Shown: piece by piece, positions 1 to 64,000 of the stretch | Position numbering within the stretch: the stretch's first letter is position 1 | Layout of the letters: the number at the start of each line of letters is the position of its first letter | NCBI RefSeq assembly: GCF_018449605.1 | Contig: NZ_JAAVUW010000008.1 | Coordinates: forward strand, 1-64,000 | Direction: 5' to 3' | Origin: Luteibacter sp. dw_328 | GTDB taxonomy: Bacteria > Pseudomonadota > Gammaproteobacteria > Xanthomonadales > Rhodanobacteraceae | Length of the DNA: 64,000 bases | The notes under the pieces: generated by a model | Told to the model about the DNA's origin: nothing | Database searches by the model: none | The model's input: only the letters and a program-made list of their open reading frames with translations | Position numbers and translations under genes: made by a program

Positions 1-5
1 GTGAG

Positions 6-144
6 AGACCTTGGTGTCCACCCTCGAGGCGAGTTCCGCACAAGTGGAGCGGCCGTAGGCCAGTAGGTACACGGGCCGCGTGAGCGGCCTTCCTTTTCGA
101 ACGCGGAGGACGTGTCTGAGCCGCGAGGGTGGGCACCAAGGTCT
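6..144. repeat. Family A palindromic repeat, copy 1
   Basis: This 139 bp element is bounded by near-perfect inverted ends: AGACCTTGGTGTCCACCCTC at 6 and its complement ending at 144. Inside lies a GC-rich hairpin around 84-100. The flank 145-272 is shared with the copy at 40011-40297, so the mobile or duplicated unit is probably about 270 bp. It sits just downstream of the secA terminator. No coding capacity is convincing. The short ORFs that cross it follow repeat sequence and match nothing I recognise. Confidence 0.75.
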
Positions 145-276
145 CCCCGCGAGACGCCCAAGTGTAGAGAGCGATGGCGGAGCCGAGCCACCCGCGAAGC
201 CGAAGGCGAGCCAGGCGCGAGGTGCGAGGCCCGGCCCGAAAGCCGAACGCCCGGGTCCCGGTAATCCGCGATGAAC

Positions 277-305
277 CTAAAAAAACCCGCCTTTCGGCGG
301 GTTTC
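277..305 (-). terminator. Rho-independent terminator of secA
   Basis: Read on the minus strand just after the secA stop, AAACCCGCC and GGCGGGTTT form a 9 bp stem with a GAAA loop, followed by a run of T. This is a standard intrinsic terminator. Confidence 0.9.
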
Positions 306-311
306 TTGTTA

Positions 312-3026
312 TCAGCTCAGCTGACCGTGGCAGTGCTTGTACTTCTTGCCCGAACCACAAGGACAAGGATCGTTACGGCCGACTTTCGGGCCGTCGTTGA
401 GTACAGGTGCGATCACCGGTTCGGCCGCCGCGGTGTCACCACCGATACCCATCGGCTGGGCATCGGCGTGCTGGAACTGCAGGCGCTGCCCTTCGGCGGC
501 ACGCTGCTGCTCGGCTTCCATCGCGGTGACTTCGTCTTCGCTGCGGATGCGGATGCGCGCGAGCATCTGGACCACTTCACTCTTGATGCGATCGAGCATT
601 TCGGAGAACAGTTCGAACGACTCGCGCTTGAACTCCTGCTTCGGCTGTTTCTGCGCATATCCGCGCAGGTAAATGCCCTGGCGCAGGTAGTCCATGCTCG
701 CCAGATGCTCCTTCCAGGCGTTATCGACGACCGAGAGCATCACGTGCTTCTCGAGCGAGCGCATGGTTTCGGCACCGACCTGGACTTCCTTCTCCGAGAA
801 CAGCGCATCCACCGCAGCACGCACGTGCTCGAGGATGGCTTCCGCGTCGACGTCCTTCTGGCCTTCGACCCAGTGCGGCAGGTCGATGCGAAGGTTGAGC
901 TCGCTGGCCAGCTCGCGGTCGAGGCCGGCGATATCCCACTGGTCGTCGATGCTGTCGGCGGGCACGTACTTGCGCACGAGCGCCACCACGACATCCTGGC
1001 GGATGTCGACGATCATGTCGGAGATGTCGTCGATTTCGAGGAGTTCGTCGCGCTGCGCGTAGATCACCTTGCGCTGGTCGTTGGCGACATCGTCGAATTC
1101 GAGGAGGTTCTTGCGGATGTCGAAGTTGTGCTGCTCGACCTTGCGCTGCACCTTTTCGATCTGGCGCGTGATCAGGCGATCCTCGAGGGCCTCGTCTTCC
1201 TTCATGCCGAACATCTGCATCCAGCGGCCGATACGCTCGCCGCCGAAGATGCGCATCAGGTTGTCCTGCAGCGACAGGTAGAAACGCGAGGAACCCGGAT
1301 CACCCTGGCGACCCGAACGACCACGCAGCTGGTTGTCGATACGACGCGACTCGTGACGCTCCGTGCCGACGATATGCAGACCGCCTGAAGCAAGCACCTG
1401 ATCATGGCGCTTCTTCCACTCTTCGCGTGTCTTCTGGCGATCGGCGTCGGTTGCCGTTTCGGGCAACGTGGCCAGCAGGGCGTCGAGGCTGCCACCGAGC
1501 ACGATGTCCGTACCGCGACCGGCCATGTTGGTGGCAATGGTGACCGAGCCTGGCGCACCCGCCTGGGCCACGATGTGCGCTTCGCGCTCATGCTGCTTGG
1601 CGTTGAGCACTTCGTGCGGAATCTTTTCTTTCTTCAGCAGACCCGACACGAGTTCGGACACGTCGATGGACGCGGTGCCGACCAGCACCGGCTGACCGCG
1701 CCCGAAGCAGGCCTTGATGTCGTCGATGACTGCCTTGTACTTGGCATCCGGACCGAGGAACACGGAGTCCGGGTTGTCCACGCGAATCATCGGCTGGTGC
1801 GTCGGGATCACCACCACTTCCAGGCCGTAGACGGTCTGGAACTCGTAGGCTTCCGTGTCGGCCGTACCGGTCATGCCGGCCAGCTTCTTGTACATGCGGA
1901 ACAGGTTCTGGAACGTGACCGTCGCCAGTGTCTGGTTCTCGCGTTGGATGGGCACGCCTTCCTTCGCCTCGACCGCCTGGTGCAGGCCATCGGACCAGCG
2001 ACGGCCTGCCAGCGTACGGCCGGTAAACTCGTCGACGATGATGACTTCGCCATCGCGGACGATGTAGTCGACGTCGCGCTGGTAGATCGCGTTTGCACGC
2101 AATGCCGCGTTCATGTGGTGAACGACAGCCAGGTTCTTCGAATCGTAGAGACCGCTGTCCGGCTCGATGACACCGGCTTCGCGCAGCAACTGCTCGGCGT
2201 GCTCCATGCCCTCTTCGGACATGTGTACCTGCTTGCCCTTTTCGTCGACGAAGTAGTCGCCACCGGCGTCTTCCTTCTCCTGGCGAGAAAGACCCGGAAC
2301 GATCTTGTTCACGGCGATGTAGAGCTGCGGGGAGTCTTCGGCGGGACCGGAGATGATCAGCGGCGTACGCGCTTCGTCGATCAGGATCGAATCGACCTCG
2401 TCGACGATGGCGTAGTGCAGGCCGCGCTGATTGCGCTGTTCCTTGCTGAGCGCCATGTTGTCGCGAAGGTAGTCGAAGCCGAACTCGTTATTCGTACCGT
2501 AAGTAATGTCTGCCTGGTACGCGCTGCGCTTGTCGGCGTGGTCCATGCCCGGGTAAACGACACCGACCGTAAGGCCGAGGAAGTTGTACAGGCGGCCCAT
2601 CTGCGCGGAGTCGCGTCGTGCCAGGTAGTCGTTCACGGTAACGACGTGGACGCCTTTACCTTCGAGGGCGTTGAGATAAACCGGCAACGTGCCGACCAGC
2701 GTCTTGCCCTCACCCGTGCGCATTTCGGCGATACGCCCACCGTGCAGCACCATGCCGCCAATGAGCTGCACGTCGTAGTGGCGCATGCCAAGCGTGCGCT
2801 TTGCCGCCTCACGGGTGACCGCGAAAGCTTCGGGTAGCAGGGCGTCGAGGGTCTCGCCGGCAGCGAGACGCTGACGGAAATCGTCGGTCTTGCTCCGCAG
2901 CGCGTCGTCGGAAAGCTTTTCGAATTCCGGCTCGAGGGCGTTGATGCGCTTGACCGTCTTGGAGAGGTCACGCAGCACCCGCTCGTTACGGCTGCCGAAA
3001 ATACTCGTCAGTGCACGATTGAACAT
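312..3026 (-). CDS. secA: Preprotein translocase ATPase SecA
   Basis: SecA is the peripheral motor ATPase that drives unfolded preproteins through SecYEG. The 904-residue product is the usual length (E. coli has 901). Walker A MRTGEGKT is at residues 102-109. The DEAD-like motif [14 protein letters not shown] and the helicase motif MAGRGTDI are present. The C-terminal zinc-binding tail [13 protein letters not shown], which contacts SecB and lipid, is complete. The gene ends before a strong terminator. A 131 bp gap separates its start from the M23 peptidase stop, so the two are probably co-transcribed. No secM-like arrest peptide is seen upstream, unlike E. coli. Confidence 0.98.
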
Positions 3027-3157
3027 CGATCATCCGGATCTGAAACGAAAAGGGCTGCCGGAAGGCGCTAAGCCGACCGGCACGAAGGGACGATCATACT
3101 ACGGGCGTCCCCGGCTTTCCTCGGGGTGGCGACTGGCGTGCCCGGATTCAAGCCCGG

Positions 3158-4096
3158 TCAGCGATGACTCTTCACGAAGGCGAGCGGATTGACGACCCGA
3201 TCGTGGTACCAGACCTCGAAATGGACGTGCGAACCGGTCGAACGGCCGGTGGACCCGGCTTTGGCGATCACGTCGCCTACCCGGACACGTTGGCCCGGAT
3301 GCACGACCAGCGCGCTGTTATGGGCGTATCGGGTCATGTAACCGTTGCCATGGTCGATTTCGATGACGTCGCCATAGCCATTGCGCTGACCCGCGAAAGT
3401 GACCATGCCCTCAGCCACGGCCGTCACCGGCGTACCCGTCGGCGCGGCGATGTCGATACCCGTGTGGCGCGCGCTGTGGCCGCTGAACGGATCGGGGCGG
3501 CCACCGAAATAGGAAGAGATGTAGCCATTGACCGGCATGCCGGTCGGTCGAAGGCTGGATTCGATGCTGCGGTCCATCAGCAGGTCGCGCAGGGCTTCGA
3601 GCTGGGCCTGCTGGGCGTCGAACTGGCCGGAGAGGTGGTCGATGCTCTTTCCGAGCGTTTCGGGAAGCGCATAGGCGCTGGTATCGGGGCCATTGCTGAC
3701 CTCGAGGCCGCCCTGGCCGGGCTCCTCGTCGAAGTTGAACTCGCCGTCATCCAGCTTGCCGGCCTGGGTCAGGCGCTCGCCGAGCGCGTTGAGGCGCACC
3801 GACTGGGCCTGGAGCTGGCCCAGCTTGACCGCCAGGGCGTCGAGATCGCGCTGGGCGTCGCGCTTGATCGCGGCCACCTGGGCGCTCTGGTCGCCGACCT
3901 GCGCTTGCAGGCCATCGAGATGACCCAGCGCGCGATCTTTCGGACTGGCGACCACCAGAGCCACCGCGGCGCCGACCCCGGCAATGCCGATAAAGCCGGC
4001 CAGGGCCATCGCCGTCACCTTGCAGCGCATGCGCCGGCAGGTGAGATCCAGCGTTTTCGGCCCTTTCTGGCCACGAGACACGAGTATGATCTGCAT
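3158..4096 (-). CDS. M23 family metallopeptidase, membrane-anchored
   Basis: This is a predicted cell-wall endopeptidase or a LytM-type activator of amidases. From the ATG at 4096 the protein has 312 residues. It has a short cytoplasmic N-terminus, one membrane segment (about 29-50), a helical coiled-coil region (about 58-175), and a C-terminal LytM domain. The zinc ligands are intact: HTGID at 211-215 and HVHFE at 290-294. An earlier in-frame ATG at 4129 would overlap the divergent dciA start, so I prefer 4096, which begins the typical family N-terminus MQIILVSRG. Intact metal ligands favour an active enzyme over an EnvC-like pseudo-enzyme. The position next to secA is typical of Xanthomonadales. 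Confidence 0.9.
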   Translation of the reverse strand: MQIILVSRGQKGPKTLDLTCRRMRCKVTAMALAGFIGIAGVGAAVALVVASPKDRALGHLDGLQAQVGDQSAQVAAIKRDAQRDLDALAVKLGQLQAQSVRLNALGERLTQAGKLDDGEFNFDEEPGQGGLEVSNGPDTSAYALPETLGKSIDHLSGQFDAQQAQLEALRDLLMDRSIESSLRPTGMPVNGYISSYFGGRPDPFSGHSARHTGIDIAAPTGTPVTAVAEGMVTFAGQRNGYGDVIEIDHGNGYMTRYAHNSALVVHPGQRVRVGDVIAKAGSTGRSTGSHVHFEVWYHDRVVNPLAFVKSHR

Positions 4097-4127
4097 ACGT
4101 TCCACATCGAATAGTTGAAGCCGGTCC

Positions 4128-4586
4128 ATGCCACCGCCGTACCAACCGACCCGACGATCCACCCATGGACTGAAGTCCATCTCGGAATTCGGGCCTGTCG
4201 CGTCGCTGGCCAAACGAGCCCGCGAACTCGACACGTTGGACCGCCAGCTGCGCGCGACGCTGCCTCAACCGCTGCGCGACAACGTCCGCTTCGCGGACCT
4301 GCGCGACGGTCGGCTCGTCTTCCTTGCGCCCTCCTCGGCCTGGGCCTCGCGGGTACGCCTTTACCAGACGCAGATCCTCGAGGCCGCCCGCGCCATCGGC
4401 GCGAAAGCCAGTTCGGTTGCCGTGAAAGTGGCCCCCCTACCGGTCGAGGAAGTCATTCCCGACCGACATAAACCGCTTTCCGCGTCAGCCGCCCGCCATC
4501 TGCGAGCCGCTGCAGCGTCACTCTCCGACCCCACGTTGCGGGATCTGTTCCTGAAACTGGCCTCCGAGGCCGAAAATTCAGATTAA
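4128..4586 (+). CDS. dciA: DciA/DUF721 family protein, likely helicase loader
   Basis: DciA proteins help load the replicative helicase DnaB in bacteria without DnaC. The 152-residue product has the DUF721 pattern: a basic N-terminal helix region and a conserved segment around LRDNVRFADLRDGRLVFLAP, then WASRVRLYQ and a variable tail. Its ATG lies in the palindrome CATG, whose complement is the upstream ATG of the M23 ORF, so the two genes are divergent with no spacer if both outer starts are used. A later start may be the real one. Downstream is 1 kb of repeats. Confidence 0.82.
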   Translation: MPPPYQPTRRSTHGLKSISEFGPVASLAKRARELDTLDRQLRATLPQPLRDNVRFADLRDGRLVFLAPSSAWASRVRLYQTQILEAARAIGAKASSVAVKVAPLPVEEVIPDRHKPLSASAARHLRAAAASLSDPTLRDLFLKLASEAENSD

Positions 4587-4795
4587 TTCTATACTTACGA
4601 GCCAAAAGCTCGATCCGTAAGCAGCACCGGATCGGACGGAGCGGCAAACTTTATAGCACGCATGTTCCCTATGAACACCTAAAATGGACGTAAAGTTCAC
4701 AGGGGCGTGACGGCTGTCACGCGGGTATGGGGGCTTGGGAGCGCTTCTTGGCGGGCTCGCCTTCGGCCTCGCCGTTGCGCTCGCTCTGCGTCGCA

Positions 4796-4968
4796 AGAGC
4801 CGGCGGGTATCACCCTCGGGGCCACGCTGCGGCGACCCACCGGAGGTTTTCGACGCGACTCCTGTCGCGCGAAAACGGTCGGCCATCCATGGCCGACCCC
4901 CTGCGGGCTTTTTCCGGTGGGACGCCTCGCCTGCGCTACCGGCCCCGAGGGTGATACCCGCCGGCTCT
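4796..4968. repeat. Family B palindromic repeat, copy 1
   Basis: A 173 bp element with perfect 28 bp inverted ends (4796-4823 against 4941-4968, beginning AGAGCCGGCGGGTATCACCC). It contains a nested perfect palindrome at 4877-4898 (GGTCGGCCAT / ATGGCCGACC) and a GTTTTCGACGCGACT / GCGCGAAAAC stem. The left flank from about 4750, with GCGGGCTCGCC, belongs to the same family. The rest of 4587-5586 holds only this element, copy 2 and a REP pair. I see no gene there. Confidence 0.8.
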
Positions 4969-5050
4969 TCCGAGCGGTGAGGTTCGTGGGGTCGAGCAAC
5001 CGCTTGCGGCCTGATGGGCGATGTTTCGATGAAGCGCAACGCAGCTCGTG

Positions 5051-5206
5051 TGTAGGAGCCGATTCATCAGCGAACCCTCGACGGTGCTATCGCGAACGAG
5101 GCCGTGCGTTGAATCGCGCTGGCGTCTAACCGCTCGCCCCATCACTACAAGGCCTCCTTCGCCCGTGCGAGAACCTGAGGATTCGCCGATGAATCGGCTC
5201 CTACAG
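5051..5206. repeat. REP pair (REPIN-like) between family B copies
   Basis: Two inverted REP units, TGTAGGAGCCGATTCATC at 5051 and GATGAATCGGCTCCTACA ending near 5206, are separated by about 105 bp of non-coding sequence. The same REP unit recurs at 22524, 23068, 23163 and 33193. Confidence 0.8.
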
Positions 5207-5232
5207 ACCAGCAGCCTGCCGCGTCGTGGGGG

Positions 5233-5465
5233 AGAGCCGGCGGGTGCCACCCTCGGGGCTGGTAGCGGAGGCGAGGGCTTCGGCTGGATAAGGCCCGCAG
5301 GGGGCCGGCCAGGACGGCCGGCCGTTTTCGCGCGACAGGAGTCGCGTCGAAAACCCCCAGCCGAAGCCCGGCCCGGCCCGAAGGGCAATAAGTAAACGGC
5401 CGCTCTTGCGGCCCTCCTTAGCGGGACGCCGCAGCGTGGCCCCGAGGGTGGCACCCGCCGGCTCT
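5233..5465. repeat. Family B palindromic repeat, copy 2
   Basis: A 233 bp element with perfect 27 bp inverted ends (5233-5259 against 5439-5465, beginning AGAGCCGGCGGGTGCCACCC). The interior shares the GTTTTCGCGCGACAGGAGTC block with copy 1, but inverted. The right flank, about 5466-5515, resembles the flanks of the 4796 and 40741 copies. Confidence 0.8.
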
Positions 5466-5525
5466 CGCGACGCAACGCGAGCGCTTAACGCAATGCCAAA
5501 GGCGAGCCCGCACGCGCGAAGACCC

Positions 5526-5555
5526 AAAAAAAAACCGCCTCGAGGGCGGCTTTCT
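5526..5555 (-). terminator. Rho-independent terminator of lpxC
   Basis: On the minus strand, AAAGCCGCCCT and AGGCGGTTT form a stem that runs into nine T residues, about 30 bp past the lpxC stop. It ends the dcw transcript. Confidence 0.92.
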
Positions 5556-5586
5556 TCGTGTGGCGAGTGCCCCGAAGGGCCGTGCC

Positions 5587-6498
5587 TCAGATCGCGTGGG
5601 CGGGCTGGGCGTAGGAGATCGGCGCCTTGGCCGGGTCCTTGAAGCTGACTTCTTCCCAGGCGGTGACATCGGCCATCAGGCTGCGAAGGAGCTTGTTGTT
5701 GAGCTCATGACCGGACTTGTGCGCGGAGTACGCGCCAATGAGGCTGTGGCCCAGCATGTAGATGTCGCCGATGGCGTCGAGGATCTTGTGCTTGACGAAC
5801 TCGTTGTCGTAACGGAGGCCGTCTTCGTTGAGCACGCGGTAGTCGTCCAGCACGACAGCGTTGTCCATGGAGCCGCCGAGCGTGAGATTGCGCTCACGGA
5901 GCATCTCGATGTCACGCATGAAGCCAAACGTGCGGGCACGGCTGACTTCCTTGACGAAGGACGTGGTCGAGAAATCCATCTCGGCCTGGGAATTGCGCTT
6001 GTTGAACAGCGGGTGGTCGAACTCGACCGAGAAACCCACCTTGAAGCCGTCGAATGGCTCGAGCTTGGCCCACTTGTCACCGTCCTGGACGATGACCGGC
6101 TTGCGAATACGAATGAAGCGCTTGGCGGCTTCCTGCTCCTCGATACCCGCGGACTGGATGAGGAACACGAACGGACCGGCGCTGCCGTCCATGATCGGCA
6201 CTTCGGGAGCGGAAAGGTCGACATAGGCATTGTCGATACCGAGCCCGGCCATGGCCGAGAGCAGATGCTCGACAGTGGACACGCGAACGCCATCCTTGAT
6301 CAGCGTGGTCGAAAGACGCGTATCGCCGACGTTCTCGGGACGCGAATGCAGTTCGACGGGCGGATTCAGGTCGGTGCGACGAAACACGATGCCGGTGTTC
6401 GGCGCCGCGGGACGAAGCGTCATATACACCTTGTCGCCGGTATGAAGACCGACGCCAGTGGCGCGAATGATGTTCTTGAGCGTGCGCTGCTTAATCAT
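5587..6498 (-). CDS. lpxC: UDP-3-O-acyl-N-acetylglucosamine deacetylase LpxC
   Basis: LpxC is the zinc-dependent cytoplasmic deacetylase that commits UDP-GlcNAc derivatives to lipid A synthesis. The 303-residue length is normal. Family motifs are visible: KQRTLKN and GVGLHTG at the N-terminus, the zinc-ligand motif STVEHLLSA (His78), HKILDAIGD, and [10 protein letters not shown] with the catalytic His near 265. It is the last gene of the dcw cluster, as in E. coli, and is followed by a terminator. A 320 bp gap to ftsZ suggests its own promoter. A weak AAGG lies 10 nt before the ATG. Confidence 0.97.
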
Positions 6499-6818
6499 AT
6501 TGGGTCAAACCTTAGCCGGCAGCAGCCTTAAGTGGCGAATAGGCTAACACAGTCTTAACCTCGGGCTAGATGAACTGAACGGGCCAGTCTTGCACCGCTT
6601 CACTCTTCCTTCAGCATCGGACGCAAGTCATTCTCATTTGGCTTGCGACTGAAACCACGGTCATTCAAGTACTTGAAAAACCTGGCCGGTTTCTCCCGTC
6701 GACAGGGCAACGCTCCGCCGCCCGGACGGGATCGGCGGCGGAGCGTCGGGCTACCCGGCATCGTGCCGGGCCAGCCTCACGTTTTCCTTAACGTGCCATC
6801 AGGTACGTGTCGAGACAG
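6499..6818. other. lpxC-ftsZ spacer
   Basis: A 320 bp non-coding gap. It contains a strong GC-rich hairpin at 6710-6746, listed separately, and a smaller CCCGGCATCGTGCCGGG stem near 6754-6770. The segment 6499-6640 is less GC-rich than its surroundings and probably carries the lpxC promoter, but I cannot point to a convincing -35/-10 pair. Confidence 0.55.
6710..6746 (-). terminator. Hairpin after ftsZ, possible terminator or attenuator
   Basis: A 13 bp perfect stem (ACGCTCCGCCGCC paired with GGCGGCGGAGCGT) with an 11 nt loop lies about 70 bp past the ftsZ stop. Only TT follows it, so it may be a partial terminator, a Rho-dependent site or an RNA 3'-end stabiliser rather than a full intrinsic terminator. 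Confidence 0.5.
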
Positions 6819-8003
6819 TCAATCTGCCTGGCGGCGCAGGAACGCCGGGATGTCCAGGTAGTCGATCGTCGGCTCGGCACCCTTGGACGGCGCCGGCTCC
6901 GAACGCGTCGACGAGACGACGTCGGGCTGCGCGTAGTCGACCACCTCGTTGCCCGTACCCGTGCGCAGCACGACCGGACGAGGACGCTGGCGCATTTCCA
7001 CCTGCTGCTGAACCGGCTGGCGAATCGGCTGCTTCGACGCCACGCCCGCACGATTCAGGCCCGTGGCGACGACGGTCACGCGGACATCGTCCTGCATGTC
7101 CGGGTCGAGCGAGGTGCCGATGACCACGGTCGCGTCTTCCGAGGCGAAATCGTGGATCACCCGGCCGATCTCGTCGAACTCGCGCATGGTCAGGTTCGGA
7201 CCGGCGGTGACATTGACCAGGATGCCGCAAGCGCCGGCGAGGTTCACGTCCTCGAGCAGCGGGTTGTTGATGGCGGCCTCGGCGGCAGCCTGCGCGCGGT
7301 CGTCGCCGCGAGCCGTGCCAGAGCCCATCATCGCCATGCCCATCTCGCTCATCACGGTACGGACGTCGGCAAAGTCGACGTTGATCAGGCCAGGAGCCGT
7401 GATCAGATCGGCGATGCCCTGCACGGCACCCTGAAGCACGTCGTTGGCGGCCTTGAAGGCGTTGAGCAGGGTGACTTCGCGACCGAGCACCGAAAGGAGC
7501 TTTTCATTCGGCACGGTGATCAGCGAATCGACGTGCTGCGACAGGTCTTCGATGCCCTTGAGGGCGACCTGCATGCGGCGACGGCCTTCGAACGGGAACG
7601 GCTTGGTGACGACCGCGACCGTAAGGATGCCCTTTTCCTTCGCCAGCTGGGCGACGACCGGGGCCGCGCCCGTACCGGTACCGCCACCCATGCCCGCGGT
7701 GATGAAGACCATGTCGGCGCCTTCGAGCATTTCCTCGATGCGCTCACGGTCTTCCAGCGCGGCCTGGCGGCCGACTTCCGGATTGGCACCCGCGCCCAGG
7801 CCCTTGGTGACATTGCCACCGAGCTGGAGGTGCGTACGCGAGTTGCAGCTCTTCATGGCCTGCGCGTCGGTATTGGCGACGACGAACTCGACGCCTTCGA
7901 TATTGGAGTTGACCATGTGCGCCACGGCGTTACCGCCACCGCCGCCCACGCCGATGACCTTGATGACCGCGTTCGGTGCCAGCTTTTCGATGAGTTCAAA
8001 CAT
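6819..8003 (-). CDS. ftsZ: Cell division tubulin homologue FtsZ
   Basis: FtsZ polymerises with GTP into the cytokinetic ring. The 394-residue protein shows the N-terminal nucleotide fold (VIGVGGGGGNAV), the tubulin signature GGGTGTG at residues 106-112, and the T7 loop region NVDFADVRTVMSEMG. A variable linker leads to the C-terminal peptide DYLDIPAFLRRQAD, which binds FtsA, ZipA and other partners. A GGAGG site lies 7 nt before the ATG. The 132 bp gap to ftsA probably contains an ftsZ promoter. Confidence 0.99.
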   Translation of the reverse strand: MFELIEKLAPNAVIKVIGVGGGGGNAVAHMVNSNIEGVEFVVANTDAQAMKSCNSRTHLQLGGNVTKGLGAGANPEVGRQAALEDRERIEEMLEGADMVFITAGMGGGTGTGAAPVVAQLAKEKGILTVAVVTKPFPFEGRRRMQVALKGIEDLSQHVDSLITVPNEKLLSVLGREVTLLNAFKAANDVLQGAVQGIADLITAPGLINVDFADVRTVMSEMGMAMMGSGTARGDDRAQAAAEAAINNPLLEDVNLAGACGILVNVTAGPNLTMREFDEIGRVIHDFASEDATVVIGTSLDPDMQDDVRVTVVATGLNRAGVASKQPIRQPVQQQVEMRQRPRPVVLRTGTGNEVVDYAQPDVVSSTRSEPAPSKGAEPTIDYLDIPAFLRRQAD

Positions 8004-8135
8004 TTCCCGTCCTCCGCAGAACTTTTAGTTTTTATGGTTTATGTCCCACGTCCGACTCCTGTCGGCCATGGGTTGCGGGCCATCCTCTTGCCCCGGCGCC
8101 CCCCTTCCATCGGGCACCGACAATCCGGTTTCTAC

Positions 8136-9371
8136 TTAGAAATTCTTGGTGAACCAGCTTCGGAACTTCTCGACCACACTGCCGACGTTGCCGACGGCGG
8201 AACTCGTGTTACGCGATGCGCCACTGGACCGCGAACCGTGCAGAAGCAGGCCCACGCCGGTCGAATGCAGCTCGCTGGATACGACATCGCCCAGACCCGA
8301 CACGTGCTGGGGCACGCCGATGCGGACCATCTTGTGAAAAATTTCTTCGGCCAGCTCGAGCGCGCCTTCCATGCGCGACGCACCGCCGGTGAGCACGATG
8401 CCGGCAGCGACGAGGCTCTCGTAACCCGAGCGGCGCAGTTCGTCCTGCACCATCTCGAAGATTTCCTCGTAGCGCGCCTGCACCGACTGCGCGAGCGCCT
8501 GGCGCGCGAGACGACGCGGCGGGCGATCGCCGACGCTCGGCACCTGGATCGTTTCTTCCGCGTGCGCGAGCTGGGCGAGCGCACACGCGTACTTGATCTT
8601 GATCTCTTCGGCGTGAGCGGTCGGTGTGTGCACGCCGTAGGCGATGTCGTTTGTCACCTGGTCGCCACCGACCGGCAGCGACTTGGTGTGGCGGATCGCA
8701 CCCTGCGTATAGATGGCGATATCGGTGGTGCCGGCGCCGATGTCGACGAGGCAGACGCCGAGCTCGAGCTCGTCTTCGGTCAGCACGGCCTTCGCGCTGG
8801 CGACCGCCGCCGGAACCAGCTCGTCGACCGAGAGGCCACAACGCTGGATGCACTTGGAGATGTTCTGCACCGCGCTGGCCGCACCAGTGACCAGATGCAC
8901 GCTGGCTTCCAGGCGCACGCCACTCATGCCGACCGGGTGGCGGATGCCATCCTGGCCGTCGATGCGGTATTCCTGCGATTCCTTGTAAAGCACCTTGCGG
9001 TCGGCCGGGATCGCCACTGCGCTGGCGGCTTCGAGCACCTGCTCCAGATCGGCGGCCGTCACTTCACGGTCGCGGATGGCTGCGGTGCCGTGCGAGTTGC
9101 GCGTTTCCAGGTGGCTGCCCGAGATGGACGCGTAGACCGAGCGAATGTCACAGCCGGCCATCAGCTCGGCCTCTTCGACCGCGCGCTGGATGGAGTGCAC
9201 CGTCGATTCGATGTCGACCACCGAGCCGCGCTTCATGCCGCGCGACACATGGGTGCCGATGCCGATGATCTCGATCGGTTCACCCGGCTCGTATTCGCCG
9301 ACGATCGCGACGACCTTCGACGTTCCGATGTCGAGGCCGACGACGAGCTGTTTGTCGTTCTTGTTTCTCAT
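8136..9371 (-). CDS. ftsA: Cell division actin-like protein FtsA
   Basis: FtsA anchors FtsZ filaments to the inner membrane and recruits later division proteins. The 411-residue protein has the actin-fold phosphate motifs VVGLDIGTSKV (N-terminal) and CLVDIGAGTTDIAIY, the adenosine motif GIVLTGGASRMEG, and the SHS2 (1C) subdomain between. The C-terminal amphipathic helix, VVEKFRSWFTKNF, is intact. It starts 8 nt after the ftsQ stop. Confidence 0.98.
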   Translation of the reverse strand: MRNKNDKQLVVGLDIGTSKVVAIVGEYEPGEPIEIIGIGTHVSRGMKRGSVVDIESTVHSIQRAVEEAELMAGCDIRSVYASISGSHLETRNSHGTAAIRDREVTAADLEQVLEAASAVAIPADRKVLYKESQEYRIDGQDGIRHPVGMSGVRLEASVHLVTGAASAVQNISKCIQRCGLSVDELVPAAVASAKAVLTEDELELGVCLVDIGAGTTDIAIYTQGAIRHTKSLPVGGDQVTNDIAYGVHTPTAHAEEIKIKYACALAQLAHAEETIQVPSVGDRPPRRLARQALAQSVQARYEEIFEMVQDELRRSGYESLVAAGIVLTGGASRMEGALELAEEIFHKMVRIGVPQHVSGLGDVVSSELHSTGVGLLLHGSRSSGASRNTSSAVGNVGSVVEKFRSWFTKNF

Positions 9372-9379
9372 GGTTTAGC

Positions 9380-10120
9380 TCAGCTTCCGACCTTGGGTGC
9401 GGCCGTGGTTTCCGATTCCGGCCACCGGATGGCGAATCCGTTGGTGTAACGAAGGTCGGCATAGGCGAAACCGCCACGCCGACCGGCGACAAGTTGTGGG
9501 TAGACATCGAGGAAGCGGGCGAGGCGACGGTCGGCCTGGTCACGGTCGCCGATGACGATCTCAGCGCCGCTTTCCGTCGTGACGCTCCAGCTACCGCGCT
9601 CGCTCAGGCTCACGCCGACAATGGCGAGCTGCGCCCTGCCCTCGAAAGCCTTTTGGGCCTGCGCGTAAAAACTCACCACTTCGGCGAGGCGGGAATCCGG
9701 GCCGCGCAGGCGCGGCAGGTCGCCCATCTGGTCGGCGCCCGGAGCATCGAAGACGAGGCCCTGGCGGCTGATCAGGCGATCCTCGTTCCAGCGCGCGAAC
9801 GGCTGACGTTCGTAGATGCGCACCAGCAGGGTATCGGGCCAACGCTTGCGCACCTCCACCGATTCCACCCACGGCAGCGTACCGATCGCGTGGCGCACGT
9901 CTTCCAGATCCGTTGCGAAGAAGCCCTTGCCCAGCCGAGGCAGCACGGCGCTGCGGATCTGTTCGGCACTGACATGCGCGAACTCCGCCTCGACCTTGAT
10001 GTTCGTCACCGGCCAGCGACCGGCGGCGAACCAGCCCTGCATCACGCCGACCACGGGCAATACCACCAACGTAATGGCGATACCCCAGGCGACGATTCGC
10101 GTGGCGGCGGCTCCCTTCAT
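9380..10120 (-). CDS. ftsQ: Cell division protein FtsQ
   Basis: FtsQ is a bitopic inner-membrane protein that bridges early and late divisome parts through FtsB and FtsL. The 246-residue product has a short cytoplasmic N-terminus, one membrane helix (about 9-29), a POTRA domain beginning [12 protein letters not shown], then the FtsQ beta domain with [21 protein letters not shown]. The start overlaps the ddlB stop by 4 nt (ATGA), so translation is probably coupled. Confidence 0.95.
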
Positions 10121-11091
10121 GCCTTCGCACCCTCCCGTTCCATGGAGGTTTCGAGGACGCGCCAGCAGAGGGCCGGATAATCCAGGCCCGCCACGGCGGC
10201 GGCTTTCGGGACGAGCGAATGCGAGGTCATGCCCGGCGCGGTATTCACTTCGAGCAGCCAGTTCTTGCCATGGCGGTCGCGCATCACGTCGACGCGACCC
10301 CAGCCGAAGCAGTCGAGCGCATCGAATGCGGTCAGCGCGAGGGCGCGCATCCCGTCTTCGGCAGTCGCGGTGAGGCCGGGCACGATGTACTGCGTGTCTT
10401 CGGCGACATACTTGGCGTTGTAGTCGTAGTACTCACCCTTCGGCACGATCTTGATCGTCGGCAGGACTTCACGGCCGAGGATGCCGACGGTGAATTCGCC
10501 ACCCTCGCTGCCGTCGCCTTCGATCAGCGTCTCCATCAGCATGTCGCCGGGATACTTACGCGCCAGTTCCACGGCGGCGTCGAGGCCGGCTTCGTCGAAC
10601 ACGCGCGTCACGCCGACGCTGGAACCTTCCCATGCGGGTTTTACGATAAGCGGGAAGCCCACCTCACGTGCCGCGGCATGCACGTCGGCGCCACGAGGCA
10701 GTGCACGGAACTTTGGCGTCGGCAGACCGAGCGCGATCCACACCTGTTTGGCGCGGACCTTGTCGAGCGACAGCGCGGACCCGAGCACACCGGAACCGGT
10801 ATAGGGAACACCGAGCGACTGCAGCGCGCCCTGGAGCTCGCCGTTCTCGCCGCCAGCGCCGTGAAGAATATTGAACACGCGCGCGAAGTGGCCGGCGCGT
10901 ACCGCGTCGAGCAGGGCCGGAATACCGTCGATGGCATGGGCGTCCACGCCACGGGAGCGCAGCGCTTCCAGCACGCCTCGACCGGAATCGAGCGAGACGT
11001 CGCGTTCAGCCGAATTGCCGCCCATCACCACGGCGACGCGGCCAAAGTCGGCGGCATCGGTAATCAGGCGGGGGAAACGTGTGTCATCCAT
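10117..11091 (-). CDS. ddlB: D-alanine--D-alanine ligase
   Basis: This cytoplasmic ATP-grasp enzyme makes D-Ala-D-Ala for the peptidoglycan pentapeptide. The 324-residue length is normal. Visible motifs are [17 protein letters not shown] near the N-terminus, [18 protein letters not shown] (ATP-grasp lysine), and the metal-binding C-terminal region WGRVDVMRD...[16 protein letters not shown]. It overlaps murC by 1 nt (TAATG) and ftsQ by 4 nt. In related xanthomonads murB sits between murC and ddl; here it does not. Confidence 0.97.
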
Positions 11092-12530
11092 TACTTGTTC
11101 GTCCTCAGGTGGCCGGCATTACCCAGCTCGACGGCTGCCGCGCCGATGTCGCCAGCGCCGAGCAGCATGATCAGGTCGTTGTCGCGCACCAGCGCGGACA
11201 ACGTGTCGCGCAGATCGCGCGGATGGTCGACCAGCACCGGGTCGGTCTTGCCGCGCGCGCGGATGGCACGGGCCAGGGCTTTACCATCGGCTCCGGCGAT
11301 CGGGGACTCACCGGCCGGGTAGACCTCGGTGAGCACGAGCACGTCCACTTCAGCCAGCACGTTGGCGAAGTCGTCGAGCAGGTCGCGTGTGCGGCTATAG
11401 CGATGCGGCTGGAACGCAACCACGAGGCGACGGTCCGGCCAGCCACCACGAGCGGCGGCGAACACGGCCGCTAGCTCGCGCGGGTGATGGCCGTAATCAT
11501 CGACCAGGAGGGCCTTGCCACTGTCGAGCTCGACTTCGCCGCGACGATGGAAGCGACGGCCGACACCCTCGAAACGGGCGAGCGCGCGGGCAATGGCTTC
11601 GGCTTCGACGCCGAGCTGCCAACCCACTGCCGCCGCGGCGAGTGCGTTCTGCACGTTATGCCGGCCCGGCAGGTTGAGCGTGACCGGCAGTGTGCCGGCC
11701 ATACCCGGCAGGTGCAGGTCGAAATGCATCTCGAAACCGACCTGGCGCACGTTGGTCGCCGTGACGTCGGCACCCGGCTTGTCGATCGCATAGGTCAGCA
11801 TGCGACGCGAGGTGTCCTGCGCGAGCAGGGCCGTTTCCTCGTCGTCGATGCACAGCACGGCCATGCCGTAGAACGGCAGGCGATGCAGGAAGTCGCGGAA
11901 GGCTTTCTTCACCTGGGCGAAATCGCCGTTGTAGTTCTCGAGGTGATCGGCGTCGATATTGGTCACGACGGCCATGACCGGCGAGAGCATCAGGAACGAG
12001 CCATCCGATTCGTCGGCCTCAGCGACCAGGTACTGGCCGGTGCCCAGACGCGCATTGGCGCCGGCGGCATTGAGCTGACCACCGATGACGAAGGTCGGAT
12101 CGTAATCCGCTTCGGCAAGCACGCTGGCAACCAGGCTGGTGGTGGTCGTCTTGCCGTGCGTTCCGGCGATGGCGATGCCCCGACGGAAGCGCATGAGTTC
12201 ACCGAGCATTTCCGCACGCGGCACCATGGGCACGCGCGCGGCCTGCGCAGCGACGATCTCGGGGTTGTCCTGACGGATCGCACTCGAGGTGACAATCACA
12301 TCGGCACCATCGATGTTCGCGGCGCTATGACCGATGTGGACTTCCACACCGAGCTTGGCCAGGCGTTCGGTCGTGGGCGACGGCGCACGGTCGGAACCGG
12401 ACACGCTGTAGCCGAGGTTCTTCAGCACTTCGGCAATGCCGCTCATGCCGACGCCGCCCACACCGATGAAGTGGACACGGCGGAACGAAGTCATGAAATC
12501 ATCGTGAGCGCGCAAACGACCGGGCGTCAT
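11091..12530 (-). CDS. murC: UDP-N-acetylmuramate--L-alanine ligase
   Basis: MurC adds the first amino acid, L-Ala, to UDP-MurNAc. The 479-residue Mur ligase shows the N-terminal Rossmann motif [17 protein letters not shown], the ATP loop GTHGKTTTT, the central HLENYNGDF region and the C-terminal [10 protein letters not shown]. The ATG at 12530 overlaps the murG stop in ATGA, which favours this start over the internal methionine at MTSFRRVHF. Confidence 0.97.
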
Positions 12531-13624
12531 GCGGAAACCTCCATGCAGTGACGTGCAATCGTTGCTGCGGCGTCGGGCTTGGCCAGCGTACGGGACGCAT
12601 TGGCCGCGGAAAGGATGTGTTGGCGGTCGCCGAGCATGGTGGCGAGCAGCGTGGCGATCACCTCGTCACCTTCGGGCGAAGCAGCGAGGGAGTCCGGGAG
12701 CAGCAACGCACCGCCGGCGTCGACCATCGCACGGGCGTTGACCGTCTGGTGATCGTCAACCGCGTGCGGGAACGGTACCAGCAGGGCTTCGAGGCCGGCG
12801 CCGCAGAGTTCGGCCACCGTCAGCGCGCCAGCGCGGCACACGGCGAGATCGGCCCACTCGTAAGCGCCAGCCATGTCTTCGATGAACGGCACGATGTTGG
12901 CGTTGGTGATGCCTGCGGATGCATAAGCGCCGCGGGCTTCCTCGAGGCCGCGTTCACCGGTCTGGTGCACGACCTCGGGCTCGCAGGCGGCAAATTCGGG
13001 CTTGGTGCGCATGAAGGCCAGCGCCTTGGGCACCGCGAGGTTCAACGTCCGCGCGCCGAGGCTGCCACCCAGCACCAGCAGGCGCGGACGACCATTGCGA
13101 TCAGCCATGCGCTGGTCGGGAGCCGGCAGGGCGGCGATTCGGGCGCGCACCGGGTTACCTACCCACTCGCCGTTCGGCAACACGTTGGGGAAACCCGTGA
13201 GTACCTTCTTCGCGAACGCGGCGAGCTTGCGGTTCGTATAACCGGCGACCGCGTTCTGCTCGTGCACGACCAGCGGGATGCCGAGCAGGCGCGCGGCGAT
13301 ACCTGCCGGTCCGGCAACATAGCCGCCCATGGAGAGCACGCAGCGCGGACGCAACCGGCGCAGCACTTTCAGCGAGGCGAACAGCGCGCGCGCGAGCATC
13401 AGCGGTGCCATCAGGCGAGTCGCCACGCCCTTGCCGCGCAAGCCGCCCACCGCGACCGTATGCAGGTCGAGACCATGTGCGGGCACGACGCGCGTTTCCA
13501 TGCCGCCCTCGGCGCCCAGCCACGCCACCGCCACGCCGCGCGAACGCAGCTCGTCGGCCACGGCGAGCCCCGGGAAAATGTGACCGCCGGTACCGCCGGC
13601 CATGATCAGCACGGGGGCGCTCAT
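12527..13624 (-). CDS. murG: Lipid I to lipid II GlcNAc transferase MurG
   Basis: MurG transfers GlcNAc from UDP-GlcNAc to lipid I at the inner face of the membrane. I place the start at 13624, where [20 protein letters not shown] begins, giving 365 residues. The open frame runs upstream without family similarity, and this ATG overlaps the ftsW stop by 4 nt. The glycine-rich loop [20 protein letters not shown] and the GT-B C-terminal region [12 protein letters not shown] (UDP-GlcNAc site) are intact. Confidence 0.97.
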
Positions 13625-14844
13625 GCCATGCCTCCGAGCGGCGCGTTGGCGTCCGGCACCGCGTTGGCAGGCAGGCGCACGGCCGTCTGGCGCGCGTCTT
13701 CGGCCCGATTGATCTCGAACGTGGCGCGCAGCAGCACACCGACCATGGCGCAGGTCATCAGCACGGACGAACCGCCCGAGCTGATCAGCGGCAGGGTGAG
13801 GCCCTTGGTCGGCAGCACGCCCAGGTTCACGCCGATCGAGACCATGGCCTGGAAACCCATCATCAGTGAGATGCCATAGGCGACGTAGCCGGAGAAACGG
13901 TGGCCAAGCTCGACGCCCTTCAGGCCCAGGTACAGACCGCGGCCAACCAGCACGACGTAGAGGAAGATGACCAGGACGATGCCGGCGAGACCGAGTTCTT
14001 CGGCGAGCACGGCAAGGATGAAGTCGGTATGTGCCTCGGGCAGGTAGAACAGTTTTTGCACGCTCGAACCCAGCCCCACACCCGTCCACTCGCCACGACC
14101 CACGGCGATCAGGGCCTGGGTCAGCTGGAAGCCGTCGTTGAACGGATCCTTCCAGGGATCGAGGAACGAGGTCAGGCGCTTGATGCGGTAGTCCTCGGCG
14201 GTCGCTGCGTAGATCAGCGCGGGGACCAGGGGCGTCGCCAGCAAGAGCAGGTTGCGCATGCGCGCGCCGGCCAGCCAGACCATACCGACCGTGGTGGCGA
14301 CGACCAGCGCGGCCGAACCGAAGTCGGGCTGGGCGAGCAGCAGGAGCACGATGAGACCCGCCACGGCGACCGGCTTGACCACGCCGAACAGTTCGTACTC
14401 CACACCTTCGCGATGGCGCACGAGATAGCTCGCAAGGTACGCGACGAGGATGAGTTTGACCGCCTCGACCGGCTGGAAGCTTGTCACCAGCAGGTTCACC
14501 CAGCGACGCGCGCCGTTGATACGCATGCCGAACACGGGCAGGAACACCATCAACAACATGATGATGCCCAGCAGCAGGAGCAGGAAGCTGTGCTTCTCGA
14601 GCGTCTTCAATTCGGTACGCATCGCGGCGGCGGCGAAGCAGCCACCGAGGAACAGGAACACGAGATGGCGCTTGAGGTAGTAAAACGCACCCTGGTGGGA
14701 ACCGTCGGCAACGGCGATCGAGGCTGAGGTGACCATGATCACACCCAGCGCGGCGAGCGCGAGCGCAGCCAGGAGCAACGGGAGGTCGAAACTCCCCCGT
14801 GGGCCCTGTCGGCGTTGCGCCTGTTTTGTGCCGAAGCCAAACAT
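13621..14844 (-). CDS. ftsW: SEDS peptidoglycan glycosyltransferase FtsW
   Basis: FtsW is the septal lipid II polymerase of the SEDS family, working with FtsI. From the ATG at 14844 the 407-residue protein has about ten membrane helices and the family motifs RWVNLLVTSFQPVEAVKL, AEELGLAG and the C-terminal LPLISSGGSSVLMTC. The longer upstream frame lacks similarity. The start lies 5 nt past the mraY stop, so there is no room for murD, which sits here in E. coli. Confidence 0.97.
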   Translation of the reverse strand: MFGFGTKQAQRRQGPRGSFDLPLLLAALALAALGVIMVTSASIAVADGSHQGAFYYLKRHLVFLFLGGCFAAAAMRTELKTLEKHSFLLLLLGIIMLLMVFLPVFGMRINGARRWVNLLVTSFQPVEAVKLILVAYLASYLVRHREGVEYELFGVVKPVAVAGLIVLLLLAQPDFGSAALVVATTVGMVWLAGARMRNLLLLATPLVPALIYAATAEDYRIKRLTSFLDPWKDPFNDGFQLTQALIAVGRGEWTGVGLGSSVQKLFYLPEAHTDFILAVLAEELGLAGIVLVIFLYVVLVGRGLYLGLKGVELGHRFSGYVAYGISLMMGFQAMVSIGVNLGVLPTKGLTLPLISSGGSSVLMTCAMVGVLLRATFEINRAEDARQTAVRLPANAVPDANAPLGGMA

Positions 14845-14849
14845 GATTC

Positions 14850-15932
14850 TTAGCGCACCTTCAACGTAGCAAGACCGATAAGCACCAGCACGACGCTGAT
14901 GATCCAGAAGCGAACGATGACGCGGGGTTCCGGCCATCCCTTCAGTTCGAAGTGATGGTGGATCGGCGCCATGCGAAAAATGCGTTTGCCGCGCAGCTTG
15001 AAGCTGGCGACCTGCAACATCACCGAGGCGGTTTCCATCACGAACACGCCGCCCATCACCAGCAACACGATTTCCTGGCGAACGATCAGCGCAACGCAAC
15101 CGAGCGCGGCGCCGATGGCCAGGGCACCCACGTCACCCATGAAGACCTGGGCCGGATACGTGTTGAACCACAGGAAGCCCAGGCCTGCGCCGGAGAGCGC
15201 GCTGCAGAAGATCGCCAGTTCGCCGGCACCGGGAATGGCCGGGATGCCGAGGTACTCGGAGAACAGCTTGTTACCGGCAAGGTAAGCGAAGATGCCCAGT
15301 GCGCCGGACACCAGCACGCTCGGCATGATCGCCAGGCCGTCGAGACCGTCGGTCAGGTTCACCGCGTTGGAAAAGCCGACAATGATGAAGTAGCCGATCA
15401 CCACGAAGAACAGGCCCAGCGGTACCGCCACCTGCTTGAACAGCGGCACGTACAGCGCGATTTCAGCCGGCGCCTGGTGCGTGTGGTAGAGGAACACGGC
15501 CGCGGCCAGGCCGAAGACCGACTGCCAGAAGTACTTCCAGCGGCTGGCCAGGCCACGACTGTCCTTGAGCACCAGCTTGCGGTAGTCGTCGTAAAAACCG
15601 ATGACACCGAACGCGAGCGTGACCAGCAGGACCACCCAGATGTAACGGTTGCCGAGGTCGGCCCACAGCAGCGTGGCGATGCCGATGGAGAACAGGATCA
15701 GCGTGCCGCCCATGGTGGGCGTACCGGCCTTGGAAAGATGGGTCTGCGGACCGTCGCTGCGCACCACCTGCCCTGCTTTCAGCGCGGCCAGCTTGCGAAT
15801 CAGGGCCGGGCCGAGCAGGAGCGACACGGCCAGCGCAGTGAGCGCCGCCATGATCGCGCGGAAGGTGATGTATTGGAAAAGATGCAACGACGTGAAGTGC
15901 CGAGCCATCCATTCCGCCAGTTCAAGCAGCAT
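14850..15932 (-). CDS. mraY: Phospho-N-acetylmuramoyl-pentapeptide transferase MraY
   Basis: MraY moves phospho-MurNAc-pentapeptide onto undecaprenyl phosphate to form lipid I. It has 360 residues and about ten membrane helices. Family motifs are present: KAGTPTMGG, the aspartate pair in [21 protein letters not shown], and the C-terminal [11 protein letters not shown]. It overlaps the murF stop by 11 nt. Confidence 0.98.
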
Positions 15933-17286
15933 CGGATGCTCCTTCAGCGTGTTTCTTCATTGCCGCCACGATCCGGTCCATGCCGGACGAACGTGACCCC
16001 TTCACGAGGCAGGTCACGCCCTCATGGATCTGCGTGCAGGCCGCTTCGATCAGCGCTTCCTGCGTAGCGAAATGCTGCGCGCCCGGGCCGAAGGCCTCGA
16101 CCGCGGCCGCGGACTTGGGCCCGGTGGCGAGCAGGCGCTCGATGCCGCGTTCATGCGCGAGCTTGCCGATACCGGCGTGCAGCTTGATCGTGTCCGCGCC
16201 GAGCTCGGCCATGTCGCCAAGGATCAGCCAGCGTTCGCCGCGTGCCAGCGCCAAGGTGTCGATCGCGGCGGCAGCGGAGCCCGGGTTGGCGTTGTAGCTG
16301 TCGTCAATCAGGGTCCAGTTGCCTGGCATCGCTTCCAGGTTCAGGCGACCGGCAACCTGCGGCACCTGCTCCAGGCCCTCGACGATGAGGTCGACCGGCA
16401 CGTCCAGCGCCGTCGCAATGGCGGCAGCGGCGAGCGCGTTGGCGACATTGTGACGGCCAGCCATCGGCAGGTGTACGTCGCCGTCGCCGTGCGGCGTGGA
16501 CAGGACGAAGTGCGTGCCGTCGATGCGCTCCTCGACGATGTCCGCACCGATGTCCGCGCGATGCTCGAGGCCGTAACGCAGGATCCGGCGTGTGCCGGCG
16601 AGGTTGGCGAAGAAGCCGGCAAAACGCGTGTCGTCGGCATTGATCACCGCGACGCCATCGACGGGCAGCGACTGGTAGAGCGCGCCCTTGGTTTCGGCGA
16701 CGCCTTCGATCGTGCCCATGCGCTCAAGATGCGCGGGGGCGATGGAATTGACGAGGCCGATATCGGGCCGCGCGATGGCAGCGAGATAATCGATGTCACC
16801 CGGCTTGCCTGCGCCCATCTCGAGGACGAGGTACTGCGTGTCCTGCGGCATCGCCAACAAGGTCAGCGGCATGCCGATCTCGTTATTGAAGTTGCCTGCG
16901 TTCACATGGGTACGTCCATGGCGCGAAAGGATGGACGCGGTCAGCGTCTTCACCGTGGTCTTGCCGTTGGAACCGGTAATGCCGACGACGCGCACGCTGG
17001 TCTGGGCACGCACGGCACTGGCGAGATCGCCCAGGGCGATCTGGGTGTCGTCGACGATCACCTGGGGAATCGCCACGTTCACCGGCCGCGTGACAAGGGC
17101 GGCGACAGCGCCGCGCTCGGCCGCCGCGGCAACGAAGTCATGCGCGTCGACGCGCTCGCCCGGCAGGGCGACGAAGATGTCACCCGGCTTGAGCGTGCGC
17201 GTATCGATGGAAAAGCCGGTGACCTCGACGTCGGCGCCTTGCAGGCGGCCGCGAGTCCAGAGGGCAACGGCGGACAGGCGCATCAT
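15922..17286 (-). CDS. murF: UDP-MurNAc-tripeptide--D-alanyl-D-alanine ligase
   Basis: MurF adds the D-Ala-D-Ala dipeptide to finish the UDP-MurNAc-pentapeptide. The 454-residue protein has the Mur ligase ATP loop [27 protein letters not shown], the carbamate-lysine region TKGALYQ and the C-terminal [12 protein letters not shown]. Its ATG overlaps the murE stop by 4 nt. Confidence 0.97.
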
Positions 17287-18776
17287 GCGCGGACTCCCTT
17301 TGTGCTTTTGGCCATCGCCTCTCGGGCGACGGCGAGGTCGTCGAAGGGCAACTTGCCCTGCGGACCTTCTTGATAGGTTTCGTGACCCTTGCCGGCGATG
17401 AGCACGACGTCGTCGGCTTTCGCGTCGGCCAGGGCCAAAGCGATGGCCTGCGCGCGGTCGCGCTCGACCAGTACGGTGTCAGGGTGTGCGAAGCCGCCCA
17501 TGACCTGCGCAACGATGGTGTCGCCGTCTTCGGTGCGCGGGTTGTCGTCTGTGACGATGACGACGTCGGCCAGGCGCTCGGCGATCGCGGCCATGATCGG
17601 GCGCTTGCCCTGGTCACGGTCGCCACCGGCACCGAACACGCAGATGAGTTTGCCCTTGGTATGCGAACGCAGCGCCAACAGCGCCTGCTTCAGTGCATCG
17701 GGCGTGTGCGAGTAATCGACCACGACCAGGGGTTTGCGACCGTCGCCACCGAGGCGGCTCATGCGGCCATTGACCGGCTCGAGGGCTTCCAGCGCGGTGT
17801 GGATGCGATCGAACGGCTCGCCCAGCGCGCCGAGCACAGCGGCGACGGCAAGCAGGTTGGCGACATTGAAGCGGCCGAGCAGCGCGCTGCGCACGGTGCG
17901 CATGCCCCACGGCGTATTGAGGTTGAACGAGAGGCCCTTGGCCGACGTCACGATGATGTCGGCGCGGACCTCGGCATCTTTCTCGGTGCTCTCGCCCGCC
18001 ATCGTGGTGCGCAGTTTCGCCAAACCTTCGCCGAGCCCCTTGGCCAGCTTCGCGCCGAACGGATCGTCGATGTTGATCACCGCGGCGCGCAGGCCTTCGA
18101 AGGCGAACAGCTTCGCCTTGGCCGCACCGTACGCTTCCATGGTGCCGTGATAGTCAAGATGATCGCGGGTGAGGTTGGTGAACACAGCGATGTCGAACGC
18201 CAACGCGTTCACCCGGCCCTGCTCGAGAGCGTGCGACGACACTTCCATCGCCACGTGCGACGCACCGGCATCGCGGAAGCCCGCAAGAAGGGCCTGCATG
18301 CTGATGGCATCCGGCGTGGTGCGCTCGCCTTCGACGACCGCACCATGCATGCCGGCACCCAGCGTCCCCACCGTGGCCGGCTTGCGGCCAAGGAAGGCCA
18401 ACGCCTGCGCGATCAGCTGCACCGTGGAGGTTTTGCCATTGGTGCCGGTGACGCCGATCAGATCGACCGCCTGCGACGGCTCGCCGAAGAAACGAGCGGC
18501 GATGGCGCCGGCCTTTTCGCGCAACTTTTCCACCGCGATGACCGGCACGCCGGCATCGACCTTGGCGAACGGCGGTTCGGCGAGGATCACGCTGGCACCC
18601 TGCTCCACGGCCTTCGCCGCGAAATCGATGCCATGGCCTTTGCCGCCGCGCAGTGCGATGAAGGCATTACCGTCGACGATCTCGCGGGAATCCAGCGAGA
18701 GGCCCGAAACGACGATGTCGCCGGCACCGGAGGCGTCGGCGAAACCAAGGAGCAGCTCGGCGAGAGGCATGGTCAT
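17283..18776 (-). CDS. murE: UDP-MurNAc-dipeptide--meso-diaminopimelate ligase
   Basis: MurE adds the third stem-peptide residue. The 497-residue protein has GTNGKTSTVQL (ATP loop from residue 111), EVSSHALEQGR, and the DNPR motif near residues 411-414, which marks meso-diaminopimelate rather than lysine as substrate. The start overlaps the ftsI stop by 4 nt. In the Xanthomonas MurD2/MurL route, the substrate would still be the D-Glu dipeptide after epimerisation. Confidence 0.97.
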   Translation of the reverse strand: MTMPLAELLLGFADASGAGDIVVSGLSLDSREIVDGNAFIALRGGKGHGIDFAAKAVEQGASVILAEPPFAKVDAGVPVIAVEKLREKAGAIAARFFGEPSQAVDLIGVTGTNGKTSTVQLIAQALAFLGRKPATVGTLGAGMHGAVVEGERTTPDAISMQALLAGFRDAGASHVAMEVSSHALEQGRVNALAFDIAVFTNLTRDHLDYHGTMEAYGAAKAKLFAFEGLRAAVINIDDPFGAKLAKGLGEGLAKLRTTMAGESTEKDAEVRADIIVTSAKGLSFNLNTPWGMRTVRSALLGRFNVANLLAVAAVLGALGEPFDRIHTALEALEPVNGRMSRLGGDGRKPLVVVDYSHTPDALKQALLALRSHTKGKLICVFGAGGDRDQGKRPIMAAIAERLADVVIVTDDNPRTEDGDTIVAQVMGGFAHPDTVLVERDRAQAIALALADAKADDVVLIAGKGHETYQEGPQGKLPFDDLAVAREAMAKSTKGVRA

Positions 18777-20581
18777 GGGACCACCTCTTCCGCCGCGCTG
18801 TCGTCCGCCGCCGGCGGTGGTGCATTCGAGGAGCCGATAAGACCGCCCACACTCGGACCGCCGACGTACCAGCGGCCGACGTTGTCGGGAGGAATGTCGA
18901 GCAGGCGCACGGCGCCCTGCATCACCTGCGCGAAGGCCGGACCGGCCACCGAGCCGCCGTAATAGTGACCGCCCTGCGGATCGTTGATAACGACGACCGT
19001 GACGATGCGCGGCGCACTGGCCGGGATCATGCCGACGAAGAGCGAGATGTAATTCTTCGCGTAGTAGCCGCCCACGGAGAACTTATGCGAGGTACCCGTC
19101 TTGCCGGCCACACTGTAATTGGCCACCGACGCGAACCCGAAACCGGTGCCGCCCGGCTGAAGGACGGTCTCGAGCATCCGCACGATCTCATGCGCCACTT
19201 CCGGAGTGATGACCTGACTCGGCGGATTATCGGCGCCCTTGATGAAACTCGGTGATCGAAGCGCGCCGCCATTGGCGATCGCGGTGTAGCCGGTGGCCAG
19301 CTGCAACGGCGTGACGCTCAGGTTGTAGCCGTACGCCATGCGCGACTTTTCGATCGGCTTCCAGGTACGGCTCACCGGCAGGTAACCGGCCGCTTCGCCA
19401 GGGAAGCCACTGCCGGTGCTGTTGCCGATGCCGAACGACTTCCACATGTTGTAGAGGAAGTCGGTATCGAGCGTCATGGCGATCTTGGCCGCGCCGACGT
19501 TGGACGACTTCGTGATCACGCCGGTCGGGGTGAGCGTGCCCCAGTTATGCGTGTCACGAACCGGGTGCCCACCCATCATCCAGGTGCCCGGCGAGGTCTC
19601 GATCAGCGGCGACGTGGGCGTGTACTTGCCGCTGGTCAGCGCCGCGGCCATGGTGAAGGCCTTCATGGTCGAACCCGGCTCGACGACGTCCGTCAGCGCG
19701 CGGTTGCGGCGATCGTTCGGCGTGCTGCCACGCACGGCGTTCGGGTTGAACGTCGGCAGGTTGGCCATGCCGAGGACTTCGCCCGTGTGCACGTCCATCA
19801 CGACGATGGAGCCGGAATCGGCCTTGTTCTTTTCCAGAGCGTCTTTAAGGGCGCTATAGGCGAGGTACTGGATGCGACGGTCGATCGACAGCGTCAGGTC
19901 GCGGCCCGGCTGCGGCTCACGCACCAGTTCCACGTCTTCGACGACATGTCCCATACGGTCGCGGATGACGCGCTTCGCGCCTGGCTTGCCGGACAACCAA
20001 TCGTCGAAGGCCAACTCGAGGCCTTCCTGGCCGTGGTCGTCGATATTGGTGAAACCGAGAATATGGCTGTTCACCGCGCCCGACGGGTAGTAGCGGCGGT
20101 ACTCGCGCTGGGAGGCAATGCCCGGGATCTTCAGGTCGACGATCGCCTGCGCATCCTCGGGACGCAACTGGCGGGCGATGTACATGAATTCCTTGTCGGC
20201 GCGCGCGGCGATCTTCTGCTTGAGGTCGTCCGCGTCGACGTGAAGCGCCTTGGCCAGCTCGGGAATACGGTCTTCGTTTTCGAGCACTTCAGGCGGATTG
20301 GCCCAGATCGAGGCGACCGGCGTCGACACGGCCAGGGGCTCGCCATTGCGATCGAAGATGGTGCCACGCGAGACGGCGATGGGCATTTCACGCAGGAAGC
20401 GGGCGTCGCCCTGGTCCTGGTAGAACTGCTTGCGCACCACCTGCAGGTCGAACGCGCGGACGACGAGGCCGGTCGCGCAGACGCACAGCAGCGCGACGAC
20501 GACGGTCATCCGCTTGCGCGGGCTCGGACCCTGGCCGCGACGGCGGCTGGGTACGACCGGCTTGCCGTAACGCGCCTTCAT
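18773..20581 (-). CDS. ftsI: Septal transpeptidase FtsI (PBP3)
   Basis: FtsI is the class B penicillin-binding protein that cross-links septal peptidoglycan. The 602-residue protein has one N-terminal membrane helix (about 25-45), a pedestal domain (from about residue 72) and a transpeptidase domain. The active-site motifs are complete: STMK with Ser304, SSN at 359-361 and KTG from Lys494. A proline-, alanine- and aspartate-rich tail ends the protein. It overlaps ftsL and murE by 4 nt each. Confidence 0.97.
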   Translation of the reverse strand: MKARYGKPVVPSRRRGQGPSPRKRMTVVVALLCVCATGLVVRAFDLQVVRKQFYQDQGDARFLREMPIAVSRGTIFDRNGEPLAVSTPVASIWANPPEVLENEDRIPELAKALHVDADDLKQKIAARADKEFMYIARQLRPEDAQAIVDLKIPGIASQREYRRYYPSGAVNSHILGFTNIDDHGQEGLELAFDDWLSGKPGAKRVIRDRMGHVVEDVELVREPQPGRDLTLSIDRRIQYLAYSALKDALEKNKADSGSIVVMDVHTGEVLGMANLPTFNPNAVRGSTPNDRRNRALTDVVEPGSTMKAFTMAAALTSGKYTPTSPLIETSPGTWMMGGHPVRDTHNWGTLTPTGVITKSSNVGAAKIAMTLDTDFLYNMWKSFGIGNSTGSGFPGEAAGYLPVSRTWKPIEKSRMAYGYNLSVTPLQLATGYTAIANGGALRSPSFIKGADNPPSQVITPEVAHEIVRMLETVLQPGGTGFGFASVANYSVAGKTGTSHKFSVGGYYAKNYISLFVGMIPASAPRIVTVVVINDPQGGHYYGGSVAGPAFAQVMQGAVRLLDIPPDNVGRWYVGGPSVGGLIGSSNAPPPAADDSAAEEVVP

Positions 20582-20850
20582 CGGCGCACCAACTGGATGT
20601 CCTGCGGCTTCGGCGTGATCATGCCGAGCTTGGCGCGGGCTTCTGCGTCGATACGGGCAGGCTCGGCGTAGGTGGCCTGCTCCAGCTCGAGCCGGCCGTA
20701 TTCGACACCGAGGTCGTCTTTCTGGCTCTGCATGCGCGAGAGCTCGACGAAGAGCACGCGGCTCTCGTGGCGCGTCCAGACCACACCGATCGCGCTGGCG
20801 AGGACCGCCAGCAGCAGGATCGAGAGGCAGATCGCGCCGAACACCTTCAT
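20578..20850 (-). CDS. ftsL: Cell division protein FtsL
   Basis: FtsL is a small bitopic divisome protein that forms a coiled coil with FtsB and activates FtsWI. The 90-residue product has a membrane helix at about 4-25, then a helical heptad region (about 28-65), and the family ending AEARAKLGMITPKPQDIQLV. Sequence conservation in FtsL is low, but the position between rsmH and ftsI, the size and the topology fit well. Confidence 0.95.
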   Translation of the reverse strand: MKVFGAICLSILLLAVLASAIGVVWTRHESRVLFVELSRMQSQKDDLGVEYGRLELEQATYAEPARIDAEARAKLGMITPKPQDIQLVRR

Positions 20851-21794
20851 GCGAGTTTCTCCGCGATGCGCAGCACGGCGGAACGCGAACGCGGGTTCGC
20901 GGCCACTTCGGCGTCGGAGGGGAAAATCGCCTTACCCACGGGCTTGAGGCGGGTCTGCGCCGCCTCGGGCGGCGGTCCGCGGCGATTGCCCTGCACGCGG
21001 CCCTCGTGCGAGCGGATGAACTGCTTCACCGTGCGGTCTTCCAGCGAGTGGAAGCTGATCACGGCGAGACGGCCGCCCACCTTGAGCAGGTCGAGGGCGG
21101 CGGCGAGGCCTTGCTCGACGGATTCGAGCTCGGCATTGACGCGAATACGCAACGCCTGGAAGGTGCGCGTGGCGGGGTTCTTGCCGGGCTCGCGGCGGCC
21201 GACGCAGCCGGCGACGAGATCGGCCAGCTCGGCGGTGCGGGTAATCGGCGCGGTGGCGCGACGCTCGACGATGACCTTGGCGATGCGACGGCTGAAGCGC
21301 TCTTCGCCGAAGCGCCAGAGCACGTCGGCGATGTCGAACTCGCTGGCTTCGGCCAGGAAGTCGGCGGCGCTGATGCCGCGCGACGTGTCCATGCGCATGT
21401 CGAGCGGCGCATCGGCCATGAAGCTGAAGCCGCGACTGCGATCGTCGAGTTGGGGCGAGGACACGCCGAGGTCGAGCAAGATGCCGTCGAGGCCGCCTTC
21501 GAGCGCCGCCCAGTCACCCATGGTGGCGAAGTTTTCGTGGCGCAGGGCGACACGCGGATCGGTGGCGAGGCCGGCTTCGGCCACGGCGATCGCCGTGGGG
21601 TCGCGGTCCATCAGGAACAGGCGGCCATCGGCGGACAGGCGCGAAAGGATCGCCCGGGCATGACCGCCACGGCCGAAGGTCCCATCCAGATAGCGCCCGT
21701 TCTCGCGCAAGGCGAGGCCCTCCACCGCTTCGTCGAGCATCACAGGGATGTGAACATCGCGCCCCGCCATCACCACATCCCGCTCCCGTTCCAC
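20847..21794 (-). CDS. rsmH: 16S rRNA (cytosine(1402)-N4)-methyltransferase RsmH
   Basis: RsmH (MraW) methylates N4 of C1402 in 16S rRNA, next to the base whose ribose is methylated by RsmI, also in this window. Motifs: HIPVMLDEAVEGL, the SAM loop YLDGTFGRGGHA, DLGVSSPQLDDRSRGFSF and LAVISFHSLEDRTVKQF. Start choice is open: GTG at 21794 has GAGG 5 nt upstream; TTG at 21797 and ATG at 21770 (giving MAGRDVHIPVML) are alternatives that alter only a few residues. Confidence 0.95.
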   Translation of the reverse strand: MERERDVVMAGRDVHIPVMLDEAVEGLALRENGRYLDGTFGRGGHARAILSRLSADGRLFLMDRDPTAIAVAEAGLATDPRVALRHENFATMGDWAALEGGLDGILLDLGVSSPQLDDRSRGFSFMADAPLDMRMDTSRGISAADFLAEASEFDIADVLWRFGEERFSRRIAKVIVERRATAPITRTAELADLVAGCVGRREPGKNPATRTFQALRIRVNAELESVEQGLAAALDLLKVGGRLAVISFHSLEDRTVKQFIRSHEGRVQGNRRGPPPEAAQTRLKPVGKAIFPSDAEVAANPRSRSAVLRIAEKLA

Positions 21795-21814
21795 CAAGAC
21801 CTCGAATTAGTTCG

Positions 21815-22261
21815 TCACAACCGCAGTTCCGCCATGTCGTCGCTGATCTCGTCCTCGCCGATCGTTTGTCGGATCTTGGCGAGGTGGGCCTGTTCGCTCC
21901 AAAGCTCGAACTTGTTACCCATGCCGAGAAGGACGGCCTTTTTTTCTATGCCCGCCGCCGAGCGTTGACTCGATGGAAGGAGGATGCGGGCCGCTCCGTC
22001 TGGCTCGACGATGGCCGCGGCACCCACCAGCTTCATCTGCAAAGCCCGATGGACGGCCTTGACGCTGGGCAGCGCGTTGACCTGGTCGCGAACCTGTTCC
22101 CATTCCGCGTACGGAAAGATCCAGAGACAGCCCGTGTCGAAGGGGTTGTAGGTGACGACCAGACGATTCGCGCAGGCGCCGGCAACCAGATCCCGATACG
22201 ACGTCGGAATCGTCAGACGACCTTTGTCGTCGACCGTAATGGCTGTCTCACCTTGAAACAT
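21815..22261 (-). CDS. mraZ: MraZ, transcriptional repressor of the dcw cluster
   Basis: MraZ is an AbrB-like ring-forming DNA-binding protein that represses the dcw promoter by binding tandem GTGGG-type boxes. I start at 22261 ([20 protein letters not shown]), which gives 148 residues with two SpoVT/AbrB-like repeats ([13 protein letters not shown] and [17 protein letters not shown]). The longer frame would run through the promoter and operator and is rejected. The operator directly upstream implies autoregulation. Confidence 0.96.
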
Positions 22262-22274
22262 CTTCGTTGGCCGC

Positions 22275-22309
22275 CCCACCAAATCCCACGATTTCACACT
22301 GGGGCCCAC
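22275..22309 (-). promoter_or_regulatory. MraZ operator: four boxes with 10 bp period
   Basis: On the minus strand GTGGG, GTGTG, GTGGG and GTGGG follow each other with exactly 5 nt between them (boxes at 22305-22309, 22295-22299, 22285-22289 and 22275-22279). MraZ is known to bind such repeats on one DNA face. They lie between the -10 element and the mraZ ATG, so bound MraZ would block initiation. Confidence 0.85.
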
Positions 22310-22336
22310 GATAGTCTCGGGTACTGAGACTGTCAA
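22308..22336 (-). promoter_or_regulatory. dcw promoter upstream of mraZ
   Basis: TTGACA (22331-22336) and TATCGT (22308-22313) are separated by 17 bp on the minus strand, a sigma-70 arrangement with a perfect -35. The -10 overlaps the first MraZ box by 2 nt. The predicted transcript start is near 22300. Confidence 0.8.
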
Positions 22337-22523
22337 GGAAATTTTTCTTGTGAATCAAGGAGAAAGCTCACGTTCATCACCAATTCCAGCCGTTTCTTAG
22401 GAAGGGGCGGAAGGTGGTTGAATCGTTGAGGTTTTTTGCGAATCGCCTCGGTGTTTCAAGGGCCCTGCAAATGTGAAATCGAATGTGTGACTGAACTCAC
22501 GTTCATGCGACTCATGCAGCTTG

Positions 22524-22594
22524 TGTAGGAGCCGATTCATCGGCGATCCCCTAACCGTGTCGCAACACCCATCGCCGATGAATCGGCTCCCACA
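22524..22594. repeat. REPIN-like inverted REP pair
   Basis: Two REP units, GTAGGAGCCGATTCATCGGC at 22525 and GCCGATGAATCGGCTCCCAC near 22574, face each other over a short loop between mraZ and rnpB. The segment 22337-22520 upstream shows no gene or motif I can support. Confidence 0.85.
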
Positions 22595-22613
22595 GGGGCA
22601 AGGGGCCAATCAG

Positions 22614-22650
22614 CAAAAAACAAAGCGGCGCCGTCGTAAGACGGCGCCGC
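22614..22650 (-). terminator. Rho-independent terminator of rnpB
   Basis: GCGGCGCCGTC and GACGGCGCCGC form an 11 bp perfect stem with a TTAC loop at 22625-22650. On the minus strand it is followed by TTTGTTTTTTG. It lies 16 nt after the RNase P RNA 3' end. Confidence 0.93.
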
Positions 22651-22666
22651 GATGCCTTGAAGAAAA

Positions 22667-23029
<363 letters not shown>

Positions 23030-23036
23030 ATCTAGA

Positions 23037-23042
23037 ATTATA
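23037..23042 (-). promoter_or_regulatory. -10 element of the rnpB promoter
   Basis: A perfect TATAAT on the minus strand lies 7 nt before the predicted RNA 5' end, the correct distance for a sigma-70 start. No good -35 is seen. The upstream sequence is a G-rich tract that merges into a REP unit. Confidence 0.8.
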
Positions 23043-23067
23043 CGGCAAAAATCGCCCCCTCCCCCCC

Positions 23068-23217
23068 TGTAGGAGCCGATTCATCGGCGATGCTCCTCCT
23101 TCGATGGGAAATGGGGCTAGCAACCTGGGAGGAGCGCTGCTGCGCAGCGGGTTTATTCGCCATTCGCCGATGAATCGGCTCCTACATGTACTTATTGCCG
23201 ATGCATCGGCTCCTACA
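23068..23217. repeat. REP cluster, three units
   Basis: Three REP units: GTAGGAGCCGATTCATCGGC near 23070, then two inverted ones ending near 23186 and 23217 (the last has GCATCGG in place of GAATCGG). They occupy the rnpB-rsmI spacer and end about 30 bp before the rsmI start. Confidence 0.8.
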
Positions 23218-23246
23218 ATGCGCGGCTACCCCCACCGGATTTCCCG

Positions 23247-24074
23247 ATGCCCCTCTCCCGCCCCGGCATGCTTCACGTGGTCGCTACGCCGATCGGTCAT
23301 CGCGACGACATCAGCGCACGCGCCATCGAGACACTGCGCCGGGTCAAGGTGATCGCCGCCGAGGACACCCGGCACACGCGCCCCCTGCTGCAACACCTCG
23401 GTATCGACACGCCGCTGGTCGCCCTGCATGACCATAACGAGCGCACGGCAGTGGACGGCCTCATCGAGCGCATGCGCGGCGGTGACGACGTGGCCCTGGT
23501 GTCGGACGCCGGTACCCCCCTGATCAGCGACCCGGGTTTCCGGCTCGTTCGCGCCGCTCGCGCGGCGGGACTACGGGTGAGTCCGGTCCCGGGCGCTAGC
23601 GCGGTCGTCGCTGCCTTGTCTGTCGCCGGCCTGCCCAGCGACCGCTTCATCTTCGAGGGCTTCCTTTCGGCCAAGGCCGGCGCACGGCGCGCCCGCCTGA
23701 ATGAACTGGCCGGCGAATCGCGCACGCTCATCTTCTATGAATCGTCCCATCGCATCGTCGAGTCCCTCGAAGACATGTCCGCCGCCTTCGGCGCCGATCG
23801 TGAGGCGGTGATCGCCCGCGAACTCACCAAGATGTTCGAGACCGTCCTCGACGGGGGCCTGGCCAGCCTGGTCGAACGTGTCACGGCCGATCCCAACCAG
23901 CAGAAGGGCGAGTTCGTCGTGATGGTGGCCGGGCGCGAGGAGGGCGAGGACGAACGACTGGCCGAAGGCCTGCGCGTGTTCGCCATCCTCAAGGAGGAAC
24001 TGCCCCCGGCCAAGGCGGCGAAGATGGCCGCCGCGATCACCGGTGCACCGCGCAAGGCGCTCTACGGCAGTTGA
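23247..24074 (+). CDS. rsmI: 16S rRNA (cytidine(1402)-2'-O)-methyltransferase RsmI
   Basis: RsmI 2'-O-methylates C1402 in the ribosomal P site, partner to RsmH. The 275-residue tetrapyrrole-methylase fold protein shows LHVVATPIGHRDDIS, AAEDTRHTRPLL, ALVSDAGTPLISDPGF and GASAVVAAL, which are standard for the family. A C-terminal segment ends in APRKALYG. The neighbours rnpB, lpoA and yraN match the usual gammaproteobacterial order. The ATG 21 nt further in (MLHVV) is an alternative start. Confidence 0.96.
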   Translation: MPLSRPGMLHVVATPIGHRDDISARAIETLRRVKVIAAEDTRHTRPLLQHLGIDTPLVALHDHNERTAVDGLIERMRGGDDVALVSDAGTPLISDPGFRLVRAARAAGLRVSPVPGASAVVAALSVAGLPSDRFIFEGFLSAKAGARRARLNELAGESRTLIFYESSHRIVESLEDMSAAFGADREAVIARELTKMFETVLDGGLASLVERVTADPNQQKGEFVVMVAGREEGEDERLAEGLRVFAILKEELPPAKAAKMAAAITGAPRKALYGS

Positions 24075-24185
24075 TCGCCACATGAATCGCGGAGGGCGCC
24101 TCACATCGGCCTCGCGAAGCGATGGGCTATGATCCTGACGTTTCGGCGCCGGAGGGGCGCCGCCGTGCTGCCCAAGGAATCCTGC

Positions 24186-25988
24186 ATGCGACCGATCCGC
24201 GCCACTACCCTCGGCTTCCTGCTCTGCGCCGGTCTTGCCGGCTGCGTGACCCAGGGCGGCGTGAGCCAACACGGCTCCGCCCCTTCGGGTGAAGCCACGC
24301 AGGCGGCACAGGCGCTCTACACCAAGGGCCAGTTCGACCAGGCCGCACAGGCTTATATCGCGCTGGCCGGCCAGGATCCGTCACACCGCGACTACTACAA
24401 CCTTCTCGCCGCCGAAGCGTACCGCCAGGAAGGCGCGCTGGATCGCGCGGCGCCCATCGTCGCCGATATCCGCCGTTCCCGGCTCGAGGGCGAAGACGCG
24501 CTGCGCTTCGATGCCCTGCGCGCCGAGATCGCCCTGAAGAACAACGACCCGGCGAGCGCGCTTTCCTATACGGGCAAGCCCTCGTCGCGCGTATCGCCAC
24601 AGATCGAGCAGCGGCTGGCTGAACTGCGCGCCCGCGCGCAGGCCGCGTCGAACGACCCCTGGAGCGCCGCACAGACCCGCGTGGAGCTCGACACTCAGTT
24701 GCGTGGCCTCGATCGCGAACAGAACCGACGGGAAATCCTCACCCTGCTCATCGGGATGGGACCCCAGCCCCTGGCCGAACGCGGCGATGCGCTATCGGCC
24801 ACTGACCCGATGCGGCCGTGGGTGATCGAAGCGCAGAGTCAGCTCGGTAGCGTAACGCGCACCCCCGCCGTGCTCGACCAGGCCGTCGGCACGGTCACGG
24901 GCGACAAGGGCGTTCGCGAAGGCTACAAGGTACCGACCAAGGTGGCGCTGCTGCTGCCCCTCACGGGGCCGTTGGCAGGTGCGGGAGCAGCCATCCGTGA
25001 CGGCTTCTTCACCAATTACATCGAAGCGGCGCACACCAACGCGCCGCGCCCGGAAATCGTCGTCTATGACGCCGGCAACGACGCGCAGCACGCCGTCGCC
25101 GCGTATGACAAGGCTGTCGCCGAGGGCGCCCGTTTCGTCGTGGGCCCGCTCAATCGTGACGGCGTGACCGCCATCTTCGCGAAGGGCGCCCTGCCCGCGC
25201 CGATGCTCACCCTGAACTACCCCAACGACAACAAGAACCTTCCGCCGGCCGGCGCGAACGAGTTCGGGCTGCTACCGGAGACCGAAGGCGCCCAGGTGGC
25301 CGACCACATGGCCGACCGCGGCATGCGCACGGCCCTCGTCGTGGTCTCCACAGACGATTTCGCCCGCCGTGCCGGCAACGCCTTCAAGGCCGAGTGGCAG
25401 GCTCGCGGTGGCACCGTGACGAGCCAGGCGACGCTGGACTCGGCGAGCATCGATTTCGCCTCGCAGCTTTCCGCCCCGGCCGACCAGGACCCCGCCACCG
25501 GCGGCGTCTTCATCAGCATGAAGCCGCAACAGGCGCGCCTGCTCCTGCCGCAACTGCGCCTGGCGAAGATCACCTTGCCGGTGTTCGCGACCTCGCACGT
25601 GTACAGCGGCGGCGATGACGCCACGGCCGACCGCGACCTGGAAGGCGTGGAATTCTGCGACGCGCCCTGGCTGTTCGATGGACAACCGGGCCTGCCCCGT
25701 CGCTCCGACCTGTCGTCCGCACTGCCGTCGACCAAGGGTGTCGCCGCACGGCTGTTCGCCTTCGGCATGGACGCCTGGGGCCTCGTGCCTTACATCGACT
25801 GGATGCGCGGCCATCCTGGCAGTTACCTGCCGGGCGCCACCGGCCAGTTGGTGGCGGACGAGTTCGGACGCGTGCGACGCGTACTGATCTGGGCGCGCTT
25901 CACCGACGGCGTGGCCCACCCGGTCGCGGGTAGCCTCGAACTCGAAGCGCCGGCAGCGGCCCCGAACGTGGAAAGCGGCGGCGGCTGA
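24186..25988 (+). CDS. lpoA: Penicillin-binding protein activator LpoA (LppC family)
   Basis: LpoA is an outer-membrane lipoprotein that activates PBP1a from the periplasm. Starting at the ATG 24186 gives a 600-residue protein with signal peptide and lipobox LAGC (Cys about 20). It then has a TPR-like helical N-terminal domain (about 35-230) and a C-terminal periplasmic-binding-protein fold (about 255-590, from KVALLLPLTGPLAGAGAAI). The upstream ATG at 24129 would add a non-signal sequence and is rejected. Confidence 0.9.
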   Translation: MRPIRATTLGFLLCAGLAGCVTQGGVSQHGSAPSGEATQAAQALYTKGQFDQAAQAYIALAGQDPSHRDYYNLLAAEAYRQEGALDRAAPIVADIRRSRLEGEDALRFDALRAEIALKNNDPASALSYTGKPSSRVSPQIEQRLAELRARAQAASNDPWSAAQTRVELDTQLRGLDREQNRREILTLLIGMGPQPLAERGDALSATDPMRPWVIEAQSQLGSVTRTPAVLDQAVGTVTGDKGVREGYKVPTKVALLLPLTGPLAGAGAAIRDGFFTNYIEAAHTNAPRPEIVVYDAGNDAQHAVAAYDKAVAEGARFVVGPLNRDGVTAIFAKGALPAPMLTLNYPNDNKNLPPAGANEFGLLPETEGAQVADHMADRGMRTALVVVSTDDFARRAGNAFKAEWQARGGTVTSQATLDSASIDFASQLSAPADQDPATGGVFISMKPQQARLLLPQLRLAKITLPVFATSHVYSGGDDATADRDLEGVEFCDAPWLFDGQPGLPRRSDLSSALPSTKGVAARLFAFGMDAWGLVPYIDWMRGHPGSYLPGATGQLVADEFGRVRRVLIWARFTDGVAHPVAGSLELEAPAAAPNVESGGG

Positions 25989-26017
25989 TTCCCGCCGGCG
26001 CGGCCAGGGAGTGCCGC

Positions 26018-26395
26018 GTGACCACCACAACGAAAAAGACCACCGCACGCCGCGCCACCGGAGATCGCTTCGAGGGCGCGGCGTTGTCGTTTCTGCAATC
26101 GCGTGGCCTGCGCCTGGTGCGCGCCAACTTTCTTTGTCGCCACGGCGAGATCGACCTCGTCATGCGTGACGGCGAGACCCTCGTCTTCGTTGAAGTGCGC
26201 TACCGGCGCAGCGCTGCGTTCGGTGGCGCGCTGGGCTCGGTCACGGTGGCCAAGCGACGAAAGCTGATCAGCGCGGCGCATCTCTGGTTGGCATGGCATC
26301 CGCACGATGCGCAGCGCCCATGCCGGTTCGATGTGCTGGCGTTCGAGGGGGAGACGGTCGAGTGGGTGCGCGGGGCGTTCGACGCGGCCCAGTAA
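26018..26395 (+). CDS. yraN: YraN/UPF0102 family nuclease-like protein
   Basis: UPF0102 proteins share the fold of Holliday-junction and restriction nucleases; their role is not settled. The 125-residue product has the family core GDRFEGAALSFL, CRHGEIDLVMRDGETLVFVEVRYR (the acidic and lysine/arginine active-site pattern) and KRRKLISAAHLWL. It starts with GTG at 26018, 6 nt after AGGGAG, and lies 29 nt after lpoA, so the two are probably co-transcribed. Confidence 0.9.
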   Translation: MTTTTKKTTARRATGDRFEGAALSFLQSRGLRLVRANFLCRHGEIDLVMRDGETLVFVEVRYRRSAAFGGALGSVTVAKRRKLISAAHLWLAWHPHDAQRPCRFDVLAFEGETVEWVRGAFDAAQ

Positions 26396-26400
26396 ATACA

Positions 26401-26482
26401 TGTGGGAGCCGCTTCAGCGGCGAAAAGCCAACGGAGCGGTATAGCCGACGCCCCCATCGCCGGCATAGCCGGCTCCCACACA
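26401..26482. repeat. REPIN-like pair, divergent subtype
   Basis: TGTGGGAGCCGCTTCAGCGGC and GCCGGCATAGCCGGCTCCCAC form inverted REP-like arms with a different core from the GATTCATC type elsewhere. The pair sits between the convergent yraN and HAD genes and may act as a bidirectional transcript end. Confidence 0.75.
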
Positions 26483-26515
26483 GAAGAAGAGGCTCCTACG
26501 GAACCCCCCTCGGGA

Positions 26516-27190
26516 TCAGGCGGTGACCAGGAAGGCCTCGCGACCCATCGTCGCCAGCTCACCGACGGTGTCGATCGTGATGTCCGGCGGCGTCTCCTGC
26601 AGTTCGGCGCCTGCTGCGGCAGCATAGTGACCCTGCTTGACGAACACCGTGGTCACCTTGTCGCCCAGCAGTTTCTTCAGCGCGACAAGAATGCGCGGTT
26701 TATCGTCGACCATGACGTAATGGTCGGCGGGGTAGCGCCTCTGCATGTCGTCGAGCATGTCTTCCTTGTGCACGTAGATCAGCACGTCCTCGCGGAAGGC
26801 GTCCCACAATCCGGCGCGACGGATCTTGCGCGGCTGGAATACCGTGTCGCCGTCGGACATGATCACCGGCCGGCCGAGGGTGCGCAGATGGTCGATCGCC
26901 TCGAGGACGCCCGGAAAACGCCGCTCATCGAAGGGATAGTCCAGCAGGAAGAACGACATCTCCATGAAGGCCAGGCTGCTGTCCTGGCCACGCAGGCGCT
27001 GCAGCACGCCGAGATAGTCCGCGTAACCGACCTGGCCGCGGATCTCCTTGTCGATCGCGGTATAGCGCGCCTGCCCCGCTTCGCCGAAGTCACGCAGCAG
27101 GCGTGCGGCAAGGTCGGCGCTGAAACGGTCGTTGTCGATCAGGGTGTTGTCGACGTCAAACAGAAAAACGATGGGGTCGCGGGTGGACAC
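26516..27190 (-). CDS. HAD-superfamily hydrolase
   Basis: A cytoplasmic HAD phosphatase of unknown substrate. From GTG at 27190, with AGGA 6 nt upstream, it has 224 residues. All four HAD motifs are visible: FLFDVDNTLID (nucleophile Asp), VIMSDGD, the lysine in VHKEDML, and VMVDDKPRI. The cap region of about 110 residues is helical (C1 type), as in phosphoglycolate phosphatase-like enzymes, but the substrate cannot be read from sequence. A GTG 15 nt upstream is an alternative start. Confidence 0.85.
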   Translation of the reverse strand: MSTRDPIVFLFDVDNTLIDNDRFSADLAARLLRDFGEAGQARYTAIDKEIRGQVGYADYLGVLQRLRGQDSSLAFMEMSFFLLDYPFDERRFPGVLEAIDHLRTLGRPVIMSDGDTVFQPRKIRRAGLWDAFREDVLIYVHKEDMLDDMQRRYPADHYVMVDDKPRILVALKKLLGDKVTTVFVKQGHYAAAAGAELQETPPDITIDTVGELATMGREAFLVTA

Positions 27191-27281
27191 GATGGATCCT
27201 TGCACGGGTAGCTTCCCGCCTATATGGGGATGCTCATCGTGGACCGAAGGGGCCTACGGGGTCTTGTATGGGCGAACCCGA

Positions 27282-30026
27282 TCACGCCCGCCGCGGGGGC
27301 ACGAGGGACAGCCGGGTACCCCCGCTCGTTTTCGAATTCGGCGCCAGCAGGCGCTCGATTTCGTCCGGCGGCAGCGGCCGTGAGTAGAGGAAGCCTTGCC
27401 CTTCCTGGCAGCCGGCGCGCAGCAGGAAGTCGTGCTGGGCCTCGGTCTCGATACCCTCGGCGATCGTGTGAAGGTCAAGGCTGCGCGCGATAGCCACCAT
27501 GGCCTCGGTGATCGCCACGTCGTTGCCGTTGGTCGGCAGGCCGGTAATGAAAGAGCGGTCGATCTTCAGGTACGCCACCGCCGGCAGCTTCAGGTACGCC
27601 AGCGAGGAATAGCCGGTGCCGAAATCGTCGATCGCCACACCCACGCCCAACTTGTGCAGGGCGAGCATGGCGCGCTCGGTATCCTCGCCAAGACGCAGGA
27701 TCGCGCTTTCGGTGAGCTCCACCAACAAGCGCTTGGGGGCGATCCCGGTGGTGAGTACGGCCTGGCTCACCCCCGCAAGAAAATCCGGATGACCGAACGA
27801 GCCCGCCGACACGTTCACGGCAAGCCGCAGCGACGGCAGCCGCGCGATATCCCAAAGGCGTAGCTGCTCGCACGCGGTCTCGAGTACCCATTGGTCGATC
27901 TGGCGAATCAGGCCGAGGCTTTCGGCGAGCGGAATGAACTCGTCCGGGCCGACGTTGCCACGCTCGGGATGACGCCAGCGGATCAGCGCTTCCACGGCGA
28001 CGATGCGACCGCTCTTCATCTCCACGCTAGGCTGGTAGACCAGATGGAACTCGTGACGGGTCAGGGCCTGGCGTAGTTCGGAAGCGAGCTTGAGGCGACG
28101 CCGCGCATCCGCATGCATCTTCGGCGTATAGAAGCGCAAGGCATTGCGCTCTTCGGTCTTGGCCACGTACATGGCCGCGTCCGCATTGGCGATGAGGGTG
28201 ACCGCATCGTTGCCGTCGAGCGGGTAACCGGCGATGCCGATACTCGCGCTGACGAAGAGTTCGTAGTCGCCCAGGTCGAAGGGCCGCGCGAGCGCGGCAA
28301 GCATGGCCTCGGCGACCACGAGTGCCTCCTCACGCGAGCGCAGGTCGGCAAGCAACACGGTGAACTCGTCGCCACCGATACGGCCGGCAACATCCTCCGG
28401 TGTCAGCTGCGCGCGAATGCGCTCGGCCACACGCATAAGGAGCGCGTCGCCGGTGGCGTGGCTGTAGCTGTCGTTGACGACTTTGAACGCATCGAGGTCG
28501 ACGAAGAGCACGGCGATGGCGCCGCGCTCGTGAGCCGCGCGGGTGATCGCTTCGGCGCAACGGCGCTCGAACTCGGCACGCGTGACCAGGCCGGTGAGCG
28601 GATCGTGCGTGGCCATGTGCTGCAGGCGCTGGCGATCGGCCTTGCGGGCGGTGATGTCGGAGACGACGGCGACATAATGCTGAGGGCGCCCTTCGCTATC
28701 GCGAATGGTGCTGATGCTCATCAGCTCCGGATAGGTACTGCCATCGGCGCGCTGGCTCTCCACTTCGCCAAGCCAGTTGTCACCGGAGGCGATGTCTTCC
28801 CATAGCGACGCCGGCAGTGGTCGGCCATCGGGCAAGGTGCGCGTGGCATCGAAACGCGTGCGGCGCAGCGCCTGCAACGAAATGCCGGTGAGCTTGGCAT
28901 GCGCCGCATTCGCCGTGGTCACGCGGCGATCGGCGTCGGCGATGATCACGCCTTCGGCGATGCTGGCAAGCGCCTCGGCGGCGATCTTGCGCTCCTGCTC
29001 CATGGCTACCCGATCGGAAATATCGCGGACGATGGCCTGGCACACCTGACGCGAGCCCCAGACGACGAGGCTGCTCTGCGTCTCCACCGGCCGCGTGCTG
29101 CCGTCGGCATTGCGCAGCACACCGGTACCGGCGTGGTCGGAGCCTTCGACGAACAGACTGGAAAGCTGGATGCCGATGAGTTCGGCACGCGAACAACCAA
29201 GCCAGTTCGCGGCTCTTCGGTTGGTATCGAGGATGCGCCCGCTCTCCTCGTCCACCATGAAGATGGCATCGGCTGCGCTGTCGAACAGGAGGCTATACCG
29301 CTCCTCGGTGCCGCGAATGGTGGCGACGATACGCCCGGCCATGCGCAGCCACAAAAGCGATGCGAGCGTGGCGACACCGAACACCGTGAAGAACAGGACG
29401 CGGCCGATCCACGACGCGCCGTTGGCGATGTCGAGCGAGAACGCCTTGGCACGGGGTTCGACATAACTGTTGAGCGCCGCGATATGGCTGCGCTCCGCGT
29501 CGATCATCGCGGTGGGCGGCGTACCTGCCGCATACGCGCGATCGAGCCGGTCGGCGGTATCGGCGAGATCGTTCAGGCTGGCATCCACGGAACGCCATTC
29601 CGTCACGGCCTCGCGCACGTACGGCATACCGGAAAAATATTGGAAGATGAAGACCATTCCCGGAATGGCCTCCGGAATGACACCTCCGCGAGCGAAGGCA
29701 TCGTAGACCTCGGCGTAAACGAAATCGCCACTGGCGATGGAGTCACGCGCCCAGCGATCGGCCATCAATACAGCGTAATTTCGCCGAAAACCGGCAAGGT
29801 CCGCCGGACGTCCGTGCGTGGCGTATTCGTCCAGATCGATGACGGCCTGCTTCTGCGCCTTGGACCAAAGACTCTCGCCGTTGAGGAAACCGGCGAGAGT
29901 CACCTGGGTCTGGAGCGCTACCCATGTGAGGGCAAGGATGAGGCCAACGACCGCGACGAGCGCATAGGCCAGTGGCCGCAGGCGCCTCGAAAGGGGTACT
30001 TGGTGACTGGCCTCAACGCGTTGCAT
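27282..30026 (-). CDS. PAS-GGDEF-EAL membrane protein, c-di-GMP turnover
   Basis: This is a predicted bifunctional or switchable c-di-GMP enzyme of 914 residues. It has a membrane helix (about 18-39), a helical periplasmic sensor region (about 40-205), a second membrane helix (about 208-228) and two PAS domains (about 240-340 and 345-462). A GGDEF domain follows with GGDEF intact at 551-555, then an EAL domain with EAL at 679-681, DDFGTGYSS and the IAEGIE loop intact. The RxxD inhibitory site is absent (TPED instead). Both activities are plausible. It starts 59 nt after the haem-oxygenase-fold gene, so they may be co-transcribed. Confidence 0.92.
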   Translation of the reverse strand: MQRVEASHQVPLSRRLRPLAYALVAVVGLILALTWVALQTQVTLAGFLNGESLWSKAQKQAVIDLDEYATHGRPADLAGFRRNYAVLMADRWARDSIASGDFVYAEVYDAFARGGVIPEAIPGMVFIFQYFSGMPYVREAVTEWRSVDASLNDLADTADRLDRAYAAGTPPTAMIDAERSHIAALNSYVEPRAKAFSLDIANGASWIGRVLFFTVFGVATLASLLWLRMAGRIVATIRGTEERYSLLFDSAADAIFMVDEESGRILDTNRRAANWLGCSRAELIGIQLSSLFVEGSDHAGTGVLRNADGSTRPVETQSSLVVWGSRQVCQAIVRDISDRVAMEQERKIAAEALASIAEGVIIADADRRVTTANAAHAKLTGISLQALRRTRFDATRTLPDGRPLPASLWEDIASGDNWLGEVESQRADGSTYPELMSISTIRDSEGRPQHYVAVVSDITARKADRQRLQHMATHDPLTGLVTRAEFERRCAEAITRAAHERGAIAVLFVDLDAFKVVNDSYSHATGDALLMRVAERIRAQLTPEDVAGRIGGDEFTVLLADLRSREEALVVAEAMLAALARPFDLGDYELFVSASIGIAGYPLDGNDAVTLIANADAAMYVAKTEERNALRFYTPKMHADARRRLKLASELRQALTRHEFHLVYQPSVEMKSGRIVAVEALIRWRHPERGNVGPDEFIPLAESLGLIRQIDQWVLETACEQLRLWDIARLPSLRLAVNVSAGSFGHPDFLAGVSQAVLTTGIAPKRLLVELTESAILRLGEDTERAMLALHKLGVGVAIDDFGTGYSSLAYLKLPAVAYLKIDRSFITGLPTNGNDVAITEAMVAIARSLDLHTIAEGIETEAQHDFLLRAGCQEGQGFLYSRPLPPDEIERLLAPNSKTSGGTRLSLVPPRRA

Positions 30027-30085
30027 CGTTCCCTCATATCCTCATCCGATCGTGATAGTGCGCCACATGGCGCCCAACTTGCGAG

Positions 30086-30862
30086 TTACGCGGCGGCCTC
30101 GTTCCACTTGCGAATCGAAGCCGTGGCATCCATGCAACGATCGAGCGTGATGCTCATGCTGACGTAGCTGCGACGGACGCACTCCCTTATGTGCTCGATC
30201 TGATCCACCGGGGGATTGGTGCCCAGCAGGGTGCAGACAATTTCCAGCGCTTCCCACGGATGTGTATCGTCATAAGCGGCGTGAAGCTGAAGCCAACGCA
30301 GCCCGGCTTTACGGCCCGTAATCGGCAGGCTTTCCGCGTAGGCCGCGCTTTCATAGACGATTTGTGACCAATCGCCCGTCGCTCCTTCCACCGCGTAGTT
30401 GGTCGCGGCGATACCCGCGGCCAGCGAATCGTCGCGGCTCACCTCCTCACACCACTGAGCCAGGGCCTGCGTGCCCTTGGGCGGTTCGGCCCGGAGCACA
30501 TCCTCGCGCGACACACCCGCACTCTCCGCCCAGTTCAGCCAGTACTCGGCGTGATTTTGTTCCACCCGGATGTTACGCACCAGCCAGCGGCGGGCGAGGT
30601 CGTCGCCCGGGCTGCGGCCGTAACGCGTCTTCAGCAGGCTCTGTGACATGTAGCCCGGAAAACGCTCGATGACCGGCCACACGCCGATCATGAAGTTGCG
30701 GGTGGTATCCGGGTCGAGGGTGGCGGCGACCATCGCCGACCACATCTCATGACGGACAATCTGTGCCCGCGTGTCCTCACAGGACGAGACCATGTCCTGA
30801 GCCCAGAGTGGATAGCTGGCGATGTCGGTCTGTGAGCCGGTCAGTTCGAAACGTGCATTCAT
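30086..30862 (-). CDS. Haem-oxygenase-fold protein (TenA/PqqC/HDO-like)
   Basis: The 258-residue all-helical protein resembles the TenA/PqqC haem-oxygenase-like superfamily. The ATG at 30862 has AGGGAG 6 nt upstream. Possible metal-ligand segments are RHEMWSAM, VEQNHAEYWLNWA and the helix LHAAYDDTHPWEAL, an H-x3-D-D-x-H pattern like haem-oxygenase-like di-iron oxidases/oxygenases. A di-iron or other oxidative enzyme is therefore more likely than a thiaminase. No thi or pqq genes are nearby. The substrate is unknown. Confidence 0.65.
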   Translation of the reverse strand: MNARFELTGSQTDIASYPLWAQDMVSSCEDTRAQIVRHEMWSAMVAATLDPDTTRNFMIGVWPVIERFPGYMSQSLLKTRYGRSPGDDLARRWLVRNIRVEQNHAEYWLNWAESAGVSREDVLRAEPPKGTQALAQWCEEVSRDDSLAAGIAATNYAVEGATGDWSQIVYESAAYAESLPITGRKAGLRWLQLHAAYDDTHPWEALEIVCTLLGTNPPVDQIEHIRECVRRSYVSMSITLDRCMDATASIRKWNEAAA

Positions 30863-31108
30863 AACGATCTCCCTAGGGATCTGCTGCCAATGGAAGTCAA
30901 GGCAGGCCCGGGCGACCCGCGGCCCGCCATGCCGGTCCCGTTGCGGGGCCGGACGATCATTAGGGCACAACCACCAGTGCACTTTTCCGGCAAAAATTGA
31001 AGATGCGTGCGAGCCTTGCGCCGGGAATCGCCTAGCCCATTCGTCATGGACACATCCGGTGCGGCGGGGGTCTATCGTGGGTGTCCCGAATGCAAGGACT
31101 TCCCTTCC

Positions 31109-33163
31109 ATGGCCACGATCAACCGTATCCTCGCCGCCGCCATCGCCTGCGGCCTCGCCTCAACGAGTGTTGCCGCCGCTGGTGCACCCATTGGCGTCGA
31201 CCTCAAGGGCATCGACCACTCGGTGCAGCCGGGTGACGACTTCGACGGATACGCCAACGGCACCTGGAAGAAGACCGCCGTCATCCCCGCCGACCGGGCC
31301 AGCACGGGCGTGTTCCTGGAAGTGTTCCAGAAGGCCGAGAAGCGCAATGCGGAGCTGATCAAGGCCGCTGGCGAAGGCCACCCGGCGGCGGGGAGCGAGC
31401 AGCGCCTCATTGCCGACTACTACAAGGCCTATATGGATGAAGCCGGTATCGAGAAGGCCGGATTGAAACCGCTGGAACCGGCGCTGGCTTCGATCGACGC
31501 GATCAAGGACAAGGGTGCGCTGTCGACCGCGCTCGGTGCGCAACTGCGCGCCGATGTCGACCCGATCAACGCGACCAGCCTCGACACCGAACACCTCCTG
31601 GGCCTGTTCGTCGCCCAGGGCCTCGAGGATCCGTCGAAGAACATGCCGTACCTGTTGCAGGGCGGCCTCGGCATGCCTAACCGCGACTACTACCTGAAGA
31701 CCGACAAGGACATGGTCGACACGCGGGCCAAGTACGCCGCCTACGTCGAGGCCGTACTGACCCTGGCCGGCACGCCGGACGCGGCCGCGAAGGCAAAGGC
31801 CATCCTTGCGCTGGAAACGAAGATCGCCCAGGCCCAGGCCTCGATCGTCGAGAGCGAGGACATCCACAAGGCGAACAACCCCTGGCCGCGCACGTCGTTC
31901 GCGAGCAAGGCACCGGGCATCGACTGGACGGCTTACTTCAAAGCGGCCCAGCTGGATGACCAACCCACCTTCATCGTCTGGCAGCCCGCCACCGTGACGA
32001 AGTTCGCCGCCCTGGTCGCCAGCGAGCCGCTGGATACCTGGAAGGCCTGGCTACGCTTCCATACCATCAACGCCGAGGCCAACGGCCTTCTGCCCCACGC
32101 CTACGACGACCTGTCCTTCGGCTTCTACGGCAAGACCCTCACCGGCACGCCGAAGCAGCGCGATCGCTGGAAGCGCGGCATCGGTCGTGTAAACGCCGAT
32201 CTCGGCGATGCGGTAGGCCAGATCTATGTGAAACAGTACTTTCCCGCCTCTTCCCGCGCCCTGGTGCAGGACATGGTGAAGAACATCCTGAAGGCGTTCG
32301 ATGCGCGCGTGGACACCCTGGACTGGATGTCGCCGGAGACCCGGCAGAAAGCCAAGGCAAAAATCGCGACGATCAAAGTCGGTGTCGGCTACCCGGATAC
32401 CTGGCGCGACTACTCTAAGCTGGAGGTTCGTCCGGACGACGCGCTCGGCAACCATGAACGCGCCAGGCTGGCCGAATACCATCACCAGGTCGCCAAGCTG
32501 TCCCAACCGGTCGATCGCGATGAGTGGTGGATGACGCCACAGACGGTGAATGCGGTGAACCTGCCGCTGCAAAACGCATTGAACTTCCCGGCGGCGATCC
32601 TCGAAGCCCCGTTCTTCGATCCGAAGGCGGATGCGGCATCGAACTATGGCTCGATCGGCGCGGTGATCGGCCATGAAATCAGCCACAGCTTCGACAACAC
32701 CGGTGCCGAGTTCGATGCACAGGGCAGGCTCGCCAACTGGTGGACCGATGCGGATCAGAAACACTTCAAGGACGCCGGCCAGCGTCTCGTCGAGCAGTTC
32801 AACCAGTACGAGCCGCTACCCGGCCTGCACATCAACGGCCAGCAGACGCTTGGCGAGAATATCGCCGATCTTTCGGGCCTCACGATCGCCTATGCGGCTT
32901 ACAAGGAGAGCCTGCACGGCAAACCGGCGCCCGTGATCGACGGACTCAGTGGCGACCAACGGTTCTTCCTCGCCTTCGCCCAGTCGTGGCGGACGAAAAC
33001 ACGTGACGCGGCCCTGCGCGCACAGGTGATCGGCGACGGTCACGCACCGGGAGAATTCCGCGCGCAGACCGTGCGTAACCTCGATCCGTGGTACGACGCG
33101 TTCCAGCCGAAAGCGGGGCAGAAGCTGTATCTGGACCCCAAGCAGCGCGTGAAGATCTGGTAA
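31109..33163 (+). CDS. M13 family metallopeptidase (neprilysin/PepO-like)
   Basis: A secreted zinc endopeptidase of 684 residues from the ATG 31109, which begins a signal peptide cleaved near VAAAGAP (about residue 24). The zinc motif HEISH is at 522-526, with the third ligand Glu583 in ENIADLSGL 57 residues later. The C-terminal KQRVKIW is typical of M13. The longer frame from 31007 lacks a signal peptide. It is divergent from the haem-oxygenase-fold gene across 246 bp that presumably holds both promoters. Location is probably periplasmic or extracellular. Confidence 0.93.
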   Translation: MATINRILAAAIACGLASTSVAAAGAPIGVDLKGIDHSVQPGDDFDGYANGTWKKTAVIPADRASTGVFLEVFQKAEKRNAELIKAAGEGHPAAGSEQRLIADYYKAYMDEAGIEKAGLKPLEPALASIDAIKDKGALSTALGAQLRADVDPINATSLDTEHLLGLFVAQGLEDPSKNMPYLLQGGLGMPNRDYYLKTDKDMVDTRAKYAAYVEAVLTLAGTPDAAAKAKAILALETKIAQAQASIVESEDIHKANNPWPRTSFASKAPGIDWTAYFKAAQLDDQPTFIVWQPATVTKFAALVASEPLDTWKAWLRFHTINAEANGLLPHAYDDLSFGFYGKTLTGTPKQRDRWKRGIGRVNADLGDAVGQIYVKQYFPASSRALVQDMVKNILKAFDARVDTLDWMSPETRQKAKAKIATIKVGVGYPDTWRDYSKLEVRPDDALGNHERARLAEYHHQVAKLSQPVDRDEWWMTPQTVNAVNLPLQNALNFPAAILEAPFFDPKADAASNYGSIGAVIGHEISHSFDNTGAEFDAQGRLANWWTDADQKHFKDAGQRLVEQFNQYEPLPGLHINGQQTLGENIADLSGLTIAYAAYKESLHGKPAPVIDGLSGDQRFFLAFAQSWRTKTRDAALRAQVIGDGHAPGEFRAQTVRNLDPWYDAFQPKAGQKLYLDPKQRVKIW

Positions 33164-33192
33164 GGGGCTGAGGCTTCCCGTCATCGAGTACG

Positions 33193-33265
33193 AGCATCGC
33201 CGATGAATCGGCTCCTACCAGGCAGGCACACCCCGCTCGGTAGGAGCCGATTCATCGGCGATGCT
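33193..33265. repeat. REPIN with perfect 27 bp arms
   Basis: The arms at 33193-33219 and 33239-33265 are perfect reverse complements (beginning AGCATCGCCGATGAATCGGC) around a 19 nt loop. It lies between the convergent M13 peptidase and the ABC permease and could terminate or protect both transcripts. Confidence 0.88.
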
Positions 33266-33282
33266 CCACGGCCCTACCGCGA

Positions 33283-33996
33283 TCAACGCAAACGACGAAC
33301 GCGCCGCTCAACCAACCCCAACACACCGTCGATCGACAACGCCAACGCCCCCACCAGCAACGCCCCCTGCACCACATAAGCGGTGTTATTCCCCACCAGC
33401 CCTTCCACGATGGGCGATCCCAGTGTCGTCGCACCGACGGCCGAGCCAATGGTGGCCGTGCCGACGCCGACGATGGCCGACAGGCGCACGCCGGCCATGA
33501 TCGGGCCGGCAGCCAGCGGCAGCTCCACATCCCACAATCGTCGCCAGCGTCCATAACCCATGCCGTCCGCCGCATGCAGCGCCGCAGGCGCCACACTGTC
33601 GAGCCCTGCCACCGTCTGCCCGAGCACCGGCAACACGCCGTAGAGCGTCAGCGCCAGTAGCGTTGGCGCCGCACCGAAGCCCAGCAAGGGCACGGCGATC
33701 GCGAGCACCGCGACCGGCGGGAACGTCTGCCCGATCACGGCGACCGCGCGCACCGTCGGCAGCAACGACCGCCCGTTCGGACGGGTAGCCAGCACACCCA
33801 GTGTGAGGCCGACGGCGACGGCAACGAGTGTCGCCAGGACGACCAGCCAGAGATGCGAGAGCGTCAGCATGAGAAACGAGGTGCGCGTATAGAGGGGATG
33901 CGACAGCGTGGGCATCCACGCGTGAAACCATGACGCACTGTGCGGCAGTGCCAGGAGCAGGACGACCAGCAATAGCGGGGCGACGATCACCTTCAT
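33283..33996 (-). CDS. yehW: YehW-like compatible-solute ABC permease
   Basis: An inner-membrane permease subunit of an OpuC/YehZYXW-type glycine betaine or choline importer. It has 237 residues with about six helices and the BPD-type permease motif region GMGYGRWRRLWDVELPLAAGPIMAGVR (EAA loop). The C-terminus ends RRVRRLR. It overlaps the ATPase gene by 4 nt. Size and order match E. coli yehW (243 residues). Confidence 0.85.
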   Translation of the reverse strand: MKVIVAPLLLVVLLLALPHSASWFHAWMPTLSHPLYTRTSFLMLTLSHLWLVVLATLVAVAVGLTLGVLATRPNGRSLLPTVRAVAVIGQTFPPVAVLAIAVPLLGFGAAPTLLALTLYGVLPVLGQTVAGLDSVAPAALHAADGMGYGRWRRLWDVELPLAAGPIMAGVRLSAIVGVGTATIGSAVGATTLGSPIVEGLVGNNTAYVVQGALLVGALALSIDGVLGLVERRVRRLR

Positions 33997-34922
33997 TCGC
34001 GCGAGGCCACAAGGTCGGCGAGCAGGATCGCGCCGGCAAGCTGCCCGTCGTCGAAGACAGGCAAGCGGTCGCGGCCCTGCGTCAGCATCGCCCCCAGCGC
34101 ATCCTGTAACGAGGCCCCACCATCGATCGCATCGCCATCGGCGACCTCACCCTTGCGCATGCTGTCGCGTACCTGGCGCACCGCCAGTTCGCGCAGTCGC
34201 GCGCGCGACCCACCGACGAATTCGCGCACGCGTTCGTTCACCGGATGACGAATGAGTTCCAGGGGCGTACCAACCTGGGCCACCTTGCCGTCGAGCATCA
34301 GGGCCACGCGGTGACCGAGACCGAAGGCTTCGTCCATGTCGTGGGTCACGAAGAGGATGGTCGTGGCGGTATCGCGCTGGATCGCCTTGAGACTGGCCTG
34401 GAGCGACTCGCGCGTCACGGGATCGAGTGCGCCGAACGGTTCGTCCATCAAGACGATGCGTGGTCGCGCGGCGAGTGCACGCGCGACGCCGACGCGTTGC
34501 TGTTGACCACCGGAAAGCGTATCGGGATAGCGATCGGCGATGCCCGGCTCGTCCAGTTTGAGCAGGACCAGCAATTCCGCGACCCGCGCACGGGTGTCCC
34601 CGTCCGACCAGCCAAGCAGACGCGGGACCGTCGCGATGTTCTCGCCGACGGTCCGATGCGGAAACAACCCGACGGACTGGATGGCATAGCCGATGCCACG
34701 GCGCAGCGGCTCGACCGCCTGAGTCGCGACATCCACGCCATCGATGCGCACGCTTCCCGCGTCGATAGGGACCAGGCGATTCACGGTGCGCAGTAGCGTC
34801 GACTTGCCCGAACCTGACGGTCCGACGAGGACGAAGAACTCACCGTCGTCCACGCGAAGCGACAGGTCGTCGATGACGACGTGCTCACCGAAGCGTTTGG
34901 AGACGTGCTCGAACTCGATCAT
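33993..34922 (-). CDS. yehX: YehX-like ABC importer ATPase with CBS domains
   Basis: The ATP-binding subunit, 309 residues. Walker A GPSGSGKST is at 34-42, with the Q-loop in YAIQSVGLFP, signature LSGGQQQR and Walker B RIVLMDEP. The C-terminal part (about 235-305) is a CBS-like segment, as in OpuCA/YehX proteins that sense ionic strength. It overlaps both permease genes by 4 nt. Confidence 0.92.
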   Translation of the reverse strand: MIEFEHVSKRFGEHVVIDDLSLRVDDGEFFVLVGPSGSGKSTLLRTVNRLVPIDAGSVRIDGVDVATQAVEPLRRGIGYAIQSVGLFPHRTVGENIATVPRLLGWSDGDTRARVAELLVLLKLDEPGIADRYPDTLSGGQQQRVGVARALAARPRIVLMDEPFGALDPVTRESLQASLKAIQRDTATTILFVTHDMDEAFGLGHRVALMLDGKVAQVGTPLELIRHPVNERVREFVGGSRARLRELAVRQVRDSMRKGEVADGDAIDGGASLQDALGAMLTQGRDRLPVFDDGQLAGAILLADLVASRE

Positions 34923-36043
34923 GGGCGTCGTTCCGTAAAAGCGAGCATGGCCTGGAATAGGAGATCGACGGCCAGCGCCAACGCGATGATCGCCAGCGTA
35001 CCCAACATCACCATGTCGTTAGCCCCCTGGCCGATACCGAGGAAGACAAAGCGGCCCAGGCCGCCTGCACCGATCAGGGTGGCGACTGCCGCCAGTCCGA
35101 TCGTCTGTACGGCGACAATGCGCAGGCCCGCAAGCAGCACCGGCCAACCCAGCGGCAGCTGCACGCGCGATAGCAATTGAAGCCGAGTCATGCCGAGTCC
35201 ACGCGCCGCTTCGCGCGCATCCGCGGGTACCGCGCCGAGACCGGCGATGGTGTATCGGACGACCGGCAGCAGGGCATAGAGCACCAGCGCGAAGACGGCA
35301 GGGGCGGCGCCCGTTCCACCGAAACCGAGCGCACCGAGCGCGGGCCATGCGCGAGCCAACCAGGCAAAGGGGCCGATCAGCAAGGCGAACAGGGCGAGCG
35401 ACGGCACCGTCTGGAGGAAGGCGAGCATGCCGACGACAGCACCATCCGTTCGGCGCGTGCGCCAGGCCCACCAGCCCAGGGGCGCGCCGATGACCAGCGC
35501 AAGCACGAGGGTCGTCGCGGCAAGCGTCAGATGGGTGAGCAGCGCGTCCATGAAGGGTCCGCGCTGGGCATGGAATTCGCGGACCAGCGCCAGCGTATCG
35601 AACGCGCCGGCGCTTCCCATGACGACGATTGCCACGAGTAGCGCGATCCAGGCAACGACCCGCCCGGCCATGCGTATCGCGCGCAGCCGGTCGAGCAGAA
35701 GGAGGCTCGCCGAGAGCCACATCAACCAGAAGCCCGCACCCAGGGGAACACGCGCACTGGGCGCCGCCGCGAGCAGCAGGGTACGCGCATCGATGCTGGC
35801 CAGGAGCGGCAGGCCGGCGATCAGTGCCCACGCAAGGAGTGCGACCGCCACCCGGCTCCCTCTCACGGAGGTCACGCCCGCCGCGGCGAGCAAGACGCAC
35901 GTGAGGGCCAAGGCGACGACGTGCGGACTGTGCGGCTCGCCGCTAAGCAGTCGGTTTGGCGTGACATAGAGAAACGGAAAGGCGAGCGCGGCGACGAAGC
36001 CGATGCAGGCCAGTAGGACAACAGGCAGCGCGCGCGGGGTCAT
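34919..36043 (-). CDS. yehY: YehY-like compatible-solute ABC permease, long form
   Basis: The larger permease, 374 residues. It has about five N-terminal helices not found in ordinary OpuCB permeases (about 1-165), then a permease domain with ARGLGMTRLQLLSRVQLPLGWPVLLAGLR (EAA loop). E. coli YehY is similar in length (385), and this long/short permease pairing distinguishes the Yeh system from ProU and OpuC. It overlaps the solute-binding gene by 4 nt. Confidence 0.88.
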   Translation of the reverse strand: MTPRALPVVLLACIGFVAALAFPFLYVTPNRLLSGEPHSPHVVALALTCVLLAAAGVTSVRGSRVAVALLAWALIAGLPLLASIDARTLLLAAAPSARVPLGAGFWLMWLSASLLLLDRLRAIRMAGRVVAWIALLVAIVVMGSAGAFDTLALVREFHAQRGPFMDALLTHLTLAATTLVLALVIGAPLGWWAWRTRRTDGAVVGMLAFLQTVPSLALFALLIGPFAWLARAWPALGALGFGGTGAAPAVFALVLYALLPVVRYTIAGLGAVPADAREAARGLGMTRLQLLSRVQLPLGWPVLLAGLRIVAVQTIGLAAVATLIGAGGLGRFVFLGIGQGANDMVMLGTLAIIALALAVDLLFQAMLAFTERRP

Positions 36044-36942
36044 CGCACCAGGCCCGCGTCGCGCAGGTAGTCCCGGGCGACCACCGCCGGATCGTCACCA
36101 TCGATTTGCGTGCGCGCATTGAGTTTGCGCAGCACGTCCACCGTCAACGGTCGAAAGGCGGCTTCCAGCGAGTTGCGCATGGATGGATAGCGCTGCAACA
36201 CCTCCTCACGCACGACAGGGGCGGGCTGGTAGACGATTTCCACGTGGCGCGGATCGGCAAGGACGGCCAGGCCGGTGACCGCGATCGCGCCATCGGTCGA
36301 ATAGACCATGCTTGCGTTGACGCCCGAGATGCCCTCGGCGGCCGCCTTGATCGTCGCCGACGTATCGCCGCCAGCGAGCACGAGGAGCTGGTCGCCACGC
36401 AAGGTGAATCCGTACGCGGCCTGGAAGGCGGGAAGCGCCGCATCGCTCTCGACGAATTCGGCAGAGCCGGCCAGGAGGACGTCGCCGCCGCCGTTCACCC
36501 AGCGCGCGAAATCATCGAGCGTGGCGAGTTTCTTCGCGCGTGCCACGTCGCCACGAACGCCGATGGCCCAGTGGTTGTCGGCGGGCGCGGGCGCCAGCCA
36601 GACCAGGCGGTTGGCGGCGAGGTCGAGCGAGGCGGCAAGCGCATAGGCCTTCCGCGCATCGCGAAAGGCGGGATCGTTCTCACGGTGAAAAAAGAACGCG
36701 GCATTGCCGGTGTACTCCGGATAGACATCCAGATCGCCATTGAGCAGGGCGCGACGCACGATGGACGTAGGGCCGAGCTGGGTCCGGTCGATCACCGGCA
36801 CGCCGTCATGGCGAAGTACCTGGAGCAGGATCTGTCCGAGCACCGCACCTTCGTTGTCCGCCTTCGAGCCCACCCGCACCGCAGCCTGCCCGTGCGCCGC
36901 GAAAGCAAGCAGGACGAGCAGGACACCGAGCAGCCGGCGCAA
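36040..36942 (-). CDS. osmF: Solute-binding protein of the YehZ/OsmF type
   Basis: A periplasmic binding protein of 300 residues with a signal peptide (about 1-21). The OpuAC fold shows VRVGSKADNEGAVLGQIL, the conserved DLDVYPEYTGN and a C-terminal ...LRKLNARTQIDGDDPAVVARDYL. The start is a TTG at 36942, only 3 nt past the GH31 stop. No upstream start outside GH31 exists in this frame. YehZ systems import betaine weakly and are stress-induced, so osmoprotectant uptake is likely but the ligand is unproven. Confidence 0.88.
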   Translation of the reverse strand: MRRLLGVLLVLLAFAAHGQAAVRVGSKADNEGAVLGQILLQVLRHDGVPVIDRTQLGPTSIVRRALLNGDLDVYPEYTGNAAFFFHRENDPAFRDARKAYALAASLDLAANRLVWLAPAPADNHWAIGVRGDVARAKKLATLDDFARWVNGGGDVLLAGSAEFVESDAALPAFQAAYGFTLRGDQLLVLAGGDTSATIKAAAEGISGVNASMVYSTDGAIAVTGLAVLADPRHVEIVYQPAPVVREEVLQRYPSMRNSLEAAFRPLTVDVLRKLNARTQIDGDDPAVVARDYLRDAGLVR

Positions 36943-36945
36943 CGG

Positions 36946-39546
36946 TCAGCGCCCTAGCAGGTTGGCGAACGTACGCTTGTAGGACTCGTCGATCGGCGTG
37001 GCATCCACGCTGGCCGGCAGGCCACGGAAGCGTGCTTCGAAGGCGAGCACCGCCGCCATGAAGCGACCGGCACGACCTTCGTCGTCGCCCTCTTCCACCG
37101 CATAGGCCAGCACGCGTGCCGCCTGCCCTGCGAGGTCGACGTCATCGGGCAGTGCCGAGATGTCGCCCCATACCTGCTTCAGGTAATCCACGGCGATGCC
37201 GGCGCGCCGCATGCGGTGCAACAGGCCGGCTGGCATCGAATGTTCCGGCGTGAAACGCGCAACGATGTCCTGGGGTTCGTCCAGCGATACCGAACCCAGA
37301 TCGATGCGGATGCAAAGCGACGCGGTGTCGAACAGCCAGGTCTGCGGCGCGGGCGGCTCGCTGTACGGCAATGCCATGCCATTGACTTCGATGCTTTCCG
37401 GGATACCGGCATCCAGCAGCTCGACGATGTACGAGCGGGCTCCGGGGCGACCTTTGTAATGACCGCGCATGGCGTCGATGTGCACGCGCTGCGCACGATC
37501 GCCACGACGACTACGCACGCTGGTACGTGCGAACTCGCCGCGCTGGTAGCCCTGGCTTTCGCCATCGTCGTCGTACAGTTCGGTGGCACCTTCGTCACCC
37601 GGGAAAACCTGCAGGATCAGGGCATCCGGCACGCTGGCGAGGTTACGCATGCCCTCGGGGTAGAGCGGCACCACGCTTCCCGGACGCACGAAGATGGGAA
37701 TCTCCTCGAGCGTGTAGTGCCGCTCGATCATCTGCCCACCTTCGAACGACTCGGCGCCATCACGGCTGTACCAGAGGCCGGGCGGAAGCCACACGGGAAA
37801 CGGTGCGGCGCCGTCCTCGCCGACGGGCGCCGTGACCGGCGCGACGAGAATGTCGTTGCCGAACATGTATTGCGCTGGATGGTTGTACGCCTCTTCGTGT
37901 TCGGGCCAGTGGTAGTACATCGGGCGCACGATCGACAGGCCAGTGTCGTAGGCGTGGCGTGCGGCCCCGTAAATATAGGGCGCAAGCTGGTAGCGCAGAC
38001 GGATCGCGGCGAAGATCGCGTCGCCGTAAGGCGGCCCGAAGTGCCACGGCTCCTTGTGCAGGCTGGCTTCTTTCGCCGAGTGGGTGCGCAGCACCGGACT
38101 GAACACGCCCAGTTGCATCCAGCGGGCGTAGAGCTCCGGCTCGAGGTGTCGCTCTGGTCGCGGGATATGTTTGTGGAAGGTATGCCCGCCGATGTCGTGG
38201 CTCCAGTAGCCATAGAGGACATTGGAAGCCATGGCGGTGAAGTGTGGCTGGAACGCCAGCGAGCCCCAGGAGATCACGCTGTCGCCGGAGAAGCCGATCG
38301 GATAACGGTGGTTACCGAGGCCGCCCCAGCGGTGATAGATGAGCCCACGCCGATCGCCGTCGCGCTGCATCTCGGTGAAGAACGTGTGGTTGAGCCACCA
38401 GGTGTTCGACAGGCCCGGGTGCGCCTTCGACTCCGGCCACTGCTGCCAGTCGAGCCACCAGAAATCGACACCGACCTTTTCGAGCGGGTGCAGCACCGTG
38501 TCGAACAAGGCACGCATATACGGCTGCGACGTGCCTTCGAAAGGAATCGCCGCCTGTGTCGAGGTATCCCACGAGAGCGCCTTCGCCATGGCGTCGTACT
38601 GCTCTTCATGCGGCAGGACACCCGATGCGGGATGCAGGTTCAGGGTCACCCGAAGATGCTGCCCGTGTGCCCAGCGCATGAAGGCCTTCGGATCCGGAAA
38701 CAGGCTGCGATTGAAGGTGTAGCCCGTCCAGCCGGACTGTTCACCGAAGACGTCCTTGTGCTCGTGTCCCGGCCGCAGCGACAGGCCCGGCGTGGTGTGC
38801 CAGTCCATGTCGAGCACCAGCACGTCGAGCGGGATACGTTCCTTCTCGAAACGTGCGCCGAGCGTACGCAGTTCCTCGTCGGTGTAGTTCCAGTATCGCG
38901 ACCACCAGTACCCGAAGACGAACCGCGGCGGAATCGGCTGGGGACCGGCGATGGCGGCGAAGTCGCCCAGCGCGGCACGGTAGTCGTGGCCGTAACCGAA
39001 GAAATACAGATCCTGACGCTCGCCGGCCGGGCGCTCGAGCACCCAGCCTTCGTCATCGATGCCGAAACCGGCGGTGTCGTCGACAACATGCCAGCCGTCC
39101 CGCGCGATCAGCCCCTCTTCGATCGGCAGCTTGCTGCCGTCCTGCCAGGTGTCCCCGTCGTACCGGTCCAGGGTGCGGTAAGTGCCGCCAAGATTGTCTT
39201 TCTGGAGATCGCCCGGCTTCCAGGTCAGGTCGCCTTCGGCCCGACGAACCAGGATCGAAAGGTTGCCCGAGGTGAAGCGCCCGCTGCCCTTCAGGTAGCG
39301 CACCTGCAGCGCGCCGGTGTCGATCTCGATCGCCTGGTCGTCTTCGGCAATCCGGAATCGGGGTACGTCCAACGCCCGGTGCACCACGATCTGGGTGCGA
39401 CTGTCGCGGAAGGTGCCGACGGCACTCCATTCCAGGCGGATGAGCCGAGGCGTCAGCACGGTGAAGCGCACCTCGGCGCGCTCGATCACGGCCTCGGGAT
39501 GGGCCGCTGCGCCAGCATCGGGCCGGTGGTCTGTCGTGGCTTCCAT
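36946..39546 (-). CDS. Glycoside hydrolase family 31 (alpha-glucosidase-like)
   Basis: An 866-residue GH31 enzyme with no clear signal peptide, so probably cytoplasmic. An N-terminal beta-sandwich (about 20-200) precedes the TIM barrel. Substrate-site LDMDWH is at 245-250, the nucleophile Asp366 lies in WWLDWQQ (363-369) and the acid/base Asp422 in SGDS. Distal beta domains contain FVRPGSVVPLYP and ELYDDDGES, and an extra C-terminal helical part starts at about 770. The WLDWQQ form differs from the classical WxDMNE, so specificity (glucoside, xyloside or another) is open. The 3 nt gap to osmF suggests co-transcription. Confidence 0.9.
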   Translation of the reverse strand: MEATTDHRPDAGAAAHPEAVIERAEVRFTVLTPRLIRLEWSAVGTFRDSRTQIVVHRALDVPRFRIAEDDQAIEIDTGALQVRYLKGSGRFTSGNLSILVRRAEGDLTWKPGDLQKDNLGGTYRTLDRYDGDTWQDGSKLPIEEGLIARDGWHVVDDTAGFGIDDEGWVLERPAGERQDLYFFGYGHDYRAALGDFAAIAGPQPIPPRFVFGYWWSRYWNYTDEELRTLGARFEKERIPLDVLVLDMDWHTTPGLSLRPGHEHKDVFGEQSGWTGYTFNRSLFPDPKAFMRWAHGQHLRVTLNLHPASGVLPHEEQYDAMAKALSWDTSTQAAIPFEGTSQPYMRALFDTVLHPLEKVGVDFWWLDWQQWPESKAHPGLSNTWWLNHTFFTEMQRDGDRRGLIYHRWGGLGNHRYPIGFSGDSVISWGSLAFQPHFTAMASNVLYGYWSHDIGGHTFHKHIPRPERHLEPELYARWMQLGVFSPVLRTHSAKEASLHKEPWHFGPPYGDAIFAAIRLRYQLAPYIYGAARHAYDTGLSIVRPMYYHWPEHEEAYNHPAQYMFGNDILVAPVTAPVGEDGAAPFPVWLPPGLWYSRDGAESFEGGQMIERHYTLEEIPIFVRPGSVVPLYPEGMRNLASVPDALILQVFPGDEGATELYDDDGESQGYQRGEFARTSVRSRRGDRAQRVHIDAMRGHYKGRPGARSYIVELLDAGIPESIEVNGMALPYSEPPAPQTWLFDTASLCIRIDLGSVSLDEPQDIVARFTPEHSMPAGLLHRMRRAGIAVDYLKQVWGDISALPDDVDLAGQAARVLAYAVEEGDDEGRAGRFMAAVLAFEARFRGLPASVDATPIDESYKRTFANLLGR

Positions 39547-39697
39547 GGGCGTGGAGCCCCCTTCTTAGACGCGAGGTACACCATTATGACGCGTTGCCGC
39601 ATGGAACCGGTGAAAGCATCGGATTGACGGCGTCTTGCCGCGCCGTGCACTTCCCGGTCGGCACCTTCACCTCTTCAATCAACGGAGGAGCGGGACC

Positions 39698-39952
39698 ATG
39701 AACGAAGACCAGATCCGTGGCGCGGCGAATACCATCGGCGGCCGTGTGCAGCGCGCAGCAGGCGCCCTGGGCGGCGACCACGGCCTCGAAGCCGAAGGCG
39801 CCATCCGTGAGACGGCCGGGCGCGTCCAGGCCAAGGCTGGCGAGGCCGTCGACACCGCCCGCGACGTGATCGCCCACCGCCCCCTTGGCGCGATCCTGAG
39901 CGGCTTTGGCGTCGGCATCCTTGTGGGCATGCTGCTCGCTCGTCGCGACTGA
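39698..39952 (+). CDS. CsbD-like/DUF883-like stress protein
   Basis: An 84-residue protein whose N-terminal part (MNEDQIRGAANTIGGRVQRA...) resembles CsbD-type general-stress proteins. A helical alanine-rich middle follows and the C-terminus has a glycine-zipper membrane segment (LGAILSGFGVGILVGMLLARRD), as in ElaB/YqjD (DUF883). The ATG at 39698 follows GGAGGAG by 7 nt; the longer frame lacks a ribosome site. It probably anchors at the inner membrane. It is followed by a terminator. Confidence 0.85.
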   Translation: MNEDQIRGAANTIGGRVQRAAGALGGDHGLEAEGAIRETAGRVQAKAGEAVDTARDVIAHRPLGAILSGFGVGILVGMLLARRD

Positions 39953-39974
39953 TCCGCTCCGGAATCAGCGCAAC

Positions 39975-40001
39975 AAAAGCCCGGCTTCGTGCCGGGCTTT
40001 T
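39975..40001 (+). terminator. Rho-independent terminator of the CsbD-like gene
   Basis: AAAAGCCCGGC and GCCGGGCTTTT form an 11 bp stem with a TTCGT loop, followed by GTTTGGTT, 22 bp after the stop codon. Confidence 0.92.
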
Positions 40002-40010
40002 GTTTGGTTC

Positions 40011-40297
40011 TTCGCGGATTACCGGGGCCCGGGCGCGCGGGTTTAGGTCGGGGCATTCTTTCGCACCTCGCACCTCGCACCTCGCGCATGGCTCGCCTTC
40101 GGCTTCGCGGGTGGCTCGGCTCCGCCATCGCTCTCTACACTTGGGCGTCTCGCGGGGAGACCTTGGTGCCCACCCTCGCTGCTCAGACACGTCCTCCGCG
40201 TTCGAAAAGGAAGGCCGCTCACGCGGCCCGTGTACCTAACTGGCCTACGGCCGCTCCACTTGTGCGGAACTCGCCTCGAGGGTGGACACCAAGGTCT
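40011..40297. repeat. Family A repeat, copy 2, inverted relative to copy 1
   Basis: The core at 40158-40297 has inverted ends AGACCTTGGTGCCCACCCTC and the complement. The flank 40011-40157 matches 145-272 in reverse. It carries extra tandem CGCACCTCG units at 40063-40084 that are fewer in copy 1. The whole unit begins right after a terminator, as copy 1 also does. The segment 40298-40537 beyond it holds nothing I can identify. Confidence 0.8.
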
Positions 40298-40537
40298 CTC
40301 ACGACGATACGGTTGAGTGGAAGGAGAGCCGTTGGAGTGGGTGTGGCCGCCCAAGCGGACCGTTACGGCGGTCGTGCAGATACGTCATTTCCGGCGCGGC
40401 GAGCGTTTTCCTCGCCGCTGCGCTGACTCGCGGACGATCTCAGCGCGCTGGGGTCGACCGTTTGGCGGTGCCGACGAGCCAGCATCCGAAGCGGCGCTGC
40501 TTTGTCGGCTCGACCCACACGAACCTCAGGGTCCGGG

Positions 40538-40681
40538 AGAGTCTTCGGTGCCCACCCTCGAGGCGAGTTCCGCACAAGTGGAGCGGCCGTAGGCCAATAA
40601 GAACATGGTCCGCGCAGCGGACTTTCCGGTACGAAACGCGGAGGACGTGTCTGAGCAGCGAGGGTGGGCACCGAAGGCTCT
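40538..40681. repeat. Family A repeat, copy 3, variant
   Basis: A 144 bp version in the orientation of copy 1, with altered ends that still pair (AGAGTCTTCGGTGCCCACCC at 40538; complement ending at 40681). The left end reads GTCTTCGGTG where copy 1 reads ACCTTGGTG, and the right end changes to match, apart from one G-T pair. Compensated change of this kind supports selection on the hairpin. Confidence 0.72.
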
Positions 40682-40740
40682 GCGCCTCACCGTCTTCGGC
40701 GTCCCCGGCATTCCGCGAAGAACCCTTTGTTTGGTGGGTC

Positions 40741-40862
40741 ACGGGGTTTCTTCCTGGCGGGCTCGCCTTTGGGCTCGCGGTTGCGCTGCGTCGCAAGAGC
40801 CGGCGGGTATCACCCTCGGGGCCACGCGACGCGAGCGCATAACGCAATGCCGAAGGCGAGCC
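40741..40862. repeat. Family B-related repeat, copy 3
   Basis: Contains the family B arm (AGAGCCGGCGGGTATCACCC at 40797) once, flanked by imperfect inverted GCTCGCCTTTGG / CCGAAGGCGAGC blocks. It looks like the outer flanks of copies at 4796 and 5233 with the inner part missing. It abuts the stop of the GGDEF gene. Confidence 0.65.
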
Positions 40863-40870
40863 AGCCCCGC

Positions 40871-42256
40871 TCAGAGCAGCAAGCAGCGATTGCGTCCTGC
40901 GCGTTTGGCGGCATAGAGGGCGCGGTCGGCGCGATCGAAAACGGTAGCGGCGGTGTCATCGACGAGGAAGCGTGTGATGCCGCCGGACATAGTGACGGTC
41001 ACGGGCTTCTGGCTGGCGTGGAAGGCAAGTGCAGCGACCGTTTCGCACAGCGCCGTGGCGGCAGCGATAGCTTCCTCGGCCGGGACGCCGGCGAACACCA
41101 CGACGAACTCCTCGCCACCGTATCGGGCGACGAAGGCCGGTTCCGGCAGTTCGCGAGTGAGGGTCTGGGCGACGATACGCAGTACGGCATCGCCCGCCGC
41201 ATGCCCGAAGCTGTCGTTGATCACCTTGAAGTGATCGATGTCGAACGCGCCCACGCAAGCGACGCCACCGTTATCGCGGACATCCCGCTCGATCTCGGCC
41301 ATGCGCCGCTCGTACGACAGACGATTGGGCAGGCCGGTCAGTGGATCCGTGAGCGCCAGCTCATGCTCGCGGCGCAGTGAGTCCTGCAGCGACGTCGCCT
41401 GGATTTCGAGTTCTTCGACGCGATCCTTCATGCGTTCCGCACGATCGCGATACGTCGCCAGGCGCTCGTCCTCGCGCGCGCGGAAGACACGAAAATGTTC
41501 GTCGATCATGGAGAGGCGCGCGTTGACCTGCGCCTGCAAGGCTTCGAGATCGGTGGCACCCTGCGTCTGTTCGACGAGCAACCGCATTTCCTCGCGCACC
41601 GTCGCATCCAGGTCCCGACCCTGTTCATCGCCCACGTCTGTGTTCTCGGTCTCGGCCACGAGATAACGAGTCATGTCACCGAGCCTTCCGCTGACATCGG
41701 CCAGAAGTTCCTGCAGCTGGGCGATGTCCTGGCGCAGCGCGTTACGCTGCAGGTTGACCAGATCGGCGATGCCGCGGGCCGCCGCCGAGATAGCCGCCGT
41801 GTCGCGGGCCTGCCCCAGCGAAGCGTGCAGTGCGTCGACACGCCCCGCGAGTGCGGGCATGAGCACGACATGGAACAGCACCTGTCGCAAGGCCTCCATC
41901 GCCTCCTGCACGGTATCGACGGCTGCGGCGAGCAAGACGGGCTCAAGCGCCTCGGTCATGTGGTGTGGCGCCGGAGCCGGCCGCGGCTCCAGTGCGGTCA
42001 CTGCCTCGGCCAGGGCATCGAGCAGGGTATCGAGAGCGTCCGGATCGGAGGCGAGACCCAGGCCGTCACCGAGCTGGTCGAGGAGGCGGTCGGCTTGCGC
42101 GCTTTGCCCACGCGCTAGCGCAGTGAGACGCAGGACAAGCCTCCGCAACCCCTCTTCAAGCCGCCGGAAGTCGTGCTCGTCTCGCTCCATCCGCTCAAGG
42201 GCGAGATGGTATTTGCGCTCCCAGACGTCCTGGTCCAAGCCGTCGCCCTCGTTCAT
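40871..42256 (-). CDS. Soluble GGDEF diguanylate cyclase
   Basis: A predicted c-di-GMP synthase of 461 residues without membrane segments. The N-terminal 290 residues are helical, with coiled-coil features near 255-300. The GGDEF domain starts at ALTDPLTGLPNR, has DIDHFKVINDSFGH for metal and substrate, and carries GGEEF at 380-384. The RxxD inhibitory site is absent (PEPA at that position). The ATG is 1 nt past the stop of the porin-like gene (TGACATG), so translation is probably coupled. It is the last gene of a cupredoxin/EAL/porin/GGDEF operon. Confidence 0.92.
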   Translation of the reverse strand: MNEGDGLDQDVWERKYHLALERMERDEHDFRRLEEGLRRLVLRLTALARGQSAQADRLLDQLGDGLGLASDPDALDTLLDALAEAVTALEPRPAPAPHHMTEALEPVLLAAAVDTVQEAMEALRQVLFHVVLMPALAGRVDALHASLGQARDTAAISAAARGIADLVNLQRNALRQDIAQLQELLADVSGRLGDMTRYLVAETENTDVGDEQGRDLDATVREEMRLLVEQTQGATDLEALQAQVNARLSMIDEHFRVFRAREDERLATYRDRAERMKDRVEELEIQATSLQDSLRREHELALTDPLTGLPNRLSYERRMAEIERDVRDNGGVACVGAFDIDHFKVINDSFGHAAGDAVLRIVAQTLTRELPEPAFVARYGGEEFVVVFAGVPAEEAIAAATALCETVAALAFHASQKPVTVTMSGGITRFLVDDTAATVFDRADRALYAAKRAGRNRCLLL

Positions 42257-42257
42257 G

Positions 42258-43442
42258 TCAATAAAGCACCCGGGCGAGCAACTGCAACTGGTTGCCTCGT
42301 TCGTGAGGTGAGAATCCCGCGTCTGCGCGGTCATCGCGCGTGGCGTCGACATGCAGCCATTCGCCGGTGAGACGGAGCCAGTCGCTCGGCCGCCAGTTCA
42401 AGGCGGCGGTGAGGGCGCGTCCGCGCTCGCCGGACGGCCACGTACGAAAGCGCTCCACGCGAAGGGTCGGACGCCAGGCACCGCGATTCCAGCCTGCCAG
42501 CAGGAAGGCCGACTGGAAATGAGTCAGCAGGGTGCGTTGGTGCGGCTGAACCTCGGTGTCTCCATCCATGCCCTGCGCAATCCAGGTCACCGGCCCCGTG
42601 ACGTAACTGGCGCCCGCCGACCAGAAGCGCGTGCGCCAGGCGAAAAGCTTGTCGCCGTCCGCGTAGAGCCGGTAGGCGCGGGGATCGGCCCCGTTGTCGT
42701 AGCGCAGCACGCGCACGTCGAGACCGTTCGTGCTCTTCCAGCCAGTGTCTGCATACCAGCCGGTGCGACCACCGATGCTCTGGAATGGAGCGTACTGCTC
42801 GCGGGTGCCGTCGTCGGAGGGCTCGCGCAAACGGCCGCCCACACCGTATACAAGGTCGCTCAGAGACCAGCCGCGCATCGCGAGGATATTTCCGGCGACG
42901 TCGTTGTGCCGGAACAGGCCGCCACCAAAATCGAGCGTGCCGCTTTCGCCGCGCCATGCTTCGCGGCCTTCGACACCGAGACCACGCAGTTCCTCGCCGA
43001 CCCAGCTGTTGATCGCCGAGGGCGTGATCGTCCATGGACTGGTCCAGCCGATGCCCTCGTTCTCGAGCGACATGGGGATGAAGTACAGCCCGCCCTTGAT
43101 CGACGCCCGCCACGCCGAAAGCGACACGGGGCGATAGCGCAGGAAGGCCTCCGTCAGCTGGGGACTCGCATGGTCGGTCTGCTGGAGCTGCATGTCGGCC
43201 AGGGCGAACAGGGCCGGCGTGAACTGCGCGGTGACGACGAGGGCTGCCGCGCCGAAGCGTGCCTGCGTGTCACCGCTGCCGTAACGCAGGCGTCCCGGTC
43301 CGCCGTTGACGAAGCTCGGATCGTTGGCGGCGTCGGTCAGGCGCAGGTCCGCATACGCATGCACCTTCACGTCCTGCGCGCTGGCGAAGGGCGTCGCGAG
43401 GCAGACAGCGATGGCGGCAACGGCGTGGCGGAACCGACTCAC
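42258..43442 (-). CDS. Outer-membrane porin-like protein
   Basis: A 394-residue predicted beta-barrel with a signal peptide cleaved near FASAQ (about residue 23). Alternating hydrophobic strands, many aromatic girdle residues and a C-terminal tyrosine (LLARVLY) fit an outer-membrane barrel. I cannot name the family. The GTG at 43442 overlaps the stop of the EAL gene (GTGA); the longer frame adds a non-signal N-terminus. Being between two c-di-GMP genes, it may be a secretion or uptake channel that they control. Confidence 0.7.
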   Translation of the reverse strand: MSRFRHAVAAIAVCLATPFASAQDVKVHAYADLRLTDAANDPSFVNGGPGRLRYGSGDTQARFGAAALVVTAQFTPALFALADMQLQQTDHASPQLTEAFLRYRPVSLSAWRASIKGGLYFIPMSLENEGIGWTSPWTITPSAINSWVGEELRGLGVEGREAWRGESGTLDFGGGLFRHNDVAGNILAMRGWSLSDLVYGVGGRLREPSDDGTREQYAPFQSIGGRTGWYADTGWKSTNGLDVRVLRYDNGADPRAYRLYADGDKLFAWRTRFWSAGASYVTGPVTWIAQGMDGDTEVQPHQRTLLTHFQSAFLLAGWNRGAWRPTLRVERFRTWPSGERGRALTAALNWRPSDWLRLTGEWLHVDATRDDRADAGFSPHERGNQLQLLARVLY

Positions 43443-45781
43443 GCGGATCCCACGCCTTGCGCACCGTGGCGCGCGACCAGGGCCGCGAACGTCATCGGCC
43501 GGTCGACGTGGAACCCCTGGGCATGATCGCAACCTATGCTGCCGAGGAAGGCGACGGTGGCTTCGTCCTCGACGCCTTCGGCGGTCACCCGGTAGCCCAG
43601 GCGATGGCCGAGCTCGACCAGCGATCGGACGATCACGCGGTCGGTTTCATCGGTGGCGAGGTGTTGGACGAACATCTTGTCGATCTTCAGTTCCCTGACG
43701 GGCAGGCGGCGAAGGTAGGCGAATGAGGTCTGGCCGACGCCGAAATCATCGATCGCCATGTCGATACCCATATCGGCCAGGCGACGAAGGACTTGAAGTG
43801 CGGCCTCCGGCTCGCCGATCACCGCGCTTTCGGTCACCTCGAGGGTGAGCGAGGTGGCGGGCAGGCGGTGGACGCTCAGAAGATGGGCCACGCGGTCGGG
43901 CAGCTCGATGTCGCCGATGTCGCGTGCCGAGAGGTTGATCGAAATGCGCATGGCTTGCCCTGCGCGGGCCAGCTCCGCGGCCTGGGCGATACCGCGCGCC
44001 AGCACCCATCGGGTCAGCCGGCCGATATTGCCGGTTTCCTCGGCTATTCCGACGAACTGCTCGGGCGGAACCATGCCACGCCCTGGCCGCGGCCAGCGCA
44101 CCAGCGCCTCCGCACCGTCAATGCGGCCATCGGCCAGACGGCGCTTCGGCTGGTAGTAAAGCTCCAGCGCATCGGTGTCGATGGCCGCGCGCAGTTCGCT
44201 CATGAGCGAGAGTCGCTCCGGGCGATGCGGATCGGCTTTCGGGTCGTACACGTCCACGCCTCGTGCCGATCCCACCGCGGAGAATTCCGCGACCTCGGCC
44301 CGACGCAACAGGGCAGCCGCACGCTCCCCATGACTGGGCGCCAGCGCGATACCTACCGCAGGCCCCATATCCATGTTGACCTCGGCCTCCTGATAGGGCT
44401 GGCCGAGGGCATCCATCACCCGGAACGCCACCGAGATCGCTTCCGCGCGGTCGGCGCCGCGAAGCCACACCGCGAACTGCGTATCCGTGGCACGTGCAAC
44501 GTAATGCGTACCCGTGGCCTGGCCCACGCGCGCACCGGCATCGCGCATGAGGCGGTCGGCCAACGCGTGACCGATCGTCTTGATGATGTCCGGCAAGCGT
44601 GTGACGCCGACGATCAACAGCGCACCCTGCTGGCCCGGCGCGGTGGCGAGGTCCTGGTCGATCGCCTCCTCGGCTGCCGCCCGGTTCGGGAGCCCGGTGA
44701 CACCGTCGTGCATGGCCTGGTGGCGAATGCGCAGTTCGCGTTCGCGTACCGCGTCGCCCATCGTGCGGAAGGCGGTCGCCAGTTCGCCGATCTCGTCACG
44801 GCGACGCACCTCGGGCGCATCCCGGTAGTCCCCACCGGCGATGCGCCGCGCCGCGGCAGCCAGGGCCTCGACCGGGCGCGAAACACCTCGGGCCACCAGC
44901 CAGGAAACGAGCAAACCGGCGGCAAGGCCGAGCGCGAGCAGGAGCAACCACGCATTCCAGACAGCCTTATAGGGACGCAACGCGTCGTCGAGCGAGTAGC
45001 CGAGTACCGCATAGACTGCACCACTGCCTTTCGGCTGGCGAAGTAACTGCGCGAGCACGAGGTAGTCGCGACCGCCGATGGTCAATGCGGTGGGTTGAGT
45101 AGGCAGCGACCGGTCGCTGGCGGAGAAACTCACCGTGAGCTCGGAATGGCTGCTACCACGCGCGATCACCGCGTAATGACCGGAACCGCTCGGCGTGGCG
45201 AGCTCGATGTCACGAGGCAAGGCGGAAAGCTGTTGCATGTGCGCGATCAAGGCGTCGTCGACCGGAATGCTGGCGACCACCAGGCCGACCGGTTGGGGCG
45301 CGTAGATCGGAACGACGACCACCCAGAAGGCCTTGCCGTCGATAACGGCAACGGCGGCCGTGCGTTCGTTGAAGGCCCGGCCCAGCAGATCAGGGAACGC
45401 AAACGGCTGGCCGTCATCGGCGCCGGCCGTCGTATCGGCCTGGACCTTGCCATCGAGACCGAGCAGCTGCATGCGCGACGCACCGACGCGACGGCCGTGG
45501 TTACGCAGGACGGAAAGAATGGTTTCCTTGTCCCGCGCACCGATGGCCGAGCGCAGGCCGTAGTCCAGCGACATGATCTGCACGCCGTTGGCGACGCTGG
45601 CCGACAGATCGTTCATCTGCGCCACGAAGGCGCCGGCATTCGCGCTCAGCTGGCGGCCACCTTCCTTGACCAGCTGTCGTCGCGCGACATCGTAAGCCAG
45701 TACGGCGGTGAGGCCCTGGACCAGGATCAGCGTGGCGACGAAGAACATCGCCAGCCGGGTGCGGAAGCCGAGGACCCGCAT
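43439..45781 (-). CDS. Membrane sensor with degenerate GGDEF and intact EAL
   Basis: A 780-residue protein with a membrane helix (about 11-30), a periplasmic dCACHE-like sensor (about 35-265), a second helix (277-297), HAMP (298-350), a GGDEF-like domain and an EAL domain. The cyclase active site is lost: TDTQF at 432-436 replaces GGDEF. The EAL domain keeps EAL (558-560), NLSARD, IDDFG, KIDK and TAEGVED, so phosphodiesterase activity is likely. The start is 7 nt after the cupredoxin-gene stop. A GGDEF enzyme is encoded two genes later. Confidence 0.9.
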   Translation of the reverse strand: MRVLGFRTRLAMFFVATLILVQGLTAVLAYDVARRQLVKEGGRQLSANAGAFVAQMNDLSASVANGVQIMSLDYGLRSAIGARDKETILSVLRNHGRRVGASRMQLLGLDGKVQADTTAGADDGQPFAFPDLLGRAFNERTAAVAVIDGKAFWVVVVPIYAPQPVGLVVASIPVDDALIAHMQQLSALPRDIELATPSGSGHYAVIARGSSHSELTVSFSASDRSLPTQPTALTIGGRDYLVLAQLLRQPKGSGAVYAVLGYSLDDALRPYKAVWNAWLLLLALGLAAGLLVSWLVARGVSRPVEALAAAARRIAGGDYRDAPEVRRRDEIGELATAFRTMGDAVRERELRIRHQAMHDGVTGLPNRAAAEEAIDQDLATAPGQQGALLIVGVTRLPDIIKTIGHALADRLMRDAGARVGQATGTHYVARATDTQFAVWLRGADRAEAISVAFRVMDALGQPYQEAEVNMDMGPAVGIALAPSHGERAAALLRRAEVAEFSAVGSARGVDVYDPKADPHRPERLSLMSELRAAIDTDALELYYQPKRRLADGRIDGAEALVRWPRPGRGMVPPEQFVGIAEETGNIGRLTRWVLARGIAQAAELARAGQAMRISINLSARDIGDIELPDRVAHLLSVHRLPATSLTLEVTESAVIGEPEAALQVLRRLADMGIDMAIDDFGVGQTSFAYLRRLPVRELKIDKMFVQHLATDETDRVIVRSLVELGHRLGYRVTAEGVEDEATVAFLGSIGCDHAQGFHVDRPMTFAALVARHGAQGVGSA

Positions 45782-45788
45782 GGTCCGC

Positions 45789-46433
45789 TCAGTATCCGAT
45801 GTGTTCGCGATCCATCGCGCCGCGCGGATCGGGCAGCAGGGCGAGGTTGAAACGGACGGTGGCCGGAGCGGCCTCGCTCACGGTGACGCCCTGGATCGGC
45901 AAGGTCACCCCGGGACGCAGTTGCGGATGCCAGGCATGGGCGCGGTACTGCCCGTCATTGACCCCATCGATGCTCGCCCTGCCCTGTGCGTCGGTCGTCG
46001 CCATCTCGGGATCCTTCGTCACATAGAGGTAAGTGAGCATCTGGTCGTGGATGTTGCAGCCGACCGCGGCGTTGCCGGGGTTCTTCATCAGCAGCGCGGG
46101 CGAACTTTCACCGGGGCCGAGCATGTATTCGAACTTGACCATGTCCGAAAACGAGTAGACGTGGTGCCGCGTGTTGTCGCTGTTGCGGAAGATCACACTG
46201 TCGCCGGCGTGCAGCGCGGTGACATAGGGGAGGAAGGTTTCGTCCTTCTGGTCGACGTAGCGGGTGGCCGCTGGGATCGTGCGTGACGTGGTGCCAGGCA
46301 TGGGTGCAAGGCTCACCACCGCATCCGCCACGGGATGCCCGTTCGTATCCACGACCTCGATAACCACCCGTCCGGCCCGGGCCGGTGCGGCGCCCAGGAT
46401 CAGTACGGTCGCAACGGCGAGCAGGCAGCGCAT
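45789..46433 (-). CDS. Periplasmic cupredoxin-domain protein
   Basis: A 214-residue exported protein (signal peptide to about residue 20, ARAG) often labelled 'methylamine utilization protein'. It has a plastocyanin/azurin-like fold with a full type 1 copper set: His in DNTRHHVYSF, then Cys, His and Met in VGCNIHDQM. A C-terminal part (about 145-185) resembles a carboxypeptidase-regulatory-like beta domain. No other mau genes are present, so methylamine metabolism is unlikely. As first gene of the c-di-GMP operon it could bind copper or a redox ligand for the sensor next door; this is inference. Confidence 0.82.
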   Translation of the reverse strand: MRCLLAVATVLILGAAPARAGRVVIEVVDTNGHPVADAVVSLAPMPGTTSRTIPAATRYVDQKDETFLPYVTALHAGDSVIFRNSDNTRHHVYSFSDMVKFEYMLGPGESSPALLMKNPGNAAVGCNIHDQMLTYLYVTKDPEMATTDAQGRASIDGVNDGQYRAHAWHPQLRPGVTLPIQGVTVSEAAPATVRFNLALLPDPRGAMDREHIGY

Positions 46434-46477
46434 AGGAATCCCCTGTGTCCCGCGGCTAGCCTAGCTCAGTTGGCGGT

Positions 46478-46678
46478 TCAGCCGCGAACGGGCCGCAGCA
46501 TGCGGCAGATGGCGACCATGGGACGATGCGGACCGCAGGGGTCCGTGCTCCAGAAGTCGCCGCGATGCGAAGCGGCGACACCGTCGAATGACGGTTGCCC
46601 GGGCCCCTGTAAGCGACCGCAGGCGAGGGCGAAGACGAGCCCGGCCAGCATCGCGATGGATTTCGTGGTGACGCGCAT
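46478..46678 (-). CDS. Small exported Cys-containing peptide, unknown
   Basis: A 66-residue ORF with a hydrophobic N-terminal signal (MRVTTKSIAMLAGLVFALAC), possibly a lipoprotein although the lipobox (ALAC) is weak. The mature part has Cys48 and Cys58 and ends LRPVRG. A GGGGGA site lies 6 nt before the ATG. It sits 29 nt after the ABC exporter stop and 44 nt before the cupredoxin gene, on the same strand. I recognise no family. It could be an exporter substrate, a lipoprotein or a spurious ORF. Confidence 0.5.
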   Translation of the reverse strand: MRVTTKSIAMLAGLVFALACGRLQGPGQPSFDGVAASHRGDFWSTDPCGPHRPMVAICRMLRPVRG

Positions 46679-46707
46679 GGCCTTCCCCCCGGTGGACGAC
46701 GCCGACG

Positions 46708-48393
46708 TTAGGCTCCGGCGCGTGAAGGAACAATAGACCGAAAGGTGGGGCCGACGGTCACGCAACGGTCGGCCAGGACGGAAACGCCTTCCCGATGGGA
46801 CACGACGATCAGCAGGCTTCGTGACAGGCGACGCTTCATCGCCGAGAGCACGGCCAGTTCCGAGGCCGCGTCCAATGCTCCGGTCGCTTCGTCGAGCACG
46901 GCGACGGCGGGCTCGCGAAGGATGACCTGGGCCAGTAGCAACCGTTGCAACTCGCCGCCGGAAAGACGACTCGACACGTCGTGCAAGGTGGTGTCCAGAG
47001 GCTTGTCGAGGCCGACCTCGCGCAGGACCTCGCGCAGTTGCCCGTCCGTCGCCGATGCCGCAGCCCAACGCAGGCACTCACGGACGGTCGCCTGCCATGG
47101 CCGCACACTCTGGCTGACGTAGGCGCCATGACTGACATAAGCGCGGTATGCGTCGTAGTGGATGGCATGCCCGTCGACACGCACGTCAAAGATGGCAGGT
47201 CGCGCCATGCCGGCAAGCACATCGACGAGGCTGCTCTTGCCGATACCGGAATCGCCCTGGATGAGGACGAGCTCCCCGGGACGCATGACCAGGTCGACAA
47301 GTTCGATGCCGGGAACCGGCGGCGTGACGTGGATGCGCCGGAGGTGGATGCCGCTGGCCGGAATCGCCGGCAACGCGGTCGACGCGGGCGGCGTGTCCGA
47401 AGCTGCCAGGTTCATGTAGCGCCGCCACAGCGCGAAGGCGGGCGCCGCCGAGCGCATCTGTTGCATGCTCTGCCGCGTCGAGACCAGGTAGGGCAACAGT
47501 CGGCCGAGCAGCAGGCACACTGCGATCAGCGCGCCCTGATCTATGCCGTGCCAGCGTTGCGCAACGACGAAGAGCAGGGCGATACCGCCTACCGCCAGCA
47601 GTTCGAGCATCAACCGGCCCGACGCGATCAGCTCCAGTTGGCGCGCATAGCCACGTGAGAGGTCTTCTGACACCTCGCCGAAGCTGTCGCGTTCGGTGTG
47701 CTCGCGGCCGAATGAGCGTACGTGTCGCAGCCGGCGGGGGAAGTCTTCGCTGTGCCAGAAAAGGCGGGTGATGTCGGCGACGTAGCGGCGGGCCACCTCC
47801 ACCTGTTCGCGGCCGTAGAAACGCGAAGCCAGCAGGGCAAGGACGGCCAGCGGCGGTGCGACCAGCAGGAGCAGCGGCGACACCCAGAACGCCAGCGAAA
47901 GGCTGACCGCCGCGGTGATACCGGCGACGAGAAGCTGCTGCAGCGCGCTGAAGGCCTGCACGATGATCTCCACGTTGTGGGTAAACACGTTGGCGATCTC
48001 CGCCGAGCTGACGCCGGCGAGCGGACCGATCTCGGCGGCGATCAGTCGTGCATGCACCTGCCGGCGCAGGCGCATGCCGTAGCGGCCGGTCAGGCGCGCG
48101 CCGAGACACGCGGCCTGCCAGCGCAGCAGGGCGAAGGAAAGCGTGACGGCGGTAAAGGCCGCGATGCGCCAGCCCACGCTCATGGAGGCATGGAACCAGC
48201 GACCGTCGAACGGTAACCGTGCATCCGGCTGCACCAGCGGCACCAGCAACACGGCGGCGAGAGCGCCGGCGAATGCCGAGCCCAGGGAAAGCGCAACGTA
48301 GATACCGACTTTCCAGCGGTCTGCCAGCGGTAGAGTCCTAGCGAGCGATCTCAACAGATCACGCAGACCGGCGCGCGGCGTCGCGACATTCAT
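46708..48393 (-). CDS. ABC exporter, fused membrane and ATPase domains
   Basis: A 561-residue type IV ABC half-transporter with no C39 peptidase domain. Five to six membrane helices lie within about 30-330. The ATPase has Walker A GDSGIGKS at 380-387, signature LSGG at 477-480 and Walker B VAVLDE at 497-502. The ATG at 48393 is 2 nt after the stop of the HPr-kinase-like gene, so the two are coupled. Peptide, lipid-linked sugar or another modified product could be its cargo. The neighbourhood does not decide. Confidence 0.88.
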   Translation of the reverse strand: MNVATPRAGLRDLLRSLARTLPLADRWKVGIYVALSLGSAFAGALAAVLLVPLVQPDARLPFDGRWFHASMSVGWRIAAFTAVTLSFALLRWQAACLGARLTGRYGMRLRRQVHARLIAAEIGPLAGVSSAEIANVFTHNVEIIVQAFSALQQLLVAGITAAVSLSLAFWVSPLLLLVAPPLAVLALLASRFYGREQVEVARRYVADITRLFWHSEDFPRRLRHVRSFGREHTERDSFGEVSEDLSRGYARQLELIASGRLMLELLAVGGIALLFVVAQRWHGIDQGALIAVCLLLGRLLPYLVSTRQSMQQMRSAAPAFALWRRYMNLAASDTPPASTALPAIPASGIHLRRIHVTPPVPGIELVDLVMRPGELVLIQGDSGIGKSSLVDVLAGMARPAIFDVRVDGHAIHYDAYRAYVSHGAYVSQSVRPWQATVRECLRWAAASATDGQLREVLREVGLDKPLDTTLHDVSSRLSGGELQRLLLAQVILREPAVAVLDEATGALDAASELAVLSAMKRRLSRSLLIVVSHREGVSVLADRCVTVGPTFRSIVPSRAGA

Positions 48394-48395
48394 CG

Positions 48396-49439
48396 TCAGG
48401 CGCTCGCGAGGTGGCGTGAGGCCAGCAACGGCCGCAAGGCATCCACCGAAGCACGCGGATGCCTTCCACGCCGGAGTACGTGGACATCCATCTCCGCAAG
48501 CCGATGGACGAATCGGTGCCATCCGGCCTGACCGGCCGCATAGGGCTGGTCAGCGAGCAATCGTGCGGCAATGTCGTCGTGGGAGAGCGGGAGGAGCATG
48601 TCGGCGTCATCGGCCGCCGTTTCGGCAGAAACGAACACGGCACCCACCAGGGCCAGGGGTGCGGTCGCGACATGACCGTAACCCTGGCGAAGATCCGCTT
48701 CGAACTTCTCCACGCCGCTGCGACGGCGGATGGTCGGCGAATCCGCGATCCAGCGGCGCAGCGGACCCTCGTCGATGAAGCGCAAGGCATCCTCGCGCAC
48801 ATGCAGGAAGTTGCCGACGCCACGCGCTTCCATGCTGCGGGGATCGACGAAGATGGCATCCTCGGCGACGAACTCCATTCCCTCGAGCAGACCATGCAGG
48901 GCAAGCGTGGACTTGCCCGCACCACTCGCTCCGAGCAGGAGTACGCCGCGGCCGTCCAGGCCCAGGCAGGCACCGTGCAACGGGAGCAGATCCATCCCGC
49001 GTGCGGCCAGCACGAAGACCGCGAACTCGATCAGTTCGTAACGTACGTGATAGGGCCAGTCGAGCATGTCTTCGGACACGACCACGAGGGCCCGTTGGCG
49101 CCCGTGGTCGATGATGACGTAGTTGGACGCATCCATGATGCCGCACAGCAGACCCGCGCCGGATTGCGTGAGCACCGGCGGCGGCTCGTCCCAGGCCGGC
49201 GCGTGACGCCGCGGCGAGAGGCGTAGCTCGATATGAAAGCCCGGCAGCGGCGTGTCCGGCACGTCGCGCGGCAAACCTCCGTAGGCAGCCTCCACCGGCT
49301 CCAGAAGCTCCGGATGGGTGCTGTCGAAGCGGAAACGGGCACCGAGGATGGTCTTGACCATGACGAAGGGATAAGGCGAGCGCTCGAGGAAGGGATCGGC
49401 GCCAATGTCGCCAATGCCCGGAGGGGTGATCTGGGCCAT
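48396..49439 (-). CDS. HPr kinase-like protein (HprK-related kinase A type)
   Basis: The 347-residue protein resembles the HprK-related kinases found with nucleotidyltransferases and PqqD-type proteins in polymer or peptide loci, not true HPr kinase. The P-loop GASGAGKS is at 170-177, preceded by LLPLHGACLGLDGRGVLLL (His155) and followed by FVAEDAIFVD. The start at 49439 (MAQITPPGIGDIGADPF) is chosen from the family N-terminus; the frame is open further up. No ptsH is present. It is divergent from the radical SAM gene across 151 bp. Confidence 0.82.
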   Translation of the reverse strand: MAQITPPGIGDIGADPFLERSPYPFVMVKTILGARFRFDSTHPELLEPVEAAYGGLPRDVPDTPLPGFHIELRLSPRRHAPAWDEPPPVLTQSGAGLLCGIMDASNYVIIDHGRQRALVVVSEDMLDWPYHVRYELIEFAVFVLAARGMDLLPLHGACLGLDGRGVLLLGASGAGKSTLALHGLLEGMEFVAEDAIFVDPRSMEARGVGNFLHVREDALRFIDEGPLRRWIADSPTIRRRSGVEKFEADLRQGYGHVATAPLALVGAVFVSAETAADDADMLLPLSHDDIAARLLADQPYAAGQAGWHRFVHRLAEMDVHVLRRGRHPRASVDALRPLLASRHLASA

Positions 49440-49590
49440 GCGGCATCCCGGCTGGTGTAACCGTGGGTGCGGCAGCCCTGCGGAAAGGTTGCGCACGAGC
49501 TTGCGAACGCGGCAATGCGACTTTCGAGGCAACCCTCGCATCGCACGGGGGCACTCACCAGCCAAACGCGATCATCGAGGCGCTCCCGAC
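49440..49590. promoter_or_regulatory. Divergent promoter region, kinase and radical SAM operons
   Basis: The 151 bp gap between opposite-facing start codons must hold promoters for both sides. I do not see a convincing sigma-70 pair. Tandem similar blocks (GCGGCA, TTGCGCACGAGCTTGCGAAC) suggest possible regulator sites. Confidence 0.45.
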
Positions 49591-51081
49591 ATGCTCAAGA
49601 TTCAGGTCGGCCACTCCTACTTCCTTCGATACGACCCGAAGCAGTGGGAACGTGGCAAACCCTATCCACCGCTCGCCACCATCCAGGTGGCCGCACTGCT
49701 TCGCGAGATGGGCCATGAACTGGCCTTGTTCGACGCGATGCTGGCCGACGGCGTCGAAGACTACGCCGGCGCGCTGCGTGCCGCGCAGCCCGACCTCGTG
49801 GTGATTTACGAAGACAACTTCAATTACCTGACGAAGATGTGTCTGAGCCGCATGCGCGATGCGGCCTGCCAGATGATCGCCGAGGCCCGCGCCAGCGGCG
49901 CTCGGGTCATCGTTGCCGGCTCGGACGCATCGGACCAGCCGGAGGCGTTTCTTGCCGCGGGAGCCGATGCGGTGCTGGTCGGCGAAGGCATCGCCGCGCT
50001 CGCGGCCCTGGTCGACCGGCTGCAACACACGCCGGATATCGACCCCGCGCGCTGGACGGCTGGCCTTCCCGGCGTCGCCACCCTCGTCGAAGGACAGACG
50101 CAGCTGGTGCGCGTGGGAGCGGTACCACCGGACCCCCGCGTGGTGGGTCGCCCTGCCTGGGACCTGGTCGACATCGAACGTTACCGCTCCCTCTGGCAGG
50201 AACGGCACGGCTACTTCAGCCTCAACATGGCAGCATCACGTGGCTGCCCGTTCCGCTGCAACTGGTGCGCCAAGCCGATCTGGGGCAACCATTACAAGCA
50301 ACGCAACGCCGAGGACGTCGCCGCCGAGATGACCTATCTCAAGCGTACGTTTCAACCCGACCACATCTGGATGGCCGACGACATCTTCGGTTTCCATGTC
50401 GGCTGGGTGACGGCCTTTGCCGAACATCTTCGCGATACCGACGGCTCCATCCCCTTCACCATCCAGACCCGAGCCGACCTGGGCAGCGACCGCATGGTCG
50501 CCGCCCTCGCCGAGGCGGGTTGCGCCGAGGCGTGGATCGGTGCGGAAAGCGGAAGCCAGCGCGTCCTGGATCGCATGAACAAGGGCACGACCGTGGCCGA
50601 ACTGATCGCGGCACGCCGCCGCTTCGGCGAGCACGGCGTACGCGTGGGCTTCTTCATCCAGCTGGGTTACCTCGGCGAGCAGCTCACCGACCTGCTTGCA
50701 ACGCGCGACCTCGTCGCCGAGGCCGCGCCCGACGATATCGGTGTGAGCGTGTCGTATCCGCTACCGGGCACCAAGTTCTACGAGGAAGTGAAGGAACAAC
50801 TTGGCAGGAAGACGCATTGGCGCGACAGCAACGACCTGGCGATGATGTTTCGTGGGGCCTATGACTCCGACTTCTATCGCAGCATGCGCGACCTGCTTCA
50901 CCAGCAGGTGAACCTGCGCCAGTCGCGCGACACACTTTCAGCCGCTCGACGCAGTGAGGCGCATGCCCTGCTCGAAGCGAACTGGAACACGCTGTTCGCG
51001 CATGAGGCCGAGCATCGCTCGGAACAGCCCACGCCATCGCCGTTCTCGGCGATGCAGACGATCGCCTTGCCCCTACTGTAG
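49591..51081 (+). CDS. Radical SAM protein with B12-binding-like domain (plus strand)
   Basis: A 496-residue radical SAM enzyme. The N-terminal Rossmann domain (about 1-170) resembles cobalamin-binding domains, but I see no DxHxxG, so cobalamin may bind base-off without His or not at all. The [4Fe-4S] motif CPFRCNWC places cysteines at 219, 223 and 226. An Elp3-like SPASM-free barrel follows (ADDIFGFH, AWIGAESGSQRVLDRMNKG). The ATG is 49591; the longer frame runs through the divergent promoter. It forms an operon with the nucleotidyltransferase 8 nt downstream. Confidence 0.88.
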   Translation: MLKIQVGHSYFLRYDPKQWERGKPYPPLATIQVAALLREMGHELALFDAMLADGVEDYAGALRAAQPDLVVIYEDNFNYLTKMCLSRMRDAACQMIAEARASGARVIVAGSDASDQPEAFLAAGADAVLVGEGIAALAALVDRLQHTPDIDPARWTAGLPGVATLVEGQTQLVRVGAVPPDPRVVGRPAWDLVDIERYRSLWQERHGYFSLNMAASRGCPFRCNWCAKPIWGNHYKQRNAEDVAAEMTYLKRTFQPDHIWMADDIFGFHVGWVTAFAEHLRDTDGSIPFTIQTRADLGSDRMVAALAEAGCAEAWIGAESGSQRVLDRMNKGTTVAELIAARRRFGEHGVRVGFFIQLGYLGEQLTDLLATRDLVAEAAPDDIGVSVSYPLPGTKFYEEVKEQLGRKTHWRDSNDLAMMFRGAYDSDFYRSMRDLLHQQVNLRQSRDTLSAARRSEAHALLEANWNTLFAHEAEHRSEQPTPSPFSAMQTIALPLL

Positions 51082-51089
51082 ATATCGCC

Positions 51090-52313
51090 ATGATGCCCTC
51101 CCTGAAGCTCGTCCGTAGCGGTCTGCACCGCACCACCGAGGCGCTCGCCGCGGAGCTCGCACTGGCCAGGCCGGGCAGCCGGGTTCCCGCGTGGACCGAC
51201 CTCGAATGGCGACTGGCTTCCGCGGTGGCCGTGGCGCACGGCGTCTCGCCCCTGCTCAGCCGCCTGTCGACCTGGCAGAAGCCTGCGTGGCGGGCGTTCC
51301 TCGCCGCCCAGCGCGAGCATGTCGAACAGCGGCATGGCCGCATCGCCGCCCTGCTGGAGCGTATCGACGACGGAGCACGCGACATCGGTGTGGCGATCGT
51401 CCCGTTGAAAGGCTCGGCTTTGCACGCGCTGGGGATCTACGCTCCGGGTGACCGTCCCATGGCCGATATCGACCTTCTCGTTCGCGAACAGGATGTCGGC
51501 CCCACGACCGCCCTGCTGCTGGAGCTCGGCTACGAGGAATCATTCGCGCAATGGAAGCACCGCGTGTTCAAGCCGATCGATGGCAGCATCATCGCCGGCC
51601 TCGGCGAACACCGCGACACACCGGTCAATATCGAACTGCACGTGCGCATCCAGGAGCGGCTTCCGATCTCCACCGTCGATATCACCTCGCGCGTCTACCC
51701 TCGTCCTGCGCGACCCGGGCTCAATCCCTACCCGTCGAACGGCGCACTGATGAGCCACCTGCTACTGCACGCCGCGGGTAACGTCTGTGGACGGAGCCTG
51801 CGGCTCATGCATCTCAACGACATCTCGCTGCTGGCAACCCGCATGCTGGCCAGCGACTGGCAGTCCTTGTGGGACGACGGCGCACCCGGCTCCGCATGGT
51901 GGGCACTGCCACCGCTTCGCCTGGTGGCGCGCTACTACCCGCACGCCGTGCCGCCCATGGTTCTCGCACGGCTGGAACGCGAGTGCCCTCCCCTGCTACG
52001 TCGCCTGTCGCGACGGTGGACGCTGACCGATGTGTCCTGCTCGGACCTGTGGCTACATGCGCTGCCAGGCGTGGAGTGGTCCCGCAGTCTGGGCGAGGTG
52101 GCACGTTGTGTGCGCAATCGCCTGCAGCCCTCGGCGGAGAGCGTGAAGGAACGCGCGGACATGGTGCGCACGCAGGTGTGGCTGCAGGGCCAGAGCTGGG
52201 TGACCCAGGGACATCGTCGCCGCATTCTCACCTGGCTGACCCGGCCGGTGCCGCGCATGGACACGTTGTACGTCGTGCGCGCCGCGCTCGAGCCTGCCGC
52301 GCCGCTTTCCTAG
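51090..52313 (+). CDS. Nucleotidyltransferase-family protein (NTP_transf_5-like)
   Basis: A 407-residue protein with the minimal nucleotidyltransferase pattern: IVPLKGSAL (Lys107), then RPMADIDLLV with the DxD aspartates at 126 and 128, and IELHVRI with a further acidic residue. Proteins of this type occur beside HprK-like kinases in exopolysaccharide and modified-peptide loci; their substrates are mostly unknown. It follows the radical SAM gene by 8 nt. Its stop codon overlaps the stop of the convergent glycosyltransferase within CTAG. Confidence 0.82.
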   Translation: MMPSLKLVRSGLHRTTEALAAELALARPGSRVPAWTDLEWRLASAVAVAHGVSPLLSRLSTWQKPAWRAFLAAQREHVEQRHGRIAALLERIDDGARDIGVAIVPLKGSALHALGIYAPGDRPMADIDLLVREQDVGPTTALLLELGYEESFAQWKHRVFKPIDGSIIAGLGEHRDTPVNIELHVRIQERLPISTVDITSRVYPRPARPGLNPYPSNGALMSHLLLHAAGNVCGRSLRLMHLNDISLLATRMLASDWQSLWDDGAPGSAWWALPPLRLVARYYPHAVPPMVLARLERECPPLLRRLSRRWTLTDVSCSDLWLHALPGVEWSRSLGEVARCVRNRLQPSAESVKERADMVRTQVWLQGQSWVTQGHRRRILTWLTRPVPRMDTLYVVRAALEPAAPLS

Positions 52314-53428
52314 GCCACCACGGCGCCGCGACGTGCGAGCAACTCCTGGTACAACGCCTCGAAGGCCCGTGCGGTGTAGTCGGCATCCTCGGCGAGCGCG
52401 CGGCGTTGCGCGGCTTCGGCCAGGCGGAAACGCAGCGTCTCGTCGACCAGGACGCGCTGGATCGCGGTGGCCAGGCCCACCCAGTCGCCCACCGCGACGG
52501 CGAGCGCCGCGGACGGCGACCATTCCGCGATATGCCCGACGGCCGTACCGACCGTCGGCACGCCGGCGATCGCCGCTTCAAGCAGCACGAGCGGTCCGGC
52601 TTCGTGGATTGAAGACATCACCAGCAGGTCGGACGCTGCGATCAGGGGACGCAACTCGCTCTGGGTTCGGAAACCAAGGAAGCGCACGTGCGCCTCGAGC
52701 CCCAGCTGGCGGGCAAGCCCGTCCATTTTCCCCTGCAAGGTGTCGACACCGACGATATCCATCTGGAAGTCCACGCCGGCGTCGCGCAGTGCGGCCAGTG
52801 CGCGCAGCAAGGTTGTCTGGTCCTTGACCAGGTTGAGACTGGCCACATGCATCAGGCGCGCTCGCGGCGTAGCGCGGCGCCGGGGGGGCAACGGCGACCA
52901 CGCCGCGATGTCCACACCGAGCGGGATGCGGCGTCCCGTGATACCTAGCGCGGCAAGCGCATCGATGATCGGTGCACTGGCCGCCGTCACGGCATCCGTC
53001 ATGCGCAGCACGATCGCTTCGCGCAGCCGTCCTTTCCAGCGGCGACGTCCGCCGTAGCCGATGGCGTGGAAAGCGACGAGCTCGCCGCCAGCGATGTGCA
53101 CCAGACTTGCTATACGCAACAGTTTCGCCGCCGCGACGGCGACGAAACTGCACGAACCGGAGAAGATCGCGTGGACCATGGCGAACGGGGCCCGACGGTG
53201 CTCTGCGCGAATCGCGGCGATCGCGCGCAGACGTGGCCAGCCCTCGCCGATATTGTGTATGGTCGCGCCTGCCAGCTGCCAGGTGGCCGGTAGCGGTTCC
53301 TGGTGCAGGACGAATACATGCACCTCATGGTGGCGCGCGAGCCGCGCGATGAGGGCAAGGAACACGGGGATCACCCGGTACTCGCCGGTACGATCCATGC
53401 CACCCGGCACCACGACAGCGATCTTCAC
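52310..53428 (-). CDS. GT4-family glycosyltransferase, first of a pair
   Basis: A 372-residue GT-B enzyme. The N-terminal domain has VVVPGGMDRTGEYRVIPVFL. The C-terminal donor-binding region has MHVASLNLVKDQTTLLRAL, VRFLGF and the E-x7-E motif HEAGPLVLLEAAIAGVP. The GTG at 53428 overlaps the previous gene's stop by 4 nt (GTGA) and follows GGAGGG. The ORF could extend upstream but without family similarity. It is the last gene of the eleven-gene minus-strand polymer unit. Confidence 0.88.
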   Translation of the reverse strand: MKIAVVVPGGMDRTGEYRVIPVFLALIARLARHHEVHVFVLHQEPLPATWQLAGATIHNIGEGWPRLRAIAAIRAEHRRAPFAMVHAIFSGSCSFVAVAAAKLLRIASLVHIAGGELVAFHAIGYGGRRRWKGRLREAIVLRMTDAVTAASAPIIDALAALGITGRRIPLGVDIAAWSPLPPRRRATPRARLMHVASLNLVKDQTTLLRALAALRDAGVDFQMDIVGVDTLQGKMDGLARQLGLEAHVRFLGFRTQSELRPLIAASDLLVMSSIHEAGPLVLLEAAIAGVPTVGTAVGHIAEWSPSAALAVAVGDWVGLATAIQRVLVDETLRFRLAEAAQRRALAEDADYTARAFEALYQELLARRGAVVA

Positions 53429-54549
53429 GATCGACCCTCCCGCCTGTCGGCGAGCAGGCGCGTGTACGCATCGGCCCATTGCCGGCCCACGGCGGCGAAA
53501 GAAAGCGTGGCATCGAAGAACGCACGTACGTCCGCCCGGGATGGCCGGATGCCGGCCGCGCGCACCAGCACCTCGGCAAGGCGAGCCGCATCGCCACAAG
53601 GCCAAAGCTCGCCAACGACGTTACCCGTTAACGAACGGAACGACGGAATATCCGTGACGACCGGCGTGACACCACAGGCCAGTGCCTCGAGCAGCGCGAA
53701 GCCACAGCTCTCGGCGTGACTACCCGACACGAAGAGGTCGGCCGCACGCATGAGTGTTTCGACACGCGCATGCGGCTGGTTACCAAGAAGATGCACGCGG
53801 CCGTGCAAGCGAGGATCGCTGTCGATCTTGTGGCGTACCTCGTCCAGCAGGGGCGCGCTGCCGAAGGCGAAGTAGATCTGTATGCCGGGAAGGCGCTGCG
53901 CGGCGCGCGCGACACCTTCGAGCACGGTCAGCGGATCCTTGCCGTGGCTGAGATGCCCCACACACAGCACACAGGGATCGCCGCGCAATCCTGTTTCGAC
54001 GCGTGCGGCCTGATGGTCGCCCGGCTGAAAGCGGCTGCTCGATTCAGGGATGGCGAACAGCCGCGTGCGCTGCGCGAACAGGCCGGCACGCGTGAATGGC
54101 CCGGCCAGTCCCGGCGAGGTGAAAGCGATGCCGGAAGCCGCCGCGTACCACGTGCGCCACCGCGCCCGCCGCCACCATCGTGGTAGTCGATCCGCATGGT
54201 CCTGGATCAGGATGGGCACGCGCGGCAGGCGTCGGGCGACGGCGAAGGCGTCGGCGGCGAAGCCAAGGCTGTGCACGTGTACCACCTGGCTGCCGATATC
54301 GGCGACCAGGTCGGCGAGAAAGCGGCCCCGCGTCTTCGGGGAATGCATGCCGCGAAGATCGACGAAGTGATAGTCGATACCATGTCGACGGAGCAGCTGC
54401 TGCCGTGTCGCCACCTGGATCACCGACACGCGCGTTCCCGACGCTGCTGCCGCCTCGGGGATATCCGCCAGCGACGGCCAGCGCTCGAACAATTCCTCGG
54501 GCGAGCAATCCGCCGGCGCGCGAAGAAAGTTTATCTGGGCGACATGCAC
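53425..54549 (-). CDS. GT4-family glycosyltransferase, second of a pair
   Basis: A 374-residue GT-B glycosyltransferase. The acceptor domain includes VVHVHSLGFAADAF. The donor domain includes CVLCVGHLSHGKDPLTVLEG, VHLLGNQPHARVETLM and the E-x7-E motif HAESCGFALLEALACGV. It starts 13 nt after the radical SAM stop and is coupled to the next glycosyltransferase. The sugar specificity cannot be read. Confidence 0.88.
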   Translation of the reverse strand: MHVAQINFLRAPADCSPEELFERWPSLADIPEAAAASGTRVSVIQVATRQQLLRRHGIDYHFVDLRGMHSPKTRGRFLADLVADIGSQVVHVHSLGFAADAFAVARRLPRVPILIQDHADRLPRWWRRARWRTWYAAASGIAFTSPGLAGPFTRAGLFAQRTRLFAIPESSSRFQPGDHQAARVETGLRGDPCVLCVGHLSHGKDPLTVLEGVARAAQRLPGIQIYFAFGSAPLLDEVRHKIDSDPRLHGRVHLLGNQPHARVETLMRAADLFVSGSHAESCGFALLEALACGVTPVVTDIPSFRSLTGNVVGELWPCGDAARLAEVLVRAAGIRPSRADVRAFFDATLSFAAVGRQWADAYTRLLADRREGRS

Positions 54550-54562
54550 AGGCCTACCTCGC

Positions 54563-56107
54563 CTAGAGACCGGAGACCTGGGGCATGCGCAGGCGCACGA
54601 GCCGGTTGGCGAGGTTGAGCTCCCAAGGCCGGTCGTACTGGCGGCGACGGTAGCGCCATGACGCCATCGCGCTCAGGCCACGCTTGGCCCATGACGGCGA
54701 GCGCAGGTCCTGCACCGTCGGAAAGCGACAGCGCAGCACGGTCACGAAGTCCTGGATGTGCCGGCGCAGCTCGTCGGTGAGCCAGGGCGCATCGGCGTGA
54801 CAGGCATAGTCCACCCAGCGACGCTCCGTCCACTCCTCGGGTGAGGAAGGGAAGACCACCGGCTCGCCATGCAGGTCGAGCAGTGGCATGGACGCATGCT
54901 TGCCGCGATCCTTCTCATGCTTGCTGCTTTCGGGCAGCGGCGTGTAGATGTAAACGATGATTTCCGACGCCGGATTGATCCGCTTCAGTTCGCGGATGAA
55001 CTCGAACGTGTGCTCGGTCTCCTCCAGCGTGTTCTGCGGCGGCGCCACCATGAACGAGAGTTCGGGAATCACTCCATTCTTGCGGCACAGTTCCGCCACC
55101 TGCAGGGTCTGGTCAGGGCGCGTGCCCTTGCGGATTTCCTTCAGCATGGCGCCGCTCGGCGACTCGGCACCCACGTAGGCCATGCGCAGGCGACTTGCGC
55201 GCACCAGTTCCCAGGTGCTCTCGGAGAGATTAAGCAGTGCGTCGGAACGGGCGTAGCACCACCAGGGCATTTCCAGCTTCGCCATGACTTCGAGCAACGG
55301 AATCATTTCCACTTCACGATCGAAGAAATTGTGGTCGAAGAACTGGATCGAGTCGGCGCCCAGTTCGTACTTGAGGTAGCTGAGGTCGCGTTCGAGCCGC
55401 TTGGCCGTGGGCAAGGCGGTCATGCCGCCGAACATCGCGTTCACACCGCAGAAGGTGCAGCGGAAGCGGCAACCGATGGACGCCTGGTGCGCTGCCGTCC
55501 GCTCGCCCAGGAAGGTGCGCGCGAGGTACCGGCGAGGATCGCCCAGCTTGTCATAAGGAAGCACGATGCCACCGTCACTCAGCGAGAAACGCCGGTTGGG
55601 ATTGTGCACAACCGCCCCATCGCGCTTCCAGGACAGGCTGCCGATGTTCGAGACGGCGGGCTCGCCGGGTCGGCTCAGGGCCGCGACCAGTTCCGGCAGG
55701 CTCTCTTCGGCCTGCCCGCGTATCGCGTAATCGACATACGACGCCGAAAGCGCCGTGTCCGTGTAGAGCGTCGGGAAGTAGCCACCCCAGATGATCGGCA
55801 GCTGCGGATAGCGCTCGCGGATAAAGCGGGAGACTTCGATGGATGGCGCGACCTGGGGACCGCCCATCACACTGATACCGACGGCGTCGAAGCGATCGCC
55901 CTCGATCGCGGCCCGCGTGGCCCCGATGAGATCGCGGTCGACATTGCCGTCGATGATCTGGCTATGCCCGTTGTGATCCAACGCGGCCGCCAGATTCAGC
56001 AGCGCAAGGGGAAAGCGTGCGCTCGAACGCGACGTCATCGTCGGGTTGATCAGCAACGTCCTCGGCAAACGCCCCATGTCAGGCGTCGATGTGTCGAATA
56101 GGCTCAC
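54563..56107 (-). CDS. Radical SAM protein with B12-binding-like domain (minus strand)
   Basis: A 514-residue enzyme. The N-terminal domain (about 15-150, with TLLINPTM and VGISVMGGPQVAPSIEV) has the B12-binding fold without a clear DxHxxG. The cluster motif CRFRCTFC has cysteines at 213, 217 and 220. The barrel includes QFFDHNFFDRE, MAYVGAESPSGAMLKEIRKGT and SFMVAPPQNTLEET. GTG at 56107 overlaps the methyltransferase stop (GTGA). It is only distantly similar to the plus-strand radical SAM at 49591, so the two are unlikely to be a recent duplicate. Confidence 0.86.
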   Translation of the reverse strand: MSLFDTSTPDMGRLPRTLLINPTMTSRSSARFPLALLNLAAALDHNGHSQIIDGNVDRDLIGATRAAIEGDRFDAVGISVMGGPQVAPSIEVSRFIRERYPQLPIIWGGYFPTLYTDTALSASYVDYAIRGQAEESLPELVAALSRPGEPAVSNIGSLSWKRDGAVVHNPNRRFSLSDGGIVLPYDKLGDPRRYLARTFLGERTAAHQASIGCRFRCTFCGVNAMFGGMTALPTAKRLERDLSYLKYELGADSIQFFDHNFFDREVEMIPLLEVMAKLEMPWWCYARSDALLNLSESTWELVRASRLRMAYVGAESPSGAMLKEIRKGTRPDQTLQVAELCRKNGVIPELSFMVAPPQNTLEETEHTFEFIRELKRINPASEIIVYIYTPLPESSKHEKDRGKHASMPLLDLHGEPVVFPSSPEEWTERRWVDYACHADAPWLTDELRRHIQDFVTVLRCRFPTVQDLRSPSWAKRGLSAMASWRYRRRQYDRPWELNLANRLVRLRMPQVSGL

Positions 56108-56811
56108 GCGATGCGCCTCAGCTGAAAGACCAGGGCCACGGGAAGTTCGAGGGCCATCGGGTCGAAATGTGCGCCGACGGGGATATCGGCAGGATCGAGC
56201 ATGGGTTCTTCCACACGCTCGATGGCCAGGCCGAGCGCCGCGCACGCCGCGTGCCAGTGGCTGTAGAGGTGCCGCGTGTGGCGTACGGCATAGCGCCGGC
56301 CTTCCGCGCGAAAATCGCGCTGCCAGCCCAGTGCATGACCGATCGGGTGCACGTCGCTGCAGAGGATTCGCCCACCGGGACGCGTCGCCCGACGCAGTTC
56401 CGCCAGTGCGGGCGCGAGCGCCTCAAGGTGCCCGATGGTCAGGCCACACACGGTCAGGTCGGCCAGCGAACCGGGCAACGGCAGGTTGGCGAGATCGCCC
56501 TGGCGAAGGTCGGCACGGCCATCGGCGATAGCGCTGCCAAGGGCCTCACGCGCGCGCTCCAGCATCGCGGGCGAAAGGTCCACGCCAGTGACATGGGCTG
56601 CGTCACGACGCAGTGCATGCAACAGGTAACGACCGCTGCCGCAACCCGCGTCGAGTACGTGCCGGCCTCGTAGCACCTCGGGCATCAGCGCCAGCATCGC
56701 GCGCTCCTCGGCCATCATCACCGGGTTGTGCGCGTGCGCGGGGTAGCACGATGACCAGAGCGCATAGGCTTCAAGCGGCTCGAGCACCGGCAAGGGGGAC
56801 GTCAGTGACAC
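56104..56811 (-). CDS. Class I SAM methyltransferase (first in polymer unit)
   Basis: A 235-residue SAM-dependent methyltransferase. Motif I is VLDAGCGSGRYLLHAL, motif II VTGVDLSPAMLERA, followed by DLANLPLPGSLADLTVC and the post-motif RPGGRILCSDVHPIGH. The GTG start overlaps the amidohydrolase by 10 nt. The substrate is unknown: a sugar hydroxyl, a lipid carrier or a radical-SAM product are all possible. Confidence 0.85.
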   Translation of the reverse strand: MSLTSPLPVLEPLEAYALWSSCYPAHAHNPVMMAEERAMLALMPEVLRGRHVLDAGCGSGRYLLHALRRDAAHVTGVDLSPAMLERAREALGSAIADGRADLRQGDLANLPLPGSLADLTVCGLTIGHLEALAPALAELRRATRPGGRILCSDVHPIGHALGWQRDFRAEGRRYAVRHTRHLYSHWHAACAALGLAIERVEEPMLDPADIPVGAHFDPMALELPVALVFQLRRIA

Positions 56812-58034
56812 CGTGCCTCCATGGCGAGTTCAGCCTCGCGTTCGTGATCGGAAAGGGATACGTCGAGCCCTGGCTCGAGTGCGAACACCGCGTGCTCGAC
56901 CAGGGAGCGCGCGATCAGCTTCGGCCAGCCGTCGAGCAGGACCGGAACGGCATCGACACCAGCGGCGTCGAACCATTCGGCAAAATCGGGATCGGCGATG
57001 CACGGGACGCCGTCGCGCACGACGACACGGAGATCCCTGCGAGCGAGGCCGACCAGGCTGTCGGCGGCAAGGCCGTCGCGATCCCGCACGATGACGATAT
57101 CCGCCGGGGCGCCTGTCGCCAGGCTGCCGCGCAGGCCGAGGCGAAAGATGCGGGCAGCGGCCGTGGTAACGAGATCGAGCAAGGCCGAACTCGGCAGGTC
57201 CCCGCGTGCGGAGGCCTCGCCGAGCTCGTCAAGCAGATCACGGCGGCCACTCAGCCGTGAGTCGCTGCCCAGCGTGAGGCAGCCGGCGGCGTGGAGTCGA
57301 CGCGGATCGAGCGTACGCCCGAGCAAGGCAAGGTTACTGCCCGGACACCAGACGACGGCGGCACCCCGGGCAATCACGCGCTCGATATCGGCGTCGTCGA
57401 ACCCGACGCCATGGATCAATACCGTGTTGGTGCCGAGGCAACCGAGGGCGTCGAGCTCGGCGAGCTCCGCCGCGGCAACCTCGTCCGTGCCCTCGGCCAG
57501 ATGGATCATCCAGGGCTGCCCGGCGGGCGTGGCAAGGTAGCTCTCGCGTACCGGCGGCCCGAAACCGGGACCACCCAGTGCGTAGCTCCAGCCGTGGCCG
57601 CGGAGCAGCGCGACCGGGAAGTCCTCCGCGTCCAGCGCCGGGTGCCAGGGATCGTGGTGGACGACGCAGGTGGTGCCGGCAAGAAGGTTCTTCAGCGCGC
57701 CGTGGCGCAGGCGCACCGCCTTGGGCACGCTCAGCGCGGCGACCACATCGGCGTCATCGAAGTGTTGCTGGAACGCGTCTATCCACGCGTAGCTGTTCGG
57801 GAAGGGCGTTGCGCGTCGCAGCGGAGGTATGGCATTGACCTGCAGATGCTCGTGCGCGTTGATCAGCCCGGGAAAGATCCGGTGCCCGCGCACGTCGACG
57901 CGGAGCGCCCTGCCCTCGGCCGAGGCCGACACGCGTCCCGCCCGAAGATGCAGCGGCGCGCGCGACACTCCCTGGGGAAGCATGGTTATGCCACCCAGAA
58001 GAGTCGCATCCATGGCGGTATGCGGCGCGCGCAT
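56802..58034 (-). CDS. Amidohydrolase-superfamily protein
   Basis: A 410-residue protein of the cytosine/guanine-deaminase branch of amidohydrolases. Metal-binding-like segments are NAHEHLQVN (in place of HxH), WMIHLAEGTDE, VLIHGVGFDD and the Asp in LGSDSRLSG. The C-terminus carries the small beta domain (GAPADIVIVRDRD). A deaminase or amidase role on a nucleotide-sugar or peptide intermediate is possible. It is unusual inside a Wzx/Wzy operon. An ATG at 58013 is an alternative start. Confidence 0.78.
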   Translation of the reverse strand: MRAPHTAMDATLLGGITMLPQGVSRAPLHLRAGRVSASAEGRALRVDVRGHRIFPGLINAHEHLQVNAIPPLRRATPFPNSYAWIDAFQQHFDDADVVAALSVPKAVRLRHGALKNLLAGTTCVVHHDPWHPALDAEDFPVALLRGHGWSYALGGPGFGPPVRESYLATPAGQPWMIHLAEGTDEVAAAELAELDALGCLGTNTVLIHGVGFDDADIERVIARGAAVVWCPGSNLALLGRTLDPRRLHAAGCLTLGSDSRLSGRRDLLDELGEASARGDLPSSALLDLVTTAAARIFRLGLRGSLATGAPADIVIVRDRDGLAADSLVGLARRDLRVVVRDGVPCIADPDFAEWFDAAGVDAVPVLLDGWPKLIARSLVEHAVFALEPGLDVSLSDHEREAELAMEARCH

Positions 58035-58038
58035 GTCG

Positions 58039-58881
58039 TCAGCGCCGGTGCATCACGATGAGGAAGTGATCGCCCATGTCGCGCAACAGTGGCAGCTTGC
58101 CGAAGCGATCGTCGAGACGACCCAAGCGCTCGTACCAGCCCGGCCGACGCTCGTAGCGATCGACCATGTACGGCGGCGGCATGAACAGGCTCAGTGCGCT
58201 ATAGCCGGCGAGCCGGAACTGCCCGGCGAAGGGACGATAGAACTCGCGCGGCAGGTAATACTTCGTCCAGATGGTATGGCGATTCATACCCACCGCCGTC
58301 GCGCCACGCGCTCCACGCACCGCCGCCCTGCGGAACCGGCCGCGCAGGGCGTAGTGCGCCGCTTCCCAGGGACAGATGCGGCCCATCACCGAGAAGACCA
58401 TGACGCCGCCCGGACGCAGGAGGCGCGCGCACTGCGCGGCCACGTCGTGCAGATCGGGTGCGCAGTTGAGCGGTCCGAAGTTGGAATAGACGCCGTCGAA
58501 GCTGCCGTCGAACGTGTCATCGAGACGGCCGAGCTCCTGGACACCGAGGTGCCTGGCGGTGAGGCGACCGCCCAACGAGGGGTCGCCCGCACGGGCCGAC
58601 GTGCGCGCAACCATCGATGGCGACCAGTCCGTCGCCATCACCTCGTAGCCGCGCCTCGCGAATTCGGACGCATCGATACCTGTGCCGCAGCCGATATCGA
58701 GCAGGTGCGAGCCTCGACCCAGTTCGCCCACGACGGTATCCCAGAGTGTCTGGCGCATGCGCTGGATGAGTGCATTGTTGCCGCGCGGACCGTCGTAGTC
58801 GGCGGCGACACTGTCGAACGCCCGCTGCGTGTCGAGCAGACGCGCGTCGTCGATCGGTTCAGGTGTCGATTGGGCACTCAT
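58039..58881 (-). CDS. Class I SAM methyltransferase (second in polymer unit)
   Basis: A 280-residue methyltransferase with AFDSVAADYDGPRGNN, motif I LLDIGCGTGIDASEFA, MATDWSPSMVA and RPGGVMVFSVMGRICPWEAA. The C-terminal segment (about 200-280) includes YYLPREFYRPFAGQFRLAGY. It starts 26 nt after the Wzz-like stop and lies 4 nt before the amidohydrolase start. Confidence 0.85.
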   Translation of the reverse strand: MSAQSTPEPIDDARLLDTQRAFDSVAADYDGPRGNNALIQRMRQTLWDTVVGELGRGSHLLDIGCGTGIDASEFARRGYEVMATDWSPSMVARTSARAGDPSLGGRLTARHLGVQELGRLDDTFDGSFDGVYSNFGPLNCAPDLHDVAAQCARLLRPGGVMVFSVMGRICPWEAAHYALRGRFRRAAVRGARGATAVGMNRHTIWTKYYLPREFYRPFAGQFRLAGYSALSLFMPPPYMVDRYERRPGWYERLGRLDDRFGKLPLLRDMGDHFLIVMHRR

Positions 58882-58907
58882 AGTCGTTCGTCTTCCGGTG
58901 TGTCGGA

Positions 58908-59744
58908 TCAGTGAGTGCCGGGCGAACGTGCTTTGGTTGAACGACGCCGTAGCGCATTGCGTCCGATCGCCGCCACGCCGGCAAGGAACAGGCCGAACAC
59001 GATGCCGATACCGATGCCGAGCACGCTGTTGGGGAAGGCACGACCTGCGGGCGCAAAGATGGGCCATGGCGTGGAGGTGTCGTAGGTATAGTTCGGCGCG
59101 AGGCGCACGACGAGTTCGCTGCGCGCCTGCTGCAGCGCGCGGATGTCTTCGTTCTTGCTGGCCAGCAGGACACCGGCGAGCGCTGCCGCGGCATGGTCGG
59201 CGGACGCGGTAGCGCTCACCAGGCGGTCGCGGTCGGCGAGGGCGATATGCAGGTTGCTGTCGAGTTCATCGAGGCGATCGTTGGCCAGCTTCAGCGGCAA
59301 GGCGCCGATGCGCGCGTGGATGGCCTGCAATTGGTCGAGTGTCGCCTTGGCCAGATCGCTCGCCTGCTGCGCCGAATAAGCACGGACGCTGACCTTCAAG
59401 AGGTTGGCATAGGGCTCGGGATCGACCTTGAAACTCCTGTTATACAGGCTCGCCTCGGAGGAACCGGACGAAAGACCGAGGCTGGCAACCACGCTGTCCC
59501 GGAAGGCAGCGGTCTGCAACCGCGAGATCACGCGCTGGAACGGCTCGACCTTCATATCCTGGCCGGTCGGCGCGGACCCCACCTGGCCCACCTGTATCCA
59601 GACGGTGGCTTCCCATTGGCTGCGTGCCGTGTGCACCCAGGCAAACGTGAGCCCGAGCACCATGACGAGCACGGCGACGAACCAGCGCCACTCCCGAAGG
59701 AAGATGTGCCATAGGTCGATCAGATAGATCTCGTCTTGTTCCAT
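58908..59744 (-). CDS. Wzz/GumC-like polysaccharide chain-length protein
   Basis: A 278-residue polysaccharide co-polymerase. It has a cytoplasmic N-terminus with IDLWHIFLREWRW, membrane helix 1 (about 20-37), a large periplasmic helical domain with coiled-coil potential (about 130-200), and membrane helix 2 (about 245-265). No C-terminal kinase domain is present. Such proteins set chain length with Wzy polymerases. It overlaps the Wzy-like gene by 25 nt. Confidence 0.85.
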   Translation of the reverse strand: MEQDEIYLIDLWHIFLREWRWFVAVLVMVLGLTFAWVHTARSQWEATVWIQVGQVGSAPTGQDMKVEPFQRVISRLQTAAFRDSVVASLGLSSGSSEASLYNRSFKVDPEPYANLLKVSVRAYSAQQASDLAKATLDQLQAIHARIGALPLKLANDRLDELDSNLHIALADRDRLVSATASADHAAAALAGVLLASKNEDIRALQQARSELVVRLAPNYTYDTSTPWPIFAPAGRAFPNSVLGIGIGIVFGLFLAGVAAIGRNALRRRSTKARSPGTH

Positions 59745-60892
59745 GCGTGGGGCTCGTGGGGAAGTGGGAGAGTGACATCGTCACGCCGCGTCGGCAGCAA
59801 GGCAGCGAACAGCTGCATGAGCAGGCAGAGGATGACGAAGGCGGCATTGGTCCAGATGAAGGCCTGCGGTGCGAAGGGTGACATCAGGCAGACATAGGCG
59901 ATGCGCAGGAAGATCAGCAGCGAGAACAGCGACACCGAGGCGCGTAACCGGCGCACGCTCCACAGCAGCAGGGCGTAGAGCAGCAGCATCGAAGCGACGG
60001 CGCCCCAGGGGCCGTAGGCCAGCAGGAACGGCAGGAACTCCGTACCCACGTTGATGTTGGGCGCATCGAAAGGAATATCCGCCGCAGCCAATGTGGTGGG
60101 TCCGCTGAGCGGAATGAGCTGCCCGATCAGGATGGCCGCGTCCGTATAGCCCTTGGTCACCATCGATGCGAAGTTGTAAGGACCGGCGCTGACGTAAAGC
60201 GCCAGCCACTTGATGCCCTGCGGCGCAGCGCGGTAAAGCGCACTGAAGGGCAGGTTCACGTTGTCCAGCGAACCCGAACGCACCGCGCCAAGCACCGAGA
60301 ACACGGTCGCGCCGAGAATGCCGATGAAGCCGACCGACTTCCACGGCAACGGACGGCGCACGTCGCGACGGAACAGGATGACCAGAGCGAAAGAAAACAG
60401 CGCTGCGAAGATACGGTTACGGTCGATCACCAGCACCGGAAACACCAGGCCGATCATGATGAGTGCATTACGAAGGCCGCGCTTACGCGTGCAAAGCAAT
60501 CCGATGGGCGGCAGCGTCCAACAAAGTGAGGAAATATGTCGCACGTGCTCGCGCCCTGGCTCCATCGTGGCGTACGAGGCCGGATTGTCGATCAACGGTA
60601 TGGGAAACAGCGCCAGGTCGAGACCGCAAAAGACGATCACGACCGCGGCGAAAACGAGGGCGACGAAGGCTTCGCGGCTGCCCGTGTAGTCACGGGCGCG
60701 GAATCGTGCGATCGAAGGCAGGCGGATCGCCGCGAAGGCATCGAACAGGATGATGCCGACGGCCGCCATCACCAGCAGTAACATGCCTTCGAGGTATCCC
60801 GCCGGCAGATCGTAGGCGAGCGCGGTGAGCCCGCAAGCGAACAGCAGCGGCCACGCGATATAGCTCGACGGCTGGCGGAGAATGCGATTCAT
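59720..60892 (-). CDS. Wzy-like oligosaccharide-unit polymerase
   Basis: A 390-residue polytopic membrane protein with about ten helices and a large loop containing DNPASYATMEPGREHVRH. Wzy proteins share little sequence, so this call rests on topology, on the RNRIFAALFSFAL and NINVGTEFLPFL regions typical of O-antigen polymerase-like proteins, and on lying between Wzx, GT2 and Wzz genes. Start 60892 overlaps the glycosyltransferase stop (ATGA). Confidence 0.75.
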   Translation of the reverse strand: MNRILRQPSSYIAWPLLFACGLTALAYDLPAGYLEGMLLLVMAAVGIILFDAFAAIRLPSIARFRARDYTGSREAFVALVFAAVVIVFCGLDLALFPIPLIDNPASYATMEPGREHVRHISSLCWTLPPIGLLCTRKRGLRNALIMIGLVFPVLVIDRNRIFAALFSFALVILFRRDVRRPLPWKSVGFIGILGATVFSVLGAVRSGSLDNVNLPFSALYRAAPQGIKWLALYVSAGPYNFASMVTKGYTDAAILIGQLIPLSGPTTLAAADIPFDAPNINVGTEFLPFLLAYGPWGAVASMLLLYALLLWSVRRLRASVSLFSLLIFLRIAYVCLMSPFAPQAFIWTNAAFVILCLLMQLFAALLPTRRDDVTLPLPHEPHAWNKTRSI

Positions 60893-61836
60893 ACGCCCTC
60901 CGCATGCGAGTGCGCCGTACGGCGCAGCCGCAGCCTCGACAGCGCAATCAGGGAAACGTAGGTAGCCAGGTGCAGCGCCACGCGTGAGTGGCGCTTTTGC
61001 AGGAAAGCGATCTTCGCGCCGATGTACTGTGCCTGCGCACGGAGCAGCGTGCGATACGGCTCGTCGAACAGGCAAAGCCGGCTCATCGCCACCTCGCGCG
61101 ATTCGACCAGGTTCACGATCCGCGTCGCGGTGTGCCGTGTCTTGCTGAAATTGGCGCCATGCAGCCGATAGGCACACACAGTGACATCGATGAAGCCGAT
61201 CGCGTCACGTGCGGCCAGGCGAAGGAACATGTCCCAGTCATCGATGCGCAGGCCCTCGGTCCAGCGCGCAACGGTCTCCAGCACGCTCTTGCGCAGCAGT
61301 GTCACCGGCCCACCGATCGCCCAGTGCCCGATCACGGCACGACGGATACCGTCGCTGGAGTCGTAGAGCCGCTTGTCGGCGCCGTGCAGATCGATCATTC
61401 CACTGTCGTGGAGCCGGTTGCCTTCGCCGTCGATGACGATCGAATCGCCGATGACCGCGCCCTTGTTCCTGTGCGACATAAGGTAGCGAACCTGCGCCTC
61501 CAGACCACCAGGCAAGAGGTAATCGTCACTGGCGCCGATGCGCAGGTATTCGCCATGTGAGCGGGCGGCCAGTTCGTTGAGCGTCGCCGCGATGCCGCGG
61601 TTCTCGCGGCGGACGAACTCGACGGGAATCTCGCTGCCGTGGGCCGCCACCCAATGGGCGATGCGCTCGGCCGTGTGGTCGGTGGATCCGTCATCGATGA
61701 TGACGATCTCCTTGGCCGGGTACGGATCCTCGAGCACGCTATCAAGGCATCGCTGCACGAAACCCTCGTGATTGAACGCGGGAATCAGTACCGATACCAG
61801 CGGAGCATGTGACCACTCGTATAGGTCGACGGTCAT
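60889..61836 (-). CDS. GT2-family glycosyltransferase
   Basis: A 315-residue GT-A enzyme. The N-terminal catalytic region has VSVLIPAFNHEGFVQRCLDS, IVIIDDGSTDHTAER, RRENRGIAATLNE and the ASDD (DxD-like) motif. The C-terminal helices (about 255-310) may touch the membrane. It overlaps the Wzx stop (ATGA) and the Wzy start (ATGA), so the three are translationally coupled. Confidence 0.9.
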   Translation of the reverse strand: MTVDLYEWSHAPLVSVLIPAFNHEGFVQRCLDSVLEDPYPAKEIVIIDDGSTDHTAERIAHWVAAHGSEIPVEFVRRENRGIAATLNELAARSHGEYLRIGASDDYLLPGGLEAQVRYLMSHRNKGAVIGDSIVIDGEGNRLHDSGMIDLHGADKRLYDSSDGIRRAVIGHWAIGGPVTLLRKSVLETVARWTEGLRIDDWDMFLRLAARDAIGFIDVTVCAYRLHGANFSKTRHTATRIVNLVESREVAMSRLCLFDEPYRTLLRAQAQYIGAKIAFLQKRHSRVALHLATYVSLIALSRLRLRRTAHSHAEGV

Positions 61837-63089
61837 GTGCGCAGCCCTCCGAGGTAGTGCCGGACCACCAGCAGGTTGAAGATCAGGTAGCCCACGTAGT
61901 TGATGGCGAAGGCGTACATCGCGCCGACCAGGCCGAAATGTGCCGTGCACAGGTAGACGAGCAGCAGGTAGCTCACACCGAAGGCGATCTCGGAGGCCAC
62001 GAACAGGCGGGTCATGGCCTTTGCCAGCATCACGTAGGAAAGTACGAACGACGCAATCTTGACCACGTCGCCCACCAGTTGCGGTGCGTAGAGCCCTTCG
62101 GCCGACGTGAAGTCCGCACTGAAGAGAATCCGCGTCACCCAGTCGCGGGCCACGTACACCAGGGCGGCAAGCACGAGCACGACCGGCAGGATGTGCCGGT
62201 AGGCATTACGCAACTCGCCGACCAGCGCTCCACGTTCACTGATCGAGGCGAGCTTTGGCAGGTAGTAGATATTGATCGCCGCGGTGAGGAACAGCAGGTA
62301 GGCGTCCGACACCTTGCTCACGGCCTGCCAGTTGCCGACCTGTTGCCAGCCGAACTGGAGCGCGAGGTGATCGCGTACCGCGATGTTCACCAGCGGCGGA
62401 AGCAAGGCCGAACTGATCGTCATCAACGAGAAGGCGGCGAGCCGGCCGTTCATTTCGCGATCGAAGCGCAGCCGCGGCAGGCTCTGGCGGAAGTACGGGC
62501 TGCGCCACCACGAGGGAAGGGCCACGGCGAGCCACGCCAACTGGCCCAGGACGAGGGCGAGCAACGCGCCGTAGAGCTGGAAACGACTGGCCAGCCACGC
62601 GGCCATGGCGATGCCGAGCACCGAACCGATCACCTGGATGAAAGCCAGGCGCCGCACGTCCATGAAACCATTGATCACGGCCAGCACGTAGTTCACGGCA
62701 GCGATCCCCAGTTGGGCGACTGCGAGAACGCGGATAAGGCTCTCGAAACCGGCGTCGCCGAGAATCCAGACGGCCAACTGCCGGCTGAACACCAGTGCGG
62801 CCAACCCCATCAGGCACGATGCGCAAAGCGCGTAAGAAAGCGCCGCGGCGAGCAGGCGCGAAAGGCGCTGCGGGTCGCCGCGATACTCGGCCACATACTT
62901 GACGATGCCGGCGCTGATACCACCGCCGGCAAGCACCGCCAGCAGCGACATCAGGCTCATGAACTGCCCCAGCCGGCCGACGCCTTCGGGCCCGGCGAAC
63001 CATGCCACCAGCTTGATGACGACCAGGCCGGCCAGCAGCCGCGCGGCGGTGCCTATCGCTGAATAGAAACCGGCGCGCGCCAGGCTCAT
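61833..63089 (-). CDS. Wzx-type lipid-linked oligosaccharide flippase
   Basis: A 418-residue MATE/MOP-fold flippase with about twelve helices. The N-terminal [24 protein letters not shown] and [13 protein letters not shown] resemble the WzxE (enterobacterial common antigen) flippase. It presumably moves the undecaprenyl-linked repeat unit to the periplasm. Start 63089 overlaps the aminotransferase stop (ATGA); the longer frame is antisense to the aminotransferase end. Confidence 0.88.
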
Positions 63090-64000
63090 GTCGACGGCCG
63101 GAAGCTCATGCACGCCCGAATGACGTGTTCGACCGCCTCGTCGCCGAGTGTCGGTCCGATCGGAAGACTCAGGACTTCGTCGTGCAGACACTCCGTCAGG
63201 GGCAAGCTCACAGGCAACGCTCCGGCATAGGCCGGCTGCCGGTGCGGCGCCTCGGGATAGTGAACCTGGGCATGGACACCCTCGGCCAGCAGGTGCGCCT
63301 GCAACGCATCGCGCTGGGCGCTGCGGACGACGAACAGGTGCCACGCGTGGCGTTCTTCGCTCGCGAGTGCCGGCAAGCCGATCGCGGGATGTCGGATCGA
63401 CGCGAGGTAGCGCCGTGCGATCGCCCGACGACGGGTGACATCCGCATCCACGTACTTGAGTTTCACGCGCAGCATCGCCGCCTGCATTTCGTCCAGCCGT
63501 GAATTCACGCCCTGGTAAAGATGGCGGTACTTCTCCAGCGACCCGTAGTTGCGCAACGCCGCGACACGCGTGGCGAGTTCGGCATCGGCGGTGACGACCG
63601 CGCCGCCGTCACCCAGCGCACCCAGGTTCTTGGCTGGAAAAAAGCTGAAGGCCGCGGCATCGCCGAAGGCTCCCGCACGACGCCCCGACCAGGTGGCGCC
63701 ATGGGCTTGCGCCGCGTCCTCGATCACCAGCAGGCCATGCCGGTGGGCGACGGCGGTGATGGCAGGCATATCGGCCAGTTGGCCATACAGGTGCACAGGC
63801 ATGATCGCGCGCGTCCGCGGTCCGATGGCCGCCTCGATGGCCGCGGGATCGAGATTGAAGGTGGACGGGTCTGGCTCGACGGCAACGGGTACCAGTCCGC
63901 TTTGCGTGATCGCGAGAAAACTCGCGATGAACGTATTGCCAGGAACAATCACCTCGTCGCCATCGGCTAACCGGCCGAGGGATTTGCAGGCACGAAGGAT
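63086..64000 (-). CDS. DegT/DnrJ/EryC1 sugar aminotransferase, partial
   Basis: A PLP-dependent nucleotide-sugar aminotransferase cut by the window edge (305 codons present; the frame is open to 64000 and residues upstream of the internal ATG at 63952 are still homologous). The Schiff-base lysine is in [28 protein letters not shown] and [16 protein letters not shown] resemble FdtB/QdtB-type enzymes that make dTDP-3-amino-3,6-dideoxyhexoses. An aminosugar in the repeat unit is therefore likely. Confidence 0.9.

What the first reader, a model, noticed from the sequence alone, without database searches (positions are those of the whole stretch)
48396..52313. HPr-kinase-like protein with exporter, divergent from radical SAM and nucleotidyltransferase
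Directly seen: an HprK-like P-loop protein coupled to an ABC exporter on one strand, and a radical SAM enzyme with a DxD nucleotidyltransferase on the other, separated by 151 bp. Known: HprK-related kinases and NTP_transf_5 proteins co-occur in polymer and modified-peptide loci, usually with a PqqD-like protein. Here no PqqD-like ORF, lasso-type cyclase or clear precursor is visible. Inference: a kinase/nucleotidyltransferase pair that phosphorylates or nucleotidylates a radical-SAM-modified glycan or peptide before export, in a form without PqqD.
Basis: partly seen in the sequence, partly recalled or inferred. Interest (0 to 1): 0.72.

Follow-up and report, generated by a model that had tools for sequence, protein, structure and literature searches.

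The report
Sigma-controlled kinase module for sugar polymers
Four genes for a kinase, a nucleotidyltransferase, a radical enzyme and an exporter travel together in many soil and plant bacteria as part of a sugar-polymer locus that appears to be switched on by its own sigma factor, which makes an unusual way of decorating bacterial glycans testable.

Summary
An HprK-like kinase (K), an ABC exporter, a B12-binding radical SAM enzyme and an NTP_transf_5 protein (N) form two divergent operons 151 bp apart. They occur in the same 91 of 233 genomes of the family. K is neither ordinary HPr kinase nor HprK-related kinase A. No PqqD lies nearby and no precursor gene was found.

In those 91 genomes the cassette goes with the amidohydrolase of a Wzx/Wzy exopolysaccharide locus, seen in Luteibacter, Dyella, Rhodanobacter, Frateuria and Xanthomonas. 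The unexpected part is regulation: the spacer holds two back-to-back copies of GCAACC-N16-GCACTCAC. The same site precedes the MT2 gene, the sugar operon and an ECF sigma factor gene 18 kb away. With two mismatches allowed it is in 73 of 75 (radical SAM side) and 65 of 75 (K side) spacers, always with spacing 16. Orthologues of the sigma factor follow the cassette.

Best reading: an ECF-controlled glycan-tailoring module in which K phosphorylates and N caps the phosphate, as in phosphoglycosylated lasso peptides. The chemistry is inferred; a peptide substrate is not supported. New variant of a known kind.

The parts
46708..48390 (-). ABC exporter (half-transporter), same operon as the kinase; start uncertain
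   Evidence: ABC_tran 81.6 and ABC_membrane 40.6 bits; in 91 of 233 genomes; in 74 of 80 named loci
48396..49439 (-). HprK-like kinase (K), own subfamily
   Evidence: Hpr_kinase_C 32.0 bits; NCBIfam HprK models 30-34 bits against cut-offs of 200-240; model pLDDT 89.5, best PDB matches PEPCK (E 4.8e-7), then HPr kinase (E 4.6e-4); H155, G170, G173, G175, K176, T178, E193, D194, E247, R251 invariant in 46 rows
49463..49492 (-). promoter-like site GCAACC-N16-GCACCCAC in front of the kinase-exporter operon
   Evidence: at most 2 mismatches in 65 of 75 spacers, all with spacing 16
49529..49558 (+). promoter-like site GCAACC-N16-GCACTCAC in front of the radical SAM-nucleotidyltransferase operon
   Evidence: at most 2 mismatches in 73 of 75 spacers, all with spacing 16
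49591..51081 (+). B12-binding radical SAM enzyme (rSAM1)
   Evidence: Radical_SAM 61 and B12-binding 37 bits; CxxxCxxC cysteines invariant in 21 rows; in 91 of 233 genomes
51090..52313 (+). NTP_transf_5 nucleotidyltransferase (N)
   Evidence: 97.7 bits; K107, G108, D126, D128, E182 invariant in 46 rows; model pLDDT 88.8, best PDB matches ANT(2'')-Ia (E 3.5e-3) and, lower, LnuA (E 2e-2), none at E 0.001
52310..53431 (-). GT4 glycosyltransferase a; beside the kinase in divergent relatives
   Evidence: Glycos_transf_1 85.5 bits; in 69 of 80 named loci
53425..54549 (-). GT4 glycosyltransferase b
   Evidence: 62.4 bits; 65 of 80 loci
54563..56245 (-). second B12-binding radical SAM protein (rSAM2; true start probably further in); not detected in the 24 Xanthomonas loci
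   Evidence: 42 of 80 loci
56104..56811 (-). methyltransferase MT1
   Evidence: Methyltransf_11 76.2 bits
56802..58034 (-). amidohydrolase
   Evidence: Amidohydro_1 58.4 bits; in 93 of 233 genomes: the 91 with the kinase plus G012 and G014 (lists compared by eye)
58039..58884 (-). methyltransferase MT2, first gene behind an internal promoter-like site
   Evidence: Methyltransf_25 59.3 bits; also beside the kinase in L121, L125 and L130
58911..58940 (-). promoter-like site TCAACC-N16-GCACTCAC in front of MT2
   Evidence: at most 2 mismatches in 37 of 48 MT2 upstream regions
58908..59744 (-). Wzz chain-length protein
   Evidence: PF02706 31.8 bits, cut-off 25.5
59720..61177 (-). Wzy-like polymerase (assignment by size, membrane-protein look and position only)
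   Evidence: no Pfam match; homologous frame at this place in the four stretches with this part of the locus complete, L145, L146, L147, L144
60889..61950 (-). GT2 glycosyltransferase (start uncertain)
   Evidence: PF00535 87.1 bits
61833..63344 (-). Wzx flippase (start uncertain)
   Evidence: Polysacc_synt 40.1 bits, cut-off 28.2
63086..64000 (-). DegT sugar aminotransferase; runs out of the window. On the contig follow FdtA (L031:212-736, -), the ECF sigma gene (C20:68012-68596, +), a weakly matching anti-sigma gene (C20:68593-69231, +) and a subtilase gene (C20:69228-70526, +)
   Evidence: DegT 313.4 bits; FdtA 152.4, Sigma70_r4_2 43.8, Peptidase_S8 114.5 bits; anti-sigma 30.3 bits against a cut-off of 100

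Best explanation
The four genes are a glycan-tailoring module inside a Wzx/Wzy exopolysaccharide locus whose operons share promoter-like sites, probably read by an ECF sigma factor encoded at the far end of the locus. Shown here by computation: shared presence, conserved order, invariant catalytic motifs, a shared site, and a sigma gene that follows the cassette and has the same site in front of it. Inferred: that this sigma factor reads the site. Inferred: K phosphorylates a hydroxyl on a sugar intermediate; N then works on that phosphate, adding a nucleotidyl or glycosyl group so that a phosphodiester is formed, as the kinase and nucleotidyltransferase of the lasso peptide pseudomycoidin do on serine. 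The B12 radical SAM enzyme alters carbon centres, probably by C-methylation, with the locus's other methyltransferases acting on the same unit. The ABC protein moves the tailored unit or its lipid-linked donor across the inner membrane alongside Wzx. Glycan substrate about 0.75; the phosphorylate-then-cap order about 0.3.
For: Same 91 of 233 genomes for all four genes and for the locus's amidohydrolase, which has two more. Wzx, Wzz, GT, DegT and FdtA genes in the locus. Divergences of the genes agree (r 0.89-0.97; shared descent alone would give this too). Promoter-like site, two mismatches allowed, in 73 of 75 and 65 of 75 spacers, 37 of 48 MT2 and 32 of 74 exporter upstream regions, against 1 of 69 for GT4a and 1 of 77 for N, which lie inside operons. 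Of 105 sites (one mismatch) in 16 cassette genomes, 62 lie within 30 kb of K, about 1.35% of the sequence. Sigma orthologues of 307 bits or more in 76 of 197 genomes: 74 of the cassette set plus G012 and G014; next best 197 bits. Of seven perfect sites outside the locus in these genomes, all read, two face a methyltransferase 80% and 64% identical to one inserted in the locus of L034 and two face an acyltransferase. Lasso precedent: passages of PMC8498205.
Against: No substrate, product or phenotype is known. In the divergent loci L121, L125 and L130 MT2, K, GT4a, N and rSAM1 stand together with no hit to the window's Wzx, Wzy or ABC, so the module may make something that is not a polymer; no convincing site was found beside K in those three. 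In Xanthomonas the radical SAM side site is weak: 22 of 24 spacers at two mismatches, 2 at three, none better. Ten of 75 spacers lack the K-side site at two mismatches. In the window alone, five matches at two mismatches compare with a chance mean of 1.6, and 1 of 100 shuffles reached five. The spacers are related sequences, so counts are not independent. G434 has none of its 3 sites near K. The two acyltransferases behind outside sites are only 24% identical to each other, and three of the seven outside sites face nothing clear. Wzy has no profile match; no initiating glycosyltransferase or Wza/Wzc was recognised in the locus, and the genome was not searched for them.
Confidence: 0.55

Rival explanations
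1. K and N make an activated building block: K phosphorylates a free polyol, hydroxy acid or unusual sugar, N turns the phosphate into an NDP derivative, and GT4a transfers it.
For: Kinase, nucleotidyltransferase, glycosyltransferase is the usual order for NDP-sugars (known biochemistry, not a call). In L121, L125 and L130 K and GT4a stand in tandem beside N and rSAM1. The fold nearest to N is a small-molecule nucleotidyltransferase, weakly.
Against: N looks like a polymerase-beta-type protein and not a GT-A sugar nucleotidylyltransferase (classes recalled); the described N partner of an HprK-like kinase adds hexose to an already phosphorylated product (PMC8498205 passages).
Confidence: 0.25
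2. The product is a secreted glycolipid or small glycosylated metabolite, with the polymer genes only neighbours.
For: Compact module with no Wzx or Wzy hit in divergent relatives; an exporter gene in 91 of 233 genomes; several methyltransferases.
Against: None of the 91 cassette genomes of the family lacks the locus's amidohydrolase, and the polymer operons share the promoter-like site.
Confidence: 0.12
3. The four genes tailor a ribosomally made peptide.
Against: No convincing small ORF in the spacers (the best frame in front of rSAM1 in Xanthomonas shows one-base gaps in the rows displayed); no PqqD; embedded in a polymer locus.
Confidence: 0.06
4. K is a protein kinase that regulates the polymer machinery and does not modify the glycan.
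For: HPr kinase itself is a regulatory protein kinase (known); K shares its fold.
Against: Would not explain the fixed linkage with N and rSAM1. No search for a protein substrate was made.
Confidence: 0.06

Closest known systems
Lasso peptide kinase plus nucleotidyltransferase (paeninodin K; pseudomycoidin K and N)
   Same: HprK-like kinase, nucleotidyltransferase and ABC exporter genes in one locus (PMC8498205, passages read; that those nucleotidyltransferases belong to NTP_transf_5 is recalled)
   Different: No precursor found, no PqqD-type chaperone, no leader peptidase or cyclase among the genes scanned; polymer genes and B12 radical SAM proteins instead
HprK-related kinase A/B systems (TIGR04352, TIGR04355), said to go with PqqD (recalled)
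   Same: Same P-loop kinase superfamily
   Different: K scores 29.9 and 33.6 bits against cut-offs of 200; no PqqD
HPr kinase/phosphorylase
   Same: Fold and P-loop region
   Different: 32.2 bits against 240; not beside rpoN, hpf, rapZ or ptsH-like genes as the kinases of L140, L141 and L142 are (genes named by eye)
Wzx/Wzy exopolysaccharide loci with FdtA/DegT amino-sugar genes
   Same: Wzx, Wzz, GTs, DegT, FdtA
   Different: Contains the K/N/rSAM1/ABC cassette and an ECF sigma factor gene with a shared site
ECF sigma factor and anti-sigma modules with a self-regulated promoter
   Same: Sigma region 2 and 4 domains, weak anti-sigma match downstream, site 30 bases in front of the sigma gene
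   Different: No report tying such a module to this locus among the listings (one search listed 12 of 19)

Membership tests
HprK-related kinase A (TIGR04352) | Score above the curated cut-off of 200 bits | tested here: not met
   29.9 bits
HprK-related kinase A (TIGR04352) | PqqD-family partner (recalled as typical) | tested here: not met
   0 in the own genome; 6 of 24 cassette genomes have one, none at the cassette
HPr(Ser) kinase/phosphatase (TIGR00679) | Score above 240 bits | tested here: not met
   32.2 bits
HPr kinase C-terminal superfamily (PF07475) | Score above the gathering cut-off of 33.3 bits | tested here: inconclusive
   32.0 bits, just under
HPr kinase C-terminal superfamily (PF07475) | P-loop and HprK/PEPCK fold | tested here: met
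   PEPCK and HPr kinase are the structural matches; P-loop residues invariant in 46 rows
NTP_transf_5 (PF14907) | Score above 31.2 bits and DxD | tested here: met
   97.7 bits; D126 and D128 invariant in 46 rows
Lasso peptide cluster | Leader peptidase and asparagine-synthase-like cyclase | tested here: not met
   None among the genes scanned
Lasso peptide cluster | Precursor peptide | tested here: inconclusive
   No candidate in a limited search of frames of 20-120 aa
Wzx/Wzy polysaccharide locus | Wzx flippase and Wzz | tested here: met
   40.1 bits (cut-off 28.2) and 31.8 bits (cut-off 25.5)
Wzx/Wzy polysaccharide locus | Wzy polymerase | tested here: inconclusive
   Conserved 485-aa frame at the expected place, no Pfam match
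Wzx/Wzy polysaccharide locus | Initiating glycosyltransferase and outer-membrane export | not tested
   None recognised in the genes read; the genome was not searched
ECF sigma regulon | Sigma factor gene, shared site in front of target operons and of the sigma gene itself | tested here: met
ECF sigma regulon | This sigma factor starts transcription at these sites | not testable with these tools
   Needs transcript mapping

The most novel reading that the evidence does not exclude
The kinase-nucleotidyltransferase pair known from phosphoglycosylated lasso peptides has a second life on polysaccharides: a PqqD-free module (MT2, K, GT4, N, B12 radical SAM) that builds a phosphodiester-bearing, carbon-methylated glycan, placed in Xanthomonadales under a dedicated ECF sigma factor that also drives distant methyl- and acyltransferase genes.
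Probability: 0.3. Interest if true: 0.8.

Novelty: new variant of a known kind. Interest (0 to 1): 0.62.

Why it matters
It would link a kinase/nucleotidyltransferase pair known from peptides to surface glycans in a widespread group of soil and plant bacteria, Xanthomonas included, and give HprK-like and NTP_transf_5 proteins a substrate class to test. The promoter-like site makes the regulon readable from sequence, so the tailoring genes of each genome can be listed and the trigger of the sigma factor sought. The locus here has two B12-binding radical SAM proteins, and one weaker site in this genome precedes a cobalamin riboswitch, so a link between B12 and polymer tailoring is testable.

Tried and rejected
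Peptide precursor: 2,634 frames of 20-120 aa from four kinds of spacer were compared all against all. Of 80 loci, 74 gave the divergent spacer, 65 the K-exporter gap, 64 the N-GT4a gap and 72 the stretch behind the exporter. Only the top rows were read (46 overall, then 14 for each of three kinds). They are the end of N, frames that I read as opposite to inserted genes (a peroxiredoxin-like gene, a methyltransferase gene), and frames listed from Xanthomonas alone. One of the last, in front of rSAM1, is well conserved, but the alignment shows one-base gaps in the five rows displayed of 19, so I take it for a conserved leader. Shorter, longer or fast-changing precursors, and ones elsewhere in the genome, were not excluded.

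Ordinary HPr kinase and HprK-related kinase A: rejected by scores and neighbours. In the order search 66 of 299 genomes had a hit; 52 have one of 247 bits or more, and every other hit is below 32 bits.

Plasmid or phage origin: no plasmid match to the cassette, no relative of K confirmed in viral contigs, no tRNA found in the window.

Wider spread: of 274 genomes drawn from the class, the own genome and three weak partial matches. Of 95 relatives found in named genomes 80 were kept; the most divergent (L121, L125, L128, L130, L131) are titled only Gammaproteobacteria.

Literature: ten searches; nothing in the listings points to this locus. Passages were read in PMC8498205, PMC2883993 and PMC8336823; the last two mention radical SAM proteins that appear to be others, which was not tested. 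Other papers were seen as listings only. The pseudomycoidin paper is not held and is known here through the review.

Not finished: an rSAM1 alignment failed on a row with an internal stop and was not repeated. No sigma factor or K/N complex was modelled.

Full report
What is there. K (48396-49439, -) and an ABC exporter (about 46708-48390, -) form one operon. A B12-binding radical SAM gene (rSAM1, 49591-51081, +) and an NTP_transf_5 gene (N, 51090-52313, +) form the other. K matches the HPr kinase superfamily only around its P-loop and is far below every named HprK model. By sequence the PDB holds no close relative of K (best E 0.0048, HPr kinase) or N (best E 0.09, unrelated).

Conserved unit. 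Among 233 genomes of the family K, rSAM1 and the exporter were found in 91 each and N in 92. By eye these are the same 91; the 92nd is a contig-end fragment in G014. In some genomes contig breaks or rearrangement separate the genes (for example G068, G069, G090). Among 80 named loci kept out of 95 relatives, rSAM1 was found in 78, N in 77, the exporter in 74 and GT4a in 69. In 74 of the 80, K and rSAM1 stand head to head within 900 bp. The titles include Luteibacter, Dyella, Rhodanobacter, Frateuria, Pinirhizobacter and Xanthomonas; same-genus genomes of the window match Luteibacter records.

It belongs to a polysaccharide locus. The neighbouring minus-strand genes are two GT4, a second radical SAM protein, two methyltransferases, an amidohydrolase, Wzz, a Wzy-like frame, a GT2, Wzx and DegT, followed outside the window by FdtA. 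The amidohydrolase is in 93 of the 233 genomes: the 91 with K plus G012 and G014, which are fragmented assemblies. In relatives (L146, L147) a NeuD-type acetyltransferase stands with FdtA and DegT; it is not between them here. This points to a 3-amino-3,6-dideoxy sugar (pathway knowledge, not tested). The spot between N and GT4a is variable; L034 has two methyltransferase genes, a sulfotransferase and a flavin reductase gene there.

Divergent relatives. In L121, L125 and L130 the order is MT2, K-GT4a, N-rSAM1, with no hit to the window's exporter, Wzx or Wzy in the stretch held (tblastn at E 1e-8, so distant forms could be missed, and L121 is only 5.8 kb). The exporter was either added later or lost there; no rooted tree was made.

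Catalytic signs. In 46 aligned K rows the P-loop residues listed in parts, H155, E193-D194, E247 and R251 never vary. In 46 N rows K107-G108, D126, D128 and E182 never vary. The K model (pLDDT 89.5) resembles PEPCK and then HPr kinase. The N model (pLDDT 88.8) resembles small-molecule nucleotidyltransferases weakly, with no match at E 0.001. Both look like working enzymes; what they act on is unknown.

Shared regulation. Word counts in 75 spacers (74 loci and the window) showed AAAGGTTGC in 51, against 4-6 for the commonest 9-mer in five shuffles. This resolves into two back-to-back sites GCAACC-N16-GCACTCAC. With spacings of 15, 16 and 17 allowed, every spacer site at two mismatches or fewer had 16. 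The rSAM1 side has such a site in 73 of 75 spacers (7 of 1,500 single-base shuffles), the K side in 65 of 75 (5 of 1,500). MT2 upstream regions have it in 37 of 48 and the exporter's own upstream in 32 of 74. GT4a and N, which lie inside operons, have it in 1 of 69 and 1 of 77. The agreement is uneven: in Xanthomonas the rSAM1-side sites all have two (22) or three (2) mismatches, while the others have 32 perfect, 15 with one and 4 with two.

Sites in whole genomes. In the window, two mismatches allowed, there are five matches against a chance mean of 1.6 (1 of 100 shuffles reached five); three of the five are the sites described, with 0, 0 and 1 mismatch. In the own genome six of 15 sites (one mismatch; 4 for the pattern read backwards) lie between C20:49463 and 67981: before K, rSAM1, MT2, FdtA, a cytochrome b561 gene and an ECF sigma gene at 68012-68596. 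In 16 cassette genomes 62 of 105 sites lie within 30 kb of K, about 1.35% of the sequence by rounded genome sizes; the backwards pattern has 27 sites in all in these 16. Three genomes without the cassette have 3, 0 and 4 sites (backwards 3, 2 and 0). The pattern came from the spacers, so the spacer sites are not independent of it; those before MT2, FdtA, b561 and sigma, and those outside the locus, are.

The sigma factor. Orthologues of 307 bits or more are in 76 of 197 genomes drawn from the family: 74 of the 91 cassette genomes plus G012 and G014. The next best is 197 bits. The other 17 cassette genomes are not in the list; 36 of the 233 were not drawn, and the output does not say which. One of the 17, G151, has the gene in a fetched stretch (L147). 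A weakly matching anti-sigma gene and a subtilase gene follow. That this factor reads the site is inferred.

Outside the locus. All seven perfect sites outside the locus in the 16 genomes were read. Two face a methyltransferase gene, 80% and 64% identical to one inserted in the locus of L034; the first is followed by a flavin reductase gene 75% identical to its neighbour in L034. Two face an acyltransferase-3 gene, but these two are only 24% identical to each other. Three face nothing clear. Five one-mismatch sites were read too, of the 36 outside: one stands 65 bases before a cobalamin riboswitch (107.6 bits) and a TonB receptor gene, one before another TonB receptor gene, three before nothing clear. 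At this background these are leads only.

Mechanism. The lasso precedent, a kinase that phosphorylates serine and a nucleotidyltransferase that adds hexose to the phosphate, was read in passages of a review (PMC8498205). Here a like pair sits in a polymer locus, so I propose phosphorylation then capping on a glycan intermediate, with B12 radical SAM and other methyltransferases acting on the same unit. That order of steps is inference (about 0.3); the glycan context is better supported (about 0.75).

Verdict.

Noticed in passing
L136 has a lasso-like cyclase frame, 217 bits against a cut-off of 525; three neighbouring frames look like tail-collar proteins, by eye only.
   Followed up: partly
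L102, L114, L120 (Xanthomonas): rSAM1 (L102), N and GT4a (L114) and the exporter (L120) each appear in two pieces, so the cassette may be decaying in some lineages, or the assemblies carry errors.
   Followed up: no
contig C20:64661-67945 (L031:661-3945); also L125 and L130: A cytochrome b561 gene shares a divergent pair of sites with the sugar operon and is followed by a protein with a CxxCH motif; CxxCH proteins also stand beside rSAM1 in L125 and L130 (by eye).
   Followed up: partly
L150 (own genome C1:744000-748000): A one-mismatch site 65 bases in front of a cobalamin riboswitch and a TonB receptor gene.
   Followed up: partly
L039, L040, L043 between K and the exporter: An inserted peroxiredoxin-like gene (by eye).
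   Followed up: no
G063:C1:3013010-3013573: A second close copy of the sigma factor (332 bits) far from the locus copy in one genome.
   Followed up: no
window 40871-46433: GGDEF-, EAL- and outer-membrane-type frames and a carboxypeptidase-regulatory-domain gene follow the exporter; this arrangement recurs in L032, L033 and L050 of 20 large loci and in L052 of 80.
   Followed up: no
window 22663-23029 (-): RNase P RNA gene, class A (318.4 bits).
   Followed up: no
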